This document shows, piece by piece, positions 1-64,000 of a stretch of DNA of 64,000 bases (position 1 is its first letter; each line of letters begins with the position of its first letter). The DNA comes from Desulfocapsa sp. GTDB taxonomy: Bacteria > Desulfobacterota > Desulfobulbia > Desulfobulbales > Desulfocapsaceae. The notes under the pieces are model-generated. The model was not told the origin of the DNA. It made no database searches and saw only the letters and a program-made list of their open reading frames with translations. The DNA lies in the NCBI GenBank assembly GCA_022712895.1, contig JAFLJS010000005.1, positions 1 to 64,000 of the forward strand, in the 5' to 3' direction. The position numbers and the translations under genes are program-made.

Positions 1-4
1 TCAT
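1..4 (-). CDS. start codon of a gene running off the left edge
   Basis: The reverse strand reads AGGAGG, a 5-base spacer and ATG ending at base 2, so a minus-strand gene begins here and continues outside the window. The ribosome site is near-perfect and the orientation matches the small genes to its right. Nothing can be said about the product. Confidence 0.5.
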
Positions 5-132
5 GGTATCCTCCTGAGATTAGGTTTAAGATAAACACTGGTGTGTTATCTATTTCCATAATCGGCTAGGATGATACAATATTTCAATAATTTATTTGCG
101 CTGGTGTTGTTTTGCTTCCGCGTAGCGGCTCC

Positions 133-203
133 GTCCAACAACTAAGTTAACCAGCCAGCCAGCCATTTCGGCAATTAACTTTTTGCGTTGTAAATTGTTG
201 AAT
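133..203 (-). repeat. attC-like imperfect palindrome (candidate 1)
   Basis: On the minus strand the segment ends in GTTGGAC, which fits the integron R' core GTTRRRY. The plus strand ends in GTTGAAT, which also fits. Inside, AAGTTAA pairs with TTAACTT and GCC with GGC, with AGCC repeated three times in the loop region. It lies just downstream of the decayed lipoprotein gene and upstream of the gene entering the left edge, where a cassette recombination site would sit. Core-box matches are short, so chance resemblance is possible. Confidence 0.3.
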
Positions 204-232
204 CTAGATCAAGATTTTTGTGTCCTATAAAT

Positions 233-649
233 TTAGGTCTTCACGCAGTCTTTATTAAAATAGTGATCATTGAGAACAGGAAGATCTAAAACAAGTCTTG
301 TGCCTTTTGTTTCAGAAATTATGGCATTTTTCCTGAACCAATTTCCGATATAGTCAGTTTTACCAGATTCATCACCCACATAAATTTTCTCTCTGTCAAT
401 AGTACCAATAGAACTTAAAGGTGCATTTATATTGTTGTCAACACCATTGGCTTATTGTTGATCTACAGGCGGTTTCCCACTAGGAAGAATAAAATCTTCC
501 TGCATATCCATAATTCTGATGCCATACTTGGTTGGTATTTGTTTTTAGCGATTCTCCTTCAGAATATGGAGTGCAAGACGATAAAGAAGAAAATATTAAA
601 AAGGGATAATAAATTGTAACAGGCTGAATATTCGAATTTGAATATTCAT
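233..649 (-). pseudogene. decayed lipoprotein gene
   Basis: Conceptual translation on the minus strand gives a start at 649 and a hydrophobic leader that needs a one-base frame change (near a T run) to reach a lipobox-like LSSC and SEGESLKTN. A second frame change leads to IRIMDMQEDFILPSGKPP, followed by an in-frame TAA. The same frame then continues coherently (IGTIDREKIYVGDESGK, RLVLDLPVLNDHYF) to a stop at 233. Two frameshifts and an internal stop argue for a relic rather than sequencing error. I do not recognise the family. No good ribosome site is visible. Confidence 0.6.
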
Positions 650-832
650 TTTAACTAATTTAGTGAAGATCGTAGTGAGAGTTACAGCAACCAACTTGGA
701 ATAACTTGAATCATTTATAGCAGAATAGACCTCAGTAAAATACGCTTCTCGTCTTCGGGTGAACACCTCAGGAGGTATGATTATATTTCCGTATTTTCAG
801 CTAGATGTTCGTTTTTTAGAGAGGATTTTTTT

Positions 833-1285
833 TTACAGTGTAATCTCTTCCTTGCTTAACTCCATGATGCCTTTCCAAGCAGCATCGGGCTGCCAAAAAT
901 CGAAAATCGATGATTTTGCTTCTTGTGTAGAAATGCCGCGCAATAGTTTGAGATATTGGTACATAAATGCTGAAACTCTGTAATTTGCGGCACAATGTGC
1001 CCACACTTTTTCACCTTTGAAGCATTCCATTATCTTGAAAAATAGCTTTAGATGTTCAATTGCTGGAGCCTCAAAGGGAACTGGGAGGTGGAAATACGAC
1101 ATTCCTAAAGTTGTAACAATATTACCTTCATTTGCTATAGCATCATCTGAATTGTGCATTGCAAGATTGATTACAGCTTTATGGCTACTTTTAGCAATTA
1201 GAGTAAATTCACCCTCTAAAGGCTGCCCAGACGTTGCGATAGTATCTGTTAACTGAACGAAGTTGTATATTTCCTCTATACCCAT
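833..1285 (-). CDS. protein tyrosine phosphatase-like protein (C-x4-R type)
   Basis: A 150-residue cytoplasmic protein. The core is VWAHCAANYRVSAF around residues 94-107: a hydrophobic strand followed by His97-Cys98 and Arg103, the layout of a cysteine-dependent phosphatase P-loop. The spacing is C-x4-R (Cys98, Arg103) rather than the classical C-x5-R. I recall a bacterial 'protein tyrosine phosphatase family' with this HC-x2-N-x-RVSAF signature. The N-terminal part (DTIATSGQP) resembles the start of dual-specificity/beta-lactamase-hydrolase-like phosphatases. The substrate is unknown and no neighbour hints at it. It lies in the small-gene accessory strip. Confidence 0.75.
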   Translation of the reverse strand: MGIEEIYNFVQLTDTIATSGQPLEGEFTLIAKSSHKAVINLAMHNSDDAIANEGNIVTTLGMSYFHLPVPFEAPAIEHLKLFFKIMECFKGEKVWAHCAANYRVSAFMYQYLKLLRGISTQEAKSSIFDFWQPDAAWKGIMELSKEEITL

Positions 1286-1300
1286 TTTGTTTTTAACCTG

Positions 1301-1581
1301 TCACATAGCATTGTTGTAGCATTCCACTCCATTATATATAGACTGGCTTAGATAAGATATTTCAAGAATTACAATATTGTCTACTGCGAGAAATGAACCA
1401 TGAACTTCACGGGGTGACCTACTTGTATAAAAATCAGGCTCCAGCCAAATATTAAAGCTTCATCAAACAAACGACCCCAAACTGCAAATACTTCCTTCAG
1501 CACCTTCGATAGGTTCCCAGTCGGCATAATGTCTGCCAACCAATGGATATCGTTGCCGTGCCACGATACTCAACCGTATTT
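1301..1581 (-). pseudogene. decayed gene fragment, family unrecognised
   Basis: This 348-base gap between two genes is not empty. One minus-strand frame reads RYPLVGRHYADWEPIEGAEG, then hits two adjacent stops, then continues as NIWLEPDFYTSRSPREVHG and AVDNIVILEISYLSQS to a stop at 1301. The protein-like composition on both sides of the stops suggests the 3' half of a broken gene. No start codon or ribosome site is visible upstream, where the frame is closed by TAA. I cannot name the family. Confidence 0.45.
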
Positions 1582-1633
1582 ATACAGTTGTTACATGAAT
1601 TGGTTACATATTGGTGCGATCTTCAGCAGGTTC

Positions 1634-2065
1634 TTATGTATTTAACTTATCTAAAGGTAATATTCTGTATTTTAAGTTATTAAAGTATTCGAATCCAAGC
1701 GACTCCCAAAAATCATCCCCCCATAGGTTACCAGAATTAACCAATACTCCTATCTTGGTGATTTTCTCTTCTTTCAAAGAGTTAATGACATTTTCAACCA
1801 GTTTCCCTCCAATACCCCTGCCCCTATAATTTTCGTTTACCACAGTATGATAAATGAAACCTTTTCGACCATCATGCCCACATAGAATTCCACCGATAAC
1901 ATTTCCATCAATTCTACAGATAAAATTATTATTTGGGTTTCTTTTCAAAAATCTTTCAATACTTTCTTTTGAGTCATCAATAGCCCTTAATGTTAACTCA
2001 TTTGTATTGGACCAAATCAGATGAATTTCGTCATAATCTTCAATTTTCATTTTTTCAATAATCAT
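1634..2065 (-). CDS. GNAT family N-acetyltransferase
   Basis: A 143-residue protein with the full GNAT layout: an N-terminal strand-helix (MIIEKMKIEDYDEIHLIW), a central strand (NVIGGILCGHDGRKGFIYHTVVNENYRG), and the acetyl-CoA pyrophosphate loop RGRGIGGKLVEN around residues 81-92 (the R-x2-G-x-G/A pattern). The C-terminal NSGNLWGDDFWESLGF motif is typical of small acetyltransferases. The acceptor cannot be predicted; these enzymes acetylate antibiotics, amino acids or protein N-termini. It stands alone between a decayed gene and a small membrane protein, a common setting for cassette-borne GNATs. Confidence 0.85.
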   Translation of the reverse strand: MIIEKMKIEDYDEIHLIWSNTNELTLRAIDDSKESIERFLKRNPNNNFICRIDGNVIGGILCGHDGRKGFIYHTVVNENYRGRGIGGKLVENVINSLKEEKITKIGVLVNSGNLWGDDFWESLGFEYFNNLKYRILPLDKLNT

Positions 2066-2294
2066 GACTTAATATCTCATCTTATCGATGTCACAATTGC
2101 GGCTGCAACAATTTCCATATAACGTTTCAGCTCAGGGAGAGGTGGAATTGTGCAGCAGCATCTTTCTCTTTATTTTTGTGGTAGTTACAGCTAGTTAATG
2201 ACACTTGAAAGGAAAAACCTAATTCCCCACTTCCGTCAGTTGGGGTGAGTTCAGGTTAAGGGCTCCACTAGTTACGAAGCTGAACATCTCAAGA

Positions 2295-2555
2295 TTACAA
2301 ATTCCCACCGGCCACCAAAAGCATAACCCCAAAAACCCCCACAAGAAATCCAACAATACACAAAACTGTATAAAGCCCTTTATCTGCTTCATGAGTACAC
2401 GATAGCTCTATATTTTCAAATTCAACCACTCCATCTGAAGAACGATTCTCCAATTCATACTTTTTTAAAACAGCAGTTTTTTTTCGAGCATCGATAATCA
2501 TAAAAATACTAACTGCTACTAATATAGTTCCTAGCAAGAGTGCTGGTATAGACAT
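2295..2555 (-). CDS. small two-helix membrane protein, function unknown
   Basis: An 86-residue protein with a membrane segment at about residues 3-22 (ALLLGTILVAVSIFMIID), a basic linker (ARKKTAVLKKYELENRSSDG), a short polar region containing one cysteine, and a second membrane segment at about 62-83. Positive charge after the first helix predicts that the linker faces the cytoplasm. I do not recognise a family. Upstream and downstream gaps are AT-rich, and no operon partner overlaps it. Confidence 0.5.
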   Translation of the reverse strand: MSIPALLLGTILVAVSIFMIIDARKKTAVLKKYELENRSSDGVVEFENIELSCTHEADKGLYTVLCIVGFLVGVFGVMLLVAGGNL

Positions 2556-2622
2556 ATATATCCTATCCTGGTTTAGTTTATCAACGTTAAAAGGTTGCGA
2601 TGGTTATGGGTCAATAAATGAA

Positions 2623-2838
2623 TTAATTATATCGTTTGTAAACTGTCGAGACAGAATATAAGGTTATTGGTATGGAAAAAGATAGACCAAAAAGCCAAAT
2701 GGGCAATCTATATTTTGATATTTTGGGAGTGTATTTAACAAACGCAATTTCAATAAATGAACCCACAAAACAGAGAATATTTGCGAGAACAAAACTGACA
2801 ATATTTTCTAGCTTAATACCTGTCTCCCTTGCCCACAA
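2623..2838 (-). CDS. putative small membrane protein
   Basis: A 71-residue reading frame with two hydrophobic stretches, at about residues 11-33 (NIVSFVLANILCFVGSFIEIAF) and 45-64 (LPIWLFGLSFSIPITLYSVS), separated by a basic loop (KYTPKISKYR). Same orientation as its neighbours. Support is only the membrane-protein-like composition and position. A plus-strand frame covers much of the same bases but lacks protein-like features. It could also be a truncated relic. Confidence 0.35.
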   Translation of the reverse strand: MWARETGIKLENIVSFVLANILCFVGSFIEIAFVKYTPKISKYRLPIWLFGLSFSIPITLYSVSTVYKRYN

Positions 2839-2899
2839 GAGAATTACCTATCAAAAGAACTATCTTCATTGAGCGACAATTATGCAAAGTGTCAGGCTT

Positions 2900-2960
2900 G
2901 CCCAACAAATGATTCAGATTATGGTTAGTAACTAACACATTCTAATCTTAGATGTTGGGC
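2900..2960 (-). repeat. attC-like imperfect palindrome (candidate 2)
   Basis: The segment opens with GCCCAAC and closes with GTTGGGC, exact fits to integron core boxes RYYYAAC and GTTRRRY. Inner arms resemble each other imperfectly (GATTCAGATTATG against AAGATTAGAATG), and the centre GTTAG-TAA-CTAAC is a perfect small hairpin. It lies 7 bases past the stop of the azoreductase gene, the place an attC site takes in a gene cassette. The 61-base length is within the attC range. No integrase gene is in view. Confidence 0.45.
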
Positions 2961-2967
2961 TTAAATA

Positions 2968-3594
2968 CTACAAATGTTTTGCAAAAACTATTGCCTGGTC
3001 TTTTGATCCGGAAATGGTTTGCTCTTTAGAATCTGAGTCTGTTAACGTTGGCTCCACCAGTATGGTTTTGATGTCTTGAAACCCAATAAAACCTAGCAAT
3101 AACTCCATATATGTTTTTTGAAAGTCCATTGTAGCAGTTTCAACACTACTATATTCCCCACCACGTGCATATATCACTGTGATTGGTTTTCCAGTAACAA
3201 GCCCTTCATACCCTGTTTCCGGATAAAAATTAAAAGTAAGACCAGGCTGAGTAATCACATCAATAAAGTGCTTTAGCTTATATGGTATAGAAAAATTCCA
3301 CATAGGAATGCTAAACAAATAGCTATCAGCATCCTTAAATAGATCGACTATTTTTGAAATTTCATCCCATGCCTTAGCTTCTTCGTTTGTCGGATTTTCT
3401 CCGTGTAGTACCTTGTACTTAGCATTAATGTGATTCCCGTCAAATTCTGGTAATTTAAAATCCCATAAATCCAGAGTCTTTACTTCATTCTTAGGATCTG
3501 CATCCTGGAATGCGCCAATAAATGCTTGTGCAACTTGAATAGAAGCTGACCTATCTTTTCTTGGTGATGATTCTAAATAAAATAATTTACTCAT
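2968..3594 (-). CDS. azoR: FMN-dependent NADH-azoreductase
   Basis: A 208-residue flavodoxin-fold quinone/azo reductase that moves two electrons from NADH to quinones or azo compounds through bound FMN in the cytosol. The N-terminus MSKLFYLESSPRKDRSAS is the phosphate-binding loop; MWNFSIPYKLKHFIDVI around residues 98-114 is the AzoR flavin-contact segment, and YARGGEY around 146-152 is the second FMN loop. Length is normal for AzoR (about 200). The start has AAAGGAG eight bases upstream. A candidate attC site follows the stop, so this may be a mobile-cassette gene. NAD(P)H-quinone reductases of the same fold are the alternative. Confidence 0.88.
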   Translation of the reverse strand: MSKLFYLESSPRKDRSASIQVAQAFIGAFQDADPKNEVKTLDLWDFKLPEFDGNHINAKYKVLHGENPTNEEAKAWDEISKIVDLFKDADSYLFSIPMWNFSIPYKLKHFIDVITQPGLTFNFYPETGYEGLVTGKPITVIYARGGEYSSVETATMDFQKTYMELLLGFIGFQDIKTILVEPTLTDSDSKEQTISGSKDQAIVFAKHL

Positions 3595-3783
3595 TTTGAT
3601 CTCCTTTGGTTTTTTGTTGGATTTTTACAGCCAAACACCAAACTCATTTATTTACAGGTAATGACAAAATTGGGAAAAGTAAATAATGTTTATAATAGTA
3701 ATTACTAAGTGCCGTGATATCTTGGCTTTTTGCTTACAAATAGTAAATCGAACCGAAATAATTTCTTTTACAACCCTTTCACC

Positions 3784-3848
3784 TTCGATAAACTCGTAAA
3801 AACCCCAGAAACAGGATGGGGTTGTAAAAAACTTCATCTGCTTCGTTA
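3784..3848 (-). terminator. terminator hairpin inside a dispersed repeat (copy A)
   Basis: On the minus strand CCCCA...TGGGG followed by TTTTTA forms an intrinsic terminator just past the lipoprotein stop, which lies at the repeat edge. About 50 bases match, almost base for base, the right part of the repeat at 23831-23990 in opposite orientation (shared core CCCCAGAAACAGGATGGGG). The adjoining CTTCATCTGCTTCGTTA also recurs there. Confidence 0.65.
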
Positions 3849-4835
3849 TAAATTCCACCCCCAATAACGGAGAAATCTCGGAAAATCTCCCATGTCCGAC
3901 TCTGCTCTACGCCAAAATTTAAGGCTCGTATAAAAAACAGTTCCTGTTTCATTCTTGTCACCCAGAGCTTTATCTTCCCCGATATACCAGTCAAAAGCCC
4001 ACCAGCTCATAAAAAGCCTCTCAAGTGGTTTGCTGCTGTTTCTCACTAAACCTTTTCTTATGCCTTCTTTCTCAAAAAAAGAGACTTCCCCATCTTCATG
4101 CGCAAGATGCCACAATTTCTCCATGGGAAAAATATCCATGGTCTGTCGATTGTGATATGCTTGAAGTTTTGCAACTGGTTGAAGACTCACATCAATAACC
4201 CGGTGGCTGCCTTTTTCAATCAAGAACACAAGTCGTCTGCCATCGTCCATTGAAGCCCCTTCAAGAATTGCAGGCAAGTTTTTACCAAAGACTATCTGTC
4301 GTTTTTCAGGCCAGTCTCGAGGAAAAGCACTCTTTTTGAGTTTATCTGTTGCTATGAAAGCAAGATAACAACCACAGGTATGGACAGTGGTGATTAAGAC
4401 AATTTCATCCTTATCATTTACGGTAAAAATGACAAGTAACCCTACATTTTTTCCAGCTGTAAGGTGATAATCTCCAGGGAGAAATGGTACTTTCTCAAAA
4501 TGAATACGATAGATGAAATTTTGGTACACAGTGTCCGTTATCTGAAAGTTTTGAATGGCTGCATAGACTGCTCCCCTTGAGCCATCGACATATACCTCCT
4601 CGGTACCGTCGGCGTGGAGTCGGACTCGAGGGGTGCCAATTGGATTGTATGACTTTGAAGGTTCCTGGAGGAAGAATGATGGTGTTAATGTCTCAAGCCT
4701 GTTTTGCCCTGATTCATCTGAGCCTTCCTGGAGTAAATAGGAATTAAAATATCCAGGAGGCGTCGCAGGGGCACAAGCAGTTAGGGATACGGCCAGTATA
4801 CAAAGAAGAAAAAGGGAGAGAAAAGATCTGTACAT
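3846..4835 (-). CDS. predicted lipoprotein, function unknown
   Basis: A 329-residue exported protein. The first 20 residues form a lipoprotein signal (hydrophobic LSLFLLCILAVSLTAC, with lipobox L-T-A-C and Cys20 as lipidation site), so it should sit on the outer or inner membrane facing the periplasm. The remainder is beta-rich (VRLHADGTEEVYVDGS, GLLVIFTVNDKDEIVLITTVHTCGCY) and has no motif I recognise. A CGC motif near residue 153 may bind metal or form a disulfide. It starts one base after the DUF2156 gene with a good ribosome site (AAAGGGAG), so the two form an operon ended by the hairpin at 3784-3848. Confidence 0.7.
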   Translation of the reverse strand: MYRSFLSLFLLCILAVSLTACAPATPPGYFNSYLLQEGSDESGQNRLETLTPSFFLQEPSKSYNPIGTPRVRLHADGTEEVYVDGSRGAVYAAIQNFQITDTVYQNFIYRIHFEKVPFLPGDYHLTAGKNVGLLVIFTVNDKDEIVLITTVHTCGCYLAFIATDKLKKSAFPRDWPEKRQIVFGKNLPAILEGASMDDGRRLVFLIEKGSHRVIDVSLQPVAKLQAYHNRQTMDIFPMEKLWHLAHEDGEVSFFEKEGIRKGLVRNSSKPLERLFMSWWAFDWYIGEDKALGDKNETGTVFYTSLKFWRRAESDMGDFPRFLRYWGWNL

Positions 4836-4836
4836 C

Positions 4837-5703
4837 TTATCTCCCTTTACTTTTAACAGCTCGATACTTCTTCACAAAAGCCACAGGGTTATAACTGAGT
4901 TTTGCTTTTCGCATACCCGAAGCCCCTAAGTCCTGCTCCCTATTAATAGTTATATATTTTTCCGGTAAGATTGAGGCAAAGGCCTGATTGACAAATTGCC
5001 AGAGCCCCTTAAAATCCTGTACCGCTTTTTCAAAATGTATTACGAATGTCTCGCCACATGCAAGCTCCTCACCCAACGAGTACGCTACTGGCTTTCCATA
5101 CACATAATAAAGTCCACCGCAGAGCTGTAACTGTTCTGCTTTCTCAAGAGCTTCCTTTGCAGCTTCATAATCTCCCGGATCTTCTCGTCCGTTCTTCCAT
5201 TGTTCAAGAATATCCAACGCATCTTCAACATGCCTCTCTAAAAGAGGTTCTCCTGTATATGGATATGAACTCAAAAAAGCTTTGATAAGATTACGTTTCT
5301 TATGGAACTTCCCACTTGTCAACTCTGCCATATCCTTTCGAAGATAGAGGTAATCAAAATTATCACGATCTTCGTAGGTGCAATACCCAATATCACGTAG
5401 ATATCTGGCTTGATCTACGGATAGACATTTCAAATTCCCATATAAATCAAAGAGCTTTTCGACGGTGGTGCTTGAAGGGAATCCAAATGGGAGCATAAAG
5501 AAAGAATCCCCTTGATCTTCGCCTGTAATGACTATCAGGTCTGACTCCACAGTGGTAATTTTGTATTTATGTGTTTTACGGAAAAGATACAGGTTAGAAA
5601 AGGTAAATTCAGAAAGACCTTCAGGCAATTTTTGCAGCAACGGATGCAAATAAGGGCGCATTGTCATTTGTATTGCAGATGTTTGCGGGTAATGTGGAAT
5701 CAT
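4837..5703 (-). CDS. DUF2156 (GNAT-like, phosphatidylglycerol lysyltransferase C-domain-like) protein
   Basis: A 288-residue soluble protein with the pattern of DUF2156: an N-terminal GNAT half (SEFTFSNLYLFRKTHKYKI, FFMLPFGFPS), a central signature YLRKDMAELTSGKFHKKRNLI around residues 120-140, and a C-terminal GNAT half ending in INREQDLGASGMRKAKLSYNP, the typical 'N-x-EQDLG' motif. Relatives use aminoacyl-tRNA to modify lipids or act as uncharacterised acyltransferases. It lacks the membrane helices of MprF, so it is a stand-alone domain. First gene of a two-gene unit with the lipoprotein; GGGAGATACAA precedes ATG. Confidence 0.8.
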   Translation of the reverse strand: MIPHYPQTSAIQMTMRPYLHPLLQKLPEGLSEFTFSNLYLFRKTHKYKITTVESDLIVITGEDQGDSFFMLPFGFPSSTTVEKLFDLYGNLKCLSVDQARYLRDIGYCTYEDRDNFDYLYLRKDMAELTSGKFHKKRNLIKAFLSSYPYTGEPLLERHVEDALDILEQWKNGREDPGDYEAAKEALEKAEQLQLCGGLYYVYGKPVAYSLGEELACGETFVIHFEKAVQDFKGLWQFVNQAFASILPEKYITINREQDLGASGMRKAKLSYNPVAFVKKYRAVKSKGR

Positions 5704-5896
5704 TTGTATCTCCCTAGCTGGTCATTGGTGAGTCCAGCCGATTGCCTGTTATACGCCAGATTACGATGGGCCTGGTAACATGGACTCCCGGTTATAACTA
5801 AGAACAGGAACAGGAGCTGTCTTTCACGGACAAATCAAGAAGTTGCAGCCGAAATAAATGGCATGTTTAATGTACTATTTTCCTTTGAGGCAACAT

Positions 5897-7183
5897 CTAT
5901 TTATTGAGGAAATATTCTCTTGTACCTTGTTGCGTTATGGCTCCAGCAATGCGATTAACTCCCTGCAGGTAGGCCGCAGTACGAAGAGAAATCCTTTTTT
6001 CATCGGCAAGATCAAAAATAGCCCTTGCCTCCCTGGTGATACATTTTTCAAGACGTGCATTCACTTTTTCCTCCACCCAGTAATACCCTGCCCTATTCTG
6101 CACCCATTCAAAATAACTTACCGTTACACCACCAGCATTGGCCAGGACATCGGGCAAGACAACAACACCATTTTTCTCCAAGATTGCATCCGCTTCTGAA
6201 GTCACAGGGCCATTTGCTATTTCAAGGACTATCTGTGCCATTATATTCCCTGCATTATCCTTATCTATCTGATTTTCCAGCGCAGCTACCACCAATATGT
6301 CCACATCCAGTTCTAGCAATTCCTGACTGCTTATCTTCTGATAATGTTGCAGGTCACAGACTGACCCGTCACAATAGAGCATCGTACCCAGATCATGATG
6401 TTCCTGCTTATGCTGCATGACTTTTTGAGGCTCTAAACCCTTTTTTGAATAAATAGCTCCCTTGGAGTCAGCAATTCCTACAATATTAAATCCTACCCTG
6501 TGAGCCAATCGAGCAAAATGATATCCAGCATTACCAAAACCCTGGACGGCCACAGTAAGATTTTGCGGCTGAAGTTTTTTCCGGTCAAGCCACTGCTGCA
6601 AGACGTGCAAGGCACCCCTTCCCGTTGCATATTCTCTACCAAGTGAGCCATTCAGGTGCACAGGCTTGCCTGTGATGACTCCGGGTAATTGTTGTCGTTT
6701 GATCTGGGTGTATTCATCTGCCATCCAGCCCATGATGGTGGCATTCGTGTACACATCTGGAGCAAGAATATCTCTTTTCGGCCCGATGATATCGGCAATC
6801 CCTCTAATATAACTTCTTGAAAGCCGCTCAAGTTCAAGCCTGGACAAGTCCTTTGGATTGACACAGATTCCCCCCTTCGCACCACCAAAAGGAAGATTCA
6901 TCACTGCACACTTAATGGTCATCCAAAAACTGAGGGATGTGATTTCGTCCAATGAAACATCGGGATGATAACGAATCCCTCCCTTTGTGGGGCCACGAGT
7001 ATCATTGAATTGCACTCGATAGCCTGTAAAAATTTTCAGGCGGCCATCATCCATTCTTACGGGAAGACTAACACAAAGCGACAACTTAGGATGTTTAAAT
7101 GTTTCTTCCACGTCATCGGTCAACTCAGTATATTTGAAAACGTCAACCAGTCTCTTTTGAGCATCTGCAAAGATAGAATTCAT
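5897..7183 (-). CDS. gdhA: Glu/Leu/Phe/Val dehydrogenase (glutamate dehydrogenase)
   Basis: A 428-residue enzyme of the NAD(P)-dependent amino-acid dehydrogenase family, converting glutamate to 2-oxoglutarate and ammonia. The N-domain has RGPTKGGIRYHP around residues 64-75 and PFGGAKGGICVNPKDLS around 98-114 with the catalytic lysine, followed by a Rossmann domain with VAVQGFGNAGYHFA around 208-221. The C-terminal segment PDVLANAGGVTVSYFEWVQN is also diagnostic. Length is as expected for the hexameric class. It is monocistronic. Leucine or phenylalanine dehydrogenase activity is the alternative, but those are usually shorter. Confidence 0.93.
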   Translation of the reverse strand: MNSIFADAQKRLVDVFKYTELTDDVEETFKHPKLSLCVSLPVRMDDGRLKIFTGYRVQFNDTRGPTKGGIRYHPDVSLDEITSLSFWMTIKCAVMNLPFGGAKGGICVNPKDLSRLELERLSRSYIRGIADIIGPKRDILAPDVYTNATIMGWMADEYTQIKRQQLPGVITGKPVHLNGSLGREYATGRGALHVLQQWLDRKKLQPQNLTVAVQGFGNAGYHFARLAHRVGFNIVGIADSKGAIYSKKGLEPQKVMQHKQEHHDLGTMLYCDGSVCDLQHYQKISSQELLELDVDILVVAALENQIDKDNAGNIMAQIVLEIANGPVTSEADAILEKNGVVVLPDVLANAGGVTVSYFEWVQNRAGYYWVEEKVNARLEKCITREARAIFDLADEKRISLRTAAYLQGVNRIAGAITQQGTREYFLNK

Positions 7184-7364
7184 GGTCTCTTTTACCTCAC
7201 GAAGAAAATACTATTCAAATAACTCTATTCTCTTACCCATCTTTTTTCAGAACAGAAAACACAGCCACTTGACCAGTGTCACATTGTATCCATTCCTTAA
7301 AAGAATAATCATTTGCAATAAAATTTCAAAAAGAATATTTGAAGAGGTGCAGCGAGAGATTAGC

Positions 7365-8834
7365 CTAGGGAGTGATTATGCTGTAAACCTGATTGCGCCC
7401 CTTTTCCTTTGCTATATACAAAGCATCGTCTGCCGTTTTTATAATTTTTTTGTAAATATTGTCTGTCTGATTGATAGAACTCACTCCTATTGAACAAGTC
7501 ACTTTACCAACAGATTCAAAGAGATGTGTTCCAACTTTTCCACACACATATTCTGCAATGGAAACTGCATTTTCAATGGAACTATTTGAGCAAACAATCA
7601 AAAACTCCTCCCCCCCCCACCGAACAACATGATCCGTTTGCCGAACATTTTCTTTTAAAAGGTTTGAAAATTGAATCAAAACTTCGTCACCGTGTTGATG
7701 GCCAAAAGTATCATTAATTTTTTTAAAATGATCGAGGTCGATCATTAATATGGAAAATTGTGTTTTATAGCGCTCGTAAAGTAACTGTTCTCTTTTTAGA
7801 ATAGCATCTATACAACGTCTATTGAGCAGTCCGGTGAGTGAATCTGTATTTGCGTTTTTTTCGACTATTTTATGAGCCGTAATATCCTCACAAATTAAAG
7901 TAATGCTGTTTTCGTTATCATGGTTCTTTTTACATTTCAACCAGATTTCATTGCCACTGCTATGGATGCATTTTATTTCAAAAGATGAGCGTTCTGCATC
8001 AAGATGTTGTCTCAGCGCTTGCAACTGCTTTTCCTTTACTGCATCAGAAAATAGCGTAGCAAAAGAGTATCCAACAAGTTCCTGTTTTGTGTATCCGATT
8101 CTCGCTGTAACTTCTTTTGTGACAAATTGGATAATGCAGTCACCATCGATTTTAAAGATAATAACATTATCATCAACCAGATTATGGTAGCGTTCGACCT
8201 CAGAAATGATATGGATAATTTTTGTATTAATTCTTTCGAGTAAAATGAAGTATTTTTTCTTCTTAGCGGGAGGCTTATTACGAATTAGCACCATACCTGC
8301 TGACATTTTTTCATGTAATGGATTGAGTATAAAACGATATATTGTATAGGTGATCAGTAAGAAGGATACGATCAGCTCCAGTAAAAAAAGTGTTAGTAGT
8401 TTCACCTTTTCACTTTTAGTTTTCTGGTCATATATTACGGAACTTATTTCAACATACAGGCTACCAATATCCTTTCCATGGGATTGAATAATCTGCTCTC
8501 CAGCAGAAGATCTTCTTCCTGTACTTTTGCTGTCAGTTTGATCATAGATAACAGACTTCATGATGAAGTCTGTCACTACTATTTGTCTGATATGTGGCAT
8601 TTGCAGGTAAGGATCACAGAGAGAGCGGATCTGTTCTTTCTTAAAATTCCACAGGGGAGTTTCAAGGGTGGCACTCAATAGCGCGAGAGTCTCTTCTTTT
8701 TCAGCATTTAAGTACGTTGTGACGTTCGCTTTCTGGTTAATCAGCGTGAAAAACCATACACCGGAAACAGGAATAGCCAATGCAAAAAATATACTGATTA
8801 AAAGGGTTATGGATAAATTTTTCTCAGTCTTCAT
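7365..8834 (-). CDS. membrane PAS-GGDEF diguanylate cyclase
   Basis: A 489-residue inner-membrane enzyme expected to make cyclic di-GMP. Membrane helices lie at about residues 8-30 and 145-167 and bracket a periplasmic sensor of about 110 residues. A PAS domain follows (DGDCIIQFVTKEVTARIGYTKQELVGYSF), then GGDEF with the active-site RWGGEEFLIVCS. RQTD, placed before it as in RxxDxxxRxGGEEF, is the product-inhibition I-site, so the enzyme should be active and feedback-controlled. Its start overlaps the stop of the upstream solute-binding protein gene by 11 bases, implying translational coupling and perhaps that the binding protein presents a ligand to the periplasmic domain. Confidence 0.92.
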   Translation of the reverse strand: MKTEKNLSITLLISIFFALAIPVSGVWFFTLINQKANVTTYLNAEKEETLALLSATLETPLWNFKKEQIRSLCDPYLQMPHIRQIVVTDFIMKSVIYDQTDSKSTGRRSSAGEQIIQSHGKDIGSLYVEISSVIYDQKTKSEKVKLLTLFLLELIVSFLLITYTIYRFILNPLHEKMSAGMVLIRNKPPAKKKKYFILLERINTKIIHIISEVERYHNLVDDNVIIFKIDGDCIIQFVTKEVTARIGYTKQELVGYSFATLFSDAVKEKQLQALRQHLDAERSSFEIKCIHSSGNEIWLKCKKNHDNENSITLICEDITAHKIVEKNANTDSLTGLLNRRCIDAILKREQLLYERYKTQFSILMIDLDHFKKINDTFGHQHGDEVLIQFSNLLKENVRQTDHVVRWGGEEFLIVCSNSSIENAVSIAEYVCGKVGTHLFESVGKVTCSIGVSSINQTDNIYKKIIKTADDALYIAKEKGRNQVYSIITP

Positions 8835-9597
8835 CTAAATTAAACGTAATGTTAAAATCCTTCTCAGTATTTGCCATCCCTTCCTGAATAAGACTTTTTA
8901 ATAATCCCTCATCCTTCATCTTATCCAGAACCTTTTGCCACAGTTGAATAACACTTTCAGGAGTATCCTTTGAGAAGGCAATATAGAGTTTACCGGTTTT
9001 TGTCGGAACCATCGCTTTTTTAAAAATCGTGGCGTCTAGGTCGTACCTCTTTGCCCTGACAGGTATGTTATAAGGTGAGGAAACGATCAGATCTACACGT
9101 TTGTAATATAACCCCCTATAATATGCCTCGGTATTTTCAAGCGGTATAATGTGTTTGAATCCTTCCTTGATAAAATTTGAATGAATATTTGAATTTTCTC
9201 GAACACCGACAATAAAATTATTTTTGATATCATCAATACTTACCGGGGATCGTTTTGCATCTTTATGTTGATAAAAGAATCCCTCAATCAACAAAACCGG
9301 TCCAACCCATTTAAAAGAAGGCGTTCGGATAGCAGTTTTTGCCATACTGAACAGTATTTTGTTTGGTTTTGTTTTGATAAGTTCATACGCTGTATTCCAG
9401 GAATAGAGCTGGATTGGCGTTTGATCCCCGATCCGTTTTTGAATTTCCTGCACAACATTAGTGATTGCACCACCCACTTTTCCATCATGGACATAGTTAA
9501 ATGGAGGGTAGTTTTCAGTCATTATTTCTAATTCATCAGATGCCATTGAAGCCGAACAGATCACTAAGGTTGAAAGAAGTATAAAAAGGGACCGCAT
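8824..9597 (-). CDS. orphan periplasmic amino-acid-type solute-binding protein
   Basis: A 257-residue family-3 solute-binding protein. I chose ATG at 9597 because GGAG lies six bases upstream and the protein then begins with a clean signal peptide (MRSLFILLSTLVICSASMA). The mature part opens with LEIMTENYPPFNYVHDGKVGG, the usual ligand-lobe signature, with VGVRENSNIHSNFIKEGF marking the second lobe. An upstream in-frame start (9666) would bury the signal peptide. No ABC permease or ATPase is nearby; the gene overlaps the diguanylate cyclase gene instead. This points to a sensory rather than transport role. Confidence 0.85.
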   Translation of the reverse strand: MRSLFILLSTLVICSASMASDELEIMTENYPPFNYVHDGKVGGAITNVVQEIQKRIGDQTPIQLYSWNTAYELIKTKPNKILFSMAKTAIRTPSFKWVGPVLLIEGFFYQHKDAKRSPVSIDDIKNNFIVGVRENSNIHSNFIKEGFKHIIPLENTEAYYRGLYYKRVDLIVSSPYNIPVRAKRYDLDATIFKKAMVPTKTGKLYIAFSKDTPESVIQLWQKVLDKMKDEGLLKSLIQEGMANTEKDFNITFNLDED

Positions 9598-9834
9598 CGG
9601 TTTCTCCGTGATAATAAAATAAGTGCTCTTCAGCTCGCATTGCTTTAGTTGAGCATAGCAGTTCATCCGGGAAAAATAAATCCCATTTTTCTATGTCAGA
9701 GTATGGTTAGCCTGACCCGAATGAGCTGAAATTTTGGCCCCTTTTGTGCCAGATAGTTAGTAAGTCGGTACCTGTTAGAACACACTACAAAAGAAGCTGT
9801 TGCATAAAATCCTCACCTCAGAGATTGTTCACAA

Positions 9835-10341
9835 TCATTTTCTTTTCCGGTAATTGTTCTGCCGTTTCCAAACCCAGGGCGCTATGGGGTCAGCTTCCTG
9901 CCACAATCCAATTTTTTTTATTCTTGCATCGTTTTCATAATCCTCCCATAATTGACATACAGGTTCTTTGCAATAATAAATATGAACCCATGCATAACCG
10001 TTTTGTATCAATAATTCGTTGACAGATTGACCATTCTCCATTTTTACCACAGCCACCATTCTTCCATAAGAATCCCAATCTTTCACAAGCAGGTCAACAG
10101 TAGCATGTTCCAGAATCTTTCTTGTAAATTTCGTAGCAGCCCTTGAATAGGGCTGCTGGTACTCAGGTGTATCAACTCCCCATAACCTTACTTTGATACG
10201 TCCTTGCCCATTAGCTACCAATATGGTATCGCCATCAATGATTTTTTTTACCTGCACGGAAGTAACAATTTGCGCAGATAACGCGTCAGAAACAAAAACA
10301 ACCATAAATAAAAACAACCATAGTCTTGTGTTTTTCATCAT
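9835..10341 (-). CDS. exported thermonuclease-like (SNase) protein
   Basis: About 168 residues: a signal peptide (WLFLFMVVFVSDALSA) followed by a staphylococcal-nuclease OB-fold. Catalytic-type residues appear in order: KIIDGDTILV (Asp), IKVRLWGVDTPEYQQPYS (Arg and Asp for calcium), and the late SYGRMVAVV (Arg). WVHIYYCKEPVCQLW contributes a cysteine pair. It should cut DNA/RNA outside the cytoplasm, as nutrient scavenging or defence. A TTG 18 bases upstream is in frame, but AAAAGGG before ATG at 10341 favours this start. Monocistronic. Confidence 0.85.
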   Translation of the reverse strand: MMKNTRLWLFLFMVVFVSDALSAQIVTSVQVKKIIDGDTILVANGQGRIKVRLWGVDTPEYQQPYSRAATKFTRKILEHATVDLLVKDWDSYGRMVAVVKMENGQSVNELLIQNGYAWVHIYYCKEPVCQLWEDYENDARIKKIGLWQEADPIAPWVWKRQNNYRKRK

Positions 10342-10602
10342 TTTTTCAACCCTTTTCAACTTTCGTCAATCTGTTTTACTATTCAATAGCAGCGATACGT
10401 CACACCAAGAGTCTACCTTTTATTTCTTTTCATTCGATACCACTTGCCGTAGAATGGCACACTATCCACTTTTCCAGAAATAAAATTATCAAAGCACCTT
10501 GTTATTCATTCAACGCTTATGATAAAGTGGTTATATAAAAGCTATAAGTTAGGTAATCTAACAGCTTTTGCCTTTTTTTCGCACGCACTCCACTGGACAG
10601 AT

Positions 10603-11103
10603 ATGAAGCAAGACAAAGACGCACTTACAGAATCAGAAGAACAGACCAGAGATTTTCTCCTTACCCTGTCTTTATTTGATACCTTTAACGTGGATGAGCT
10701 GAAGCTCCTTGCCAAACATATGAGCTATATTCAACTCCAACGTGGAGAGTTCCTCTTTGTTGAGGGAGACAAAGGTGACTTTATGGGTTTTGTTGTTCAG
10801 GGCGTTCTTGAAATTCTCAAAAAATCTGCCCTTGGCGAAAACATTATCCTTGCAAGACTTACCAAAGGCAGCCTAATTGGTGAAATGGCCCTTATTGACA
10901 AGTCACCCCGCTCCGCCTCTGTTGTTTGTCGGCACCCTACGACCATGCTGACCTTAACCAGCAAAGGCTTTGATCAGCTTACAGAAAGATCACCCTCGAC
11001 TGGAGTTAAATTCATTCAGAAAATTTCAAGATTATTAAGTCTTAATATGCGTCGTACATCCAGTAAACTTGCAGATATGTTACAGAACTACCCTGCGGTA
11101 TAA
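10603..11103 (+). CDS. cyclic-nucleotide-binding domain protein
   Basis: About 166 residues made almost wholly of a cNMP-binding beta-roll: LSLFDTFNVDELKLLAKHM, GEFLFVEGDKGDFMGFVVQG (first glycine turn), and the phosphate-binding cassette GSLIGEMALIDKSPRSASVV. No DNA-binding HTH follows, so it is a ligand sensor without an obvious output domain, probably acting on a partner protein. ATG at 10603 begins the conserved part; a start at 10519 would add a tail that looks non-homologous. The sigma-54 activator starts 47 bases downstream and is the natural partner. Confidence 0.82.
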   Translation: MKQDKDALTESEEQTRDFLLTLSLFDTFNVDELKLLAKHMSYIQLQRGEFLFVEGDKGDFMGFVVQGVLEILKKSALGENIILARLTKGSLIGEMALIDKSPRSASVVCRHPTTMLTLTSKGFDQLTERSPSTGVKFIQKISRLLSLNMRRTSSKLADMLQNYPAV

Positions 11104-11150
11104 TTGCTATGTTTATTCTTTTAAATTTCTTTAATACGCCCAAATAGCTC

Positions 11151-12263
11151 ATGTCAGAATCTTCAAATTCCAAAAATTCTACCCCATCTGCAAAAAGTTT
11201 TTATGGCATCATTGGTGAAACGCCGATAATGCAGAAACTTTTCGAGCTTATCCGCAAAGTCTCCGAAGATGACTTTGCAACCGTACTTGTACGTGGCGAA
11301 TCAGGAACCGGAAAAGAACTTGTTGCCAAAGCTATTCACAACCACTCCAACAGGAAGAATCACAACTTTGTTCCTGTGAATTGTGCCGCCATTCCTGACG
11401 ACCTCCTTGAAAGCGAACTGTTTGGTTATACGAAAGGGGCATTCACAGGAGCCGTCACCAACAAAACCGGTCGCATCCAATACGCGGATGGCGGTACTCT
11501 GTTTCTTGATGAGATAGGTGATATGAAGCCAACGTTGCAGGCTAAACTGCTTCGAGTATTGCAGGAAAAAGAATTTGAACCTTTGGGTGGATTGAAAGCT
11601 ACTTCTGTCGATATCCGTGTGGTTGCTGCTACCCATTGCGACTTAGAACAACTTGTTTCAGAAGGGAATTTTCGAGAAGATCTTTACTACAGACTTTCAG
11701 TAATTCCTTTACAGATTCCGCCCCTTAAGGACAGAAAAGCTGACATTCCTATTTTGCTTGAACGTTTTCTAAATACCCACGCAACGCAAAGAAATCGTGA
11801 AAGATTTACTATTTCCAAAAATGTTTTTGCAGCACTTATATATTACAACTGGAATGGCAATGTTCGGGAGCTTGAAAATCTTGTTCAACAGTTAGCCATT
11901 CTCTGTGGTGGCAAGGAAATCCAGCTTGAAGACCTGCCAGAACGAATCACTGTGGACTTTGCCCCTGAAGATGTCGACCGGCAAGAAATCGATACAATTT
12001 TAGCAGCAAGCAAGAAACCGCTCACAGTCATAAATACGGCAACTACAGAACAGAGCAGTGGGCCCCAACCTATTGAGCACAACTGGAAGGATGGCCAGAT
12101 CGATTTTAAAGAGCTTATCAACGACTACGAATCGCAGCTCATTATACAGGCCATGAAAATGAGTAATGGTAATAAAAAAGAGGCGGCAAACTTACTCAAC
12201 CTTAAACGTACGACACTGCTTGAGAAGATTAAGAAGAAAGGCCTTCAGGGGATGTGGGAATAA
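11151..12263 (+). CDS. sigma-54-dependent activator without a receiver domain
   Basis: A 370-residue AAA+ enhancer-binding protein. After about 25 residues comes the ATPase: Walker A GESGTGKE around residues 50-57, the sigma-54 contact loop GAFTGA around 101-106, Walker B GGTLFLDEIGD around 119-129, and the arginine-finger region. The C-terminus carries a Fis-type helix-turn-helix (KKEAANLLNLKRTTLLEKIKK). It lacks the N-terminal regulatory domain of NtrC-type proteins, so activity must be controlled in trans, plausibly by the cyclic-nucleotide-binding protein encoded just upstream. Targets are unknown. Confidence 0.9.
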   Translation: MSESSNSKNSTPSAKSFYGIIGETPIMQKLFELIRKVSEDDFATVLVRGESGTGKELVAKAIHNHSNRKNHNFVPVNCAAIPDDLLESELFGYTKGAFTGAVTNKTGRIQYADGGTLFLDEIGDMKPTLQAKLLRVLQEKEFEPLGGLKATSVDIRVVAATHCDLEQLVSEGNFREDLYYRLSVIPLQIPPLKDRKADIPILLERFLNTHATQRNRERFTISKNVFAALIYYNWNGNVRELENLVQQLAILCGGKEIQLEDLPERITVDFAPEDVDRQEIDTILAASKKPLTVINTATTEQSSGPQPIEHNWKDGQIDFKELINDYESQLIIQAMKMSNGNKKEAANLLNLKRTTLLEKIKKKGLQGMWE

Positions 12264-12390
12264 AGAAGAAAGAGATACAGGAAAAGAACAGTAATTCGTC
12301 GAACAGGGAATGCCGAATACTGAAGAGAATATAAACTCACTCCAAAATTAGGCATTCACGTTCTTTTTTTTGATACCGACTGTTTACCGC

Positions 12391-12822
12391 CTAGAAAGGC
12401 ACATCATCACCGGTTCCACTATCATTCGTTGAATCCATTGAACTCTCATTTGGAAGTGGCGGTTCACCACTAAAACCACCACCACCACCTTCATTTTCTT
12501 TTGGCGTAAGGTTTTTCAGGACATTCGACACGATCTCAGTGGTATAACGATCATTACCATTCTGATCCTGCCATTTTCTTGTCTGCAAGCGTCCTTCTAC
12601 ATATACTTTATTTCCTTTTGAAAACGAACTACTGCATCTCTCAGCAGCCTGGGCCCAGACAATTACACGATGCCACTCCGTCTCATCCTGCCAGTTATCC
12701 TCTTTATCTCTCCAGGCACGATTTGTGGCAACAGTCAATGTCGCAACAGCTATACCGGATTGGGTATATTTAAGCTCGGGATCCTTTCCAAGATTTCCAA
12801 CTAATATGACTTTATTAATCAT
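12391..12822 (-). CDS. ssb: single-stranded DNA-binding protein
   Basis: A 143-residue OB-fold protein that coats single-stranded DNA in replication and repair. The family start MINKVILVGNLGKDPELKYT, the central WHRVIVWAQAAERC and the fold's YVEGRLQTRKWQDQNG are all present. A glycine-rich linker (EGGGGGFSG) leads to the acidic tip GDDVPF, the docking peptide for partner proteins, so the protein is complete. It lies alone between a plus-strand activator and the radical SAM gene. Confidence 0.97.
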   Translation of the reverse strand: MINKVILVGNLGKDPELKYTQSGIAVATLTVATNRAWRDKEDNWQDETEWHRVIVWAQAAERCSSSFSKGNKVYVEGRLQTRKWQDQNGNDRYTTEIVSNVLKNLTPKENEGGGGGFSGEPPLPNESSMDSTNDSGTGDDVPF

Positions 12823-12927
12823 TTTCTACTCTCCGCCGATAAGGTGAATTTTGCAATTAAAATAGGATACGCCACACCATATACCAAGGACGCCAAGAAG
12901 TAAATTCCGTTTTATTTTCTCTTTGGC

Positions 12928-14046
12928 TCATGCGACACTATTATCAAGCATATGTGGAATTCCGCCCTTTTCTTCAGGGACATAGCCCATCACCTCCTGC
13001 CAGATCTCATCACTTTCCATACAGAAATATATGACGGTGGCAGCTGAGGTATAGCGTTTTAACAAGCCATAGATATGTTTGTAAAGAGTGACACGCCTAG
13101 GTCTGAAGTACCGTTTCTTATTGTCCAACCCTTCAATAAATTCCTGATAGAAAATCCTTGATCCTGGAAAACGTTCGGTACCGATGGTTTTTAACGATGG
13201 CAAATACCGAAGTCCACCCATTGAAATCCAGACAATACTTTCTGCTGGAACCATTTGGAATAATTTGCAGATTGTCTCCTCGTATCCTTGCTCCCAGCCA
13301 GGATGGTCAATAATTGGATCAAAATGAAAAGCCAGTTTATAGCCCCAATCGGCACACTGTTTTGCGGCCTGCAAACGTTCCTCCAGCGTGGCAGTGCGAA
13401 TCTCTTCTTTTTTCATGACTGGGGAAGAATTAAGTGACCATGCAAGAACAGTTCGTCCGTTATGTTCAAGCCCTTCAAGGTTCTCAATAACCGCACTTTT
13501 TGTTTTTAACTCAACTACAGCCTGCTTTTTGTCAGCCATAAATTCGACGAGTTTTTTGCTGAGCCCTGTAAAGCGATCCAGTGCCATGGAATCTGTAAAC
13601 TCACCAGTTCCAATTCTAAAAAAACGCTCAGGCTCCGCCTGAAAAGCGATCTCCAACTCAGACAGCAAGGTGTCACTGTTCACAAAAAAAGTTAACCATG
13701 GCTTGTTTAGATAGGCCTGTAATATACAATACACACAATCCATGGGACAATTCATGCCAATATTTAAGACCTGATAGTCACAACATCGGTACTCTTTTGT
13801 TCCAGGACACGGTTTAAAGAAATGCCCCCTGTTTTTACAGAGCAGTAAATGATGTTTGCCTTCATTAAGATTATCAGGATAGATACCATCAATGCCTTGC
13901 GGTTCACTGCGATCTTCAATAACTGTATAGGGAAGGGCGGCACGGGCAAGTATTTCCTGGGTATAAGGAAGGTCAAGACAAGACTCTTCCACATGTATTT
14001 GTTTCACATACCGCGAGGGATCCTTCCAACTTGTTTTACTTTTCAT
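12928..14046 (-). CDS. spore photoproduct lyase-like radical SAM protein
   Basis: About 372 residues. Radical SAM cysteines form C-x3-C-x2-C (CPMDCVYC, residues 100-107), the spacing of SplB-type DNA repair lyases, and the order of later motifs (FFVNSDTLLSELE, AFHFDPIIDHPGWEQGYEE) follows that family. The stretch where SplB has its hydrogen-donating cysteine (B. subtilis Cys141) reads GTGEFTDS with no cysteine. It may therefore not perform the standard thymine-dimer reversal. ATG at 14046 overlaps the glycosyltransferase stop as ATGA with AGGTG upstream, so I prefer it to 14070. Related 'SPL family' proteins occur in bacteria that do not form spores. Confidence 0.8.
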   Translation of the reverse strand: MKSKTSWKDPSRYVKQIHVEESCLDLPYTQEILARAALPYTVIEDRSEPQGIDGIYPDNLNEGKHHLLLCKNRGHFFKPCPGTKEYRCCDYQVLNIGMNCPMDCVYCILQAYLNKPWLTFFVNSDTLLSELEIAFQAEPERFFRIGTGEFTDSMALDRFTGLSKKLVEFMADKKQAVVELKTKSAVIENLEGLEHNGRTVLAWSLNSSPVMKKEEIRTATLEERLQAAKQCADWGYKLAFHFDPIIDHPGWEQGYEETICKLFQMVPAESIVWISMGGLRYLPSLKTIGTERFPGSRIFYQEFIEGLDNKKRYFRPRRVTLYKHIYGLLKRYTSAATVIYFCMESDEIWQEVMGYVPEEKGGIPHMLDNSVA

Positions 14047-14894
14047 TGACGCACCTGCTTTTCTGCCCATTCTGCAATATCAAGATACCTGCTCCCTTCT
14101 TCTGACTTATCATGTTTTAAACAACCTTTCCCGTATACGGAACATTTTCTATACAACTCAAGTAAACTCAGCTCAATCTGTTCAGGTGTTAAGCTTTTCC
14201 CCTGTAAAAGATCCTGAATAGAGGTTATTCGTAGTTTATCCATCCCAACCCGATATTGAAAGGATACCTGATCATCCCTACCACCCTCTTTAATGGTTAG
14301 GGGCTCATCAACCAGAAGAAAAGGATATTTACAACTTGTACGAATCCAGAGATCATAATCTTCACAACATCGATATTTTTCGTTGAAGAGTCCGACTTGA
14401 TCGAATAATTTTTTGCGCAGCATCACAGTGGACATACCAACGGCACAAAGCTGCAAACAGTGCTGAAAGATATCTCCATTTCCCGGTTGATGCTTTTTCT
14501 TTTGATTTAAATGTTTTCCACGTCGTAGCCACTTTTCTCTGGTGTGAGAAATCATAATTTGAGGGTTCTCTTCAAGAGCTGCCAACTGCAGTTTCAGTTT
14601 GTTTTTATGCCAGTGATCGTCTGAATCCAAGAAAGCGATGGTATCATAGCGCGCGACACGAATTCCAGAATTCCTGGCCGCAGCCGGCCCTCTGTTTTCC
14701 TGGTATAAATAGTGCACTTTGACTCCACTACCAGCCACGAATCTGTGAACATATTCTTTCGTAGAATCAGTGGAACCATCATCAACTACAATAATTTCAT
14801 CACAGGCTAAACGTTGGTCAAAAACTGATTGCAATGCCCGCGCAAGAAGTTTTGTTCTATTATAAGTTGGAATAACAACAGATATCCCCTTCAT
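14043..14894 (-). CDS. family 2 glycosyltransferase
   Basis: A 283-residue GT-A enzyme that transfers a sugar from a nucleotide-sugar donor. The N-terminus ISVVIPTYNRTKLLARALQS, the DDGSTDST loop near residue 37, and the metal-binding FLDSDDHW around 90-97 (DxD type) are all intact, with RCCEDYDLWIR around 174-184 supplying the catalytic-base region. No membrane helices, so it is cytosolic or peripheral. Its stop overlaps the start of the radical SAM gene by four bases. The acceptor is unknown; no polysaccharide cluster surrounds it. Confidence 0.9.
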   Translation of the reverse strand: MKGISVVIPTYNRTKLLARALQSVFDQRLACDEIIVVDDGSTDSTKEYVHRFVAGSGVKVHYLYQENRGPAAARNSGIRVARYDTIAFLDSDDHWHKNKLKLQLAALEENPQIMISHTREKWLRRGKHLNQKKKHQPGNGDIFQHCLQLCAVGMSTVMLRKKLFDQVGLFNEKYRCCEDYDLWIRTSCKYPFLLVDEPLTIKEGGRDDQVSFQYRVGMDKLRITSIQDLLQGKSLTPEQIELSLLELYRKCSVYGKGCLKHDKSEEGSRYLDIAEWAEKQVRQ

Positions 14895-15026
14895 TTCGAT
14901 TTCACGCCCTCATTTCTGGAATTAGTGGAAGATTTATAAAGCAAAATACAGTAGTATATATTGTTTAGCAAGTTATCCTAATCGCCTTAATACATACATT
15001 ATTTCTCCACATATAAAAGACATTCT

Positions 15027-16565
15027 ATGAGCAGTGAAATACTTATAAACTCAACTAGCTACGAGATTCGTATAGCTCTTGTCGAAAACAGTCAACTGGC
15101 ACAATTCCATTTGCAACGTCCCACCGAAAAAGGACTTATTGGAAATATTTATCGCGGCCGGGTAGTGAGAGTTCTTCCCGGAATGCAGGCAGCTTTTATT
15201 GATATAGGGCTTGAACGAACCGGCTTTCTCTATGTAGACGATGTCTTTATTCCAAACGCAGAACTGGACGACCGCTTAATGAAGCGTACCAACCCCTGTG
15301 GAAAGTTGGAGTTCACATCATCCTCGCCTGATATCGATATAACCAGAAAACCTGGACGATCCATTGAAGACCTTCTCACCGAAGGACAGGAGATAACAGT
15401 ACAGGTCGGTAAAGATCCCATTGGTACGAAAGGGGCGCGACTCACATGTCACATTACCCTGCCATGCAGGAATCTGGTTTTTATGCCACTCACCGATCAT
15501 ATCGGTATTTCAAGAAAGATTGAAGATGAAGTGGTACGCCAGAATCTAAAAGAACGTATCGAACACTTGCGACCTGCTGGTACGGGATTTATTGTTCGTA
15601 CTGTCGCAGAACATGCGAGTGCAGAAGAGCTAGAAGCTGACATGGAATTTCTGATGCTGCTCTGGGATGAAATTCTTGACATCTCAGGACGCATCACCAC
15701 CACTCCTGCCATGGTCTACGAAGATCTTGACATTACCTTTCGGTCGGTTCGCGATCTGTTTACCGATGAAGTGCGTAGTCTTATTCTTGATGACAAAGAA
15801 ACATACGACAAGCTACTCAGCTTTGTGCAAACCTTCGCACCCAAGCTACAGGATAGGCTGTCTTTTTATCAGGGTGACGCACCACTCTTTGAAGCACACG
15901 GTATTGATATCGAAATTAACAGAGCACTGGAGAAAAAGGTCTGGTTGCGATCTGGTGGTTATATCATAATTGAAACTACAGAAGCGCTTTCTGTTATTGA
16001 TGTCAATACTGGACGTTTTGTTGGTAAAAACGATCTTGAAGAAACCATTTTCAAAACCAACATGGAAGCGGCCAAAGAAATTGCCTATCAACTTCGGCTC
16101 CGCAATATTGGCGGTATTATCATTATCGACTTTATCGACATGGAAGATGAACAACACCGTGAAGAACTCTTCACCTCTTTCAAAGAAGCAGTAAAGAAGG
16201 ACAAGAGCCGCATCAACATCCTCAAGCTTTCAGAATTTGGCCTGGTACAGATGACCAGAAAACGTAACTGTGAAAACCTGAACCAGATGATGTGCGAACC
16301 GTGTCATTATTGTGCGGGTGAAGGTGTTTTAAAATCAAGGCGCACCATCTGTTATGAAATATTCAGAAAAATCGCCAGGCGTGCAAAACGTTATAACGGT
16401 TACAACATTACTGTTACTGTCCACCCACACGTAGCTGATATGCTGCTCAAAGAAGAAGAACAAGTCACCAATGAGCTTGAGCATGATATCGGCAAACGAC
16501 TCTCTATCATCCCAAGCAAAAAACTCCATATTGAGAAATATGAGATCAGCTGGGAAAACCTATAA
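15027..16565 (+). CDS. rng: ribonuclease G (Rne/Rng family)
   Basis: A 512-residue endoribonuclease that trims rRNA and degrades mRNA with preference for 5'-monophosphate ends. An S1 domain with an insertion (GNIYRGRVVRVLPGMQAAFIDIG) occupies the first 130 residues or so. The catalytic domain has SVIDVNTGRFVG around 320 and IIIIDFIDM around 358-366 with the magnesium-binding aspartates. CEPCHYCAGEG near residue 424 is the zinc-link region. Length is RNase G-like; the long RNase E C-terminal scaffold is absent. The next gene starts 30 bases on. Confidence 0.93.
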   Translation: MSSEILINSTSYEIRIALVENSQLAQFHLQRPTEKGLIGNIYRGRVVRVLPGMQAAFIDIGLERTGFLYVDDVFIPNAELDDRLMKRTNPCGKLEFTSSSPDIDITRKPGRSIEDLLTEGQEITVQVGKDPIGTKGARLTCHITLPCRNLVFMPLTDHIGISRKIEDEVVRQNLKERIEHLRPAGTGFIVRTVAEHASAEELEADMEFLMLLWDEILDISGRITTTPAMVYEDLDITFRSVRDLFTDEVRSLILDDKETYDKLLSFVQTFAPKLQDRLSFYQGDAPLFEAHGIDIEINRALEKKVWLRSGGYIIIETTEALSVIDVNTGRFVGKNDLEETIFKTNMEAAKEIAYQLRLRNIGGIIIIDFIDMEDEQHREELFTSFKEAVKKDKSRINILKLSEFGLVQMTRKRNCENLNQMMCEPCHYCAGEGVLKSRRTICYEIFRKIARRAKRYNGYNITVTVHPHVADMLLKEEEQVTNELEHDIGKRLSIIPSKKLHIEKYEISWENL

Positions 16566-16595
16566 AAATAATATTGATAAACTGAGATTTATACT

Positions 16596-17969
16596 ATGGC
16601 ACGATTTGGAAAACGAAAGAAGAAAGGTTCATCAATTCCATTTTTCATCATCCTTATACTGTTTTTTGCTGCTGGTGGAGGGTATGTATTTTTAAAATAT
16701 TTCGAGGGAGAGAAACCACAGATAGAGGTAGACAATCTTAAAACCGCTATTGGCAAAAAAAGCAATCTGTCGCTTACCGTCAGCGACACCAAAAGTGGTC
16801 TGCGCTCCATAACTGTTTCTCTCAAACAGGGGCAAGTTCAAAAACAGGTGCTTACAAAAGAATTCCCCAAAATGAAACAAAATCTGCCTGGCGGTCACGC
16901 AAAAGAAAGTATCAGTGTGGACATTGACATCAAAGCTCTTGGGCTAAAGGATGGTGATGCCACCCTCACCATTGAAGCTGTGGATTTTTCAATGCGCCGC
17001 TTTATGAAAGGAAACCTCAGTCAGGTAACCCATAAGGTAACAATTGATACCCAGGCACCCAAAATCAATATTACGCACAGTGAGCGCTACATCCAGCCTG
17101 GCGGCACTGGCATCGTCATTTACAGTGTTGACGATTCAGTAAGACATGGCGTTATCATAAACGACAGTTTTCACCCAGGGTTCCCTCTAATCGACAAATC
17201 AGAAAAAAAATATATCTCCTACTTTGCCCTGCCATATGATGTTTTAAAATTCGACAAGTCTGTCATTATTGCTGAAGACTCAGCTGGCAATATTACCGAA
17301 AGACCTTTTGCTCCAATCGTTACAAAGCCTAAGCAAAAGCATGACCGGATCAATGTTGGTGATGGATTCCTTTCCAAAAAAATCCCCGAATTTGAAAGTT
17401 ATTATCCAGAGATGAGTGGCACTAATGTTGAAAAATATCTCTATGCCAATTCAAAAATCAGGGCTATGAACAACAAAAAAATTCATGACCTTTGTATGCA
17501 GCCTGGAGAGAAACGACTTTGGGCCGGAAGGTTTTCACGAATGGCCGGTAGTGGCAAAGCCGGATATGCTGACCACCGAACCTACTACTACAACGGCAAG
17601 GCTATCGACAAACAGGTACATATGGGTATGGACATAGCCTCAACCAGACATGCAGGAGTAAAAGCTGCCGGCACGGGAAAGGTTATATACAGCGACTACC
17701 TGGGAATCTACGGCAATATGGTTATGCTGGATCATGGCCAAGGGATATTCAGCCTCTATTCACACCTCAGCCAGAGCAATGTATCACCGGGTGATATGTT
17801 AAACAAAGGCGATATTCTAGGCAATACCGGAATCAGTGGCATGGCTGGCGGCGACCATTTGCATTTTTCCATGCTGGTCAACGGCATTTTTGTCACTCCG
17901 AAAGAGTGGTGGGATCAACACTGGATCGATGTTACCATCGATGGGCCGGTGATGGATGCAAAATTCTGA
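16596..17969 (+). CDS. membrane-anchored M23 (LytM) metallopeptidase
   Basis: A 457-residue protein with a basic N-tail (MARFGKRKKKG) and one membrane helix at about residues 14-33, leaving most of it in the periplasm. About 250 residues of beta-rich, Ig-like sequence follow. The C-terminal LytM domain has HMGMDIAS around 343 (H-x3-D zinc ligands), MVMLDHGQG, and GDHLHFSM around 424 (HxH). It probably hydrolyses or regulates hydrolysis of peptidoglycan cross-bridges. Downstream of rng in the same direction, possibly co-transcribed. Confidence 0.88.
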   Translation: MARFGKRKKKGSSIPFFIILILFFAAGGGYVFLKYFEGEKPQIEVDNLKTAIGKKSNLSLTVSDTKSGLRSITVSLKQGQVQKQVLTKEFPKMKQNLPGGHAKESISVDIDIKALGLKDGDATLTIEAVDFSMRRFMKGNLSQVTHKVTIDTQAPKINITHSERYIQPGGTGIVIYSVDDSVRHGVIINDSFHPGFPLIDKSEKKYISYFALPYDVLKFDKSVIIAEDSAGNITERPFAPIVTKPKQKHDRINVGDGFLSKKIPEFESYYPEMSGTNVEKYLYANSKIRAMNNKKIHDLCMQPGEKRLWAGRFSRMAGSGKAGYADHRTYYYNGKAIDKQVHMGMDIASTRHAGVKAAGTGKVIYSDYLGIYGNMVMLDHGQGIFSLYSHLSQSNVSPGDMLNKGDILGNTGISGMAGGDHLHFSMLVNGIFVTPKEWWDQHWIDVTIDGPVMDAKF

Positions 17970-17976
17970 TCTATCA

Positions 17977-18144
17977 TTAACCATCGACCTCATAGTCGGG
18001 ACCTTTACAAAGATGGCAACGAAGAGTCGGGTCATCTTTGTCAAAGATATATTCCCATTCTTTTTCTCGTATTTCGGCCTCTCTTTCACGGCCGCAATTA
18101 ACACAAACCCAGATATCACCATCTTCTGTTTCAAACAAATGCAT
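17977..18144 (-). CDS. small zinc-ribbon protein (55 residues)
   Basis: A short minus-strand gene in the gap between the M23 peptidase and lptF. AAGGAG lies eight bases upstream of ATG. The product begins MHLFETEDGDIWVCVNCGRE, has a charged middle (REAEIREKEWEYIFDKDD), then LRCHLCKG, so C14-x2-C17 and C43-x2-C46 form a treble-clef or zinc-ribbon type site. Family unknown. It converges with the M23 gene, whose stop is only eight bases away. The ribosome site, cysteine spacing and clean stop make a chance frame unlikely. Confidence 0.72.
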   Translation of the reverse strand: MHLFETEDGDIWVCVNCGREREAEIREKEWEYIFDKDDPTLRCHLCKGPDYEVDG

Positions 18145-18340
18145 TCTGCACTCCTTAAGGAAAATATTATATAGGCGAAAATTAGTACTCGATCTCCGTT
18201 TTTTTCACAAGCATTGTTGGTCAAAGTACCTTTCTTTCTTGTGACCTTTTCAATTTTTCTGTAGACTCTGGCGCGAGTTAAACAGAAACGGGTATTCCCT
18301 GGATATTTACAAACATACTTATCAGTAATACGACACCAGA

Positions 18341-19825
18341 ATGGCAAAACCGGCTCATATCCCAAAGCTCCTTTACAGTTACCTGGCGACAGAAATGCTG
18401 GCACCTTTTTTTGCCAGCTTTGTGGTTATGAATTGTGTTTTTTTCCTCGTCAAACTCATTCCCTTTCTGAATATTGTATTAGAGCTAGAAATCAGTTTTG
18501 CAGATTTCATCCGACTCTTTTGTTACCTTTTCCCCAATATGTTTCTCTACTCCATTCCCATGGCAGCGATGATGGGGGTAATCATCTCGTTCACAAGGCT
18601 TGCCTCTGATACTGAGATACTTGCGTTTAAAGCAAGTGGTATCAGTCTGTATCAAATGCTGCCTCCAGTTATTCTTGTTTCTCTTTGCATAGCCCTTCTC
18701 ACCTCTTTTTTCTCTATCAGCTTAATTCCTAAATCAGAAGTTGCCATGAAGCAGCTTATGTTTCAGGTTGCCAAGGAGAAGATTGATAAAGGAATCAAAG
18801 AAAATCAGTTTACTGAAGCACTTGGAGATCTTGTTGTCCATGTAGACTCAATAGACAGAAAAAGCGGTCAATGGAAAAACGTTTGGGTCTCGGACATGCG
18901 AGGGCAAGTGCAACCCATCATCACCATGGCACAGACTGGCGACATGAAGGCCTTTATCGAAAAGATGATGGTCACAATCACCCTGCAAAACGGAAGTCTC
19001 CACAGGCCGGATGGCAGCCGTTCACAAATTATCAGCTTTGATACGTATACCATTAATATCCCTTTGCAAACCCCTACAATCCTCGACGGTCAAGATGTCA
19101 CACAACTGTCGGCAAAATCGATGACCCTTGGCCAGCTTCAGAATTCGGCGACTATTTTAGGAAGAGAAACGGATGAGGGAAGAAATCGATTGATCCATTT
19201 CCATAAACGCTTAGTACTACCCGTTGGCTGTTTTATCCTAAGCCTTCTCGGTTTACCCCTTGGCTTACTTGCCGGACCTGGCAAAAAAGCAATTGGTATT
19301 CCCCTTGGACTTGGGTTTTTTATTCTTTATTATATTCTGTTCACCCTTGGCAAGACACTGGCGGATGACACGCAACTCCCCGTTGTTTTTGCCATGTGGT
19401 TACCTAATGCTGTTTTTCTTGTTTTGATGGTCTACGCCATCCGCCAGGCAGCGCGTGAACAACCTGCTATTCCTACCCCCATTAAAAATTATGCGGCGGC
19501 AACAGTTGATAAACTTGTCCAGCCAGTGCAAAAACAGTTTCGAAAAATTATCAAACTATTTAAATCTGAAGAACAGAAACATCCAAAGGCTGTTTCTAAT
19601 CCTATTCAGGCAACAAGCTTAGCACCCAAAAAAGTGCCCATTGATCAGGAAGCATCTACCTTCTTAACTGAAGGGACAGTACACGGAAACGTAAACAGTC
19701 ATGTTTTTCACATTCAAGGCTGTGAACATTATTACTGTAAAAACTGCACAATAGAGTTTAAGGACGTGGCCCTGGCAACCAAATCCGGATTTGAGCCGTG
19801 TCGTTTTTGTAAAACGATACTGTAA
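18341..19825 (+). CDS. lptF: LptF/LptG-type LPS-export permease with zinc-binding tail
   Basis: A 494-residue inner-membrane protein. The first 370 or so residues are the YjgP/YjgQ fold: paired helices (FFASFVVMNCVFFLVKLI; FPNMFLYSIPMAAMMGVII), the signature RLASDTEILAFKASGIS around 87-103, a periplasmic beta-jellyroll, then helices around 290-370. It would work with LptB2 and its sister permease to extract lipopolysaccharide. Unusually, after a variable linker the last 41 residues (454-494) carry C461, C466, C469, C487 and C490 in an Ada-like metal-site pattern (KNC...GFEPCRFC). The sister permease gene is not in the window. Confidence 0.87.
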   Translation: MAKPAHIPKLLYSYLATEMLAPFFASFVVMNCVFFLVKLIPFLNIVLELEISFADFIRLFCYLFPNMFLYSIPMAAMMGVIISFTRLASDTEILAFKASGISLYQMLPPVILVSLCIALLTSFFSISLIPKSEVAMKQLMFQVAKEKIDKGIKENQFTEALGDLVVHVDSIDRKSGQWKNVWVSDMRGQVQPIITMAQTGDMKAFIEKMMVTITLQNGSLHRPDGSRSQIISFDTYTINIPLQTPTILDGQDVTQLSAKSMTLGQLQNSATILGRETDEGRNRLIHFHKRLVLPVGCFILSLLGLPLGLLAGPGKKAIGIPLGLGFFILYYILFTLGKTLADDTQLPVVFAMWLPNAVFLVLMVYAIRQAAREQPAIPTPIKNYAAATVDKLVQPVQKQFRKIIKLFKSEEQKHPKAVSNPIQATSLAPKKVPIDQEASTFLTEGTVHGNVNSHVFHIQGCEHYYCKNCTIEFKDVALATKSGFEPCRFCKTIL

Positions 19826-19842
19826 ACCTAACGTTTGATGAC

Positions 19843-19925
19843 TTCGTAAAAAGTCAAAAAGGAAGGCGGATTTGTAAAACACTTCGTATCCGAGGCGCAA
19901 ATACAAACTGAAAATCCGTACTTTC
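19843..19925. repeat. dispersed repeat (copy C)
   Basis: Between two converging genes: GATGACTTCGTAAAAAGTC is itself an imperfect palindrome, followed by CACTTCGTATCCGAGGCGCAAAT, which recurs near-exactly at 60159-60172 and, more diverged, at 29762-29775. It lacks the long central palindrome of copy B. Confidence 0.55.
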
Positions 19926-19932
19926 TGTTTCG

Positions 19933-20559
19933 CTAAGAATCTTTTTCTGATCTGGCCCTATCAATAGCCTTTGTCAATGCGGCAATATGAACATACCCTG
20001 CGTAATGCACAGGGCTTTTTCCTGTAACCGGATCAAATCCACTGGGGTCAGCTGAACAAAAATATTGCACTTGCCTTGGCAGGCGTATAAGTACATCTTC
20101 CACAGTACAACCGATATACTCCCGTAAAGCGTCCCAGGTGGCACCACATGGAGCGCCGCGTACGACCTGAATATCTACTATTCTGTCATTATTCACTTTC
20201 ACTGTATACTCTGGAAGGCCAAAGGTTTCTCCATACTCTCCAAGCTTTTTATTCCTGCCTAAACCACAACAGGTAAAAGGTGTAAAACCACTTCCCTTCT
20301 TTCCTGCTGAAACAAGCTCAATTCCTTTTTTCTTACAAAGTCTCATCAGGTAATCGATGAGATCTGGATGTTTCAAAAAATTCAGCACCAGATCTGCTGT
20401 AAAGTCAGCGTCAATAAACTCTTCAGGATCTTCTATAAAATCTGGTAGATACTGATTTATACTTACAGTCTTACGGATTGTAATCCCCTCACCGTAACGT
20501 TGAACACCTTCAACTTTCAGTTCCCCAGAGTTCTGTTGCTGAAAAACAATTATATCCAT
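19933..20559 (-). CDS. DUF166 family protein
   Basis: A 208-residue soluble protein that I match to DUF166, a family of archaea and anaerobic bacteria with no settled function, sometimes labelled thymidylate-synthase-like. Conserved features include PDFIEDPEEFI, DLVLNFLKHPDLIDYL, GFTPFTCCGLGR (a Cys pair near residue 113), VVRGAPCGATWDALREYIG and QYFCSADPSGFDPVTGKSP. The several conserved cysteines could hold metal. It stands alone, converging on lptF. A strong start region is not obvious. The family match is from memory. Confidence 0.72.
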   Translation of the reverse strand: MDIIVFQQQNSGELKVEGVQRYGEGITIRKTVSINQYLPDFIEDPEEFIDADFTADLVLNFLKHPDLIDYLMRLCKKKGIELVSAGKKGSGFTPFTCCGLGRNKKLGEYGETFGLPEYTVKVNNDRIVDIQVVRGAPCGATWDALREYIGCTVEDVLIRLPRQVQYFCSADPSGFDPVTGKSPVHYAGYVHIAALTKAIDRARSEKDS

Positions 20560-20743
20560 GGTATGTCACTCCATATTACTATTGTGTAAAGCACCTAAAT
20601 TTCAATGCAACCGCCTGATTACATATATCTTTTATCTTGACAGCATATTTCCTTCAATATAAAATCAATTAGGGAGCGAGTCTCCCTTAATCTTCTATAA
20701 AAACCAAATAATCATATCATAGCAATTACATTCTGGAGATATC

Positions 20744-21385
20744 ATGGAGTATGAGTCAAAACTTACCGATATAATAGCTAGTCTTCCAGAGGTTGATGGA
20801 GGGTTTCTCTACGACACTACGCGTGGAATCTACTCAAATCAAACAGCAGGGACAATCGATGATTCGTCATTACTGCAAGTAAGCACTAAACTCAGCAAAA
20901 TTGTGTCAATGCTCGCTGTTCATTTTCACGACACTGGCGGCATCCGTGTAACCTTCAAGGATCTTATCCTTTATGGCTTGATGTTTAAGGAAAATAATTG
21001 GCTCTTTTTACTTCACCACCCTTCTTTAAGTCCAGGGATGGTAAAGATGACTGTGCAGATGGCCCTCAACATTAAGGTGGAAGAGGAGCCGCAGCCGCCC
21101 CCAGCAGCAAAAATAAAAAAAGAATCACTCCTTGAAGTTCTGATGAATGACGAATCTGAGCTCAAGAATCCATTGATTACGATTCAAAGTGAACTCGCCA
21201 ACCACATCGGCCCGGTCGCCGAACTTGTTTTTATAGACGCAATAGATGAATGGAGTGAGGTCTCGCCTCCTTCCCTTGAAACGTTACCTGAGCTTCTGGA
21301 TATCCTTGATAAAGAAATTGACGATGAAGATGCATGTATTCTTTTCAAAGAGAACCTGAAATCAATCGTAGGAGCTAAAGAATAG
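20744..21385 (+). CDS. roadblock/LC7-like regulatory protein (two-part)
   Basis: A 213-residue cytosolic protein. Residues 1-110 look like a roadblock/LC7 fold (LTDIIASLPEVDGGFLYDTT, IRVTFKDLILYGLMFKENNWLFLLHH). A proline-rich linker (EEEPQPPPAAK) leads to a helical C-domain (ITIQSELANHIGPVAELVFIDAIDEW, LPELLDILDKEI), similar to tails seen on bacterial sensory scaffolds. Such proteins usually assist small GTPases or signalling complexes. The second roadblock-like gene starts after a one-base gap, making a pair. The fold call is by pattern only. Confidence 0.55.
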   Translation: MEYESKLTDIIASLPEVDGGFLYDTTRGIYSNQTAGTIDDSSLLQVSTKLSKIVSMLAVHFHDTGGIRVTFKDLILYGLMFKENNWLFLLHHPSLSPGMVKMTVQMALNIKVEEEPQPPPAAKIKKESLLEVLMNDESELKNPLITIQSELANHIGPVAELVFIDAIDEWSEVSPPSLETLPELLDILDKEIDDEDACILFKENLKSIVGAKE

Positions 21386-21386
21386 T

Positions 21387-21719
21387 ATGGCCACAACAAA
21401 AGATTTTTCAAGACTTGGTGAAATTGAGGGCGTGGCTCATTATATGCTTATCCGAAATGATGGATATGTTGTCAGTGAAAACTACGATGACGCAGTGGCT
21501 CTGTCCTCGTCAATTGTAACAACAGGGAAATATTGCGATTCACTGGCAGACGACATGGCAGGTAGAAAATATATCTACTGCTGTATTGAGCGAAAATCAG
21601 GAGACAATATTCTTGTCTTCTCGCTGGGGCGCTACTACCTCGGAATTATAAAACATCCTGCTACCGACCCGCAAACATTAGCGGATTTAATCATAGCCTT
21701 TTTACGAAGACTTTCCTGA
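21387..21719 (+). CDS. roadblock/LC7-like small protein
   Basis: 110 residues, with a roadblock-type order of elements: helix (FSRLGEIEGVAHYMLI), strand-turn (RNDGYVVSENYDDAVALSS), helix (IVTTGKYCDSLADDMAG), and two strands (YIYCCIERKSGDNILVFSLGRYYLGIIK). 'RNDGYVVSEN' resembles the 'dGlvi' turn of MglB-like proteins. One base separates it from the upstream gene, so the two probably form a heteromer. The nnr gene begins 25 bases downstream. No MglA-type GTPase is in view. Function unknown. Confidence 0.55.
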   Translation: MATTKDFSRLGEIEGVAHYMLIRNDGYVVSENYDDAVALSSSIVTTGKYCDSLADDMAGRKYIYCCIERKSGDNILVFSLGRYYLGIIKHPATDPQTLADLIIAFLRRLS

Positions 21720-21744
21720 TCTATCTCTACCTAAGAATAGTAAA

Positions 21745-23352
21745 ATGAAACTACCTGATGCGCGTGAAATGAGAGAGCTTGACCAGAGCGCCATTAACGA
21801 TTTCCATATTCCCGGAATCGTTCTTATGGAAAATGCTGGTGTTGGTACGGTTAATATGATGACCAGAGAACTTGGTTCACCTGCAAATTCTTTCGCCTTA
21901 ATTTTTATAGGTCCTGGCAATAACGGTGGTGATGGCTTGGTTATAGGTAGGCATTTACACCAAAGAGGCTGTAAACCTATTTTCTTTTTTCTTGTTGATC
22001 CAGACAGCCTTCAAGGCGATGCCGCCGCCAACATGAAAATCGTACGCAAACTCCGGCTGCCATTTCATATTATCGATTCTGAATCGAGGGTAAAAACCCT
22101 TCCTGTTCTCTATAAACAGTTTGTCAGTAGAGGTATTCCCTGTTACGCAATTGTTGACGCACTTTTCGGAACAGGACTGAGCAGGTCTGTTACCGGGCAT
22201 TTTGCTGAAACGATACACTTTATCAACACGTCTGATTCAGTAAGAGGTCTGCCCATCGTCTCTGTCGATATCCCTTCCGGTATGGATTCAGACAATGGCA
22301 AAATCCAGGGCATCTGTCTTCGTGCTGATTATACAGCAACATATGGGTGTGCGCAGCCTGGACACGTTATGCATCATGGACCAGAATTTTCAGGTAAAAT
22401 CGAGATAATCGACATCGGTATTCCGCCAGAATGCCTTGAAAAAGTAGGGATCACCACAGAGCTTCTTGACCAAAAAGCTGTTTCCGGGCTCCTCAGGCCC
22501 CTTAAACGTGTCGAAAACGTACACAAGGGAAGCCATGGGCATCTTGCGGTTCTTGCGGGGTCCATTGGTAAAACTGGAGCTGCTGCTCTTGCTGTTAAAA
22601 GCGCTTTGCGAACAGGAACCGGACTCGTCAGCCTCTTTGCTCCTAAAGAATTAAATACGATTTACGAAAGTATGATTATTGAGGCCATGACCATCCCTCT
22701 TCCAACCTCCACTACATGTCTCACGGTCAATGATCTTGCATTTATTAATAAAGAGCTAAACGGAAAAAAAGCCGTGGTTCTGGGACCCGGCATTGGCACT
22801 GATCCGGCAACTGCTGATCTTGTCTTGGATCTATATAAAAATATTCGCCAGCCGATGATTTTAGATGCCGATGCTCTAAACATTCTAGCCCAGCACCGAG
22901 ATGCACTGCCTATTGCTGCCGGACCTCGAATCTTCACTCCACATCCTGGGGAAATGGCACGATTGATAGGAAAAAACATTGAAGAAATCCAGGATGACCG
23001 AGTTCAGGCTGCACGAATAGGTTGTAACCTTTACTCCAGGGATCGCAAAGACTGTATAATGGTCCTTAAGGGGGCTGGCACCATCATCACCTCATCTGCC
23101 GGTCGCACCTACATCAATACCAGTGGAAATCCAGGAATGGCTACCGGAGGTATGGGAGACGTTTTAACCGGAATTATAGCAGGGCTGCTCTGTCAGGGGC
23201 TGAACTGTGAAGAGGCATCCGCAGCAGGAGTATATCTACATGGAATGGCAGGAGATACCCTTTATGAGAAGTTCGGTTTTGGCTACAGCGCATCAGAACT
23301 TGAGACCAGTATTCCTTCTTCTATGGCGCTGCTCATGAAAGACACTGAATAA
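21745..23352 (+). CDS. nnr: bifunctional NAD(P)H-hydrate epimerase / ADP-dependent dehydratase
   Basis: A 535-residue metabolite-repair enzyme that restores hydrated NADH and NADPH. The N-terminal YjeF domain (residues 1-220) includes MENAGVGTVNMM and GPGNNGGDGLVIGRHL, the epimerase nucleotide loop. The C-terminal ribokinase-like dehydratase domain has GSHGHLAVLAGSIGKTGAAALA, LTPHPGEMARL-type FTPHPGEMARL, and the ADP loop NPGMATGGMGDVLTGIIAGL with the catalytic Asp. Both halves look intact and the length is standard. It follows the roadblock-like pair and may share their transcript. Confidence 0.94.
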   Translation: MKLPDAREMRELDQSAINDFHIPGIVLMENAGVGTVNMMTRELGSPANSFALIFIGPGNNGGDGLVIGRHLHQRGCKPIFFFLVDPDSLQGDAAANMKIVRKLRLPFHIIDSESRVKTLPVLYKQFVSRGIPCYAIVDALFGTGLSRSVTGHFAETIHFINTSDSVRGLPIVSVDIPSGMDSDNGKIQGICLRADYTATYGCAQPGHVMHHGPEFSGKIEIIDIGIPPECLEKVGITTELLDQKAVSGLLRPLKRVENVHKGSHGHLAVLAGSIGKTGAAALAVKSALRTGTGLVSLFAPKELNTIYESMIIEAMTIPLPTSTTCLTVNDLAFINKELNGKKAVVLGPGIGTDPATADLVLDLYKNIRQPMILDADALNILAQHRDALPIAAGPRIFTPHPGEMARLIGKNIEEIQDDRVQAARIGCNLYSRDRKDCIMVLKGAGTIITSSAGRTYINTSGNPGMATGGMGDVLTGIIAGLLCQGLNCEEASAAGVYLHGMAGDTLYEKFGFGYSASELETSIPSSMALLMKDTE

Positions 23353-23419
23353 GAAGTAGGGTTACCTTGCAAGGGTACATCTTAAAAAAGATTCAGTCTG
23401 ACTGCCCCGTCTGTTTGTC

Positions 23420-23821
23420 TTATATCGAGTGATGTTCCTGTACATATTGCTCCAGTAACTCAAAATCCCTTTCATAGATATTGAGAAACTGTACCCCTGT
23501 AGCATAGCGTGCAGCATCATCCTTTTTTTTCCTTGACCACATCACTTTTCCCATAACTTTTATCGAACCTTCAGGTTGACTAATACTTGCAAGCAAAGAA
23601 ATATGTAATCTGAGGAGAGAGTAATCAGAATAGAGGCAATTTCCGTAAAACGATAGACCACCGCCACTGATATCCCTTGCGGTACAGTATAAAACAGAGA
23701 GATCGGCGGCCGCATCGTCACCTGGTAGTAAGCAAACTTCTATCTCCATATTCGCAAGCACACGAAGATGCTTGCGCTTCATTGCCTCCATAGCATTTCC
23801 CATGGGTACGTTTCCTATCAT
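23420..23821 (-). CDS. PilZ domain protein
   Basis: A 133-residue cytosolic protein with the PilZ layout: RKHLRVLANMEIEV near the N-terminus (R-x3-R cyclic di-GMP contact), TARDISGGGLSFYG around residues 61-74 (the D/N-x-S-x2-G motif), and a C-terminal beta strand ATGVQFLNIYERDFELLEQYV. It should bind cyclic di-GMP and pass the signal to motility or surface targets. It has several possible in-frame ATGs; the farthest upstream is taken here. The window's diguanylate cyclase is a possible source of ligand, though unlinked. Confidence 0.8.
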   Translation of the reverse strand: MIGNVPMGNAMEAMKRKHLRVLANMEIEVCLLPGDDAAADLSVLYCTARDISGGGLSFYGNCLYSDYSLLRLHISLLASISQPEGSIKVMGKVMWSRKKKDDAARYATGVQFLNIYERDFELLEQYVQEHHSI

Positions 23822-23830
23822 TTATAAAGT

Positions 23831-23990
23831 ATGATGGCGTCGTAAAAACTCTTCATCTGCTTCGTTACTGAAATATTTCTATCATTACGACGTACCTTAG
23901 TACGCCGTAATGATAGAAATATTTCGTGCCTCGCATATGAAGTTTTTTACAACCCCATCCTGTTTCTGGGGTTTTTATGAGTTTATCAAG
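23831..23990. repeat. dispersed palindromic repeat (copy B, fullest)
   Basis: Bases 23870-23925 form a 56-bp inverted repeat: 26-base arms with one mismatch around a CTTA loop, built on CTATCATTACG-CGTAC. The flanks CTTCATCTGCTTCGTTA (left) and CCTCGCATATGAAGTTTTTTAC (right, split here) recur in other copies. The right end carries a CCCCA...TGGGG hairpin with TTTTTAT, terminator-like on the plus strand, identical in core to copy A. Confidence 0.8.
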
Positions 23991-24064
23991 TTTTAAACTA
24001 AGATCTTTTCACAGTGAAAAATATGTCCATCCGTTACAAGCAGACTAAAAGAATCGCCTATTCA

Positions 24065-25276
24065 TCAGGCTGTCACCACCATTTCTTTGTTCAAAAAATG
24101 GTTTTTTCTTATCTCGGCTGCAAGGCTGAACTCATCAAGATCAGTTTGCAAACTATGTCGGACTGAGGGATTAGTAACCATATGTTTATGTAAACATTGT
24201 GCAGGACTTAAAATAATTCCATTTCCTTTTTTTTCAATTATTTTATCCATACCACGACTGCCATCAGATTTATCCCCAGAAAGGAGAACGGCCTGAGAAC
24301 GTTCTCCAAGATGGGCAACAACTGAATGCATAAGTGTATCTATCGAATTGTCTTCAAATTCATTGCCAATCCTCTCTATCTGCAAAGAATAAGTCCCGGA
24401 GTAGGGAGAAAGAGTAACATCCTGTTCGGCCGAAAAGATATAACAGCATCCCCCTTCTACAGCCGCACCATTTTCCCCCATTGCCACTTGAAAATCACTT
24501 ATGGAATCCAAATACTGCACAAAGGATTTGACAGGTTCTAACCCATCACGAATCATCACAAAAATGGCTCCACCCATGTCAGGAGTGAATTCGGGTATGA
24601 TCTTAAGCAGATTTCCGTATCCACTGGCACCAGAACCAATAACCGTAAGATAATTCATACGTCTGTGTCGTTGGTCTGCAGCCGTTGAAATTTCATCCCC
24701 ACACTTCTTACACCGCACTATACTGACTTCTACAGAAGATTTCACAGCACTGTTTCGTGTTCCGCATTCTTCGCAAAAAACGACTTGCTCAACGGCTTTG
24801 AACTCGGTTGAACCCGTCTTTACCTGCATGGGATCAATGGTACTGACATTCATGCCAGCTGCAGCTAAAACCTTGCCTATGACTAACTTACTGTGCGCTG
24901 TTCCATCTATTCCTTGAAAAAAGCTGTTTTTGGAGACGAAATCTATGGCTCCATATTTTAAGGCATCAAAACAACGAGCACTCCCCCACTTACTTAAACT
25001 GGAAAGCATTATTACAGGAGTCGGAGTATGAATCATAAGATGCTGGAGCGTGGTCATTCCATCCATTACCGGCATTTCTACATCAAGCAGGATAACATCT
25101 GGCCCAAGTTTTAAAATAAGATCCAGTGCCTCAACTCCATTCGTAGCTTCTCCAACAATTTCGATATCGTCTCTTTGCGAGAGAGTACCGCGCAACACAC
25201 GGCGCAACACCCAGGAATCATCAACGATCAAGAGTTTAATAGGAGGTTTGTCTGACGCTGTTTTTGTTTGAATCAT
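24065..25276 (-). CDS. CheB-like response regulator with zinc ribbon and degenerate esterase domain
   Basis: 403 residues. An N-terminal receiver has DD19-20, phospho-acceptor Asp65 in VILLDVEMP, and the switch lysine in DFVSK. Between domains sits a zinc ribbon, C168-x2-C171 and C189-x2-C192 (CEEC, CKKC), not present in ordinary CheB. The C-domain resembles CheB methylesterase (YLTVIGSGASGYG; AVLLSGDKSDGSRGM), but the nucleophile position in IGASTGG reads GSGASG, and the histidine of the QHMP motif is replaced (MIRDG). Only the late Asp remains. It is probably a non-catalytic signalling protein. No cheA, cheR or receptor gene is nearby. Confidence 0.78.
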   Translation of the reverse strand: MIQTKTASDKPPIKLLIVDDSWVLRRVLRGTLSQRDDIEIVGEATNGVEALDLILKLGPDVILLDVEMPVMDGMTTLQHLMIHTPTPVIMLSSLSKWGSARCFDALKYGAIDFVSKNSFFQGIDGTAHSKLVIGKVLAAAGMNVSTIDPMQVKTGSTEFKAVEQVVFCEECGTRNSAVKSSVEVSIVRCKKCGDEISTAADQRHRRMNYLTVIGSGASGYGNLLKIIPEFTPDMGGAIFVMIRDGLEPVKSFVQYLDSISDFQVAMGENGAAVEGGCCYIFSAEQDVTLSPYSGTYSLQIERIGNEFEDNSIDTLMHSVVAHLGERSQAVLLSGDKSDGSRGMDKIIEKKGNGIILSPAQCLHKHMVTNPSVRHSLQTDLDEFSLAAEIRKNHFLNKEMVVTA

Positions 25277-25413
25277 TTCTTTCTACCCGCGCATAATTTC
25301 AGGGGGAAATTAGTAGGTTACAACAGTCAAGCCTGACACTTTACTAGTATAGCATAATGCCATGTATTAAAGTCAACCTTTTCCTTAATGAGAATTATTG
25401 AATAAGAAAAATA

Positions 25414-26058
25414 TTAAGATACGTAGAGAGAATTATCTCTGATGAAATTTGCAACACCCTGAGGTATCAGGCCTTTCACTGATTTGGTCTTAGCAATCCG
25501 CATTCGTACCATAGAGGATGAGATATTGGGGAGTTTCGGGTTTGCGTGATAAATCTTCTTGCTACTTACTGGATGTTCCCAACAGTTTGTAGCATCTTTT
25601 TTAAAGCCCAATTCTTCGATAAACTGTATCAGTTTTATGGTTGATTCTCCAACTCGGGAGAAAACTGCAAAGTGGCATTCTTCTAAAAGAAGCTCACAAT
25701 TTTTCCAGGAAAGGATGTCGAGGAACGTGTCGGCACCACTGATAAAATAGAACTGCACATCAACCGGTGAATGTAGCTTAAGATATTGCAAGGTCTCGAT
25801 GGTAAAAGAGGGGATTGGCAACAGCTGCTCAATGGTTGATACCGACAGCTTATGTCTGCTCTTTACTGCAATTTCAAGCATCGAAACCCTGTCTGAAAAT
25901 GTATTGATTGTTCTATTCTGCTTGTGGGGTGGCAGCGCTGCTGGCACAAGCAGAATTTCATCAAGACCACAAAGCTCTCCTGCGGCATCTGCCAATGCCA
26001 GATGACCTAAATGCACTGGATCAAAGGTTCCGCCAAGAATGCCGGTTTTTCGGATCAA
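25414..26058 (-). CDS. nadD: nicotinate-nucleotide adenylyltransferase
   Basis: A 214-residue enzyme that joins ATP to nicotinate mononucleotide in NAD synthesis. The nucleotidyltransferase signature GGTFDPVHLGHLALAD is at residues 9-24 with the HxGH core, VPAALPPHKQ follows, and the C-terminal ISSSMVRMR covers the SSTxIR motif. The start is TTG, overlapping the proA stop as TTGA, so it is translationally coupled. Last gene of obgE-proB-proA-nadD. Confidence 0.94.
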   Translation of the reverse strand: MIRKTGILGGTFDPVHLGHLALADAAGELCGLDEILLVPAALPPHKQNRTINTFSDRVSMLEIAVKSRHKLSVSTIEQLLPIPSFTIETLQYLKLHSPVDVQFYFISGADTFLDILSWKNCELLLEECHFAVFSRVGESTIKLIQFIEELGFKKDATNCWEHPVSSKKIYHANPKLPNISSSMVRMRIAKTKSVKGLIPQGVANFIRDNSLYVS

Positions 26059-27314
26059 CTTCTAACCTGTCCCTGACCGTAGACTATAAATTTCTGGGTG
26101 GTAAGTTCTTTTAGTCCCATTGGACCATAAGCGTGCAGTTTTGTGGTGGAAATACCAATTTCGGCACCAAGACCCAGCTCTCCGCCATCATTAAATCTTG
26201 TGGAGGCATTTACCATGACGGCAGAAGCATCAACCTCAGCAATAAAACGCTGTGCTTTACTGTAATTTTCAGTGATAATAATTTCAGTATGACGGGAGCC
26301 ATATTCATCAATATAAGCAAAAGCCTCATCCATATCAGCAACAACTTTTACGCAAAGCCTGAGGTCAAGAAACTCACTTCCCCAGTCACTATCCATGGCA
26401 GGAGTTATATCAGGGACGATACCAACGGACTCCTTACAGCCAAGGAGTATCACCCCTTTTTGTTTCATAGCTTCAGCAAACTTTGGGAGATAATCTGTGG
26501 CAATACTCTGGTGAATAAGTACCCCCTCAAGGGCATTGCAGACGCCAGGCCTCTGTGTCTTGGAATTAATAAGAATAGGAGTTGCCTTTGCAAGATCTGC
26601 ATCACTGTCGACATAAATATGACAAACACCTTTGTAATGTTTTAAGACAGGAATCCTTGAAGTCTCAGCAACAAAGCGTATCAACCCTTCACCGCCACGG
26701 GGTATTATCAGATCGATATACTCTTCCTGGGCAAGCATTAGAGTAACAGCCTCACGGTCAGTTACAGGAATTACCTGGATAGCATCACTGTCAACGCCCT
26801 GACTGCTTAACGCTTCCTGCAACACTGAAGCAAGAGCCATATTCGAATGAATGGCCTCAGATCCACCTCGCAATATAATGGCATTCCCAGCCTTTAAGCA
26901 GAGGGTGGCCGCATCGACAGTCACGTTGGGACGAGACTCATAAATCATACCGATAACACCAAGAGGAATACGCATACGCCCAACCATAAGCCCATTAGGA
27001 CGCCTTACCATGTTTTCAATCTCACCAACAGGGTCACCAAGGGCAGCTACCTCACGTAAACCATTCATCATCGATTCAATCACGTTGTCCGAAAGTTCCA
27101 ACCTGTCAAGCATGGCATCGGAGAGTCCTTTTTCTTTGCCTGCAGACAGATCTTTCTGGTTTTCAGATTGGATGAATATGCGTTTGGCATCAATACTATT
27201 AGCCATATGCAGTAAAATATCATTTTTGGCAGTTGATGACAAACTGACAAGTGTTCTGGCGGCTTTTTTGGCCCCTTTTGCCATATCAACAATGGTATTT
27301 TGCAAATCACTCAT
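26055..27314 (-). CDS. proA: gamma-glutamyl phosphate reductase
   Basis: A 419-residue NADPH-dependent enzyme of proline synthesis, reducing glutamyl-5-phosphate to the semialdehyde. Aldehyde-dehydrogenase fold with PLGVIGMIYESRPNVTVDAA around residues 117-136, the cofactor loop AIILRGGSEAIHSN, and the catalytic cysteine in KTQRPGVCNALEGVLIH around 254-270. EYGSRHTEIIITE near the C-terminus is ProA-specific. It overlaps nadD by four bases and lies 148 bases downstream of proB, which supplies its substrate. Confidence 0.96.
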   Translation of the reverse strand: MSDLQNTIVDMAKGAKKAARTLVSLSSTAKNDILLHMANSIDAKRIFIQSENQKDLSAGKEKGLSDAMLDRLELSDNVIESMMNGLREVAALGDPVGEIENMVRRPNGLMVGRMRIPLGVIGMIYESRPNVTVDAATLCLKAGNAIILRGGSEAIHSNMALASVLQEALSSQGVDSDAIQVIPVTDREAVTLMLAQEEYIDLIIPRGGEGLIRFVAETSRIPVLKHYKGVCHIYVDSDADLAKATPILINSKTQRPGVCNALEGVLIHQSIATDYLPKFAEAMKQKGVILLGCKESVGIVPDITPAMDSDWGSEFLDLRLCVKVVADMDEAFAYIDEYGSRHTEIIITENYSKAQRFIAEVDASAVMVNASTRFNDGGELGLGAEIGISTTKLHAYGPMGLKELTTQKFIVYGQGQVRS

Positions 27315-27462
27315 GGGCTTTTCCTTGTTATAAAACGAAATAGTTTGGGTACAGGCGCTATCCCACGAAGAACATTTTTCTTGAGGCTCTCTATGGTTTA
27401 TGTCTTCAATTATTTTCCTGATTACGGTCTAAACCCAGCTTCAGGAGGAATCGAATTATTTT

Positions 27463-28638
27463 TTACAGTAATACCAGATTATCACGATGAATAACTTCAT
27501 CATAATCCTTCACACCCAGTATGGTTTCAATATCATGGCTATGATGCTGTTTGATACTGTTAACATCAGTGGAGTTGTAATTTACCAATCCGGTGGCAAT
27601 GATTTTTCCGCTACGGTCCAGACACTGTACGGCATCCCCCACTCCAAAGACCCCTCGCACTTCAATGATACCAGAGGGCAACAGGCTACAACCGTTCTCA
27701 GTCAATGCAACGCTTGCTCCACCGTCTAGCACCAGATTTCCTTTAGGACGCAGGACATGTTCAATCCACTGCTTTCTGGGTTTTGCTTTTGCAGCAGATG
27801 GCAGAAAAAAAGTACCTATCATTTCTCCACTAAAAAGATGCTGCAGAATAGAGTCTTTCTTGCCTGGACCAATAAATGATGAGCCGCTTCCTGTGGCTAC
27901 TATCTTTGCAGCACGAATTTTCGACTGCATACCACCGGTACCAAGAATACTTTTCAGATTGCCAGCCATGGCCTCTATTTCTTTGGTAACTTCACGAACA
28001 GTATATACTGGCTGGGCACTGGGATCAGTCCGTGGATTAGCCGTGTACAGCCCCACCACATCAGTTAAACAGATAAACATATCTGCATCGATAAGATTTG
28101 CTATAAGTGCAGCTAACATGTCGTTATCGCCAAAGCGCAATTCTTCAACTGCAACAGTATCATTTTCGTTCAAAATAGGGATGGTATCAAAGCGAAAAAG
28201 AGCAAGGAGAGTGCTTCTAACCCGCAAATAGCTGTCGCGGTTTTCAAGATCTGAATGTGTCAACAATACTTGGGCAACACGCTGCTGACATTTTTCAAAA
28301 GCCACTACATAGGACTGCATAAGACTTGGTTGACCAATAGCTGCCAGGGCTTGTTTTTCTACCAAGCCTATTTTTATGTTGTCAGTGAGAGTAAGATTTC
28401 GCTTTCCGGCAGCTACCGCTCCGGAACTGACCAGTATAATTTCACGACCACTTTTTTTTAAAAAACTCAGATCTCGAGCAATATTGGCAATAACTTTTTC
28501 ATCAATGCCATTTTCATCTGTTAAGACAGCAGATCCGACTTTAATGACAATACGCTTAGCCTTATCAAAATAGGTCTGTCGAAGATACAGTCCTTCTTCG
28601 TGACTAATCTGTTGCTCTGTGTCTTTACTGATAGTCAT
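27463..28638 (-). CDS. proB: glutamate 5-kinase
   Basis: A 391-residue enzyme for the first step of proline synthesis. The amino-acid-kinase domain has RIVIKVGSAVLTDE around residues 29-42, LVSSGAVAAG, PILNENDTVAVEELRFGDND around 154-173, and GTGGMQSKIRAAKI around 233-246. A C-terminal PUA domain (SLLPSGIIEVRGVFGVGDAVQC) makes it the long form that responds to proline. The obgE stop lies five bases upstream of the start. Confidence 0.96.
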   Translation of the reverse strand: MTISKDTEQQISHEEGLYLRQTYFDKAKRIVIKVGSAVLTDENGIDEKVIANIARDLSFLKKSGREIILVSSGAVAAGKRNLTLTDNIKIGLVEKQALAAIGQPSLMQSYVVAFEKCQQRVAQVLLTHSDLENRDSYLRVRSTLLALFRFDTIPILNENDTVAVEELRFGDNDMLAALIANLIDADMFICLTDVVGLYTANPRTDPSAQPVYTVREVTKEIEAMAGNLKSILGTGGMQSKIRAAKIVATGSGSSFIGPGKKDSILQHLFSGEMIGTFFLPSAAKAKPRKQWIEHVLRPKGNLVLDGGASVALTENGCSLLPSGIIEVRGVFGVGDAVQCLDRSGKIIATGLVNYNSTDVNSIKQHHSHDIETILGVKDYDEVIHRDNLVLL

Positions 28639-28643
28639 ACTAA

Positions 28644-29648
28644 TTATATGGTAGAATCTTTATACGTATCCAGAAAATTTTCAATTCGTTCTTTTAAATC
28701 TTCAATACCATCACCAGTCAAACCGGAAATAACAGCAGATTCAAGACCTTTCTCTTTCAGGCTTTTCTGGATGCTCTCAATATCCTGCTCTTCTGCAATA
28801 TCTGCTTTGTTCAATATTACCAGGGTCGTTCTTTCTAGAAGCTCCTCATTATACGCTGCAAGTTCGTTAGCCACCACTTGATAATCAGCAAGAACGTCCT
28901 CACTGGAGAGATCGAGCACATGGAGAATAATGCGGGTACGCTCGATATGACGTAAGAATGTGAACCCTAAGCCCACACCTTCATGAGCGCCCTCAATAAG
29001 CCCCGGAATATCCGCGATAATACAGGACTCTCTATATTTAAGGTGCAACACACCAAGCTGAGGTTCTAAGGTTGTAAACGGATACGGGGCAACCTTGGGA
29101 TTTGCAGCTGACAGTTGAGAAAGCAATGTTGATTTACCAGCATTGGGCAAGCCAACCAGCCCAATATCTGCAAAGAGCTTTAACTCGATAACCAGCCATT
29201 TTTCCTCGCCTTCTGTTCCACTTGTAGCAATTCGAGGTGTTCGATTCGTGCCTGATGAAAAATGGGGATTACCAAGGCCGCCTTTCCCACCTTGAGCAAC
29301 AATCACCTGCTCCCCATCTTCATTAAGATCGGCTATTATTTGACCAGTCTCACTATCTTTAATGATTGAACCAACAGGGACTTTCATAATACAATCCTTG
29401 CCTTTCCGGCCATGCATATCTTTTCCCTTTCCATGCACACCACGTTCAGCCTTAAAATGAGAGCGAAAACGAAAATCAATTAAGGATTGTAAACGGGAAG
29501 AAGTTTCTATAATAACACTGCCACCGCGTCCACCATCACCACCATCGGGGCCACCTCTGGGGACAAACTTCTCCCGTCGAAAGCTGACAATGCCCTTACC
29601 ACCATCACCTGCCTTCACATAAAATTTTGCCTGATCTACAAAAGCCAT
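28644..29648 (-). CDS. obgE: GTPase Obg (ribosome assembly)
   Basis: A 334-residue essential GTPase that binds the 50S subunit. The glycine-rich Obg domain (residues 1-158) has FVPRGGPDGGDGGRGGSV and KGGLGNPHFSSGTNRTPR. The G domain has G1 GLPNAGKSTLLSQL, G3 DIPGLIEGA and G4 NKAD. The variable C-terminal OCT domain is missing or very short, as in many relatives. First gene of the unit leading to proB, proA and nadD. Confidence 0.97.
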   Translation of the reverse strand: MAFVDQAKFYVKAGDGGKGIVSFRREKFVPRGGPDGGDGGRGGSVIIETSSRLQSLIDFRFRSHFKAERGVHGKGKDMHGRKGKDCIMKVPVGSIIKDSETGQIIADLNEDGEQVIVAQGGKGGLGNPHFSSGTNRTPRIATSGTEGEEKWLVIELKLFADIGLVGLPNAGKSTLLSQLSAANPKVAPYPFTTLEPQLGVLHLKYRESCIIADIPGLIEGAHEGVGLGFTFLRHIERTRIILHVLDLSSEDVLADYQVVANELAAYNEELLERTTLVILNKADIAEEQDIESIQKSLKEKGLESAVISGLTGDGIEDLKERIENFLDTYKDSTI

Positions 29649-29744
29649 ATATTTATCCCCGTACTACAGGTTACCATCTTAAAAAAAACAAAACTTTCAG
29701 GTAAACAATTAAGATAACTTACCCAAAAATCTATATTCCAGGTG

Positions 29745-29862
29745 GGTTTGTTAAAAATTTAATATCCGAGGCCCACAAAATTCACATCATTACAGCGTAC
29801 AGAGGTCGTAATGGTTTGATTTTTGTAGCAACGAAGAAGATGAAGAATTTCTGCAAATCCAT
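29745..29862. repeat. dispersed repeat (copy D, diverged)
   Basis: Lies in the 333-base gap between obgE and rpmA. AATATCCGAGGCCCACAAA and CATCATTACAGCGTAC...GTCGTAATGG echo the flank and palindromic centre of copy B, with more mismatches, and AACGAAGAAGATGAAGAA echoes its other flank. The remainder of the gap holds obgE's leader and the rpmA terminator. Confidence 0.5.
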
Positions 29863-29873
29863 CACGTAAAAAA

Positions 29874-29917
29874 CAAAAAAAAAGCTCGACCTGCAAATAA
29901 TTTGCCAAGGTCGAGCT
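29874..29917 (-). terminator. intrinsic terminator of rplU-rpmA
   Basis: On the minus strand AGCTCGACC and GGTCGAGCT form a perfect 9-bp stem followed by a long T run. It follows the rpmA stop by about 65 bases and separates the ribosomal-protein unit from obgE. Confidence 0.88.
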
Positions 29918-29981
29918 GATATCTTTTTGAGATACCTACCAAAAGGTACCAAAAGAAAAGATAGAAATCACACAGCCCTAC

Positions 29982-30239
29982 TCAGGCTGCCGGATAAACA
30001 CTTACTCTTTTTTTCTTTTGTCCAAAGTCTTCGAAGGTAACAATACCATCAACTTTAGCAAAAAGGGTGTAATCCCTACCTGTTCCAACATTAGTGCCAG
30101 CATGGATTTTACTCCCAACCTGACGTACGATAATAGTACCGGCGGAAATATTCTCTCCACCATAACGTTTCACACCACGTCTCTGTCCATGACTATCGCG
30201 ACCATTTCTTGAGCTACCGCCCGCTTTCTTATGTGCCAT
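29982..30239 (-). CDS. rpmA: 50S ribosomal protein L27
   Basis: An 85-residue ribosomal protein located near the peptidyl-transferase centre. The [21 protein letters not shown]-terminus and [16 protein letters not shown] are diagnostic. There is no N-terminal cleavage extension of the Firmicutes type. It follows rplU by 67 bases and shares the terminator at 29874-29917. Confidence 0.98.
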
Positions 30240-30306
30240 TACCTAACTCCTTATCACCATGTCCAAGAGAACAGAGGTGGAATAAATATTTATGTTCCCG
30301 AATGAA

Positions 30307-30618
30307 TCAGGCGCTGATTTCCTGGATCTTAAGAGCAGTATACATCTGACGATGTCCCTTTCTCAATCTGTAGCCTTTACGACGTTTCTTCTTAAAGATA
30401 ATTACTTTTTTCGCTTTTCCCTGCTCAGCGATTGTAGCAATTACCTTTGCATTTTCAACGACAGGGCAACCGATCTGAACATTCTCACCATCTGCTACCA
30501 TTAATACATCAGTCAGCTCAACAGTGTCACCAACGGCACCTTCAAGCTTCTCAACACGAAGCTGATCACCACTTGTTACCTGATACTGTTTTCCACCTGT
30601 TTTTACAATTGCATACAT
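30307..30618 (-). CDS. rplU: 50S ribosomal protein L21
   Basis: A 103-residue 50S protein. MYAIVKTGGKQYQVTSGDQL and the C-terminal KKVIIFKKKRRKGYRLRKGHRQ are the classical L21 ends. First gene of rplU-rpmA; obgE follows downstream, the widespread bacterial order, though a terminator intervenes here. Confidence 0.98.
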   Translation of the reverse strand: MYAIVKTGGKQYQVTSGDQLRVEKLEGAVGDTVELTDVLMVADGENVQIGCPVVENAKVIATIAEQGKAKKVIIFKKKRRKGYRLRKGHRQMYTALKIQEISA

Positions 30619-30800
30619 TCGTACGTCCTCTTAATATATATGTGCTCAATAATTTTCCGGATTGACAAAAGAACTTCTCTTTAAACCTTTTTTTCAAGGG
30701 AATGTCAACATGTTTCAAGAGTGCAGGAACAAAAAAAGGCAATTCCAGTATATGCCTGCTGGAACTACCTTGGAACTGACTTTCTCGGCATTATCAATCG

Positions 30801-31241
30801 TTAGAGGCCAAGCCTTGCTCTTTCCTTTTTCTGGCGAATGGCACAGGCTTTAATGAAAGCGCCTTCCTTCCCATGTTTACGAACTGAGACAGAAGTTTTC
30901 CCCTGCTTCCCTTTGGTTGTAACCCAACTCACTTCATAACGATTAAACTTTTCATTCAGACGTACACCAACAACTCCAGTTCCTGAATTACTCACAGTGA
31001 CAAGATGCTTATTAGTACGAATCTTACCAAGTCTCTTCTCAGTGGTGTCGCGCCAGGCAATAGCCGCGAGTAAACTGGAATATCTCCCGCCGCATTTTTT
31101 ATCAGAGAAAAACTTAGAATGCGTTTTACCTTGAAAACGAACACGCACGTACCAACCATGGGTTCGCTTGGACTCTTGATCAATTCGAGCAATGTCCTTG
31201 TGTTTTTCAAGCATCACCTTCTGCTTCTCGCCTCTGTCCAT
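30801..31241 (-). CDS. AP2/ERF-like DNA-binding protein
   Basis: A 146-residue basic protein. Two related units are visible: residues 28-70 (GWYVRVRFQGKTHSKFFSDK...SLLAAIAWRD) and 88-140 (GVVGVRLNEKFNRYEVSWVT...GAFIKACAIRQ). Each is a three-stranded sheet followed by a helix with the order of an AP2 DNA-binding domain. In bacteria such domains are found in homing endonucleases and small regulators; no HNH nuclease motif is visible here. AAGGAG precedes ATG by seven bases. Target and role are unknown. Confidence 0.65.
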   Translation of the reverse strand: MDRGEKQKVMLEKHKDIARIDQESKRTHGWYVRVRFQGKTHSKFFSDKKCGGRYSSLLAAIAWRDTTEKRLGKIRTNKHLVTVSNSGTGVVGVRLNEKFNRYEVSWVTTKGKQGKTSVSVRKHGKEGAFIKACAIRQKKERARLGL

Positions 31242-31545
31242 AACAATTCTCCTTTCTTTTGGTAGGGAAACTCTATAATGTAAAACGTAAATTTCGAGAT
31301 AATTTCGATTTTCTCATTGTCCACCAGCAACAGCTCAAAGTCATGGAAGGTAGGCCCTGCTGAACACTTAGCGCATAAGAAAGTACTCGCAGTACCTACT
31401 TGTACTGTCAGGCATTGTCAATGATTATTAATAACATCTAAGAGACGCCCAACAGGTTAATCTACCTACCCTAACCACCATTACTCAAAATGTAGTATAT
31501 AAGGTTGTAAAATAATAAACACCTTCAGACTCGGCACAAACAAAT
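31242..31545. other. 304-base gap without recognised gene
   Basis: Divergent upstream region between the AP2-like gene and the MazG-like gene. I see AT-rich promoter-like sequence near both ends and no coherent reading frame, repeat copy or structured RNA. Confidence 0.4.
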
Positions 31546-31941
31546 ATGAGCCATAAAAATAATTTATTTATCACCTTTTGTGACACAGTCAGCAGATTAC
31601 GTGCACAGAACGGCTGCCCATGGGACAAGAAACAGACCAGTTACTCCCTGAAAAAGTATATCAGAGAAGAGACTGATGAATTGCTGGAAGCCATTGATGC
31701 AAACGATGCTGAGCATATTTGCGAGGAGGCTGGTGACATTTTATTTCTTATTGCTCTTTTAGCAGAAATACACAAGGAAAATAATGAATTCACAATGAAT
31801 GAAATTCTTTCTACAATTACACGCAAAATGAACCGAAGACATCCACACGTATTCGGCGACGCGAGAATAGGCAGCGAGGAAGAGTTAAATATTCAATGGG
31901 AAAAAATCAAATCTGAAGAACGATCAAAAAAAAGAAATTGA
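31546..31941 (+). CDS. MazG-family nucleotide pyrophosphohydrolase (single domain)
   Basis: A 131-residue protein that hydrolyses nucleoside triphosphates to monophosphates and pyrophosphate, removing aberrant or excess NTPs. The signature LRAQNGCPWDKKQT is at residues 19-32, with metal ligands in REETDELLEAI (E-x2-E) and CEEAGDILFLI (E-x2-D). NRRHPHVFGDARI closes the domain. E. coli MazG has two such domains; this is a single-domain form, which is common. Its stop overlaps the -35 element of the rpsF promoter. Confidence 0.9.
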   Translation: MSHKNNLFITFCDTVSRLRAQNGCPWDKKQTSYSLKKYIREETDELLEAIDANDAEHICEEAGDILFLIALLAEIHKENNEFTMNEILSTITRKMNRRHPHVFGDARIGSEEELNIQWEKIKSEERSKKRN

Positions 31942-31966
31942 CACAAACAGCTAAGCATTGTATTTT
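31938..31966 (+). promoter_or_regulatory. sigma-70-type promoter for the rpsF operon
   Basis: TTGACA, a 17-base spacer and TATTTT. The -35 box is a perfect consensus and overlaps the mazG stop codon. This would give a leader of about 130 bases before rpsF. Confidence 0.6.
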
Positions 31967-32106
31967 TTACTGTTTCGTTATGGAGACACGTTTCTTTTGA
32001 AACGGTCAACTTTTTCGCATGAAGCGGAAAAGCCCTCTTCGCTCTTAGCTATCTAAGGGCCACCCGGGGAAATTTCCCCACACCATGAGTCCACGAGGAG
32101 GAACTT

Positions 32107-32565
32107 ATGCGCAGGTATGAAACGATCTATATTCTTCGTCCCACACTGGGAGAAGAAGAGATCAACAAAGTAATTGAAGGCACAAACGCTATTCTCTCAT
32201 CTGACAGCGGTGAAGTCATCGCCCTTGATAAAATGGGATTACGTAAACTTGCTTATCTTATTAAAAAAGAATCCAACGGCTATTATGTCTTCTGTGACTA
32301 CGGCACCGATCCTGCCAACGTTACTGAAATGGAACGTAAGTTCCGTATTGACGACGCTGTAATGAAGTACATGACTGTAAAACTTGCTGACACTATCGAT
32401 GCCGATGGTATCACTGCTGCTCGCAGCGAATACGAAGCTGCCAAAGTAGCTGCTGCTGAAGAACTTGCAGAGGAAGAAGAAGCAGATAGTGATAAGAAAG
32501 TTGATTCAACTGAGACCAAACCAAAGGCCAAAGAAGAATCTACAACTGAAAAGTCAGGAGAATAA
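32107..32565 (+). CDS. rpsF: 30S ribosomal protein S6
   Basis: A 152-residue 30S protein that pairs with S18 on the platform. [19 protein letters not shown] and the [20 protein letters not shown] strand are characteristic. The last 50 residues or so form a charged Glu/Lys-rich tail ([14 protein letters not shown]), longer than in most homologues. GAGGAGG lies seven bases before ATG. One base separates it from rpsR. The leader holds the palindrome GGGGAAATTTCCCC at 32066-32079, possibly an S6:S18 autoregulatory structure. Confidence 0.97.
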
Positions 32566-32566
32566 T

Positions 32567-32806
32567 ATGCCCCCTAAGAAAAGGATTTTCCAGAGAAGAA
32601 GAGTATGCCGTTTCTGTACCGATTCAGAAATGATCATCAATTATAAAGATGTTAAGGTTCTTCGCAATTTCGTTACCGAACGTGGCAAGATTATTCCCCG
32701 AAGAATTTTTGGAACCTGTGCGTCACATCAGCGTCAGGTTTGTGAAGCAATTAAAAGAGCGAGACAGATTGCTCTGCTTCCATACTCAGGTAACACCCCA
32801 AGGTGA
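32567..32806 (+). CDS. rpsR: 30S ribosomal protein S18
   Basis: A 79-residue 30S protein. The start is the ATG one base after the rpsF stop, with TCAGGAG inside the end of rpsF as ribosome site. RRRVCRFC near residue 10 supplies a cysteine pair of the zinc-capable S18 type, and [19 protein letters not shown] is the family core. Directly coupled to rpsF. Confidence 0.97.
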
Positions 32807-32830
32807 TACTCGCTAAATCGTGTTAAACTA

Positions 32831-33799
32831 ATGAACCCAGAAAACGAATCAACGGATTCCAATAAATTTGTTCAACATATTTTACTGGTTACTGTTGTTA
32901 TTCTGCTTCCCGGTTTCTTAGGAGCAATATTTGGCTGGATTCATATGCTCCTTCCTCTGCTGGTTTTTTTCTATCTTGTCAGATATGGAACCAACAGAGG
33001 GAAAAAATACATTCTTTTTGGATGTGTGCTTGCCTGTGCGGCAGGTTTGATCTTTCAGATTATTGAACAGCTACTGTTTTCATTAACCCTGATTCCCATC
33101 GGTTTTATACTGGCAGATTCAGTGAAGAAGGGAGAAGCTCCACATATTGCTGGACTTAAAGGAACCTTTGGTCTTATCGGGACCTGGATAATTGCAACAT
33201 CTATCCTATCCTTTGGCATGGAGCACCACCCTTACACTCTGCTGATTAACTCACTGGGGCAAGGAATGGATGAAGCACTTGCCTATTACAAAGCAAACAG
33301 TACCGTTCCTACGGAGACACTGTATATGCTGCAGCAGACCCTTGAACAGATGAAAGTCTGGATTCCAAAGGTTTTGCCCGGCATTCTTGGCTGTATAACG
33401 CTCCTTGTCACCTGGGTTACCATGGTTGGCGGAAATCGTTTACTCTTCAAGATAACTGGTGTCAGGCCGTGGGCCGAGTACCGATACTGGGTTATGCCCG
33501 AAAAACTGGTCTGGTTTGTAATTGTTTCTGCGCTACTGGTTATGCTCCCTATGGAATCAGGTAAAATAATAGGCCTCAATGTGCTTCTGATCAGCGGCTT
33601 ATTATACTGTTTTCAGGGAACATCAATCATGATTTTCTACTTTAGTAAGTGGAGTGTCCCTGTACTCTTACGCACCGTCATTTATCTGATTTTATTCTTC
33701 CAGTCATTTGGCGCAATTTTTCTGGCCATAATTGGAGTAATCGATGTATGGGTTGATGTAAGAAAACTTAAGAGCAACGAACAAGAATCTGACAGCTAA
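32831..33799 (+). CDS. DUF2232 (YybS-like) membrane protein
   Basis: A 322-residue inner-membrane protein with about seven or eight hydrophobic helices (ILLVTVVILLPGFLGAIFGW; LVFFYLVRYG; FIVIV-type WFVIVSALLVMLPM; LLISGLLYCFQGTSIMIFYF; FFQSFGAIFLAIIGVIDVWV). The pattern and the position between rpsR and rplI match the DUF2232 protein conserved there in Desulfobacterota and Firmicutes. It may transport or chaperone something linked to translation or envelope, but no function is established to my knowledge. Confidence 0.82.
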   Translation: MNPENESTDSNKFVQHILLVTVVILLPGFLGAIFGWIHMLLPLLVFFYLVRYGTNRGKKYILFGCVLACAAGLIFQIIEQLLFSLTLIPIGFILADSVKKGEAPHIAGLKGTFGLIGTWIIATSILSFGMEHHPYTLLINSLGQGMDEALAYYKANSTVPTETLYMLQQTLEQMKVWIPKVLPGILGCITLLVTWVTMVGGNRLLFKITGVRPWAEYRYWVMPEKLVWFVIVSALLVMLPMESGKIIGLNVLLISGLLYCFQGTSIMIFYFSKWSVPVLLRTVIYLILFFQSFGAIFLAIIGVIDVWVDVRKLKSNEQESDS

Positions 33800-33881
33800 C
33801 GTTATTTAATTATTTACACTATATAAATCCTTCATTAATACTACTTATGAAGGTCGCCATACGAACTCAAGGAGATCTACA

Positions 33882-34346
33882 ATGGAAGTTATTTTAAAAG
33901 AGACTATCGACACCCTTGGCAGGGAAGGCGATATCGTAACAGTGAAACCCGGATACGGGCGTAACTATCTTCTCCCCCAGCAAAAAGCAGTTTTTGCAAC
34001 TCCTGCCAATATTGAAGCAGTTGAAAAGAACAAAGCGGAAATTGAAACTCGCCTTAAAGCTGACCTTAGTGCAGCTGAAGCACTGGCCAAGAAGCTTTCA
34101 GGTACCACCATCACCATTGCTATGCTTACCAGTGATGACCAGAGACTTTTCGGCTCTGTTACCGAAACTGATATCATCAAAAAGCTTGCTGAAGATACCA
34201 GCGTAGAGCTACAGAAGAAGCAGATTCTTCTCATTGATCCTATCAAAACACTGGGTGAAACCATTGTATCTTGTAAGCTTGGATATGAAACCATTGTTGA
34301 TATCACAGTGCTGGTTGTCCCATTGAAGGAAACTGAAGAAGCGTAA
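33882..34346 (+). CDS. rplI: 50S ribosomal protein L9
   Basis: A 154-residue 50S protein with its two usual domains: the rRNA-binding N-domain (MEVILKETIDTLGREGDIVT, GYGRNYLLPQQKAVFAT), a long connecting helix, and a C-domain (LFGSVTETDIIKKLAED). TCAAGGAG precedes ATG. Followed by an intrinsic terminator, ending the rpsF-rpsR-DUF2232-rplI unit. Confidence 0.97.
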   Translation: MEVILKETIDTLGREGDIVTVKPGYGRNYLLPQQKAVFATPANIEAVEKNKAEIETRLKADLSAAEALAKKLSGTTITIAMLTSDDQRLFGSVTETDIIKKLAEDTSVELQKKQILLIDPIKTLGETIVSCKLGYETIVDITVLVVPLKETEEA

Positions 34347-34396
34347 TTCTTTTGCATTTCTTTATATATTAGCTCATAGTTACAGAGCTAAACAAG

Positions 34397-34446
34397 CAAC
34401 ACACTGTCAGGGGTTATTCACCCTTTGCACGGTGTGTTGTTGTTTT
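34397..34446 (+). terminator. intrinsic terminator after rplI
   Basis: CAACACAC pairs with GTGTGTTG, with an inner GGG/CCC pairing (AGGG...CCCT), and is followed by TTGTTTT. About 50 bases past the rplI stop. Confidence 0.8.
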
Positions 34447-34563
34447 AGTTGGCCACACCTTTACAAAGTTCCTTTCAAAAAATGTGAAAAGAACTGTTAA
34501 GGTACTGAATAGAGTATCACTCATACCTGCTTTTCACAGAAACAAGAGCCCCCTGGAATTGAA

Positions 34564-35973
34564 ATGAACAGTCCTCCACCTGATTTTGTCTCCCGAACAA
34601 CTGATTCTCTTCCGACAAAACTGAGTGGAAGAATACCCCCTCAGAATGTTGAGGCTGAACAATCTGTACTTGGTACCATTCTTCTCAGCGACCATTCACT
34701 ATCAACGGTTGTGGAAATTCTCACCAGCAATGATTTTTACAAAGACAACCATAAGCTGATTTTTGAGGTGATGATCCTGCTCTTTGAAAAAAATGAGCCA
34801 CAGGATATCATCACTATTTCCAACTTGTTGAAAGACATGAATCAATTGGAGGACGCTGGAGGTATAGGCTATCTCGCTACCCTTACTTCCATTGTTCCTG
34901 TTACTTCCAACCTGCTCTACTATGCAAAAATCATCCGTCAGAAAGCGGTACTCCGCAACCTGATTACTGTTAATACGGATATTGCCAGTCGCTGTTATGA
35001 AGAACAGGGTGATATTGATACGTTAGTTGATGAAGCTGAACAGGCCATTTTTGAAATTGCACGATCCAAATCAAACCAGGGTTTCACTCCGATAAAACAG
35101 ATTATCCCCGCTACTTTTGAATCGGTGGAGCAACTCTCCCAGAGAAAGGAGATGATCACCGGAGTTCCCACTGGTTTTCCTGAACTCGACAAAATGACAG
35201 CAGGGCTACAACCTTCTGACCTCATTATTCTTGCCGGCCGACCTTCCATGGGAAAGACAGCCTTTGCTATGAATATTGCACAAAATGCTGCTCTGGCTGA
35301 TAATGTCGGGGTTGCTGTCTTCAGCCTGGAAATGTCAAAAGAACAGCTAGCAATGCGTCTTCTCTGCTCTGTAGGGCGAGTTGATTCACAACGGGTTCGA
35401 ACAGGACGCCTTCAGGACGAAGATTGGCCAAAACTTACCAGAGCTGTTGGCATGCTCGAAGAATCACCTATATTTATCGATGACACACCCGCTATTTCAG
35501 TACTTGAAATGCGTGCCAAAGTTAGAAGACTTTCTGCACAACATGATCTGGGCCTGATTGTTGTTGATTACCTGCAACTTATGCGCGGCAGAAACAGTAT
35601 CGAAAACCGAACTCAGGAAATCAGTGAAATTTCACGATCTCTAAAGGCAATGGCCAAAGAGCTTAAAGTACCGGTTATTGCCCTTTCCCAGCTCAACCGT
35701 AGCCTGGAAAGTCGACCAGATAAACGCCCAATGATGTCTGATTTGCGTGAGTCTGGAGCCATTGAACAGGATGCTGATGTTATCTGTTTCATTTACCGTG
35801 ATGAGGTGTACAACAAAGCAGAAGATAACCCGCAAAAAGGTATCTCTGAGATAATCATTGGTAAACAGCGTAACGGCCCTACCGGTACCGTTAAATTGAC
35901 ATTTGTCAAAGAATTCACGATGTTCGAGAACCTCAGTGCCTTTGACGAGCCTGATGGATTCCAACCAGAATAA
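34564..35973 (+). CDS. dnaB: replicative DNA helicase DnaB
   Basis: A 469-residue ring helicase that unwinds the fork. The N-domain begins at PPQNVEAEQSVLGTILL. The RecA-like motor has Walker A GRPSMGKTAFAMN around residues 222-234, GVAVFSLEMSKEQL, Walker B LIVVDYLQLM around 340-349, and VIALSQLNRSLESRPDKRPMMSD-type motif (split: VIALSQLNRSLE, RPMMSDLRESG). No intein interrupts it. It lies between rplI and leuS. Confidence 0.97.
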   Translation: MNSPPPDFVSRTTDSLPTKLSGRIPPQNVEAEQSVLGTILLSDHSLSTVVEILTSNDFYKDNHKLIFEVMILLFEKNEPQDIITISNLLKDMNQLEDAGGIGYLATLTSIVPVTSNLLYYAKIIRQKAVLRNLITVNTDIASRCYEEQGDIDTLVDEAEQAIFEIARSKSNQGFTPIKQIIPATFESVEQLSQRKEMITGVPTGFPELDKMTAGLQPSDLIILAGRPSMGKTAFAMNIAQNAALADNVGVAVFSLEMSKEQLAMRLLCSVGRVDSQRVRTGRLQDEDWPKLTRAVGMLEESPIFIDDTPAISVLEMRAKVRRLSAQHDLGLIVVDYLQLMRGRNSIENRTQEISEISRSLKAMAKELKVPVIALSQLNRSLESRPDKRPMMSDLRESGAIEQDADVICFIYRDEVYNKAEDNPQKGISEIIIGKQRNGPTGTVKLTFVKEFTMFENLSAFDEPDGFQPE

Positions 35974-35997
35974 CAGTTCCCAGAAAGAGACCTCCTC

Positions 35998-38496
35998 ATG
36001 TCCACAAATGATATAATACCTGTGCAGTACGATCCCAAATCAATTGAAGAGAAGTGGCAAAAACACTGGCTCAGCAACGCCACCTATCGAGCTTCCACTG
36101 ACAGTTCAAAAAAGAAATACTACGTCCTTGAAATGTTCCCTTACCCATCGGGACGTATTCATATGGGTCATGTCCGTAATTATTCCATTGGTGATGTTGT
36201 CGCCAGGTACAAAAGATTCCGTGGCTTTAATGTATTGCATCCAATGGGCTGGGACTCCTTTGGCCTACCCGCTGAAAATGCTGCAATAAAAAACAACAGC
36301 CACCCTGCCCGCTGGACCTATGACAACATTGACTACATGCGGGATCAGCTGCGTAAACTTGGTCTCTCCTATGACTGGGAACGTGAAATCGCTACCTGCA
36401 ACCCTAAATACTACAAATGGGAACAGAAAATATTCCTAGAAATGTACGAGAAGGGTATCGTTTACCAGAAGAATACCAGAGTCAACTGGTGTAACTCCTG
36501 TAAGACGGTTCTTGCCAATGAGCAGGTTATAGAAGGTGCTTGCTGGCGCTGTGACGAACTGGTTCAGCCACGTGAGATGAACGGATGGTTTTTCAAAATC
36601 ACCGATTACGCCGAAGAGCTGCTTGATGGTCTCGATAAACTCAAAGGATGGCCCAGTAAGGTACGCACCATGCAGCGTAACTGGATCGGAAAATCCACAG
36701 GCTTGCAATGTGATTTTGAAATAGAAGGCAGTGACAAAAAGGTCTCTATCTTTACCACTCGGCCTGACACAATTTTTGGCGTGACATTTATGTCCATTGC
36801 CGCAGAGCATCCACTCCTTGATACACTGCTGGCCGACAATCCAAAAGCTGATGAGGTGAGATCCTTCGCCAGTCGCATTATTGCTGAGAAACAGCAGCAG
36901 AGTAATGAAGATCTCACAGAAAAAGAGGGTATCTTCACCGGCAGATACTGTATCAACCCTTTTAACGGTGAAAATATACCTATTTTTGTCGCTAACTTTG
37001 TACTGATGGGGTATGGCACTGGTGCGGTTATGGCCGTCCCTGCTCACGACCAGAGAGATTTTGAATTTGCCAAGAAGTACGATTTACCAATCACTCCTGT
37101 GGTTCAGCCGGAAGAGACAACACTTGACTCTCTAACAATGGAAGAAGCCTCAACGCTACCCGGAAATCTTATAGAATCCGGATCATTCACAGGAATGGAC
37201 TCAAAAGCTGCCCAACAAGCGATCATTGATTTTGCCAAAGAGAAGAACTTTGGTGACACTAAAATAACATATCGTCTACGTGACTGGGGTATTTCAAGAC
37301 AGCGCTACTGGGGAGCACCCATTCCCATGATACACTGCGAAAAGTGTGGTGCCCAACCTGTTCCCATTCAGGATCTACCGGTTACCTTGCCAGAAGATCG
37401 TGACAGTGACCAGAATAGCTGCGCCCCCCTTCATCAGCGCGAAGCATTCTTTGAAACTACTTGTCCTAAATGTGGAGAACCTGCCCGACGTGAGACAGAC
37501 ACCATGGATACCTTTGTTGAATCTTCATGGTATTTTGCCCGTTACGCAAGCCCCAGGTTCACCGAATCTCCATTAAACAAAGAAGAAGCCTCTCACTGGC
37601 TGCCTGTAGATCAGTATATCGGTGGCGTTGAACATGCTATCCTACACCTCCTTTATTCCCGTTTTTTTACCAAGGTATTACGGGATCTTGGATATATTGA
37701 CATCGACGAACCATTCACCAACCTGCTGACTCAGGGGATGGTCATCAAAGATGGCTCTAAGATGTCAAAATCAAAAGGAAATGTTGTTGATCCAAGTGAT
37801 CTGATTTCTGAATATGGAGCGGATACGACAAGGCTTTTCAGTCTCTTTGCAGCGCCTCCAGAAAAAGATCTTGAATGGAATGCTAAAGGCGTAGAAGGCT
37901 GTTTCAGATTCTTAAACCGAATTCATCGATTTGTGCAGAGCAACAAAGAAATCATACTTGAGGGCGGAACTGTTCCTACAGATCAACTCACTGCAGCGGA
38001 AAAAGATCTGCACCGCAAAACACACCAGACAATCAAAAGAGTAACCGATAACATTGAACATAATTTCCATTTTAACACTGCAATCAGTGGTGTTATGGAA
38101 CTGTTCAACACCCTCTCTTCCCTCGCTGGTGCCAACCAAAAACAACCCATTGGTTCCCATGTAATACAGGAGGCCGTAAACAGCATACTGGTTCTTCTAA
38201 GTCCCATGACTCCCCATTTTTGTTCTGAATTATGGACAACAATCCACCCTGACACTTCCATTGAAGACCAGTCATGGCCGACATGGGATGAAGATGCTGC
38301 CAAGGAAGATGAACTTACTATTGTTATTCAGATCCAGGGAAAGGTTCGGTCCAGACTCCAGGTCCCTATAGACACTGACGATGCCACCCTTGAAAAAATG
38401 GCGCTTGCGGATGCAAATGCCATAAAATTTATTGATGGCAAAACCATCAAAAAAGTAATTGTTGTGAAGAAGAAACTTGTTAATATTGTCGTTTAG
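35998..38496 (+). CDS. leuS: leucyl-tRNA synthetase
   Basis: An 832-residue class I synthetase that charges tRNA-Leu. The HIGH region appears as GRIHMGHVRNYS near residue 52, the editing domain as TTRPDTIFG and MAVPAHDQRD, and KMSKSKGN near residue 585 completes the active site. Cysteine pairs (CNSC, CWRC, CEKC, CPKC) suggest zinc sites in inserted modules. Starts 24 bases after dnaB. Confidence 0.98.
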   Translation: MSTNDIIPVQYDPKSIEEKWQKHWLSNATYRASTDSSKKKYYVLEMFPYPSGRIHMGHVRNYSIGDVVARYKRFRGFNVLHPMGWDSFGLPAENAAIKNNSHPARWTYDNIDYMRDQLRKLGLSYDWEREIATCNPKYYKWEQKIFLEMYEKGIVYQKNTRVNWCNSCKTVLANEQVIEGACWRCDELVQPREMNGWFFKITDYAEELLDGLDKLKGWPSKVRTMQRNWIGKSTGLQCDFEIEGSDKKVSIFTTRPDTIFGVTFMSIAAEHPLLDTLLADNPKADEVRSFASRIIAEKQQQSNEDLTEKEGIFTGRYCINPFNGENIPIFVANFVLMGYGTGAVMAVPAHDQRDFEFAKKYDLPITPVVQPEETTLDSLTMEEASTLPGNLIESGSFTGMDSKAAQQAIIDFAKEKNFGDTKITYRLRDWGISRQRYWGAPIPMIHCEKCGAQPVPIQDLPVTLPEDRDSDQNSCAPLHQREAFFETTCPKCGEPARRETDTMDTFVESSWYFARYASPRFTESPLNKEEASHWLPVDQYIGGVEHAILHLLYSRFFTKVLRDLGYIDIDEPFTNLLTQGMVIKDGSKMSKSKGNVVDPSDLISEYGADTTRLFSLFAAPPEKDLEWNAKGVEGCFRFLNRIHRFVQSNKEIILEGGTVPTDQLTAAEKDLHRKTHQTIKRVTDNIEHNFHFNTAISGVMELFNTLSSLAGANQKQPIGSHVIQEAVNSILVLLSPMTPHFCSELWTTIHPDTSIEDQSWPTWDEDAAKEDELTIVIQIQGKVRSRLQVPIDTDDATLEKMALADANAIKFIDGKTIKKVIVVKKKLVNIVV

Positions 38497-38563
38497 GGAT
38501 AGCATCTGCTGTAATTGCTAATAAAGATTGTACTATTATAATATATTTCTGTGGAGCAGACAG

Positions 38564-39094
38564 TTGAAAATGAGAAAATTTATAATTCCATTGGTTCTTG
38601 TAACAGGCTTAATCTTGGCCTCATGTGGTTATCGCAGCCCTTATGTTTATTCAGGTCCTGACAAAAATCTCTATATAACCAATTGGCATAATCGCACCAA
38701 TGAACTACTGCTCGATGCTAAAATTTATCAATCACTTGTTAAATGGTATCAAAAATCAGGATCAATTAAGATCATCAAAGCAAAAGAAGGTGCACACCTT
38801 ATCCTAGCCGGAGAAATCATTTCCATAGACCTGCCCAGTCTTACTTATGGCTCAGGTAACGATGCCACTGAAGTCAAAGTACTGCTCACAGTTCGTTATG
38901 TTCTGAAAGATATTGAAAAAGATACTGTTTTACTTGAAGTAAGCAGAGAAACCTGGTCAGAGGAATATAAAGTTGGTGCTTCATCATCTGAAAGTTCTGA
39001 TAATGAGGCAGAGGCTCTTGGAATTATCATTAATGACCTTTCTGAAAAACTGTATATCAAAACCCTGGATATCCTTTCCAAAGAAAGAAAGTAA
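38564..39094 (+). CDS. lptE: LPS-assembly lipoprotein LptE
   Basis: About 176 residues. The product has a lipoprotein signal (FIIPLVLVTGLILASC) with Cys near residue 18, then GYRSPYVYSGPDKNLYITNWHNRT. The beta-sandwich with a helix (KIYQSLVKWYQKSG) fits LptE, the plug of the LptD outer-membrane LPS translocon. I prefer TTG at 38564, seven bases after GGAG; ATG at 38570 is the alternative. It follows leuS, the same neighbour as in many proteobacteria (leuS-lptE-holA). A holA gene is not seen here. Confidence 0.8.
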   Translation: MKMRKFIIPLVLVTGLILASCGYRSPYVYSGPDKNLYITNWHNRTNELLLDAKIYQSLVKWYQKSGSIKIIKAKEGAHLILAGEIISIDLPSLTYGSGNDATEVKVLLTVRYVLKDIEKDTVLLEVSRETWSEEYKVGASSSESSDNEAEALGIIINDLSEKLYIKTLDILSKERK

Positions 39095-39120
39095 ACAGAT
39101 CTCTTCCAGAGGGAATTTTA

Positions 39121-39154
39121 GGGGTGCTTCCAAATGGGAGTACCCTTTTTTTTT
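39121..39154 (+). terminator. intrinsic terminator after lptE
   Basis: GGGTGCTTCC and GGGAGTACCC form a stem with two mismatches and an AAAT loop, followed by nine T residues. Confidence 0.85.
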
Positions 39155-39226
39155 GTGTAACTATTGTGTTACTCATACATAAAAAATGCCTGTAACAGAT
39201 GAGCTTTTATCGACTTCAATCACTCA

Positions 39227-39685
39227 ATGCTAAAAAAAGCAAAGCAATTTATACAATTAAACTTCAAAGAAAAAATACTCTGCCTTGAAGCATATATAAC
39301 CTTAGCCGCCATGCGCTATGCTATGGTATTGTTTCCCTTTGACAGACTGACTCGTCCGCTTACACAGAAAAAAAGTAAAGACTGGATAACTCTGCAACCG
39401 TACAGTGTCATGCAAAATGCTCTGCTTATCAGCAGAGCTCTCTGTCGTGCTGCAAATAATACACCATGGGAGAGTGCCTGCCTGGTTCAATCGCTATGTG
39501 CGTATCGGATGCTACGAAGAAGAGGGATCGCCGGTGTTTTTTATCTTGGTGTAACAAAAGATGCCAAGGCTAGAGAAAAAATGAAAGCCCATGCATGGAC
39601 AGAAGTCGGTGAAAAGATTCTCACCGGAGGGGCGGGTCATAAAGAGTATACGGTCATCTCTGTATATTACTGGGGAAAGCAATAA
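39227..39685 (+). CDS. lasso peptide B2-like transglutaminase-fold cysteine protease
   Basis: A 152-residue protein of the family that includes lasso-peptide leader peptidases (B2, PF13471 type). An N-terminal helix bundle (LEAYITLAAMRYAMVLFPF) precedes the active site: PWESACLVQSLCAYRMLRR around residues 83-101 with the candidate nucleophile Cys88, then GVFYLGVTKD and KAHAWTEVG around 125-133 with the catalytic histidine. No lasso cyclase (C), RiPP recognition element (B1) or precursor gene is near; lptE is upstream and transketolase converges. It may process another peptide. No clear ribosome site. Confidence 0.72.
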   Translation: MLKKAKQFIQLNFKEKILCLEAYITLAAMRYAMVLFPFDRLTRPLTQKKSKDWITLQPYSVMQNALLISRALCRAANNTPWESACLVQSLCAYRMLRRRGIAGVFYLGVTKDAKAREKMKAHAWTEVGEKILTGGAGHKEYTVISVYYWGKQ

Positions 39686-39792
39686 CGGCTAGAAAATAAT
39701 CCGCCAAAAAAAAGCAGGGATTTGAATAACTTTACAGCCTCCAAACCCCTGACATTTCAATAAACAGGTATAATGACAGACCTGCTGCGATA

Positions 39793-41739
39793 CTATCCAA
39801 GCATTGTCTGAACTTTATCAGCAATGGATTTTGCGTCTAAGCCCTGACTTGCATACAAGTCGCTTGGTTTACCAGATCCACCATACTGTGACACACCAGC
39901 TCGTTGAAAGGTTATGGCTTTTCCGGCTTCAGCCAGAATAGTTCCAACCATACTACCAAGACCAGTGTCCACATGATGATCTTCAACAGTTAACACAACA
40001 CCACTCTCGACAGCCTTTAACACAGCATCTTTATCAATCGGCAGAAGTGAGGCCATATTTAAAACAGCGACAGAATGCCCTGCCTCTTTTAATATTGCCC
40101 AGGCTTCCATCACAGCAGGAACCACTGCACCATAAGTGATTATGGTGGCATCGTTTCCTTCTCGTAACCAGTCACCTTTGCCTGCTACAAATGTATAATT
40201 TTCATCAAAGTAAGGGGTGCCATCTTCCTTACAGATCATCTTCATTTTTGAACGCCCCATACCTACAAACACATTTCCTGGTGTGGTGGCAACATAACGG
40301 ATAATACGATCAGTCTGGTTTGGATCTGCTGGCATATAAACAGACGATCTGAAATAATTCTGAAACAGACCAAGATAATCTATACATTGGTGAGTTGGTC
40401 CATCTTCTCCCACATCAAGACCGACATGGGTAGCAACAACCTTGACGCTTGCATGGTTAAAATCATTTAAGCGGTTCTGATTGTATACTTCTGACACGGC
40501 AAAAACGCCGAAGGTACTGAAAAAGGTTACCAGACCCAGGCTGGACAAACCACCGGCCATGGTGGCTGCATGGTGTTCCTGAATACCTGCTTCGATAAAA
40601 GCAGCAGGAGAGTGTTTATGGAATCCACCCATTTTGACTGAACCTTCAAGGTCACATGAAATCCCGGTAATGACCATTTTACTGTCACTGTTGTTTGCTT
40701 CGGCCAGACTCAGTAATGCGTTGCCATAGGCAGAGCGATTGTCAAGGCTGGTTCCTGCCTCGTAAACAATAGCCTCTCCTGCATTAACATTCTGTTTAGG
40801 TGCTTTGTATTGCTGGATAGTACTGGTACCAACAGGTTTTTCACGAAGAGCGGAATACTTGTCAAACTCATCTTCCACGCCAAGTTCCACCATGGCTTTG
40901 CTGATCGACTCACGATCGAGTGGAGAACCATGATATTTGGCAATATCCTCCATAAATGAGATCCCTTTCCCCATGGTGGTTCGGGAGACAATCACAGTGG
41001 GGATACCATCACTCTTTTGATATGCTTTGGAAAAAGTCTGAAAATAAGCATTGGTATCATGTCCATCGGCAAGATACTGCACATCCCAGTTATTTGTGGA
41101 ATACATTGAACGTATGGACTGGGCCATTATCTCTTCAGTGGTACCGCAAATTTGCAAATGATTACGGTCAACAACCACGATCAGGTTATCAAGTTTATAT
41201 TTGGAAGCAAAGCGAATAGCCTCCATGATTTGCCCTTTCTGCTGTTCACCGTCACCCATAAAACAGATCACCTGATTGGGCTTCTGCTGGATTTTAAAAC
41301 CGTGGGCAAGTCCTACTGCTGTGGAGATGCCCTGCCCCAGGTTCCCGGTATCCCATTCCACACCTGGTACAATCCGTTCAACATGGCCAGGAAATCCCGA
41401 TCCCGTACGACGAAAACCAGTAAGAAAATCTTCAGCAGTAAAATATCCGTATTCTGCAAGGGTGGAGTACACGCCAGGTGAAACATGACCAATACTCATA
41501 ATAACGCGATCACGTTCATCCATCTGTGGATTTTTCGCATCGTGACGCATGCAACCGTATGTAACCAGCAGATTATCAAGGGTAGACAGGGAGCCTCCGG
41601 GGTGACCGGAACCTGCAAGTGAAGTTGAAAGAAGAATATTTTTTGCACAGCGGGTACGCATATCCTGCAATGTGCGTAACTCCTCACTGGACAATTCATC
41701 GGATTGCATAGTAAGTTGCAAAGTCATTTGAGTCTCCAT
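39793..41739 (-). CDS. tkt: transketolase
   Basis: A 648-residue thiamin-diphosphate enzyme of the pentose-phosphate pathway. The N-half has GSGHPGGSLST, the ThDP motif GDGEQQKGQIMEAIRFASKY around residues 164-183 with VDRNHLQ, and TTMGKGIS. The middle domain has GIQEHHAATMAGG (the catalytic Glu) and GLDVGEDGPTHQ. The C-domain is the regulatory fold. Length and domain order are standard for a one-piece enzyme. A DXP synthase-like paralogue is less likely given these motifs. Monocistronic. Confidence 0.93.
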   Translation of the reverse strand: METQMTLQLTMQSDELSSEELRTLQDMRTRCAKNILLSTSLAGSGHPGGSLSTLDNLLVTYGCMRHDAKNPQMDERDRVIMSIGHVSPGVYSTLAEYGYFTAEDFLTGFRRTGSGFPGHVERIVPGVEWDTGNLGQGISTAVGLAHGFKIQQKPNQVICFMGDGEQQKGQIMEAIRFASKYKLDNLIVVVDRNHLQICGTTEEIMAQSIRSMYSTNNWDVQYLADGHDTNAYFQTFSKAYQKSDGIPTVIVSRTTMGKGISFMEDIAKYHGSPLDRESISKAMVELGVEDEFDKYSALREKPVGTSTIQQYKAPKQNVNAGEAIVYEAGTSLDNRSAYGNALLSLAEANNSDSKMVITGISCDLEGSVKMGGFHKHSPAAFIEAGIQEHHAATMAGGLSSLGLVTFFSTFGVFAVSEVYNQNRLNDFNHASVKVVATHVGLDVGEDGPTHQCIDYLGLFQNYFRSSVYMPADPNQTDRIIRYVATTPGNVFVGMGRSKMKMICKEDGTPYFDENYTFVAGKGDWLREGNDATIITYGAVVPAVMEAWAILKEAGHSVAVLNMASLLPIDKDAVLKAVESGVVLTVEDHHVDTGLGSMVGTILAEAGKAITFQRAGVSQYGGSGKPSDLYASQGLDAKSIADKVQTMLG

Positions 41740-41836
41740 AAATAGAGCTGATTGAATTTTGGATAATTGAAATACATCATTCTTTAAATTGTGTCGACTT
41801 TAACTCGTTTACCAAAAAAAAACAGTAGTAAAAATA

Positions 41837-42775
41837 ATGTTACAGATTGCAGATATTTCCTTCGACTCGCCCTTGATTCTTGCCCCCCTTGCTGGCTACA
41901 CAGACCTCCCCTTCAGGCTGCTTTGTCGTGAGTTTGGTGCGGGTCTCACGGTATCTGAAATGATCAGTTGTCACGGCCTAGTCTATGGCCAGGAAAAAAC
42001 AAAAAAGATGCTCGCTTCTACTCTTGAGGACAAACCGGTTTCATTCCAACTGTTTGGCTCAGATCCCGAAATTATGGGAGAGGCTGCGGCCCTGTTAAAT
42101 GATTACAATCCAACTCTTATTGATATCAATATGGGCTGCCCTGTTAAAAAGGTTACCAAAAAAGGAGCAGGTTCTGCCCTGATGAAAGATATCCATTTGG
42201 CGGAAAAGATAGTGTCTGCTGTCTGCAAACAGGCAAAAGTACCGGTCACTGTAAAAACCAGGGCAGGAATTACCCAGGATAATATCACAGCACTTGAATT
42301 TACCCGGATGAGTGAATCAGCAGGTGCCTCTGCCATAACAATCCATGGCAGAACCTGGGCGCAGGGATTTACTGGAGTTGCCGACTGGGGAATAGTTGCC
42401 AAGGCCAAAGAAATTGCAAGAATTCCCGTCATAGGCAACGGCGATATTGACTCTTATGGAACCGCACTTTTAAAAATGGAAGAAACTGGTTGTGATGGCA
42501 TAATGATTGGTCGAGCAGCACTAGGCAACCCATGGGTCTTCAACAAAAAAGGACGCCCTAACACGCTTAGGGAGATCATTGCGGGTGTCATGAGTCATTT
42601 AAAGCTCATGCAGGTTCATCTGGATACACGCAGACAGCTGGCATACATCCGTAATCATACCAGCCGTTATTTTACAGATTTTGCTGGCAGTTCACAAATC
42701 CGTCAAACAGTACATGCAGCAAAATCTTTCACTGACCTGGAAATTTTCATTTCATCCCTTCAAATAAATGAATGA
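41837..42775 (+). CDS. dus: tRNA-dihydrouridine synthase (DusB-like)
   Basis: A 312-residue FMN enzyme that reduces uridine to dihydrouridine in tRNA. It begins with SPLILAPLAGYTDLPFR, has DINMGCPVKKVTKKGAGSALMKD around residues 95-117 with the catalytic cysteine, VTVKTRAG, ITIHGRTWAQGF, VIGNGDID and GCDGIMIGRAALGNPW (FMN phosphate loop). A C-terminal helical domain binds tRNA. Divergent from tkt, with about 100 bases between the starts. Confidence 0.93.
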   Translation: MLQIADISFDSPLILAPLAGYTDLPFRLLCREFGAGLTVSEMISCHGLVYGQEKTKKMLASTLEDKPVSFQLFGSDPEIMGEAAALLNDYNPTLIDINMGCPVKKVTKKGAGSALMKDIHLAEKIVSAVCKQAKVPVTVKTRAGITQDNITALEFTRMSESAGASAITIHGRTWAQGFTGVADWGIVAKAKEIARIPVIGNGDIDSYGTALLKMEETGCDGIMIGRAALGNPWVFNKKGRPNTLREIIAGVMSHLKLMQVHLDTRRQLAYIRNHTSRYFTDFAGSSQIRQTVHAAKSFTDLEIFISSLQINE

Positions 42776-42901
42776 CTCTTCATTTATTTCTGACTGACCC
42801 AATTTTTATGATTGTTGAGACACTACCATAATATGTACTTTCGAACTGTTACCCAACTTTATTCAGACTCATTCCCACAACCGCTACATTGTAGCATTCT
42901 A

Positions 42902-42930
42902 TTGACATCTAACATAGTAACGACTATGCT
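42902..42930 (+). promoter_or_regulatory. promoter with operator-like inverted repeat, torD-psrAB unit
   Basis: TTGACA, a 17-base spacer and TATGCT. A perfect inverted repeat CATAGT-AACG-ACTATG (42913-42928) overlaps the spacer and -10 box, where a repressor could act. The start of transcription would be near 42937. Confidence 0.5.
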
Positions 42931-43028
42931 CCATCTCTTAACAGACAAATACAACAGCGTTTTCCCCGGGCATGATTTTATCTCAGGTAACGCCTAAATA
43001 CACCTCCAAAACAACTATCGCACTTTTC

Positions 43029-43619
43029 ATGTCATCAACTGACCCAGCTCAGGATATTGCCAGAGTATATCGATTCCTTGCCCAATGCATGCAGTACCCT
43101 GATGCAGAATGGACTAACGAGGATTTTTTTAATGTGCTGTATAATTTGCTTGGCACACTTGGCGCCGTTGATGATGGCGTTGAGATCAAAAAAGCAATCG
43201 ATAACGCTGACGATTCTTTGGAAGATCTACAGGTAGAGTATACCAGACTGTTTATAAACGGCATGCCCCACGTCATTGCCCCACCCTTCGGATCTGTTTA
43301 CATGGATCAATCCCTTCAAGGTGCCTTTGCCGGTGATACTCTTGCATTTTACAAAACAAAGGGTTTTGGCATGGAAGAAGATGCCGATTTACCCGATCAT
43401 ATTATCCACGAACTTGAATTCCTTTCCCTCCTGGCAGAAGAGAATGATTTTGCCGGAGAAGAGGAATTTTTGAAAAAACTGTTTCGTCCTTGGTTTGGAA
43501 AATTCCTACCCAGGGTTACAGATGGAGCTCATCACCCATATTATAGGGTGGTTGTACAATTAATAGATTTTTTCACTAAGGAGGAAGACAAAGATGGCTT
43601 TCAACCTAACAAGGCGTAA
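43029..43619 (+). CDS. TorD/DmsD-family molybdoenzyme chaperone
   Basis: About 196 residues, mostly helical: DIARVYRFLAQCMQYPDAEW near the start, VEYTRLFINGMPHVIAPPFGSVYMD around residues 71-95 (the Y-x2-LF...P...S/Y-x-Y family motif), and DLPDHIIHELEFLSLLAEE around 118-136. Such chaperones guard the Tat signal and help insert the cofactor in an apo-molybdoenzyme. Its last 26 bases overlap the start of that enzyme's gene and carry its ribosome site. A start at 42972 is possible; neither has a clear Shine-Dalgarno site. Confidence 0.9.
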   Translation: MSSTDPAQDIARVYRFLAQCMQYPDAEWTNEDFFNVLYNLLGTLGAVDDGVEIKKAIDNADDSLEDLQVEYTRLFINGMPHVIAPPFGSVYMDQSLQGAFAGDTLAFYKTKGFGMEEDADLPDHIIHELEFLSLLAEENDFAGEEEFLKKLFRPWFGKFLPRVTDGAHHPYYRVVVQLIDFFTKEEDKDGFQPNKA

Positions 43620-45834
43620 ATTCCTTCAGACAGCATCATTGGCAGCAGCCAGTGTACCGTTGTCTAAGGTTGTTTCCGCAAACACAGGTGTCTCCAAATC
43701 AGCACTCGACGCAACGGGTACTGCTGGAGATAAAACTGTTGTAGGTGGAATCTGCGAGATGTGTTTCTGGCGTTGTCAGCTGGTCGGTAAAGTACGTGAC
43801 GGCCGCTTGATGAAGCTTGAAGGAAACCCAAAATCCATTGACAACGGCACTGCAATCTGTGCCCGTGGTAATGCAGGAATTAAACTGCTTTACGATGTGG
43901 ATCGCTTAAAGTACCCCATGAAAAATGTGGGCAAACGTGGCGAGCCGAAATGGAAGCGTATTTCCTGGAAAGAGGCACTCGATGAGTGCGGTTCCAAACT
44001 GAAATCCACAGTGGATAAATACGGTGCCCACGGTATCTGTGTTTTCCCTCATGGTGCTTCAGCTAAATACCCCATGCATTATTTTGAACGAACAGTCGGT
44101 ACCCATAACGTTTCCGAAGCATCTTTCTTCCAGTGTCGTGGTATCCGTGACACAGCCTATGTTGCTACCATTGGTAAAGCTCCGGGTGAGAAGATCGACA
44201 TGCCAAATACCAAAGTTCTTTTCTTTATTGGAGATCATCTTGGTGAAAACGTTCATGTATCACATATCAAGCAGTACGTTCAGGGATTACAGAATGGTGC
44301 GAAACTGATCGTTGCTGATCCACGTTTCTCTGCCGCTGCTGCCAAAGCTGATATCTGGGTTCAGATTAAGCCTGGTACTGATACTGCCTATATGCTCGCT
44401 ATCATGAACTATCTTGTGCAGAACAAGAAGTATGATGCTGACTTTATAGAAGACCACACCTCTGGCTTTGAAGAATTCTCAGAAGCCATTAAAGGATGGA
44501 CCCTTGAGAAAGCAGCCAAAGAATGTGACATTCCTGCTAAGCAGATCAAAGAAGTTGCTGAAATGCTGGCTGCCAATGCACCTAATGTTGCCATTCACCC
44601 TGGTCGCCACGTCTCCTGGCATGGAAACGACTTCCAGCGTGAGCGTGCACTTGCCTGTCTTACCGGTATTCTTGGCGCTTACTATGTCAAAGGTGGCTGG
44701 GTTCCAGCTAAAGGACCAAAAGTAAAAGGTGTCTCCTGGGCCAAGCATGATCACGGCAATGAGTTCAACCTGAACTACAATCAGGAAGAAGACGAAAAGA
44801 TATACACCAACAACCCTCCAGGTACCCCCACAGACCTTATTCGTGACTGTGCAATTTCTGGAAAACCGTATCCAATCAAAAGCTGTGTTGTCTGGGGACA
44901 GAATCCCTTGCAGACAATTCCTAATCAGCAGAAGATGAAGGATCTGTTTAATGCCATGGATTTCGTTATGTGTGTTGATGTTATGCCAACAGATGTAACT
45001 GCATGGGCTGATATTCTCCTTCCAGAGAAGAGTTATCTTGAGCGTCACGATTATATCAAGAAAGGTACCCAATGGGATCTCTCCAAAGAGCATCAGCAGT
45101 ACATTTCTGCCCGTATGCCTCTTGTTGACCCAATGTTTGAACGCAAAGATCAGGTATACATTACCAATGAACTTGCCAAACGTATGGGACATTCAGATGC
45201 GATTCCTGTGAACACCATTGAAGAGATGGTTGATAAGTCTCTTGCCTCAGCCAATCTTTCCCTTGAAAAATTGATTGCTGAAGATGGTATCCATATCCAG
45301 CCCGGAAAAGACCCTTACGGAATCCCAGAGGATTTCGAAGTTTTACTTTTCAATGATGATCTTGAGGATGCTGGGCATCCCGGAGCACCAACATATATTC
45401 CTGTTGAAGAAGTACCCGCAGGATACGCAAGACTGCTTTATGGTCGTTCGCCTGTGCACACCTTCAACAGAAGTCAGAACAACGTTTGGCTGCACAACGC
45501 AATGCCTGACAACCCTGTCTGGCTAAACAACGAAGTTGCTGCTAAAGTTGGTCTTGTTGACGGTGATACCGTAGGTTTTGTAAACAGCGAAGGTGTTGAA
45601 TCAGAGACAACCACAACCGTTAAAGTAACCCCTGGTATCAGAAAAGACTGTGTCTATATGTACCACGGATACGGTAGTGCAAATCCACTGATGACCATAG
45701 GCGTTGGTGCCGGAGTTGATGATCAGGCGCTTATTACCAAGCTTGCTATCGACCCTGAGACCGGTTGTCACGGTATGAGAAACAACTTTGTTAAACTGAT
45801 TAAAAATGGAAAGGTTCTGGATCTTTCAGCCTAA
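43594..45834 (+). CDS. Tat-exported molybdopterin oxidoreductase catalytic subunit (PsrA/PhsA-like)
   Basis: 746 residues. The twin-arginine signal TRRKFLQ (6-12) and following hydrophobic run send it folded to the periplasm. A [4Fe-4S] site is formed by C54-x2-C57-x3-C61-x27-C89. SFFQCRGIRD places Cys181 where PsrA/PhsA-type enzymes have the molybdenum ligand. Later GDHLGENVH, HPGRHVSWHGND and the C-terminal dinucleotide-binding domain (YGRSPVHTFNRSQNN) complete the DMSO-reductase fold. Length fits polysulfide, thiosulfate or similar reductases. Arsenate or tetrathionate reductase subunits are alternatives. AAGGAGG lies eight bases upstream of ATG. Confidence 0.9.
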   Translation: MAFNLTRRKFLQTASLAAASVPLSKVVSANTGVSKSALDATGTAGDKTVVGGICEMCFWRCQLVGKVRDGRLMKLEGNPKSIDNGTAICARGNAGIKLLYDVDRLKYPMKNVGKRGEPKWKRISWKEALDECGSKLKSTVDKYGAHGICVFPHGASAKYPMHYFERTVGTHNVSEASFFQCRGIRDTAYVATIGKAPGEKIDMPNTKVLFFIGDHLGENVHVSHIKQYVQGLQNGAKLIVADPRFSAAAAKADIWVQIKPGTDTAYMLAIMNYLVQNKKYDADFIEDHTSGFEEFSEAIKGWTLEKAAKECDIPAKQIKEVAEMLAANAPNVAIHPGRHVSWHGNDFQRERALACLTGILGAYYVKGGWVPAKGPKVKGVSWAKHDHGNEFNLNYNQEEDEKIYTNNPPGTPTDLIRDCAISGKPYPIKSCVVWGQNPLQTIPNQQKMKDLFNAMDFVMCVDVMPTDVTAWADILLPEKSYLERHDYIKKGTQWDLSKEHQQYISARMPLVDPMFERKDQVYITNELAKRMGHSDAIPVNTIEEMVDKSLASANLSLEKLIAEDGIHIQPGKDPYGIPEDFEVLLFNDDLEDAGHPGAPTYIPVEEVPAGYARLLYGRSPVHTFNRSQNNVWLHNAMPDNPVWLNNEVAAKVGLVDGDTVGFVNSEGVESETTTTVKVTPGIRKDCVYMYHGYGSANPLMTIGVGAGVDDQALITKLAIDPETGCHGMRNNFVKLIKNGKVLDLSA

Positions 45835-45858
45835 CAACTTTCTAGGAGGATATATTCA

Positions 45859-46668
45859 ATGCAATATGGAATGATCATAGATCTGGAACGCTGTGTGGGT
45901 TGCCATGCATGCACCATTGCCTGTAGGGCAGAATGGGAAGTTCCGGTTCCTTATCAACGTAACTGGGTTAAACGTCTTGGTCCAACCATGACCGACGACG
46001 GTATGGCCGCTACATACTACCCTGGTCTTTGTAACCACTGCGATGCACCACCATGTGTGGATGAATGCCCCGCAGATCAGGTTGAAAAGACTTTTAAAGA
46101 TGCCAAGTCCGGCAAAACCAAAACCATGACCGTTTCCGCTACCTGGAAAGACCCATTTGATGGTTCTGTTCAGGTTGACAAGGATCGTTGTCTTGGCTGT
46201 GGTGCATGTGCTGACGCCTGTCCTTATGGTGCCCGCTACGTAAACCCTGCGATGGCTGATGATAACAGTGAAGGTAAGGTCGACAAATGTACTTACTGCA
46301 AACCTCGTGTTGAGCAAGGTCTTGAACCAGCATGTGTTCAAACCTGTATCGCAGACGCCCGTATTTTTGGCGACCTCGATGATCCAAACTCAGAAGTTGC
46401 AAAGTATGTGAAGAAAGGTGCCAAAGGCCTGGAAGTAAGTGATGGCAAAATTGGACCAAACTCCAGATACTACGGAACCAAGAAAGACATGGGTCTGCTT
46501 TTCACTGACTACACTCCACAATTAGCTGACATGGGTAGCGTTAAACGCCGTGCCATGATGGCTTCCATGGTGAAACCTGCCATGAGAAAAGCAAAAGATA
46601 TCGGCATGCTTGGTATTGCTGGTGCTCTGCTTGTGAAGGGACTGTCTGAGAATGAGAACAACAAGTAA
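45859..46668 (+). CDS. four-cluster ferredoxin electron-transfer subunit (PsrB-like)
   Basis: 269 residues with sixteen cysteines in four cluster motifs: RCVGCHACTIAC (12-22), LCNHCDAPPCVDEC, RCLGCGACADAC, and KCTYCK with ACVQTC. That is the PsrB/PhsB/DmsB pattern and would wire the catalytic subunit to a quinol or cytochrome partner. It has no Tat signal of its own, so it would be co-exported with the catalytic subunit. The C-tail has a short apolar stretch (GMLGIAGALLVKG), perhaps a membrane contact. AGGAGG precedes ATG. No NrfD-type anchor gene follows; a strong terminator does. Confidence 0.92.
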   Translation: MQYGMIIDLERCVGCHACTIACRAEWEVPVPYQRNWVKRLGPTMTDDGMAATYYPGLCNHCDAPPCVDECPADQVEKTFKDAKSGKTKTMTVSATWKDPFDGSVQVDKDRCLGCGACADACPYGARYVNPAMADDNSEGKVDKCTYCKPRVEQGLEPACVQTCIADARIFGDLDDPNSEVAKYVKKGAKGLEVSDGKIGPNSRYYGTKKDMGLLFTDYTPQLADMGSVKRRAMMASMVKPAMRKAKDIGMLGIAGALLVKGLSENENNK

Positions 46669-46695
46669 GATCTGTTTTTAGACTTATAGTACGGC

Positions 46696-46738
46696 AAAAA
46701 GGGTTACTGATTTTTTTTAATCAGTAACCCTTTTTTTT
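46696..46738 (+). terminator. strong intrinsic terminator after the molybdoenzyme operon
   Basis: AAGGGTTACTGATT and AATCAGTAACCCTT form a perfect 14-bp stem with a T6 loop, followed by eight Ts. It closes the operon 27 bases past the ferredoxin-subunit stop. Confidence 0.95.
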
Positions 46739-46873
46739 ATTTTTTAAAAGATGGACATTAACCATCGAATATTAAAAACAAAAATGAAGAGAATAAAATC
46801 CGAAATTCTCTTCACCAATGAGACATAAAAGGTTGCCCTTCAATCAATATTCATCTTTGCAAGATCTTTGTTC

Positions 46874-47134
46874 TCAAGAATAGATAAAAACAAATCGATC
46901 ATCATCAAATGAAATCCGCAGTCGCCCTTCATGATTCCGACCATACACCTCCCAGGCGGCTTCTCCCTCGAACTCACATTTCAAACAACAAGGCGAATGT
47001 TTGCCCTTTTCTCGGTCACACCACGATACCAGTGTAGCAAACTCATTTTCTTTCTCTGCTATCAAACGGCCAGTCTCTTTGGCCTGCTCAAAGTCGAGCT
47101 GATATCCTTCAACACTAAAATTAACTCTCTGCAT
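46874..47134 (-). CDS. AF1514-like (DUF5619-type) small protein
   Basis: 86 residues, compact alpha/beta: VEGYQLDFEQAKETGRLIAE, then FATLVSWCDREKGKHSPCCLKCEFEG (Cys pairs CC and CxxC-like KC), and WEVYGRNHEGRLRISFDDDRFVFIYS. From memory this matches small 'AF1514 family' proteins of archaea and sulfate reducers, of unknown function. The cysteines might bind metal. Its start overlaps the response-regulator stop by 14 bases, so they are co-transcribed. Confidence 0.55.
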   Translation of the reverse strand: MQRVNFSVEGYQLDFEQAKETGRLIAEKENEFATLVSWCDREKGKHSPCCLKCEFEGEAAWEVYGRNHEGRLRISFDDDRFVFIYS

Positions 47135-48551
47135 TATTTCTCTCTGCCTCCTGTTTCAAACGCCAGTTAAGAGCCTGCCTTGTAATACCAAGCATCTGGG
47201 CTGCAATTGCCTGATTGTTTTGAGACCGGTTCAAAGCCTCATGGACCAACAGACGTCCGGATTCTTTTAATGTTGGCAAGGTATCCAAAACACCAAAAAC
47301 AGTCTCTCCTTCAGCAGGGCCAGTAACAATCTCAGTCTTACCGCATCTGTTTTCGATATATTCTTTAAACACATCCATACTCAATGTTCGACTCTGATGT
47401 TTAGAAAGGGCATCAAAAACCATTGATTGCAGTTCTCTGACATTACCAGGATAATTATACGTGCCAAGGAGCATTGCAAGTTCATTGGGATAGGCAGGTT
47501 TCTTTTTACCGAGGCGTGCTGCCGCTTCTTCAAGGAAAAAGTCAATAAGAAGAGGAAGATCATCCAAACGATCACGCAGGGGTGGAATATGGATATGATG
47601 GGTTCGCAGTCTGAAGAAAAGATCCTGCCGGAATTCGCCTGATTCCTGCAATGAATCCAAATCTCTGTGGGTGGCAAAAATCATCCGCACATTGGTACTT
47701 CGCGAGATATCAGAACCCAGCGCATAATACTCACGCTCCTGAATCAATCGCAGAAGTTTTACTTGAGAGGCTGGTGTTAAATCACCTATTTCATCGAGGA
47801 AGATACTCCCGTCTGCTCCTGCTGCTATCAGACCTTTTCGACTCTGGTCAGCTCCTGAGAATGCCCCTTTGGTATGACCAAACAGGGTATCTGCAAGCAT
47901 ATCACCGTCAAGTCCGGCAATATTTACACCGACAAACTCACCACTCCTCCCGGAAAGCGTGTGTACTGCACGGGCAAACAACTCTTTCCCCGACCCGGTT
48001 TCTCCGGTGATAAGCACTGATTCACTGGTGGTGGCAATGGATTCGATATACTGAAATATCGTCCGCATAGTCTTGTTATGGGTAATTATATGAGAAAATG
48101 CTTCGGGATGATTGAGCTGATCCTTTAAAAAATGTTCTTTTAACGAGCTATTTTCCCGGCGTAACATACCAAGATCAATTGCACGTTTTACACCTGTTAC
48201 TAAACGTGATTCTTCAGAAACTTTGGTGAAGAAATCATACGCACCAAGTTTCATACAGGACACAGCCGTTTCCACCTGATCAAGGCCGGTAATAATGATC
48301 ACCGGAATTTCAGGATAGTCTTTTATAACCATCGGTAACAACTCATCCCCTGTGATATGTGGCATGGTAAGATCCAGCACCAGAACGCTATAAGACTGCT
48401 GCTCCAACAGTGCCATAACTTCTCTGGAATCATTACAGGTTTCAACATGATTGATCCCGGCAGAGTGTAGAGTAAGGCTGAATGTATTCAGCCAGGGGTT
48501 TTCATCATCTACCAGTAATACCGGTAAGGAAGGGTAACGTGTTTTAACCAT
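47121..48551 (-). CDS. sigma-54-dependent response regulator
   Basis: A 476-residue NtrC-type regulator. The receiver has DDE15-17, phospho-acceptor Asp60 in LVLDLTMP, Thr88 and Lys110. The AAA+ domain has Walker A GETGSGKE around residues 183-190; the sigma-54 contact loop reads GAFSGA in place of GAFTGA, and Walker B reads GSIFLDEIGD. The C-terminal Fis-type helix-turn-helix is NNQAIAAQMLGITRQALNWRL. It lies 39 bases downstream of a sensor kinase gene, its likely partner. The divergent molybdoenzyme operon is a possible target, though its promoter looks sigma-70-like. Confidence 0.93.
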   Translation of the reverse strand: MVKTRYPSLPVLLVDDENPWLNTFSLTLHSAGINHVETCNDSREVMALLEQQSYSVLVLDLTMPHITGDELLPMVIKDYPEIPVIIITGLDQVETAVSCMKLGAYDFFTKVSEESRLVTGVKRAIDLGMLRRENSSLKEHFLKDQLNHPEAFSHIITHNKTMRTIFQYIESIATTSESVLITGETGSGKELFARAVHTLSGRSGEFVGVNIAGLDGDMLADTLFGHTKGAFSGADQSRKGLIAAGADGSIFLDEIGDLTPASQVKLLRLIQEREYYALGSDISRSTNVRMIFATHRDLDSLQESGEFRQDLFFRLRTHHIHIPPLRDRLDDLPLLIDFFLEEAAARLGKKKPAYPNELAMLLGTYNYPGNVRELQSMVFDALSKHQSRTLSMDVFKEYIENRCGKTEIVTGPAEGETVFGVLDTLPTLKESGRLLVHEALNRSQNNQAIAAQMLGITRQALNWRLKQEAERNNAES

Positions 48552-48590
48552 AATGTATTATTTCCGAATTCTGTATGGGTTATTTTACTT

Positions 48591-50906
48591 TTATTTTTCT
48601 TTATCATGAACGGCTGGAAAAACAATTACAACCTGCGTTCCAACACCAAGCTCAGAGCTGAAGTTCATAAGACCATTATGCTCTTTGACAATTCCTGCAG
48701 AAACAGAAAGCCCAAGTCCTGTCCCGCCCATGGTTCGTTTGGTGGTGAAAAATGGATCTGTCACCTGTTGTAAGTCTTCAGGTGCAATACCAGTTCCCTC
48801 ATCGGAAATACTGACTTCGACTCCATCCACCTGTGCATTATACCTTGTGGAAATAGTCAAGGATTTCTCAGTATTTTCTATTGCTTCCAGACTATTTTGA
48901 ATCAGATTGATCACGACCTGAGATAAACGCTGTTTATTGCCTTTCACCATAAGGTCTTCTTTGGCATAGTGCGTCACAAAACGCCGTGTTCGTTTTTGAA
49001 TCGTATTGGACGTGAGGCGTACTGCTGAGATCACAGCATCATTAATATTCACCTCTTCCATCTGTCCACTTGTTTCATGCCTGGCATAATCCTTTAACTC
49101 TACAACAATCTGTTTTATGCGAACAGCAGACTCCTCCAGCTCCATACATATTCGAGGGAGATGGTTGCGCATTGTTGAATACTCGATTCCGGCAATGGAA
49201 AAATCTCCATTTTCCTCATAAAATTCATCGAGGATCGGTTTTACACTCTCCCAAGATCTGGCAAGAATAGGAACATTGAGCAATGCTATGGAATTGGGAT
49301 TGTTAATCTCATGCGCAACACCTGACACTAACAGTCCAAGTGAAATCATTTTATCAGCCTGTTGTAATTGCTGGCGCTGGGTTTTTGCTTTGTCTTCCAC
49401 ACGTTTTCTTTCGCTGATGTCACGAACAATCCAGATTGCATGCCACTGTCCTTTTATGGTCGTGGAAGAGAGCGATAATTCCACATAGACATCGGTTCCA
49501 TTTTTATTTCGTGCAATCAGCTCAACAGTTCTTGCAAAACTGGAACCGGATTCCACCTGTTCCAGTGGTTTTACCGTAAGATCCTCACCTTCTCGTCGTG
49601 GATCAATAAGCGCATGAATGGGGTGCCCCATTGCCTCTTTATCCGAGAAGCCAAAGAGAGTGGCTGCGGCCTCATTCCAGTAGGTGATATTCCCACCATG
49701 ATTCATCAAAATAATACCGTCAAGTGCAGAACCAGTAAGACTTCGAAACTTATCTTCACTCTCTCGCAAGGAAATCTCAGCGTCATTTCTGGCATCACAT
49801 ATCTCACTGTATCGTTTCGACAAACCGGTCAGATCAACAGCAAGTTTCTTAATTTCAAGGGGACCATTCCAGTCGAATGTGACCTGCCGCTCATTATTAA
49901 TGATATGATGCAGGCCAACGAGTAGATCCTTTTGGAGAAATTCAAGGCGGGCCGCAATCCATTTTGCCGAGATAAATACAAGGATAGACATAATTGAAAA
50001 GATCACCAACACAGAGATGATCATGTTCATCTTCCATTTTTTCATGGCAGATTCATCAACCAATGTACCAACCCACATAACCGCCTGCTGCTCACGGTTA
50101 AAGACCAGAGGCATCCAGGCAATTTTATTTTGATTTTTCCCGGATAAAATAAGAGGATCTGTAGTTTCCATAACCCTCAGTCCAGGAAACTCCTGAAAGG
50201 CATTACAGTCCGTATCAGGCCCACTGAATTCTAGATCAATAGGTTCATCAGCACGACACCCTCGAAGGTAGGAACCATCATCGGTAACCCAGTATGAATC
50301 CATAAAGTCCCGCAAGAACTGTGACATATCAACACGCAACAGCATGACACCCATTGTTATACCGCCTTCCGTTACCACAGGCGTTGACATAATCAGTTCG
50401 TATTCATCATTGCGAGTTCTGTGAAAGGGGTCACTTTTGTGGTCAACAAGTTTTACCAATACATGATCTTCTTTCACAGCCAAAGAGTCTTCAAGAAACA
50501 GGTGCCCCTTATGATTTTCTGAAAACTCAGGTTTCATAAACTGGTTATCACGACGATGGATGGAAAGAAGCTCAACCCCTTCAGCATCAATCAACATAAA
50601 TCCTTTCACCTGATCGTCGTTGCCAAACCAGTGTTTCATTACCTTCGACAGCGTTTTCACCTCAGAAGAATCTTCAAGGGTGGCAAGTGCTGCCGGCAGA
50701 GTTGCCGAACGAATCAAACTTTTTTTCAAACACCTGATTCTGGCATTTAATTGTGTTAAACCAACATGAGAACGGGCCTGTGTTTCAAGCTCAGAAGCAT
50801 ATTCGAGGCGTTCAATGGTTTTAGGAAGACTCAATGCTGCCAAGATAAGAACAGGAAAAAGGCCCAGGGCGATGACCACAAGGAAGATAAAACTACGGAT
50901 TTTCAT
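48591..50906 (-). CDS. membrane PAS sensor histidine kinase
   Basis: About 771 residues. A helix at the N-terminus (FIFLVVIALGLFPVLILAAL) and another around 300 (MIISVLVIFSIMSILVFIS) enclose a periplasmic sensor of about 260 residues, probably of the double-Cache type. A HAMP-like linker and a PAS domain (LDGIILMNHGGNITYWNEAAATLFGF) follow, then the phospho-acceptor helix GLLVSGVAHEINNP and the ATPase boxes NLIQNSLEAIEN, DEGTGI, TGLGLSV. ATG at 50906 is chosen; a TTG at 50960 is in frame. Partner of the regulator directly downstream. Confidence 0.9.
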   Translation of the reverse strand: MKIRSFIFLVVIALGLFPVLILAALSLPKTIERLEYASELETQARSHVGLTQLNARIRCLKKSLIRSATLPAALATLEDSSEVKTLSKVMKHWFGNDDQVKGFMLIDAEGVELLSIHRRDNQFMKPEFSENHKGHLFLEDSLAVKEDHVLVKLVDHKSDPFHRTRNDEYELIMSTPVVTEGGITMGVMLLRVDMSQFLRDFMDSYWVTDDGSYLRGCRADEPIDLEFSGPDTDCNAFQEFPGLRVMETTDPLILSGKNQNKIAWMPLVFNREQQAVMWVGTLVDESAMKKWKMNMIISVLVIFSIMSILVFISAKWIAARLEFLQKDLLVGLHHIINNERQVTFDWNGPLEIKKLAVDLTGLSKRYSEICDARNDAEISLRESEDKFRSLTGSALDGIILMNHGGNITYWNEAAATLFGFSDKEAMGHPIHALIDPRREGEDLTVKPLEQVESGSSFARTVELIARNKNGTDVYVELSLSSTTIKGQWHAIWIVRDISERKRVEDKAKTQRQQLQQADKMISLGLLVSGVAHEINNPNSIALLNVPILARSWESVKPILDEFYEENGDFSIAGIEYSTMRNHLPRICMELEESAVRIKQIVVELKDYARHETSGQMEEVNINDAVISAVRLTSNTIQKRTRRFVTHYAKEDLMVKGNKQRLSQVVINLIQNSLEAIENTEKSLTISTRYNAQVDGVEVSISDEGTGIAPEDLQQVTDPFFTTKRTMGGTGLGLSVSAGIVKEHNGLMNFSSELGVGTQVVIVFPAVHDKEK

Positions 50907-51118
50907 ACAGGAAGACACTCCGAGGATAAACACATGGTAAAGTTTTTTTGCTAATTGCAACCATAGTAGCAGATTCTCTTAACATTTCAAGTCATAGCAC
51001 ATAACCGTAGCTATTTCCAAAAGCACATCCATTCAATCTTTTCTTTTACCTGATTTCAGATTAGTATGGCCTGAATTTCTCAAATACAGTGATACCATCA
51101 ATTACAAGGACAACTATT

Positions 51119-52801
51119 ATGAGTGTAGATGATAAAAAGGTCATTTATTCAATGATCAAAGTCAGTAAGTTTTATGACGATAAACCGGTACTTAAGGATA
51201 TTTCTCTCTCCTATTTTTATGGTGCTAAAATTGGTGTCCTTGGACTCAATGGCTCTGGTAAAAGTAGCCTGCTGCGTATCCTAGCTGGTCTTGACACAGA
51301 ATTTAACGGTGAAACGACAATTTCCCCTGGCCTTACCGTTGATTACCTACCGCAGGAGCCTAAACTTGATCCGACCAAAACCATCAAGCAGATAGTTGAG
51401 GAAGGTGTTCAGGATACTGTTGATCTTCTCAACGAATTCAATGAAATTAATGAAAAATTTGCAGAGCCCATGGATGATGATGCCATGCAGGCACTCATAG
51501 AGCGCCAAGGTGAAGTCCAGGATAAACTCGACACACTAGATGCCTGGGATCTCGACTCCAAACTTGAGATGGCCATGGATGCCCTGCGTTGCCCCCCATC
51601 GGACTCAACCTGCGACCATCTGTCAGGCGGCGAGCAAAGACGTGTTGCCTTGTGTAGAATTCTGCTGAAGAAGCCTGATATTCTGCTGCTTGATGAACCG
51701 ACAAACCACCTTGACGCAGAATCTGTAGCCTGGCTTGAACAACATCTACAGCAGTATGAGGGTACCGTCATAGCCGTTACTCATGACAGATATTTTCTTG
51801 ATAATGTTGCGGGCTGGATTCTTGAGCTTGATAGAGGCATTGGTATCCCCTGGAAAGGCAATTATTCGTCTTGGCTGGAGCAGAAAGAAAAACGTCTGGC
51901 GACAGAAGAGAAGAAGGAATCCAGTCGTCGAAAGACTCTGCAGCGGGAACTTGAATGGATCAAGATGTCACCCAAAGGCAGACGCTCCAAATCGAAAGCA
52001 CGCATCAGTTCCTACGACAAACTAATGGGACAGGAGACCGATAAACTCGCCAACGACCTTCAGATTTTCATTCCCCCCGGACCACGCCTTGGTAAGGTTG
52101 TAATCGAGGCTGATCACATAAAAAAAGCATTTGGTGATCGTTTACTTGTTGAAGATATGACGTTCAGTCTACCTGCCGGAGGGATTGTCGGGATCATCGG
52201 TCCAAACGGAGCTGGTAAATCAACATTATTTAAGATGATTATCGGTGAAGATACACCCGACGAAGGGTCTATTCGACTAGGTGACACCGTCAAGCTTGGT
52301 TACGTTGATCAGAGTCGTGACAGCCTTGACCCGGAGTCGACCATCTGGGAAGCAATTTCTGAAGGTCAGGAAACTATCTGGCTTGGAACAAAAGAAATCA
52401 ACTCCCGTGCCTATGTTGGAAAATTTAACTTTGGCGGCTCTGACCAGCAGAAAAAAGTAGGACTCCTTTCAGGTGGACAGCGAAACCGTGTCCATCTTGC
52501 AAAAATGCTTAAAGGTGGAGGCAATGTACTGCTCCTTGATGAACCCACCAATGATCTCGATGTCAACACGCTGCGTGCCCTGGAAGAAGCTCTTGATAAC
52601 TTCGGTGGCTGCGCTGTGGTTATCAGCCATGACAGATGGTTTCTTGATCGTATCGCCACCCATATTTTAGCATTTGAAGGTGATTCAAAAGTGGTCTGGT
52701 TTGAAGGTAATTACTCTGATTATGAAAAAGATCGTAAAAAACGCCTTGGTGCCAAGGCCGACCAGCCACACCGGATTAAGTATCGTCAATTAACTCGATA
52801 A
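51119..52801 (+). CDS. ettA: EttA-like ABC-F ATPase (translational throttle)
   Basis: About 560 residues, two ABC ATPase domains in one chain without membrane segments. First: GLNGSGKSSLLRIL, LSGGEQRRVALCRIL, LLLDEPTNHLD. Second: GPNGAGKSTLFKMI, LSGGQRNRVHLAKML, LLLDEPTNDLD. The arm insert and linker are of the EttA type (KEKRLATEEKKESSRRKTLQ). These proteins bind the ribosomal E-site and adjust initiation to energy level. ATG at 51119 follows AAGGA; an earlier ATG at 51089 is less likely. Confidence 0.93.
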   Translation: MSVDDKKVIYSMIKVSKFYDDKPVLKDISLSYFYGAKIGVLGLNGSGKSSLLRILAGLDTEFNGETTISPGLTVDYLPQEPKLDPTKTIKQIVEEGVQDTVDLLNEFNEINEKFAEPMDDDAMQALIERQGEVQDKLDTLDAWDLDSKLEMAMDALRCPPSDSTCDHLSGGEQRRVALCRILLKKPDILLLDEPTNHLDAESVAWLEQHLQQYEGTVIAVTHDRYFLDNVAGWILELDRGIGIPWKGNYSSWLEQKEKRLATEEKKESSRRKTLQRELEWIKMSPKGRRSKSKARISSYDKLMGQETDKLANDLQIFIPPGPRLGKVVIEADHIKKAFGDRLLVEDMTFSLPAGGIVGIIGPNGAGKSTLFKMIIGEDTPDEGSIRLGDTVKLGYVDQSRDSLDPESTIWEAISEGQETIWLGTKEINSRAYVGKFNFGGSDQQKKVGLLSGGQRNRVHLAKMLKGGGNVLLLDEPTNDLDVNTLRALEEALDNFGGCAVVISHDRWFLDRIATHILAFEGDSKVVWFEGNYSDYEKDRKKRLGAKADQPHRIKYRQLTR

Positions 52802-52850
52802 ATTTTTCTGCCTGTTTTTGTCGTTAGCACCCCGGCATGCCTGTTATGGG

Positions 52851-52900
52851 ACGGCAGAGTCATTCAGGTGATTCTGCCGTGTCTGTTTCTACAGACACGG
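52851..52900. other. two overlapping hairpins between convergent genes
   Basis: ACGGCAGAGTCA/TGATTCTGCCGT (one mismatch, loop TTCAGG) and CCGTGTCTGT/ACAGACACGG (perfect 10 bp, loop TTCT) share the bases CCGT at 52877-52880, so only one can form at a time. No T run follows on either side. Probably bidirectional transcript ends for ettA and the hybrid kinase. Confidence 0.5.
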
Positions 52901-52923
52901 TAAAAGCCCAGTGCCAGGCGTTA

Positions 52924-55038
52924 CTATTTCCCGAGTCGCTTCCCCCTTTCATCTTTATCTGCAACGCGCTCAACCAAGGCCTGCCTAATCATTGTTCCAA
53001 GCTGAATAGAAGTGTATGGTTTCTTAACAAAATGATTGATTCCCAGTGAAATCACTCGTTTTACATCCTCATCTTCAGCAAACCCGCTGACTACAACAGC
53101 TTTTTGCCCCGGTCGTACCTTAATCATCTCCTCGTACGTTTGCCGACCACTTATTCCAGGATCCATTACCATATCAAGCAGTACCAAATCGACTCCTCTT
53201 TTCTCAATTACAGCCACGGCAAACTCTCCCGATGAAGCAACCTCAACCTTATATCCGAATTTCTCCAGAATGGTGGCTGCAATATAACGCTGTTGTGCTT
53301 CATCATCAACCACCAGGATAGTTTCACCTTTCCCCTGTAAATCAATATGATCTATTGTTTCAGTATCTTGATCATCTCTTTTTTCACCTGCTGCGGGAAA
53401 AACAAGTTCAAAGGTAGTGCCTATGGTATTATTTCCAACTCTGATATTGCCGTTATGATCCTGCATCGTATTCCAGACCACACTCAACCCTAAACCGGTT
53501 CCACTCCGTCCCATTTTCTTTTTGGTATAAAATGGTTCGAAAATATGTTCCAGATCTTCTGGCGCAATTCCTTGCCCAGTGTCTGTCACTTTAAGAACAA
53601 CCTGTTCGCCGGGCATTTTCGTTTTTTCTGAAACAGGCCCATCATCTCTGATTTTAGCAGTGGAAATGGTAATGCTTCCTGAATTAGTGATGGCTTCTGC
53701 TGCGTTGACAGCTAAATTCATCAGACATTTTTTAATGTGTACTGAAGAACAGTAGATATATAACGGCCCAGGTTCAAATTTTGTCTCAAAAGTGATATTT
53801 GGATACAGTTTTTGTATTCTCTGATGCTCCAGAGAAACCATATATTCCTGAATCAATATGTGGATATCCAGGAACTCCTTGGAAGCAGCTACGCCACGAG
53901 CCACAGTCAACAGATCCGCTACGACGTCAGCTGCACGTTGTCCAGCTTCCTGAATACTTATGATGGGTTCACGGAACTGACTATCCTCAGGCAACTCGGA
54001 AAGGAGTATCTCTGGATACGCAACAATACCCATGAGAATATTATTAAGATCATGGGCAACACCGCCTGCCATCAAACCGATTACCTCCATCTTCTGGGCT
54101 TGAAATAACTGCTTTTGCAGTTTGAGTTGCTCCTCCTGCAGCAGTTCACCATCTACAATTTTCTCCTTCAGCTGCTGATTGGCAACAGACAGTTCTTCGG
54201 TACGTTCCCTGATTACACCTTCAACGTCTTCTTTATAGTCTGCAAGCTGTCCACTCATACTGACGAAGGCTGCAATTAATTGTTTGATTTCGTCATCATG
54301 CCGATAATTAACATCAACTTCATAATCGCCACGGCCTATCCTCCGGGTCCAGGAGACAAGTTCTTCTATGGGTTTTGTGAGCCGGTCAGCTAAAAGACCA
54401 GCAACAACAACACCAGAGACCAGCAATAACAGTGTTGTGAACAGCAGTGCCAAAAGATTAGTCCGAAACATGCTCTCTTCCGACTGTTGCAAATGTTGCT
54501 GAACACGACTGATCTGATGATTTATTCCATCTAGACTTAAGCCAATTATAATACCACCAAGATACTGATCCTCCAGGTAAAGTGGAGCACATATCTCCAT
54601 GATATTCTCTAATCGTGCGTGAGTAAATGAGTCCGGTTGGCGTTCTATGGCAACAAAAGCCATGTCGACAACGGCTCTGTTTAGATTCGGTATTTTTTCG
54701 TTACCATCGTGGATGATATTGCCATCTGAATCGTATATATAGATATATTCAATATTAGGTTGTTTCAGGGCATTGTTCAGTTGCCTGTATATTTCCGAGC
54801 TATTATCAAAATAGACAGCTTTAATCAGATTTCCAACAAGCAGGTTAATGGTGCTTTCCCCCCTTGAGACCATCTGTTGAGTAAGGGCAACAGTTATGGT
54901 TTTAGCACTTAATGAAGTGTGAGATTTACGCAATGACTGTAACTGGTACATCATTATCACGCCCATCAGCGTCACTGCAAGCATAGTGAAAACAGCTATG
55001 ATTCGAGTATATCGTAATTTAAGTTTTGAGATCTTCAT
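52924..55038 (-). CDS. hybrid sensor histidine kinase with C-terminal receiver
   Basis: 704 residues. Helices at about 12-32 and 200-222 bracket a periplasmic sensor (VALTQQMVSRGESTINLLVG...YIYDSDGNIIHDG). HAMP, a coiled coil (REERTEELSVANQQLKEK-like), the His box MAGGVAHDLNNILMG around 355-369, and ATPase motifs (NLAVNAAEAI, DTGQGIAPEDL, GTGLGLSVVW) follow. A C-terminal receiver has VVDDEAQQ, LLDMVMD and VKKP. No output domain is attached. It is encoded four bases after a PhnD-like binding-protein gene. Confidence 0.92.
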   Translation of the reverse strand: MKISKLKLRYTRIIAVFTMLAVTLMGVIMMYQLQSLRKSHTSLSAKTITVALTQQMVSRGESTINLLVGNLIKAVYFDNSSEIYRQLNNALKQPNIEYIYIYDSDGNIIHDGNEKIPNLNRAVVDMAFVAIERQPDSFTHARLENIMEICAPLYLEDQYLGGIIIGLSLDGINHQISRVQQHLQQSEESMFRTNLLALLFTTLLLLVSGVVVAGLLADRLTKPIEELVSWTRRIGRGDYEVDVNYRHDDEIKQLIAAFVSMSGQLADYKEDVEGVIRERTEELSVANQQLKEKIVDGELLQEEQLKLQKQLFQAQKMEVIGLMAGGVAHDLNNILMGIVAYPEILLSELPEDSQFREPIISIQEAGQRAADVVADLLTVARGVAASKEFLDIHILIQEYMVSLEHQRIQKLYPNITFETKFEPGPLYIYCSSVHIKKCLMNLAVNAAEAITNSGSITISTAKIRDDGPVSEKTKMPGEQVVLKVTDTGQGIAPEDLEHIFEPFYTKKKMGRSGTGLGLSVVWNTMQDHNGNIRVGNNTIGTTFELVFPAAGEKRDDQDTETIDHIDLQGKGETILVVDDEAQQRYIAATILEKFGYKVEVASSGEFAVAVIEKRGVDLVLLDMVMDPGISGRQTYEEMIKVRPGQKAVVVSGFAEDEDVKRVISLGINHFVKKPYTSIQLGTMIRQALVERVADKDERGKRLGK

Positions 55039-55042
55039 ATTA

Positions 55043-56077
55043 TCAGAGAGAAGTGACCGATTCCAATAGTTCTCTTAATTTCTGTAACTGTTGCAATTGT
55101 TCTGGAGAAAACTCCTCAAATCTCGTAGTTTTTTGGTATTTCCTCAGGGCTACGCTTGCTGCCTGATCAGTACTGGCACCTAAAAGAACTTCTTTCAAAC
55201 GTTTTTTGATCTTCTGATCCAGATCTCCACGTACAATTTCCAGGGATCGCGGAAAAGAATCGGTGGCATGAAAGAGACGCATCTTTTTCTTTAGAGGGGC
55301 AGGCATATGGTCTTCTTTTTCCCAATCGTGATCATTAAAAGCACCTGCGGCAATAATGCCTTTTCCTACCCAGATTGAAGTATTAACTTCACTCCCTGTA
55401 AAAATATAACCAACCTTATCCGGCGGCGGTTTTGTATGGGGAGATGTCAAATGCAATAGAGGCAAACCATGTTGGAGTAGTTCAACTGCTGGGACGAAGA
55501 AGGAACTGGTTGAGCCAGCATCTTCAAAGCCAATAGTCTCTCCCAGCAGGTCCTGTAAAGAATTAATATTTCCATCAGCAAGGGAAAAAAAGAGTGTATG
55601 GTACCTGGCGACACCTCTTTTCCACTTCAACAACAACAATTCAGCATCGGCCTCATGCTCAAAGACAAGGGCGGAATAAGGGGTTTCTGTTATCCAATCC
55701 ACTTGTCCCGTACGCAGATACTCAATCATCGTTTCATTATTCTTGGCCATGAGCACCTTGGCGTTCCTGATGCCAAGATCTTGCATCTTTTCAGCTGCGT
55801 AATCAGCTATGGGTTTCAAATGACCATAGTGTTTCTGAGGATTTTGAGTCACTTTACCAATGACCAGTGTCGCAGAACGATTTTGTTTATCATCATCTGC
55901 AGACCCAGCCATCACAGCGGGAGCAAATGACACATGGCAAAAGACACTAAGAAAAAAAAGTGCGATCAGAATAACATCACTTCGACTGTAGTTCGCTATT
56001 CTATGAGCAATAGACACTGGACGATAATCCTGTCTTACCCAACTCAGAAAAAGAAACATCTTCTCTTGAATATTCAT
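55043..56077 (-). CDS. PhnD-like periplasmic binding protein, orphan
   Basis: 344 residues with an N-terminal apolar segment around 32-56 (DVILIALFFLSVFCHVSFAPAV) acting as signal or anchor. The mature part has the PhnD/TtrS-type fold: LVIGKVTQNPQKHYGHLKPIADYAAE, VDWITETPYSALVFEHEAD, and IGFEDAGSTSSFFVPAVELLQHG, the phosphonate-binding family signature. No phosphonate transporter genes are present. The next gene is a hybrid kinase, so I infer a ligand-presenting sensor component. Possible ligands include oxyanions of phosphorus or sulfur. Confidence 0.85.
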   Translation of the reverse strand: MNIQEKMFLFLSWVRQDYRPVSIAHRIANYSRSDVILIALFFLSVFCHVSFAPAVMAGSADDDKQNRSATLVIGKVTQNPQKHYGHLKPIADYAAEKMQDLGIRNAKVLMAKNNETMIEYLRTGQVDWITETPYSALVFEHEADAELLLLKWKRGVARYHTLFFSLADGNINSLQDLLGETIGFEDAGSTSSFFVPAVELLQHGLPLLHLTSPHTKPPPDKVGYIFTGSEVNTSIWVGKGIIAAGAFNDHDWEKEDHMPAPLKKKMRLFHATDSFPRSLEIVRGDLDQKIKKRLKEVLLGASTDQAASVALRKYQKTTRFEEFSPEQLQQLQKLRELLESVTSL

Positions 56078-56249
56078 ATGGCCACCTATGTTTTACCCCA
56101 GGGTATTTAATTGAATTGCAAAACACCTTACCCACCACTACAGCCTACGTCAAGTGTGATAAACAAAGGGATATAGCTAAGATGAATTCTCAGAACTTCA
56201 CACTCCTCCTTCGTTTATTTAAATGCCGAAACAGTACTATTACTCCCCA

Positions 56250-57566
56250 TTAATACTTCCCAATCTTATCCCCTTTAATATCATCAGCAAAAAGACTTAG
56301 TCCCCGTTCCATTGCACAAAAATCACCGCACATGGTGCAGGTCTTTTCGTTTCCAGGAGAACGTGATTTACGGATCTCTTTAGCTTTTTCCGGAAACATG
56401 AGCAGACCAAAATGTTCTTCCCACTTGGTATCTCTGCGTGATAAAGCCACCTTTTTTTCATGTTCGCGACGCTCCGGGTATTTTGCAATGTCTCCAATTC
56501 TTGCAGCAAGCCTGGTTGCTCTTACACCTTCACGTACGTCATCCACATTGGGAAGGGCCAGATGCTCAGCGGGAGTGATGTAACAGATAAGATCCGCACC
56601 ATATCTTGCTGAATTTGCAGCTCCAATTGCCGATGTTATATGATCATAGCCAGCTCCTGAATCGCAAGGAAGTGGTCCGAGTACGTAATATGGTGCTCCT
56701 CCACTCATACGTTTTTCCAGCATGATATTGCCCTCTATCTCATCCAGCGGAACGTGGCCAGGCCCTTCCACCATCATCTGACAACCCATATCACGACCAA
56801 GCTCAGCAAGTTCACAATTTATGACCATCTCAGCCACTTGTGCCCTGTCATGGCTGTCATGGATGGCTCCAGCACGAATGCCATTGCCAAGTGACAGAAC
56901 CGCATCATATTTTTTCATTAAACTGCAAACACGATCAAACTCCTCATAGAGTGGGTTTTCACAATTATTGTACTCCATCCAGGAAACCATAAAGGTTCCA
57001 CCTTTGGAAACCAGGCCACCATAACGATATCCTTGCTTTCGTAAGCGCTCGATTGAAAACTTATTTATTCCACAATGAATCGCCATAAATGACATTCCGT
57101 CAGCCAACTGTCTTTCAATCAGTTCAAAAAGGTATTCTTTATCGAGTTTATTTGGATTTTTATATTTTCGACTGGCCTCAGAAAATGCCTGATATAGTGG
57201 CACATTACCAACTGGCAAATTGCAGTTTGCCAAAATTTCTCGTCGTACAAGATCCAAATCTCCGCCAGTAGACAGTTCCATCAAAGTATCAGCTTTTTCT
57301 TCTTCAGCAGCTTTTGCTTTTCTGATTTCCATATCTAAGTCGGCAATATCTGAAGAGGTACCGATGGAGGCATTGACCTTAGTTCGTAACCCAAAACCTA
57401 TTCCCACAGGCTTTTGATTTTTTCGATTTGGATTTGCTAGTATTACGATTCGTCCTTCTGCTACCCGTGCACATATCCAGTCCTCGGTCAGACCCTCTTG
57501 AGCAGCCACTTTTTTCATCTCATCTGTGATAATCGCTTTTCGTGCCAATTCAATCTGTGTTTCCAT
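56250..57566 (-). CDS. bzaF: ThiC-family radical SAM enzyme, probably BzaF (5-hydroxybenzimidazole synthase)
   Basis: 438 residues, ThiC fold: MELSTGGDLD around 96-105, NLPVGNVPLYQAF, AIHCGINK, MMVEGPGHVPLDEIEGN, and the C-terminal cluster cysteines C410, C413 and C417 (CTMCGDFC). ThiC makes the pyrimidine of thiamin from aminoimidazole ribotide, while its paralogue BzaF makes 5-hydroxybenzimidazole, precursor of the cobamide lower ligand. Here a cobalamin riboswitch, not a TPP one, controls the gene, and where classical ThiC reads TTDIAPGYDH this reads PCDSGAGYDH. Both points favour BzaF. Thiamin genes are absent nearby. Plain ThiC remains the alternative. Confidence 0.75.
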   Translation of the reverse strand: METQIELARKAIITDEMKKVAAQEGLTEDWICARVAEGRIVILANPNRKNQKPVGIGFGLRTKVNASIGTSSDIADLDMEIRKAKAAEEEKADTLMELSTGGDLDLVRREILANCNLPVGNVPLYQAFSEASRKYKNPNKLDKEYLFELIERQLADGMSFMAIHCGINKFSIERLRKQGYRYGGLVSKGGTFMVSWMEYNNCENPLYEEFDRVCSLMKKYDAVLSLGNGIRAGAIHDSHDRAQVAEMVINCELAELGRDMGCQMMVEGPGHVPLDEIEGNIMLEKRMSGGAPYYVLGPLPCDSGAGYDHITSAIGAANSARYGADLICYITPAEHLALPNVDDVREGVRATRLAARIGDIAKYPERREHEKKVALSRRDTKWEEHFGLLMFPEKAKEIRKSRSPGNEKTCTMCGDFCAMERGLSLFADDIKGDKIGKY

Positions 57567-57611
57567 TCTGTACTACTCCTTCACTGTTGCAAATAGGTAA
57601 GTCTCGGGCAT

Positions 57612-57653
57612 AAAAAAAGTCCGTATCTTACCACAATGGTAAAATACGGACTT
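57612..57653 (-). terminator. terminator of the cobalamin riboswitch
   Basis: On the minus strand AAGTCCGTATTTTACCA pairs with TGGTAAGATACGGACTT, followed by a run of seven Ts. It lies between the aptamer and the coding start, the place of an expression platform. Confidence 0.9.
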
Positions 57654-57674
57654 GTACGGACGACAGATATCCTT

Positions 57675-57848
57675 CTTTTTCAGGCAGGTCTTCTGACTTG
57701 CGGATCACCCTCTGCCCACGCCTTCCCATCGAACATACGTTCAATAGTGACATTCTATGAGCATCGTCCCCGCTTACAGCGTTGGCCCAACGTTACGGAT
57801 TCACACCGTATTCCCTTTTCACTGCAAACTTTGCAGCACCTGAAAAAG
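57675..57848 (-). promoter_or_regulatory. cobalamin riboswitch
   Basis: Read on the minus strand: closing stem CTTTTTCAGG / CCTGAAAAAG; then GGGAATACGGTGTGAATCCG (the GG-A-GGTG-AATCC region), GCTGTAAGCGGGGACGA, a peripheral arm, GGGAAGGCGTGGGCAG, and the B12 box GCAAGTCAGAAGACCTGCC. All conserved blocks of an AdoCbl/cobalamin aptamer occur in order over about 174 bases. With the terminator downstream, high cobalamin should shut off the ThiC-family gene. Confidence 0.93.
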
Positions 57849-57865
57849 TATGTAATTTCTAACAT

Positions 57866-57894
57866 TTTATACTCAATTTACGAAATTATGTAAA
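57866..57894 (-). promoter_or_regulatory. promoter driving the cobalamin riboswitch
   Basis: On the minus strand: TTTACA, a 17-base spacer, TATAAA. Transcription would start about 12 bases before the aptamer's closing stem. Confidence 0.55.
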
Positions 57895-57942
57895 GCGCAT
57901 GCTGCTCTTGTCAAATCTCGTTAGGAGAATTATCATAGTTTC

Positions 57943-59754
57943 ATGTTTCCAGAGAGCACCATTACAGATGCCCCCCATGCACCCGGAATTTATCAGATGC
58001 TTGATAACAAATCCCGGGTTCTCTACGTTGGCAAAGCGAAAGACCTCAAAAAACGACTCACCTCCTATACCCGTTTTTCAGGATCGGATCATAACAAAAC
58101 CACGGTTATGCTCTCCCATGTCGTTACAGTAAGTACCTTACTCACCAACACCGAAAAAGAGGCACTCATCCTTGAAGCCTCACTTATTAAAAAGCATAAA
58201 CCTAAATACAATATCATCCTTCGTGATGATAAAAATTATCCTTTTATAAAAGTGACTGTGCAGGATAAATGGCCACGAGTTCATATGACACGCAGGCGCA
58301 GCAAAGATGGCGCTCGATACTTTGGGCCGTATTCATCCAGTTCTGCCATGTGGGCAACCTTACGTCTACTTGCAAACCTGTTTCCTCTGCGTAAATGCAA
58401 AGGCAATAAAGTCCGACCTCGAAAACGTCCCTGTCTGAATATGCAAATGGGAAAATGTTTAGGGCCATGCATTGATTCAGCTGACCCGCTCCACTATCAG
58501 GATCTTGTAAAAAAAGTACTGATGGTACTGGAGGGCCGTAATAAGTCTCTTATCAATGAATTAACCCTGGAAATGCAGTCAGCTGCAGTTGAACAAGATT
58601 ATGAAAGAGCGGCTGATTTACGAGACCAGATCCACGCACTTGCAAAAACTATCGAAAAACAGATCATTGCCTCACAAAGTTTGAAAGATCAGGATGTCTT
58701 TGGCTATTGCAGACAAGGCACATCCATTGGCATAACCATTCTTTTTGTGCGTGACGGGCTCATAATCGGAAGCCGTAGTTTTTTCCTTGATGATCCCATT
58801 GAAACAGATCAATTGATTCTCTCCCAGATTTTGAATCAATTTTACGATGAAAAAATTCTACCTCCCAAGGAAATCCTGCTGCCCTTTGATACGGAAGATA
58901 CTCCTGTACTGATTGAACGATTTTCTGAAATCCTTGGCTCAAACGTCGCATTGCATGCACCTAAACGAGGTGACAAGGTAAAACTACAGGAGATGGCAAA
59001 TGCCAATGCAGCACATATCTTTGATGAAAAAGAAAAGAAGGAACGATCCTGGCAGGGGCTTAGCAGTTCTATGGAGAAACTTCTTCACCTTGAACAGCCC
59101 CCAAATCGTATTGAATGCCTTGATATTTCAAATACCAGCGGTAAGCAGGCCGTTGGCTCCCTCGTCTGCTATGAGAAAGGAGAACCTGCAAAAAATGCTT
59201 TTAGACATTATAAGATTCAAACAGTTCCGGGCCCTGATGACTATGCCATGATGGCAGAAGTATTGCAAAGGCGCCTTACAAGGGGTATACGGGAAGATAA
59301 CCTTCCCGACTTGTTTGTTGTTGATGGGGGACGAGGACAACTTGGCATAGCTCTCAGGATTGCAGATGAACTGGGCATTCGTGACGACCTTGATTGGATT
59401 GGTATTGCCAAAGAAAAAAAAGAAGAAGGTGAAAAGCTCTACAAACCTGGACGAAAAAATCCAATCCTTTTAAAATCCCACAATCCGGTACTCTTGTATC
59501 TTATGCGTATACGTGATGAGTCACATCGTTTTGGTGTTACCTTTCATCGTAAGTTACGCGGAAAAGTCTCCATCGCCTCAAGCCTTGATTCTATTCCCGG
59601 AGTTGGTCCAGACAGGAAGAAAAAACTTTTAAAAACCTTGGGCAGTGTCAAACGTATACAAGAGGCAAATATTGAGGACTTGCGTGCTGTTCCTGGAATT
59701 GGAATGGATACCGCCACCACAGTCTTTCGTCATTATCACCCTACTGCCGAATAA
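57943..59754 (+). CDS. uvrC: excinuclease ABC subunit C
   Basis: 603 residues; makes both incisions in nucleotide excision repair. The GIY-YIG nuclease (PGIYQMLDNKSRVLYVGKAKDL) is at the N-terminus, then a cysteine-containing segment (RKRPCLNMQMGKCLGPC), a UVR helix motif around 205-240 for UvrB, an RNase H-like endonuclease domain (CLDISNTSGKQAVGS; VVDGGRGQL), and tandem helix-hairpin-helix motifs (IPGVGPDRKKKLL, VPGIGMDTA). Complete. The next gene starts 21 bases downstream. Confidence 0.97.
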   Translation: MFPESTITDAPHAPGIYQMLDNKSRVLYVGKAKDLKKRLTSYTRFSGSDHNKTTVMLSHVVTVSTLLTNTEKEALILEASLIKKHKPKYNIILRDDKNYPFIKVTVQDKWPRVHMTRRRSKDGARYFGPYSSSSAMWATLRLLANLFPLRKCKGNKVRPRKRPCLNMQMGKCLGPCIDSADPLHYQDLVKKVLMVLEGRNKSLINELTLEMQSAAVEQDYERAADLRDQIHALAKTIEKQIIASQSLKDQDVFGYCRQGTSIGITILFVRDGLIIGSRSFFLDDPIETDQLILSQILNQFYDEKILPPKEILLPFDTEDTPVLIERFSEILGSNVALHAPKRGDKVKLQEMANANAAHIFDEKEKKERSWQGLSSSMEKLLHLEQPPNRIECLDISNTSGKQAVGSLVCYEKGEPAKNAFRHYKIQTVPGPDDYAMMAEVLQRRLTRGIREDNLPDLFVVDGGRGQLGIALRIADELGIRDDLDWIGIAKEKKEEGEKLYKPGRKNPILLKSHNPVLLYLMRIRDESHRFGVTFHRKLRGKVSIASSLDSIPGVGPDRKKKLLKTLGSVKRIQEANIEDLRAVPGIGMDTATTVFRHYHPTAE

Positions 59755-59775
59755 CACTTTTACAATCCAACAATT

Positions 59776-60045
59776 ATGCTATCAGAAGAAGAAATATTGG
59801 CCCGCTTAAAGCCAGGCTGCATCTGTAAGGGAATTAAACTCTACAAAATCCAGAAGGCCATAGATAATGGTGCCACCACCTACGAGGATATTGTCAAAGT
59901 CACTGGTATTGGCGGAGGTTCATGTAACTCCAAACGTTGCAGTGCAAAAGTTACAGAGCTTCTTCACAAACAAAAGCCTACCGATAGTAGTGTAATTGCC
60001 AATGTCGGATCTGACATTTTTCATACTGACTTTGATAAAAAATGA
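59776..60045 (+). CDS. BFD-like [2Fe-2S]-binding protein
   Basis: 89 residues with cysteines C15-x-C17 and C50-x4-C55 (GCICKG and GSCNSKRC). The BFD-like helix-turn fold (IQKAIDNGATTYEDIVKVTGIG) lies between. Bacterioferritin-associated ferredoxin usually has C-x2-C for the second pair; C-x4-C is seen here. It could carry electrons to an iron-store or redox enzyme, or sense iron. Probably co-transcribed with uvrC, although no functional link is known. Confidence 0.8.
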   Translation: MLSEEEILARLKPGCICKGIKLYKIQKAIDNGATTYEDIVKVTGIGGGSCNSKRCSAKVTELLHKQKPTDSSVIANVGSDIFHTDFDKK

Positions 60046-60144
60046 CAGATTCGGGTGCAGACATGAACTCTGACTAAACAGCTATTACAAACTCGTAATA
60101 CCCCAGGATTTAGATGGTTAAGTATTTATGCCCTTTGTTCGGGT

Positions 60145-60214
60145 GAAAAACTTCATATCCGAGGCGCAAATATTTTCTATCATTACTGCGTATTAAGGTA
60201 CGTCGTAATGATAG
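60145..60214. repeat. dispersed palindromic repeat (copy E)
   Basis: Between two converging genes. AACTTCATATCCGAGGCGCAAAT leads into the palindrome CTATCATTAC...GTCGTAATGATAG (60177-60214), the same core as copy B in the other flank orientation, with a few changes in the centre. Confidence 0.7.
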
Positions 60215-60222
60215 CTATACAC

Positions 60223-61260
60223 TCAGGCCCAATCCATTACAACCTTACCGGTACTGCCGGACTGCATGGCCTCAAATCCTGCTTCAAAATCATCAATCTT
60301 AATTCTGTGTGTAATGAGTGGTGAAAGATCGAGACCGCTTTCCACAAAGGTTATCATTTTGTACCAGGTTTCAAACATCTCACGCCCATAAATACCCTTG
60401 AGATTGAGCATCTTGAAAATCACCTTGTTCCAATCAATCTCAAAGCTGGTTGGGGCAATACCAAGAATTGCAATTTTGCCACCATTGTTCATCTTGTCTA
60501 TCATGTCGCGAAAAGCAGTTGCTGCACCAGACATTTCCAGCCCCACATCAAAACCTTCTGTCATTCCGATATTTTTCATGACGTCGCTAAGTTTCTCTTC
60601 GGTTGCATTGACGACATATTCAATTCCCATTTTACTGGCAAGCTGTAAACGGTGCGGATTGATATCAGTAATGACAACTTTTCGGGCGCCGCAGCGCATT
60701 GCAACCATTCCGGCCATGATGCCGATTGGACCAGCACCAGTGATAAGGATATCTTCGCCAACCAGATCAAAGCTCAAAGCCGTATGTACTGCATTGCCGA
60801 AGGGATCAAAAATTGCTGCTATTTCGTCGGGAATATCATCGGGAATGGAGACGACATTTGATTGAGGAATGCAGATAAATTCAGCAAATGAGCCGGGGCG
60901 GTTTACCCCGACACCTTGTGTGTTACGGCATAAATGGGCTCTTCCGGCACGGCAATTGCGACAAACTCCACAGGCGATATGGCCTTCACCGGAAACACGC
61001 ATTCCGACACTGTAACGATCTACAGCTGAGCCAGTTTCGACAATTTTACCGCAAAATTCATGGCCAACAACCATGGGTACTGGAATTGTTGCCGCTGCCC
61101 ATTCGTCCCAATTCCAAATGTGAACATCAGTACCACATATGGCAGTTTTTGTTATCTTGATTAGTACGTCATTGGCACCTGGAATCGGTACTGGCACTTG
61201 TTCCATCCACAGCCCCGGTTCCGCCTTTGCCTTAACCAGCGCTTTCATCATATTGCTCAT
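60223..61260 (-). CDS. tdh: L-threonine 3-dehydrogenase
   Basis: A 345-residue zinc-dependent medium-chain dehydrogenase that oxidises threonine to 2-amino-3-ketobutyrate with NAD. Catalytic zinc: [15 protein letters not shown] and [10 protein letters not shown]. Structural zinc cysteines lie in [15 protein letters not shown] around 98-112. The Rossmann loop [13 protein letters not shown] and C-terminal RKMFET-like [10 protein letters not shown] identify Tdh. It overlaps kbl by four bases (ATGA), forming the two-step threonine-to-glycine operon. Confidence 0.96.
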
Positions 61261-62459
61261 GAGATTTCCTTTGAAATTACTCCTAACTCACGACCAACTT
61301 GTGCAAAAGCTTCAACAACGTGGTCAATATCACTTTTACTGTGAACAGCCGACATTTGGGTTCGAATACGTGCCTGGCCTTTCGGCACGACTGGAAAGAA
61401 AAATCCGGTCACATAAACCCCTTTGCCAAGTAGTCGAGTGGCCATCTCTTGAGCAAGTTTGGCATCACCCAGCATAACCGGGATAATCGGATGGTTGCCG
61501 CCTCCCAGAGTAAAACCCAGCTTTTCCATCCCCTGACGAAAGTACCTGGAGTTGGATATCAATTTTTCTCTAAGGGTGTCTCCATTCTCAATAAGGTCAA
61601 GTACCTTCAGCGAGGTGGCAGTAATCACAGGGGCCAGGGTGTTGGAAAACAGATAGGGCCGGGAGCGCTGACGCAGCCATTCCACAATTTCTTTGCTGGC
61701 ACATGTATAGCCACCCGATGCACCACCTAAAGCCTTGCCCAGTGTGCCGGTGAGGATATCTACCCGACCTTCAACATTGCAGTATTCAAGGGAGCCGCGA
61801 CCATGGTCACCGACAAAACCAACAGAATGACTGTCATCAACCATAACCATCGCGTCATATTTCTCAGCCAGATCACAGATACCAGACAAGTTGGCAATGA
61901 TTCCGTCCATGGAAAACACACCATCTGTGGCAATAATTTTAAACCTGGCCTCACTGGCCTTTTTTAACTCGGCCTCCAGTGCTGACATATCGTTATTTGC
62001 ATAGCGGTACCGTTTAGCCTTGCAGAGCCGGATACCATCAATAATCGAAGCGTGATTGAGCGCGTCTGAAATGATGGCATCTTCAGGGCCAAGCAGCGTT
62101 TCAAACAGGCCCGTATTGGCATCAAAACAGGAAGAATAGAGAATAGTATCCTCCATTTTGAGGAAGCTTGAAATTTTTTCTTCAAGCTGTTTATGTTCTT
62201 CCTGAGTGCCGCAGATAAAACGCACCGAAGCCATGCCGTATCCATAACGATCAAGAGCCTGCTTACCAGCTTCAATCAACTCAACGTTGTTGGCCAGACC
62301 AAGATAATTATTGGCACAGAAGTTGAGAACCTTTTCTCCAGTTGTCAGTTCGATTTTACCAGCCTGTTTGGAAACAATAACGCGTTCGGATTTATACAGT
62401 CCATCGGAACGCAAACCGGTTAGTTGAGTTTTTAAGTGATCAAGAAACATTTGCGACAT
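61257..62459 (-). CDS. kbl: 2-amino-3-ketobutyrate CoA ligase (glycine C-acetyltransferase)
   Basis: 400 residues, PLP-dependent alpha-oxoamine synthase. It splits 2-amino-3-ketobutyrate with CoA to glycine and acetyl-CoA. [50 protein letters not shown] around 209-226, and the PLP lysine in [15 protein letters not shown] around 241-255 are all present. First gene of kbl-tdh, with GGAGAG upstream of ATG. Confidence 0.96.
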
Positions 62460-62530
62460 CTTATCTCTCCAATAAACGTGATGAACAGTTCACCCGACAA
62501 GTCGGAAAAACTTTTTAGTTACGCCGGATA

Positions 62531-62564
62531 AGTACCTTATAAGAAAGTTTTCTGTAAGGTACTA
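62531..62564 (-). other. hairpin at the metallophosphoesterase 3' end
   Basis: AGTACCTTA and TAAGGTACT pair perfectly around a 16-base loop; the stem runs into the stop codon of the phosphoesterase gene. No T run follows on the minus strand, so termination is uncertain. It may protect the transcript end or delimit it from kbl. Confidence 0.4.
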
Positions 62565-63404
62565 AATTAACTCTTCTGTAAAAGTCATAACGCCATCATT
62601 AAGGAAAATTTTTATTACATGAATCTGCATCTCCGCAGTTCCCCAATTTTCCAAATATAAAAATTGATTATCATTGCCCATTCTGTTACTTGATGAGAGC
62701 GTCCCAACCATATACTGGGTAAAGGAGTTCTTTAAATAGAGGTCACTACTTTTTTGTAAATCAAGTCGGTGAGTGTGTCCACAAAAAACATCTTTTACTT
62801 GATGTTTCCTCACAAAATCAGTTACGTAGAAGGAACTTCGGAGCGGTTCTTTATCCATGGTCAGAATCGAATGGTGAATCAGCAGTAGGGACTTATCATA
62901 TTTAAGTTGTTTGATCTTTTGAGAAAAGCTCTTTAAAATTTCCTTTTCAACATAGCCTTCGTCTTCATAAAGAACAGTAGAATCCAAACAGATAATCAGT
63001 ACAGTTGTACTTCCAATGTTTATCAATTCAATATAATTAAGATCTGTGAAATGATCGTCCAGTCTCGTTATATCCCTCTGCAAGTACAGATATTTCTTGT
63101 CAGTACGTTCCGGGTTTAAAGGTAAAATACGCTCACTATGACTAATATATTTTTTAAAATATTCATGTGAGTGCATATTTCTTTTATCATGATTACCTGC
63201 AATAGAGATAACCTGCTCACAGTCTATACCGTTTAGAAACTGCGCCGCATCCTTGTATTCACTTTCCAGGCTATCAGATGTGTTGTCACCCGTATTAACA
63301 ACCAGATCTGGAGAATACGAGTTCAGTTTCTTCAGTAATGTTTCATCATTACCTTCCCAATGACGTGTTCCAAAATGCAAGTCGGATATATGTAAAATAT
63401 TCAC
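62562..63404 (-). CDS. calcineurin-like metallophosphoesterase
   Basis: About 280 residues, soluble. All metal-ligand blocks are present in order: ILHISDLHFGTRHW (D-x-H), LVVNTGDNTS (GD), SIAGNHDKR (GNHD), SLLLIHHSIL (H) and VFCGHTHRL (GHxH). These enzymes cut phosphodiesters such as cyclic nucleotides or nucleic acids; the substrate is open. GTG at 63404 gives the usual NILHISDLHFG beginning; a TTG at 63458 would add 18 residues. Upstream of kbl but separated by a hairpin. Confidence 0.87.
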   Translation of the reverse strand: MNILHISDLHFGTRHWEGNDETLLKKLNSYSPDLVVNTGDNTSDSLESEYKDAAQFLNGIDCEQVISIAGNHDKRNMHSHEYFKKYISHSERILPLNPERTDKKYLYLQRDITRLDDHFTDLNYIELINIGSTTVLIICLDSTVLYEDEGYVEKEILKSFSQKIKQLKYDKSLLLIHHSILTMDKEPLRSSFYVTDFVRKHQVKDVFCGHTHRLDLQKSSDLYLKNSFTQYMVGTLSSSNRMGNDNQFLYLENWGTAEMQIHVIKIFLNDGVMTFTEELI

Positions 63405-63550
63405 TTCGGTTTCTCTCTGTTCAGCGGTGATTTCAGGACTCAGACCTTTAAGATACAAGTGCCTGGGGAATATGTTATAATATTGTTTAGTTTTGATGAA
63501 TGTGTTCTATGATGCATATCAGGAGGAGTCTTCAATGTGCTTCCGGACTA

Positions 63551-64000
63551 TCAAAGTATCTGACTGAGAAACAGTTTAGTTCGCTCATGCTGTGGATTGT
63601 TGAAAAACTCACCAGGTTCATTTTCCTCTACTATTTGACCCTGATCCATTAAAATCACACGGTCTGCAACTGTCTCGGCAAAACCCATCTCATGGGTCAC
63701 CACGATCATGGTCATTCCCGTATCGGCAAGCTCAATCATCACCTCAAGAACTTCCTTGATCATCTCTGGATCAAGTGCTGAAGTTGGCTCATCGAACAAC
63801 ATAATTTTAGGATTCATACACAACGAGCGGGCGATGGCCACGCGCTGCTGCTGACCGCCAGAAAGCTGACCAGGAAATTTGTCAGCCTGTTCTGGAATTT
63901 TAACCCGTTCAAGATACTTCATAGCAAGGTCGTTGGCATCGACTTTAGGCATTTTCCTGGTCCAGATTGGCCCGAGGGTCAGATTCTCGATAATTGTCAG
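63551..64000 (-). CDS. polar amino-acid ABC transporter ATPase (3' part)
   Basis: The last 149 residues of an ATP-binding protein; the 5' part, including Walker A, lies beyond the right edge. Visible: the coupling segment [15 protein letters not shown] signature [15 protein letters not shown], Walker [16 protein letters not shown], switch histidine in [16 protein letters not shown], and [32 protein letters not shown]. The EMGFA...FFNNPQ ending is typical of GlnQ/HisP-type amino-acid transporters. Permease and binding protein should lie upstream, outside the window. Confidence 0.92.

Follow-up and report, generated by a model that had tools for sequence, protein, structure and literature searches.

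The window, as we call the whole stretch of 64,000 nucleotides of Desulfocapsa sp. DNA that was analysed, contains three open reading frames at 42972-43619 (D), 43594-45834 (A) and 45859-46668 (B). Pfam assigned D to the nitrate-reductase-delta/TorD-type chaperones and B to the 4Fe-4S multicluster proteins, and in A it recognised a molybdopterin oxidoreductase that has both an Fe4S4 and a dinucleotide-binding domain. The chaperone, catalytic and ferredoxin genes are arranged as a single operon that opens with a conserved promoter and closes with a strong terminator, in agreement with the original prediction of a TorD-PsrA-PsrB operon. The features of the locus are as follows.

42902 to 42930, forward strand: promoter TTGACA-17-TATGCT, the best sigma-70-like match, with its register conserved in relatives
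43029 to 43619, forward strand: MolyC-like TorD/NarJ-type chaperone (D, 196 aa), from Pfam and a conserved start; the reading frame can open at 42972
43594 to 45834, forward strand: MolyA-like catalytic subunit (A, 746 aa), from Pfam, the match to PsrA and a Tat-type motif, TRRKFLQ, at residues 6-12
43753 to 43860, forward strand: FS0 [4Fe-4S] cysteines C54, C57, C61 and C89 of A, each invariant (86/86)
44134 to 44136, forward strand: C181 of A, which we take to be the Mo ligand at that position; it aligns with a Cys of PsrA (2vpw) and is conserved in 86/86
45859 to 46668, forward strand: MolyB-like four-[4Fe-4S] electron-transfer subunit (B, 269 aa), from Pfam, its 16 cluster cysteines invariant in 29/29
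46078 to 46137, forward strand: 20-residue insert of B (residues 74-93), from the alignment with anchored-type B subunits
46531 to 46656, forward strand: C-terminal extension of B (residues 225-266), in which a hydrophobic segment (IGMLGIAGALLVKG) comes after a basic helix, from conservation and hydrophobicity
46696 to 46735, forward strand: intrinsic terminator, a 17-pair stem and a T run, from the hairpin and a shuffle test

In 39 of the 59 named relatives the alignment of D opens at residue 20 of the long reading frame, and among the 30 loci in which the identity of A exceeds 74%, 21 have a D of 196 aa; the true start of D is therefore probably the ATG at 43029, in place of 42972. The overlap between D and A amounts to 26 bases in the window and is the same in 36 of 59 relatives. 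In one locus (L030), D and A can be read as a single open reading frame. The terminator hairpin reaches -23.1 kcal/mol (z -8.2), and 0/200 shuffled sequences were as good. The promoter at 42902-42930 is supported by the register of its boxes, TTGACA and TATGnT being aligned in 11 of the 14 rows (the window counted in); the number of sigma-70-like sites, 8 against 7.7 expected in shuffled sequence, was at chance level. Fourteen relatives were listed for this alignment, of which L102 was skipped and 13 are shown; the boxes of three of the 13 do not fit.

The best solved match to A was PsrA from PsrABC of Thermus thermophilus (2vpw), by sequence (3.4e-137) as well as by fold (6.2e-53), and the same structure was the best solved match to B. 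Among the NCBIfam models, PhsA matched A best with 444 bits, below the cut-off of 694 (NF012032). From the RR motif we infer that A is exported via the Tat pathway; no N-terminal signal was seen in B. The 20-residue insert of B is missing from PhsB and from seven other aligned anchored-type B subunits. The structure model of B (mean pLDDT 55.7) is too poor to rely on, apart from its suggestion of a long helix at the C-terminus, and the C-terminal extension may, with low confidence, form a single helix.

No anchor gene accompanies the three genes, as had been predicted. A tblastn search (E 1e-5) with 12 NrfD references was performed over 859,572 bases of 90 related D-A-B loci, 57 of which have good flanks (2000 bases or more downstream of A and 700 or more upstream). 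An NrfD-like sequence was found in 0/90 of these loci, at any distance within them, against 15 of the 20 loci of the next relatives, the five without a match being L161, L162, L166, L167 and L169. An NrfD-type subunit, described in the original prediction as normal among relatives, is thus usual in the next relatives and missing within the D-A-B clade itself, and these comparisons indicate that the absence of the anchor is a trait of the clade and not of the window alone. D was found in 89 of the 90 loci, being missing from L066, where 793 bases precede A, and B in 84, the contig ending inside A or no more than about 150 bases from it in the other six; both were present in L135, L144 and L147 by tblastn. 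The original prediction had named as evidence against itself that close homologues should invariably be soluble enzymes of two subunits whose substrate is known; this holds in part, as the relatives examined lack an anchor gene, and no measurement of solubility or substrate was found in the accessible papers.

The phylogeny of the catalytic subunit, proposed earlier as a check, set the D-A-B clade apart from the anchored relatives on a quick-method tree of 66 rows, where E. coli PhsA and the paralogues of the Desulfocapsa genome sit on long branches. One switch between the anchored and anchorless states was counted when six rows with neither state were omitted (L161, L162, L169, L166 and two own-genome paralogues); with all rows kept, 4 changes are required for the three labels, where 2 would be the minimum. 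The label "anchored" was given to L167 by virtue of a 4-helix protein and to E. coli PhsA by virtue of phsC, neither of them an NrfD match. Next to the D-A-B clade on the tree stand L161, L162 and L169, in which no neighbouring D, B or NrfD was seen. In L169, an 8-helix protein of 296 aa, unmatched by the NrfD references, is encoded two genes on. Seventeen columns of A mark the clade, having been found and read on one and the same sequence set. The match to PsrA and the absence of NrfD from the 90 loci support the view that the enzyme is an anchorless periplasmic relative of polysulfide/thiosulfate reductase.

By its sequence features the locus appears to be a further member of the MOLY type and not an undescribed system, at which the original prediction had hinted. 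This cluster was reportedly proposed by Allioux et al. in 2022. In the window, a molybdopterin catalytic subunit with an RR motif (suggesting export) and invariant cofactor cysteines adjoins an iron-sulfur subunit and a syntenic TorD/DmsD-family chaperone, and the cluster has no anchor gene. MOLY likewise combines A and B subunits with such a chaperone in one block, with Tat export, without a transmembrane anchor, in Desulfobacterota and with a YTD cluster alongside; no difference was found between the window and the accessible parts of the published description (PMC12998232). The same parts name MOLY as one of the two best candidate markers of elemental-sulfur disproportionation, whose enzymes lack assignment, and report it in 90% of elemental-sulfur disproportionators (PMC12998232). 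Compared with PsrABC of T. thermophilus, with which the window shares the PsrA-like sequence and fold of A, the window lacks PsrC, the NrfD/PsrC quinone-binding anchor, its B has added residues between the cluster motifs as well as the C-terminal extension, and its chaperone lies inside the operon. PhsABC of the E. coli plasmid copy (L181) shares the A/B pair, the FS0 cysteines and the Cys at the presumed Mo-ligand position, whereas it has a phsC, falls in a separate clade and belongs to a family whose cut-off A misses. An absent C subunit was already noted for PhsAB of Desulfolithobacter dissulfuricans and "Phs/PsrAB" of Desulfobulbaceae (PMC9751629, PMC13047784), which, as far as the accessible descriptions go, resemble the window in having two subunits without C in related bacteria.

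The Desulfocapsa genome contains four NrfD genes detected with PF03916, all on contigs other than that of the window; the PF14589 (PsrC) profile gave no match even in controls and was uninformative. The suggested search for an orphan nrfD/psrC yielded no plain orphan psrC among the four: C48 shares its block with multiheme cytochromes and a NapA-like protein (729 of 904 bits), C19 lies beside a NapA above cut-off and itself exceeds the DsrP cut-off, C64 is DsrP, and C8 belongs to a module without a Mo subunit. A Qrc complex was also rejected as a partner, no QrcB being above cut-off in this genome. The C8 module combines an NrfD membrane protein with a four-cluster ferredoxin of the Tat type and a cytochrome c with three to six hemes; it was also located in L092 (7949-11463), there with a pentaheme cytochrome, and in two genomes it is separated from MOLY by about 5 kb. 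As raw counts, confounded by kinship and shared lifestyle, its ferredoxin was found in 30/31 MOLY genomes against 13/364 others, and in the window's order in 12/12 against 0/4, an agreement of 16/16. One genome (G066) has D-A-B and lacks the module, the 13 others have the module ferredoxin without MOLY, and with the module NrfD as query three non-MOLY genomes of the window's order were also positive (28-32% identity). By the same raw counting, YTD-type YedE was found in 31/31 MOLY genomes and 32/364 others, three of these 32 belonging to the window's order; in the Desulfocapsa genome, genes resembling YedE, TusA and DsrE are grouped (TusA by eye). The proposed link to sulfur disproportionation agrees with this co-occurrence and with the accessible published work on MOLY. 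New here are the 17 columns of A, the insert and hydrophobic tail of B, and the co-occurrences with YedE and the module; the A columns and the B insert make up a first set of candidate markers for the MOLY type.

The reading that we favour, with somewhat better than even confidence, is that the locus is a MOLY-type cluster and encodes a two-subunit periplasmic molybdoenzyme of the PsrA/PhsA branch, assisted by a chaperone and exported through Tat, which would be anchorless, fed by a cytochrome and active in reducing polysulfide or thiosulfate. The TorD-like chaperone would keep A, together with its Tat signal, back until insertion of the Mo cofactor; A and B would fold jointly in the cytoplasm, and the signal of A would carry B across, since A has a Tat motif and B lacks a signal. 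In the periplasm, electrons would run via the four clusters of B and then FS0 of A to the Mo centre, where polysulfide or thiosulfate may be reduced to sulfide, which would provide the reductive side of sulfur disproportionation. As B has no NrfD encoded alongside it, a periplasmic multiheme cytochrome would be the electron source, most likely that of the Mo-free module, to which its co-occurrence and its proximity in two genomes point. Feeding by a cytochrome or a module encoded elsewhere, much as originally envisaged, remains the best reading, with this module as candidate. According to the accessible published accounts, some observations speak against the favoured reading: two C-less PhsA proteins of Desulfolithobacter, which may or may not be orthologous to A, were scarce in thiosulfate disproportionation (0.12% and 0.06%), and in Desulfurivibrio dismutans a complete PsrABC was induced, a lone neighbourless PsrA being little expressed. 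In Desulfolithobacter, PhsA-1, encoded by GF1_30490, was slightly higher in thiosulfate disproportionation, and PhsA-2, encoded by GF1_10120, was higher in sulfate reduction.

The module ferredoxin tracks MOLY, and in two genomes the module lies some 5 kb away from it; we therefore tentatively propose, while thinking it rather less likely than not, that MolyAB supplies the catalytic part of a polysulfide reductase split in two, with the module as quinone half passing electrons from menaquinol via its cytochrome to MolyAB during sulfur disproportionation. If the module does feed MolyAB, the reductive branch would be traced all the way from menaquinone to sulfur.

In sulfate reducers, soluble class III cytochromes c serve the periplasmic formate dehydrogenases and hydrogenases as electron partners. 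It is conceivable, though doubtful, that the enzyme is a thiosulfate-specific PhsAB fed by such cytochromes generally, without a dedicated partner: PhsA is the top NCBIfam match of A, a tetraheme c3-type cytochrome is encoded in the genome, and PhsAB lacking C is the label printed in the accessible literature. A nevertheless misses the PhsA cut-off, the D-A-B clade does not include the E. coli plasmid PhsA, which sits, however, on a long branch, and as no QrcB in the genome reaches its cut-off, this route would need another quinone complex. An oxidative direction, in which the enzyme would take electrons from a reduced sulfur compound and hand them out to a cytochrome, would fit the absence of NrfD, as outward transfer to cytochromes involves no quinol oxidation; we regard it as unlikely, the nearest solved relative being a polysulfide reductase and the oxidative branch being already assigned to Dsr, Apr and Sat in the published models as far as accessible. 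Very improbable is a respiratory arsenate or tetrathionate reductase, arsenate having been among the substrates first suggested. TtrB is indeed the top family score of B and ArrB the third, yet B reaches neither cut-off, A scores 135 of 1600 bits against ArrA (NF041714) and 83 of 1750 against TtrA (NF011567), and a separate protein of the genome is far closer to ArrA (1135 bits, also below the cut-off of 1600).

With regard to the favoured periplasmic complex, the conserved hydrophobic C-terminal segment of B may allow membrane contact, and it is conceivable, though less likely than not, that in the window's order it ties the complex to the membrane or a membrane partner, so that the enzyme would not be truly soluble. 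The segment is short, with a mean best 19-residue score of 1.13, below the transmembrane threshold of 1.6 that was used; the octanol scale is unfavourable, and the structure model has low confidence in the tail. In favour of such a tie, the best 14-residue hydrophobicity mean is 1.70 in the tail against 1.22 elsewhere in B, and the tail is more hydrophobic than the body in 60 of the 63 sequences above 54% identity (all except L060, L061 and L149) and in 2 of 19 more distant ones, one of which, L147, comes from the window's order though its A belongs to the distant clade.

The original prediction placed a chaperone, a catalytic subunit and a ferredoxin subunit in one operon, and the three genes were borne out as genuine open reading frames of a single operon, named D, A and B in this order:

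42972-43619, + strand: D, chaperone (ORF call; conserved start at 43029)
43594-45834, + strand: A, catalytic subunit (ORF call)
45859-46668, + strand: B, iron-sulfur subunit (ORF call)

A purine-rich ribosome-binding site can be read ahead of both A and B, and the Pfam classes are nitrate-reductase-delta/TorD-type chaperones for D, molybdopterin oxidoreductases for A and 4Fe-4S multicluster proteins for B. In 11 of 14 aligned rows the two boxes of the promoter at 42902-42930 keep their register, and such sites are by count not above chance; the terminator has a folding energy of -23.1 kcal/mol (z -8.2). By sequence (3.4e-137) as well as by fold (6.2e-53; model mean pLDDT 77), A is nearest among solved proteins to PsrA of Thermus polysulfide reductase, and B to the partner chain of PsrA in the same structure. 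Among the family models PhsA ranks first for A, scoring 444 bits and so falling short of its 694-bit cut-off, and the scores of A for ArrA and TtrA are far under their cut-offs. The FS0 cysteines and C181, the presumed Mo ligand, are invariant in 86/86 sequences of A, as are R7 and R8, the two arginines of the Tat-type motif (31/31), and the 16 cluster cysteines of B (29/29).

The operon is a real, well-conserved cluster that already has a published name, MOLY. In the available text of PMC12998232, MOLY combines a TorD/DmsD chaperone with molybdopterin subunits A and B, is distinguished from relatives that carry transmembrane anchors, occurs in 90% of elemental-sulfur disproportionators and, together with the YTD cluster, ranks as the top candidate marker in Desulfobacterota and Nitrospirota. 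As far as it is described there, it resembles the window operon in gene set, export motif and lack of an anchor. The cluster is also named in the available portions of PMC12243485 and PMC9948710, and that of PMC9751629 reports a Phs of Desulfolithobacter without C and states that PhsAB had had no functional analysis.

Judged from sequence, the absence of an anchor gene is a trait of the whole D-A-B clade. Named genomes were scanned with short query peptides as seeds, which biased the result toward close relatives; this gave 70 loci, of which 60 with at least 55% identity were used (L019-L078) and 10 distant ones, at 22-26%, were excluded (L079-L088). Thirty further loci came from a search of 395 genomes of the phylum, giving a total of 90, with a possible overlap of the two sets in some species. 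D was found in 89 and B in 84 of these loci, and the lack of an anchor gene with the operon, as originally predicted, recurs throughout: NrfD, the quinone-linked anchor family, was seen in 0/90 at any distance inside the loci, 57 of which extend 2000 bases or more beyond A and 700 or more ahead of it. The next relatives (20 loci, 31-40% identity by blastp) have NrfD nearby in 15 cases. In a 66-row tree, anchored and D-A-B types are separated by one step when six rows with neither state are excluded, and three of these six branch beside the D-A-B clade. One Desulfocapsa MAG (L072) has two head-to-head D-A-B clusters, at 1070-4737 and 5436-9086, the second being only 41% identical to the window in A and 65% in B.

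When 86 D-A-B sequences of A were compared with 15 anchored ones, 17 columns, including K80, N84, G85, K110, E175, H224, C311 and W632, were occupied by a single residue in 95% or more of the former, this residue being found in at most one of the latter; B carries an insert of 20 residues (74-93) that is found in none of eight aligned anchored-type B subunits, and a C-terminal extension missing from most of them (L167 has a short tail), all these marks being derived from the very sequences compared. C311 (window 44524-44526), present in 85/86 D-A-B sequences and mostly replaced by threonine in the anchored relatives (12/15), is possibly a sulfur-binding or structural site.

MOLY genomes, defined by A at 43% identity or more, numbered 31 of 395, with D and B adjoining A in all 31. 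An NrfD gene of the window's own genome, on contig C8, adjoins genes for a pentaheme cytochrome (weak NrfH match) and a four-cluster ferredoxin of Tat type, without a Mo subunit. YTD-type YedE (E up to 1e-50) was found in 31/31 MOLY genomes versus 32/364 others (Fisher 8e-29), and the ferredoxin of this Mo-free module (E up to 1e-55) in 30/31 versus 13/364 (Fisher 1e-33), both Fisher values ignoring kinship and so overstating the case. A search with the module NrfD at E up to 1e-40, a limit that admits other NrfD types, gave 30/31 versus 20/364. Within the window's order, Desulfobulbales as judged by its named relatives (16 genomes), the ferredoxin occurs in 12/12 genomes with MOLY and 0/4 without. 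In family f31 it occurs in 2/2 with MOLY and in 1/9 of the others appearing in these lists, and family f67 has two genomes with the ferredoxin but without MOLY. The association is not strict: G066, with MOLY and one NrfD in all, lacks the module. G249 and G384 carry it ~5 kb from MOLY. The YTD-type block of the window's own genome (L188, 5015-7589) encodes, side by side, a YedE-like transporter, a TusA-like 85-aa ORF recognised by eye (CPMPLL motif) and a DsrE-like ORF whose weak match lies below the Pfam cut-off, together with a further small ORF.

The ORF lists of 18 slices around module-type genes include the ferredoxin in 15, of which 13 also have a cytochrome with at least three CxxCH motifs; no match to three Mo-protein queries was found within 3.5 kb in these 15. 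Pfam analysis of one example identified a 4Fe-4S protein, cytochrome c7 and NrfD. In slice L092 (7949-14364) the Mo-free NrfD, Tat ferredoxin and pentaheme cytochrome are accompanied by two more membrane proteins. The available literature describes, for Thermosulfurimonas dismutans, four clustered genes of unknown role that encode a TtrB-like protein, an anchor and two multiheme cytochromes, and, for Desulfocapsa sulfexigens, operons that combine "polysulfide reductase" genes with those for a cytochrome c and a ferredoxin-type protein; we infer that both represent the same module.

The aspect of MOLY that is of wider interest is its electron partner. Building on the operon, cofactor sites, export motif, missing anchor gene, clade-wide conservation and co-occurrence read from these sequences, we propose that B would be carried with A through Tat, that both would be located in the periplasm and reduce polysulfide or thiosulfate, and that a multiheme cytochrome would supply the electrons, with the Mo-free module as their putative source. 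The last 48 residues of B contain its most hydrophobic 14-residue stretch in 60 of 63 sequences (A above 54% identity), with a mean hydrophobicity of 1.70 versus 1.22 for the body, the exceptions being L060 (labelled Geobacteraceae), L061 and L149 (another order); the tail is too short for a transmembrane-helix call (mean best 19-residue score 1.13). Only two of 19 more distant sequences share this feature, and one of them (L147) has a host of the window's own order and an A of the distant clade, so presence of the tail there may be linked to the host and a partner instead of to A.

A second enzyme of the window's own genome, on contig C19 (L094, 8325-13716), likewise appears to be anchorless, with a 946-aa molybdopterin protein, a 275-aa Tat ferredoxin and a 474-aa decaheme NapC-type cytochrome, and no NrfD seen in the slice. 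This arrangement beside a NapC-type cytochrome suggests that coupling to cytochromes is native to this organism.

Convergent with the window operon (46874-50960, - strand) are genes for an 86-aa DUF5619 protein, a 476-aa sigma-54 response regulator and a 789-aa PAS histidine kinase. Among the 60 named loci, many of which end early, 11 have the response regulator, at 70% identity or more, 1.2-2.0 kb downstream of A; it is a possible candidate regulator of the operon.
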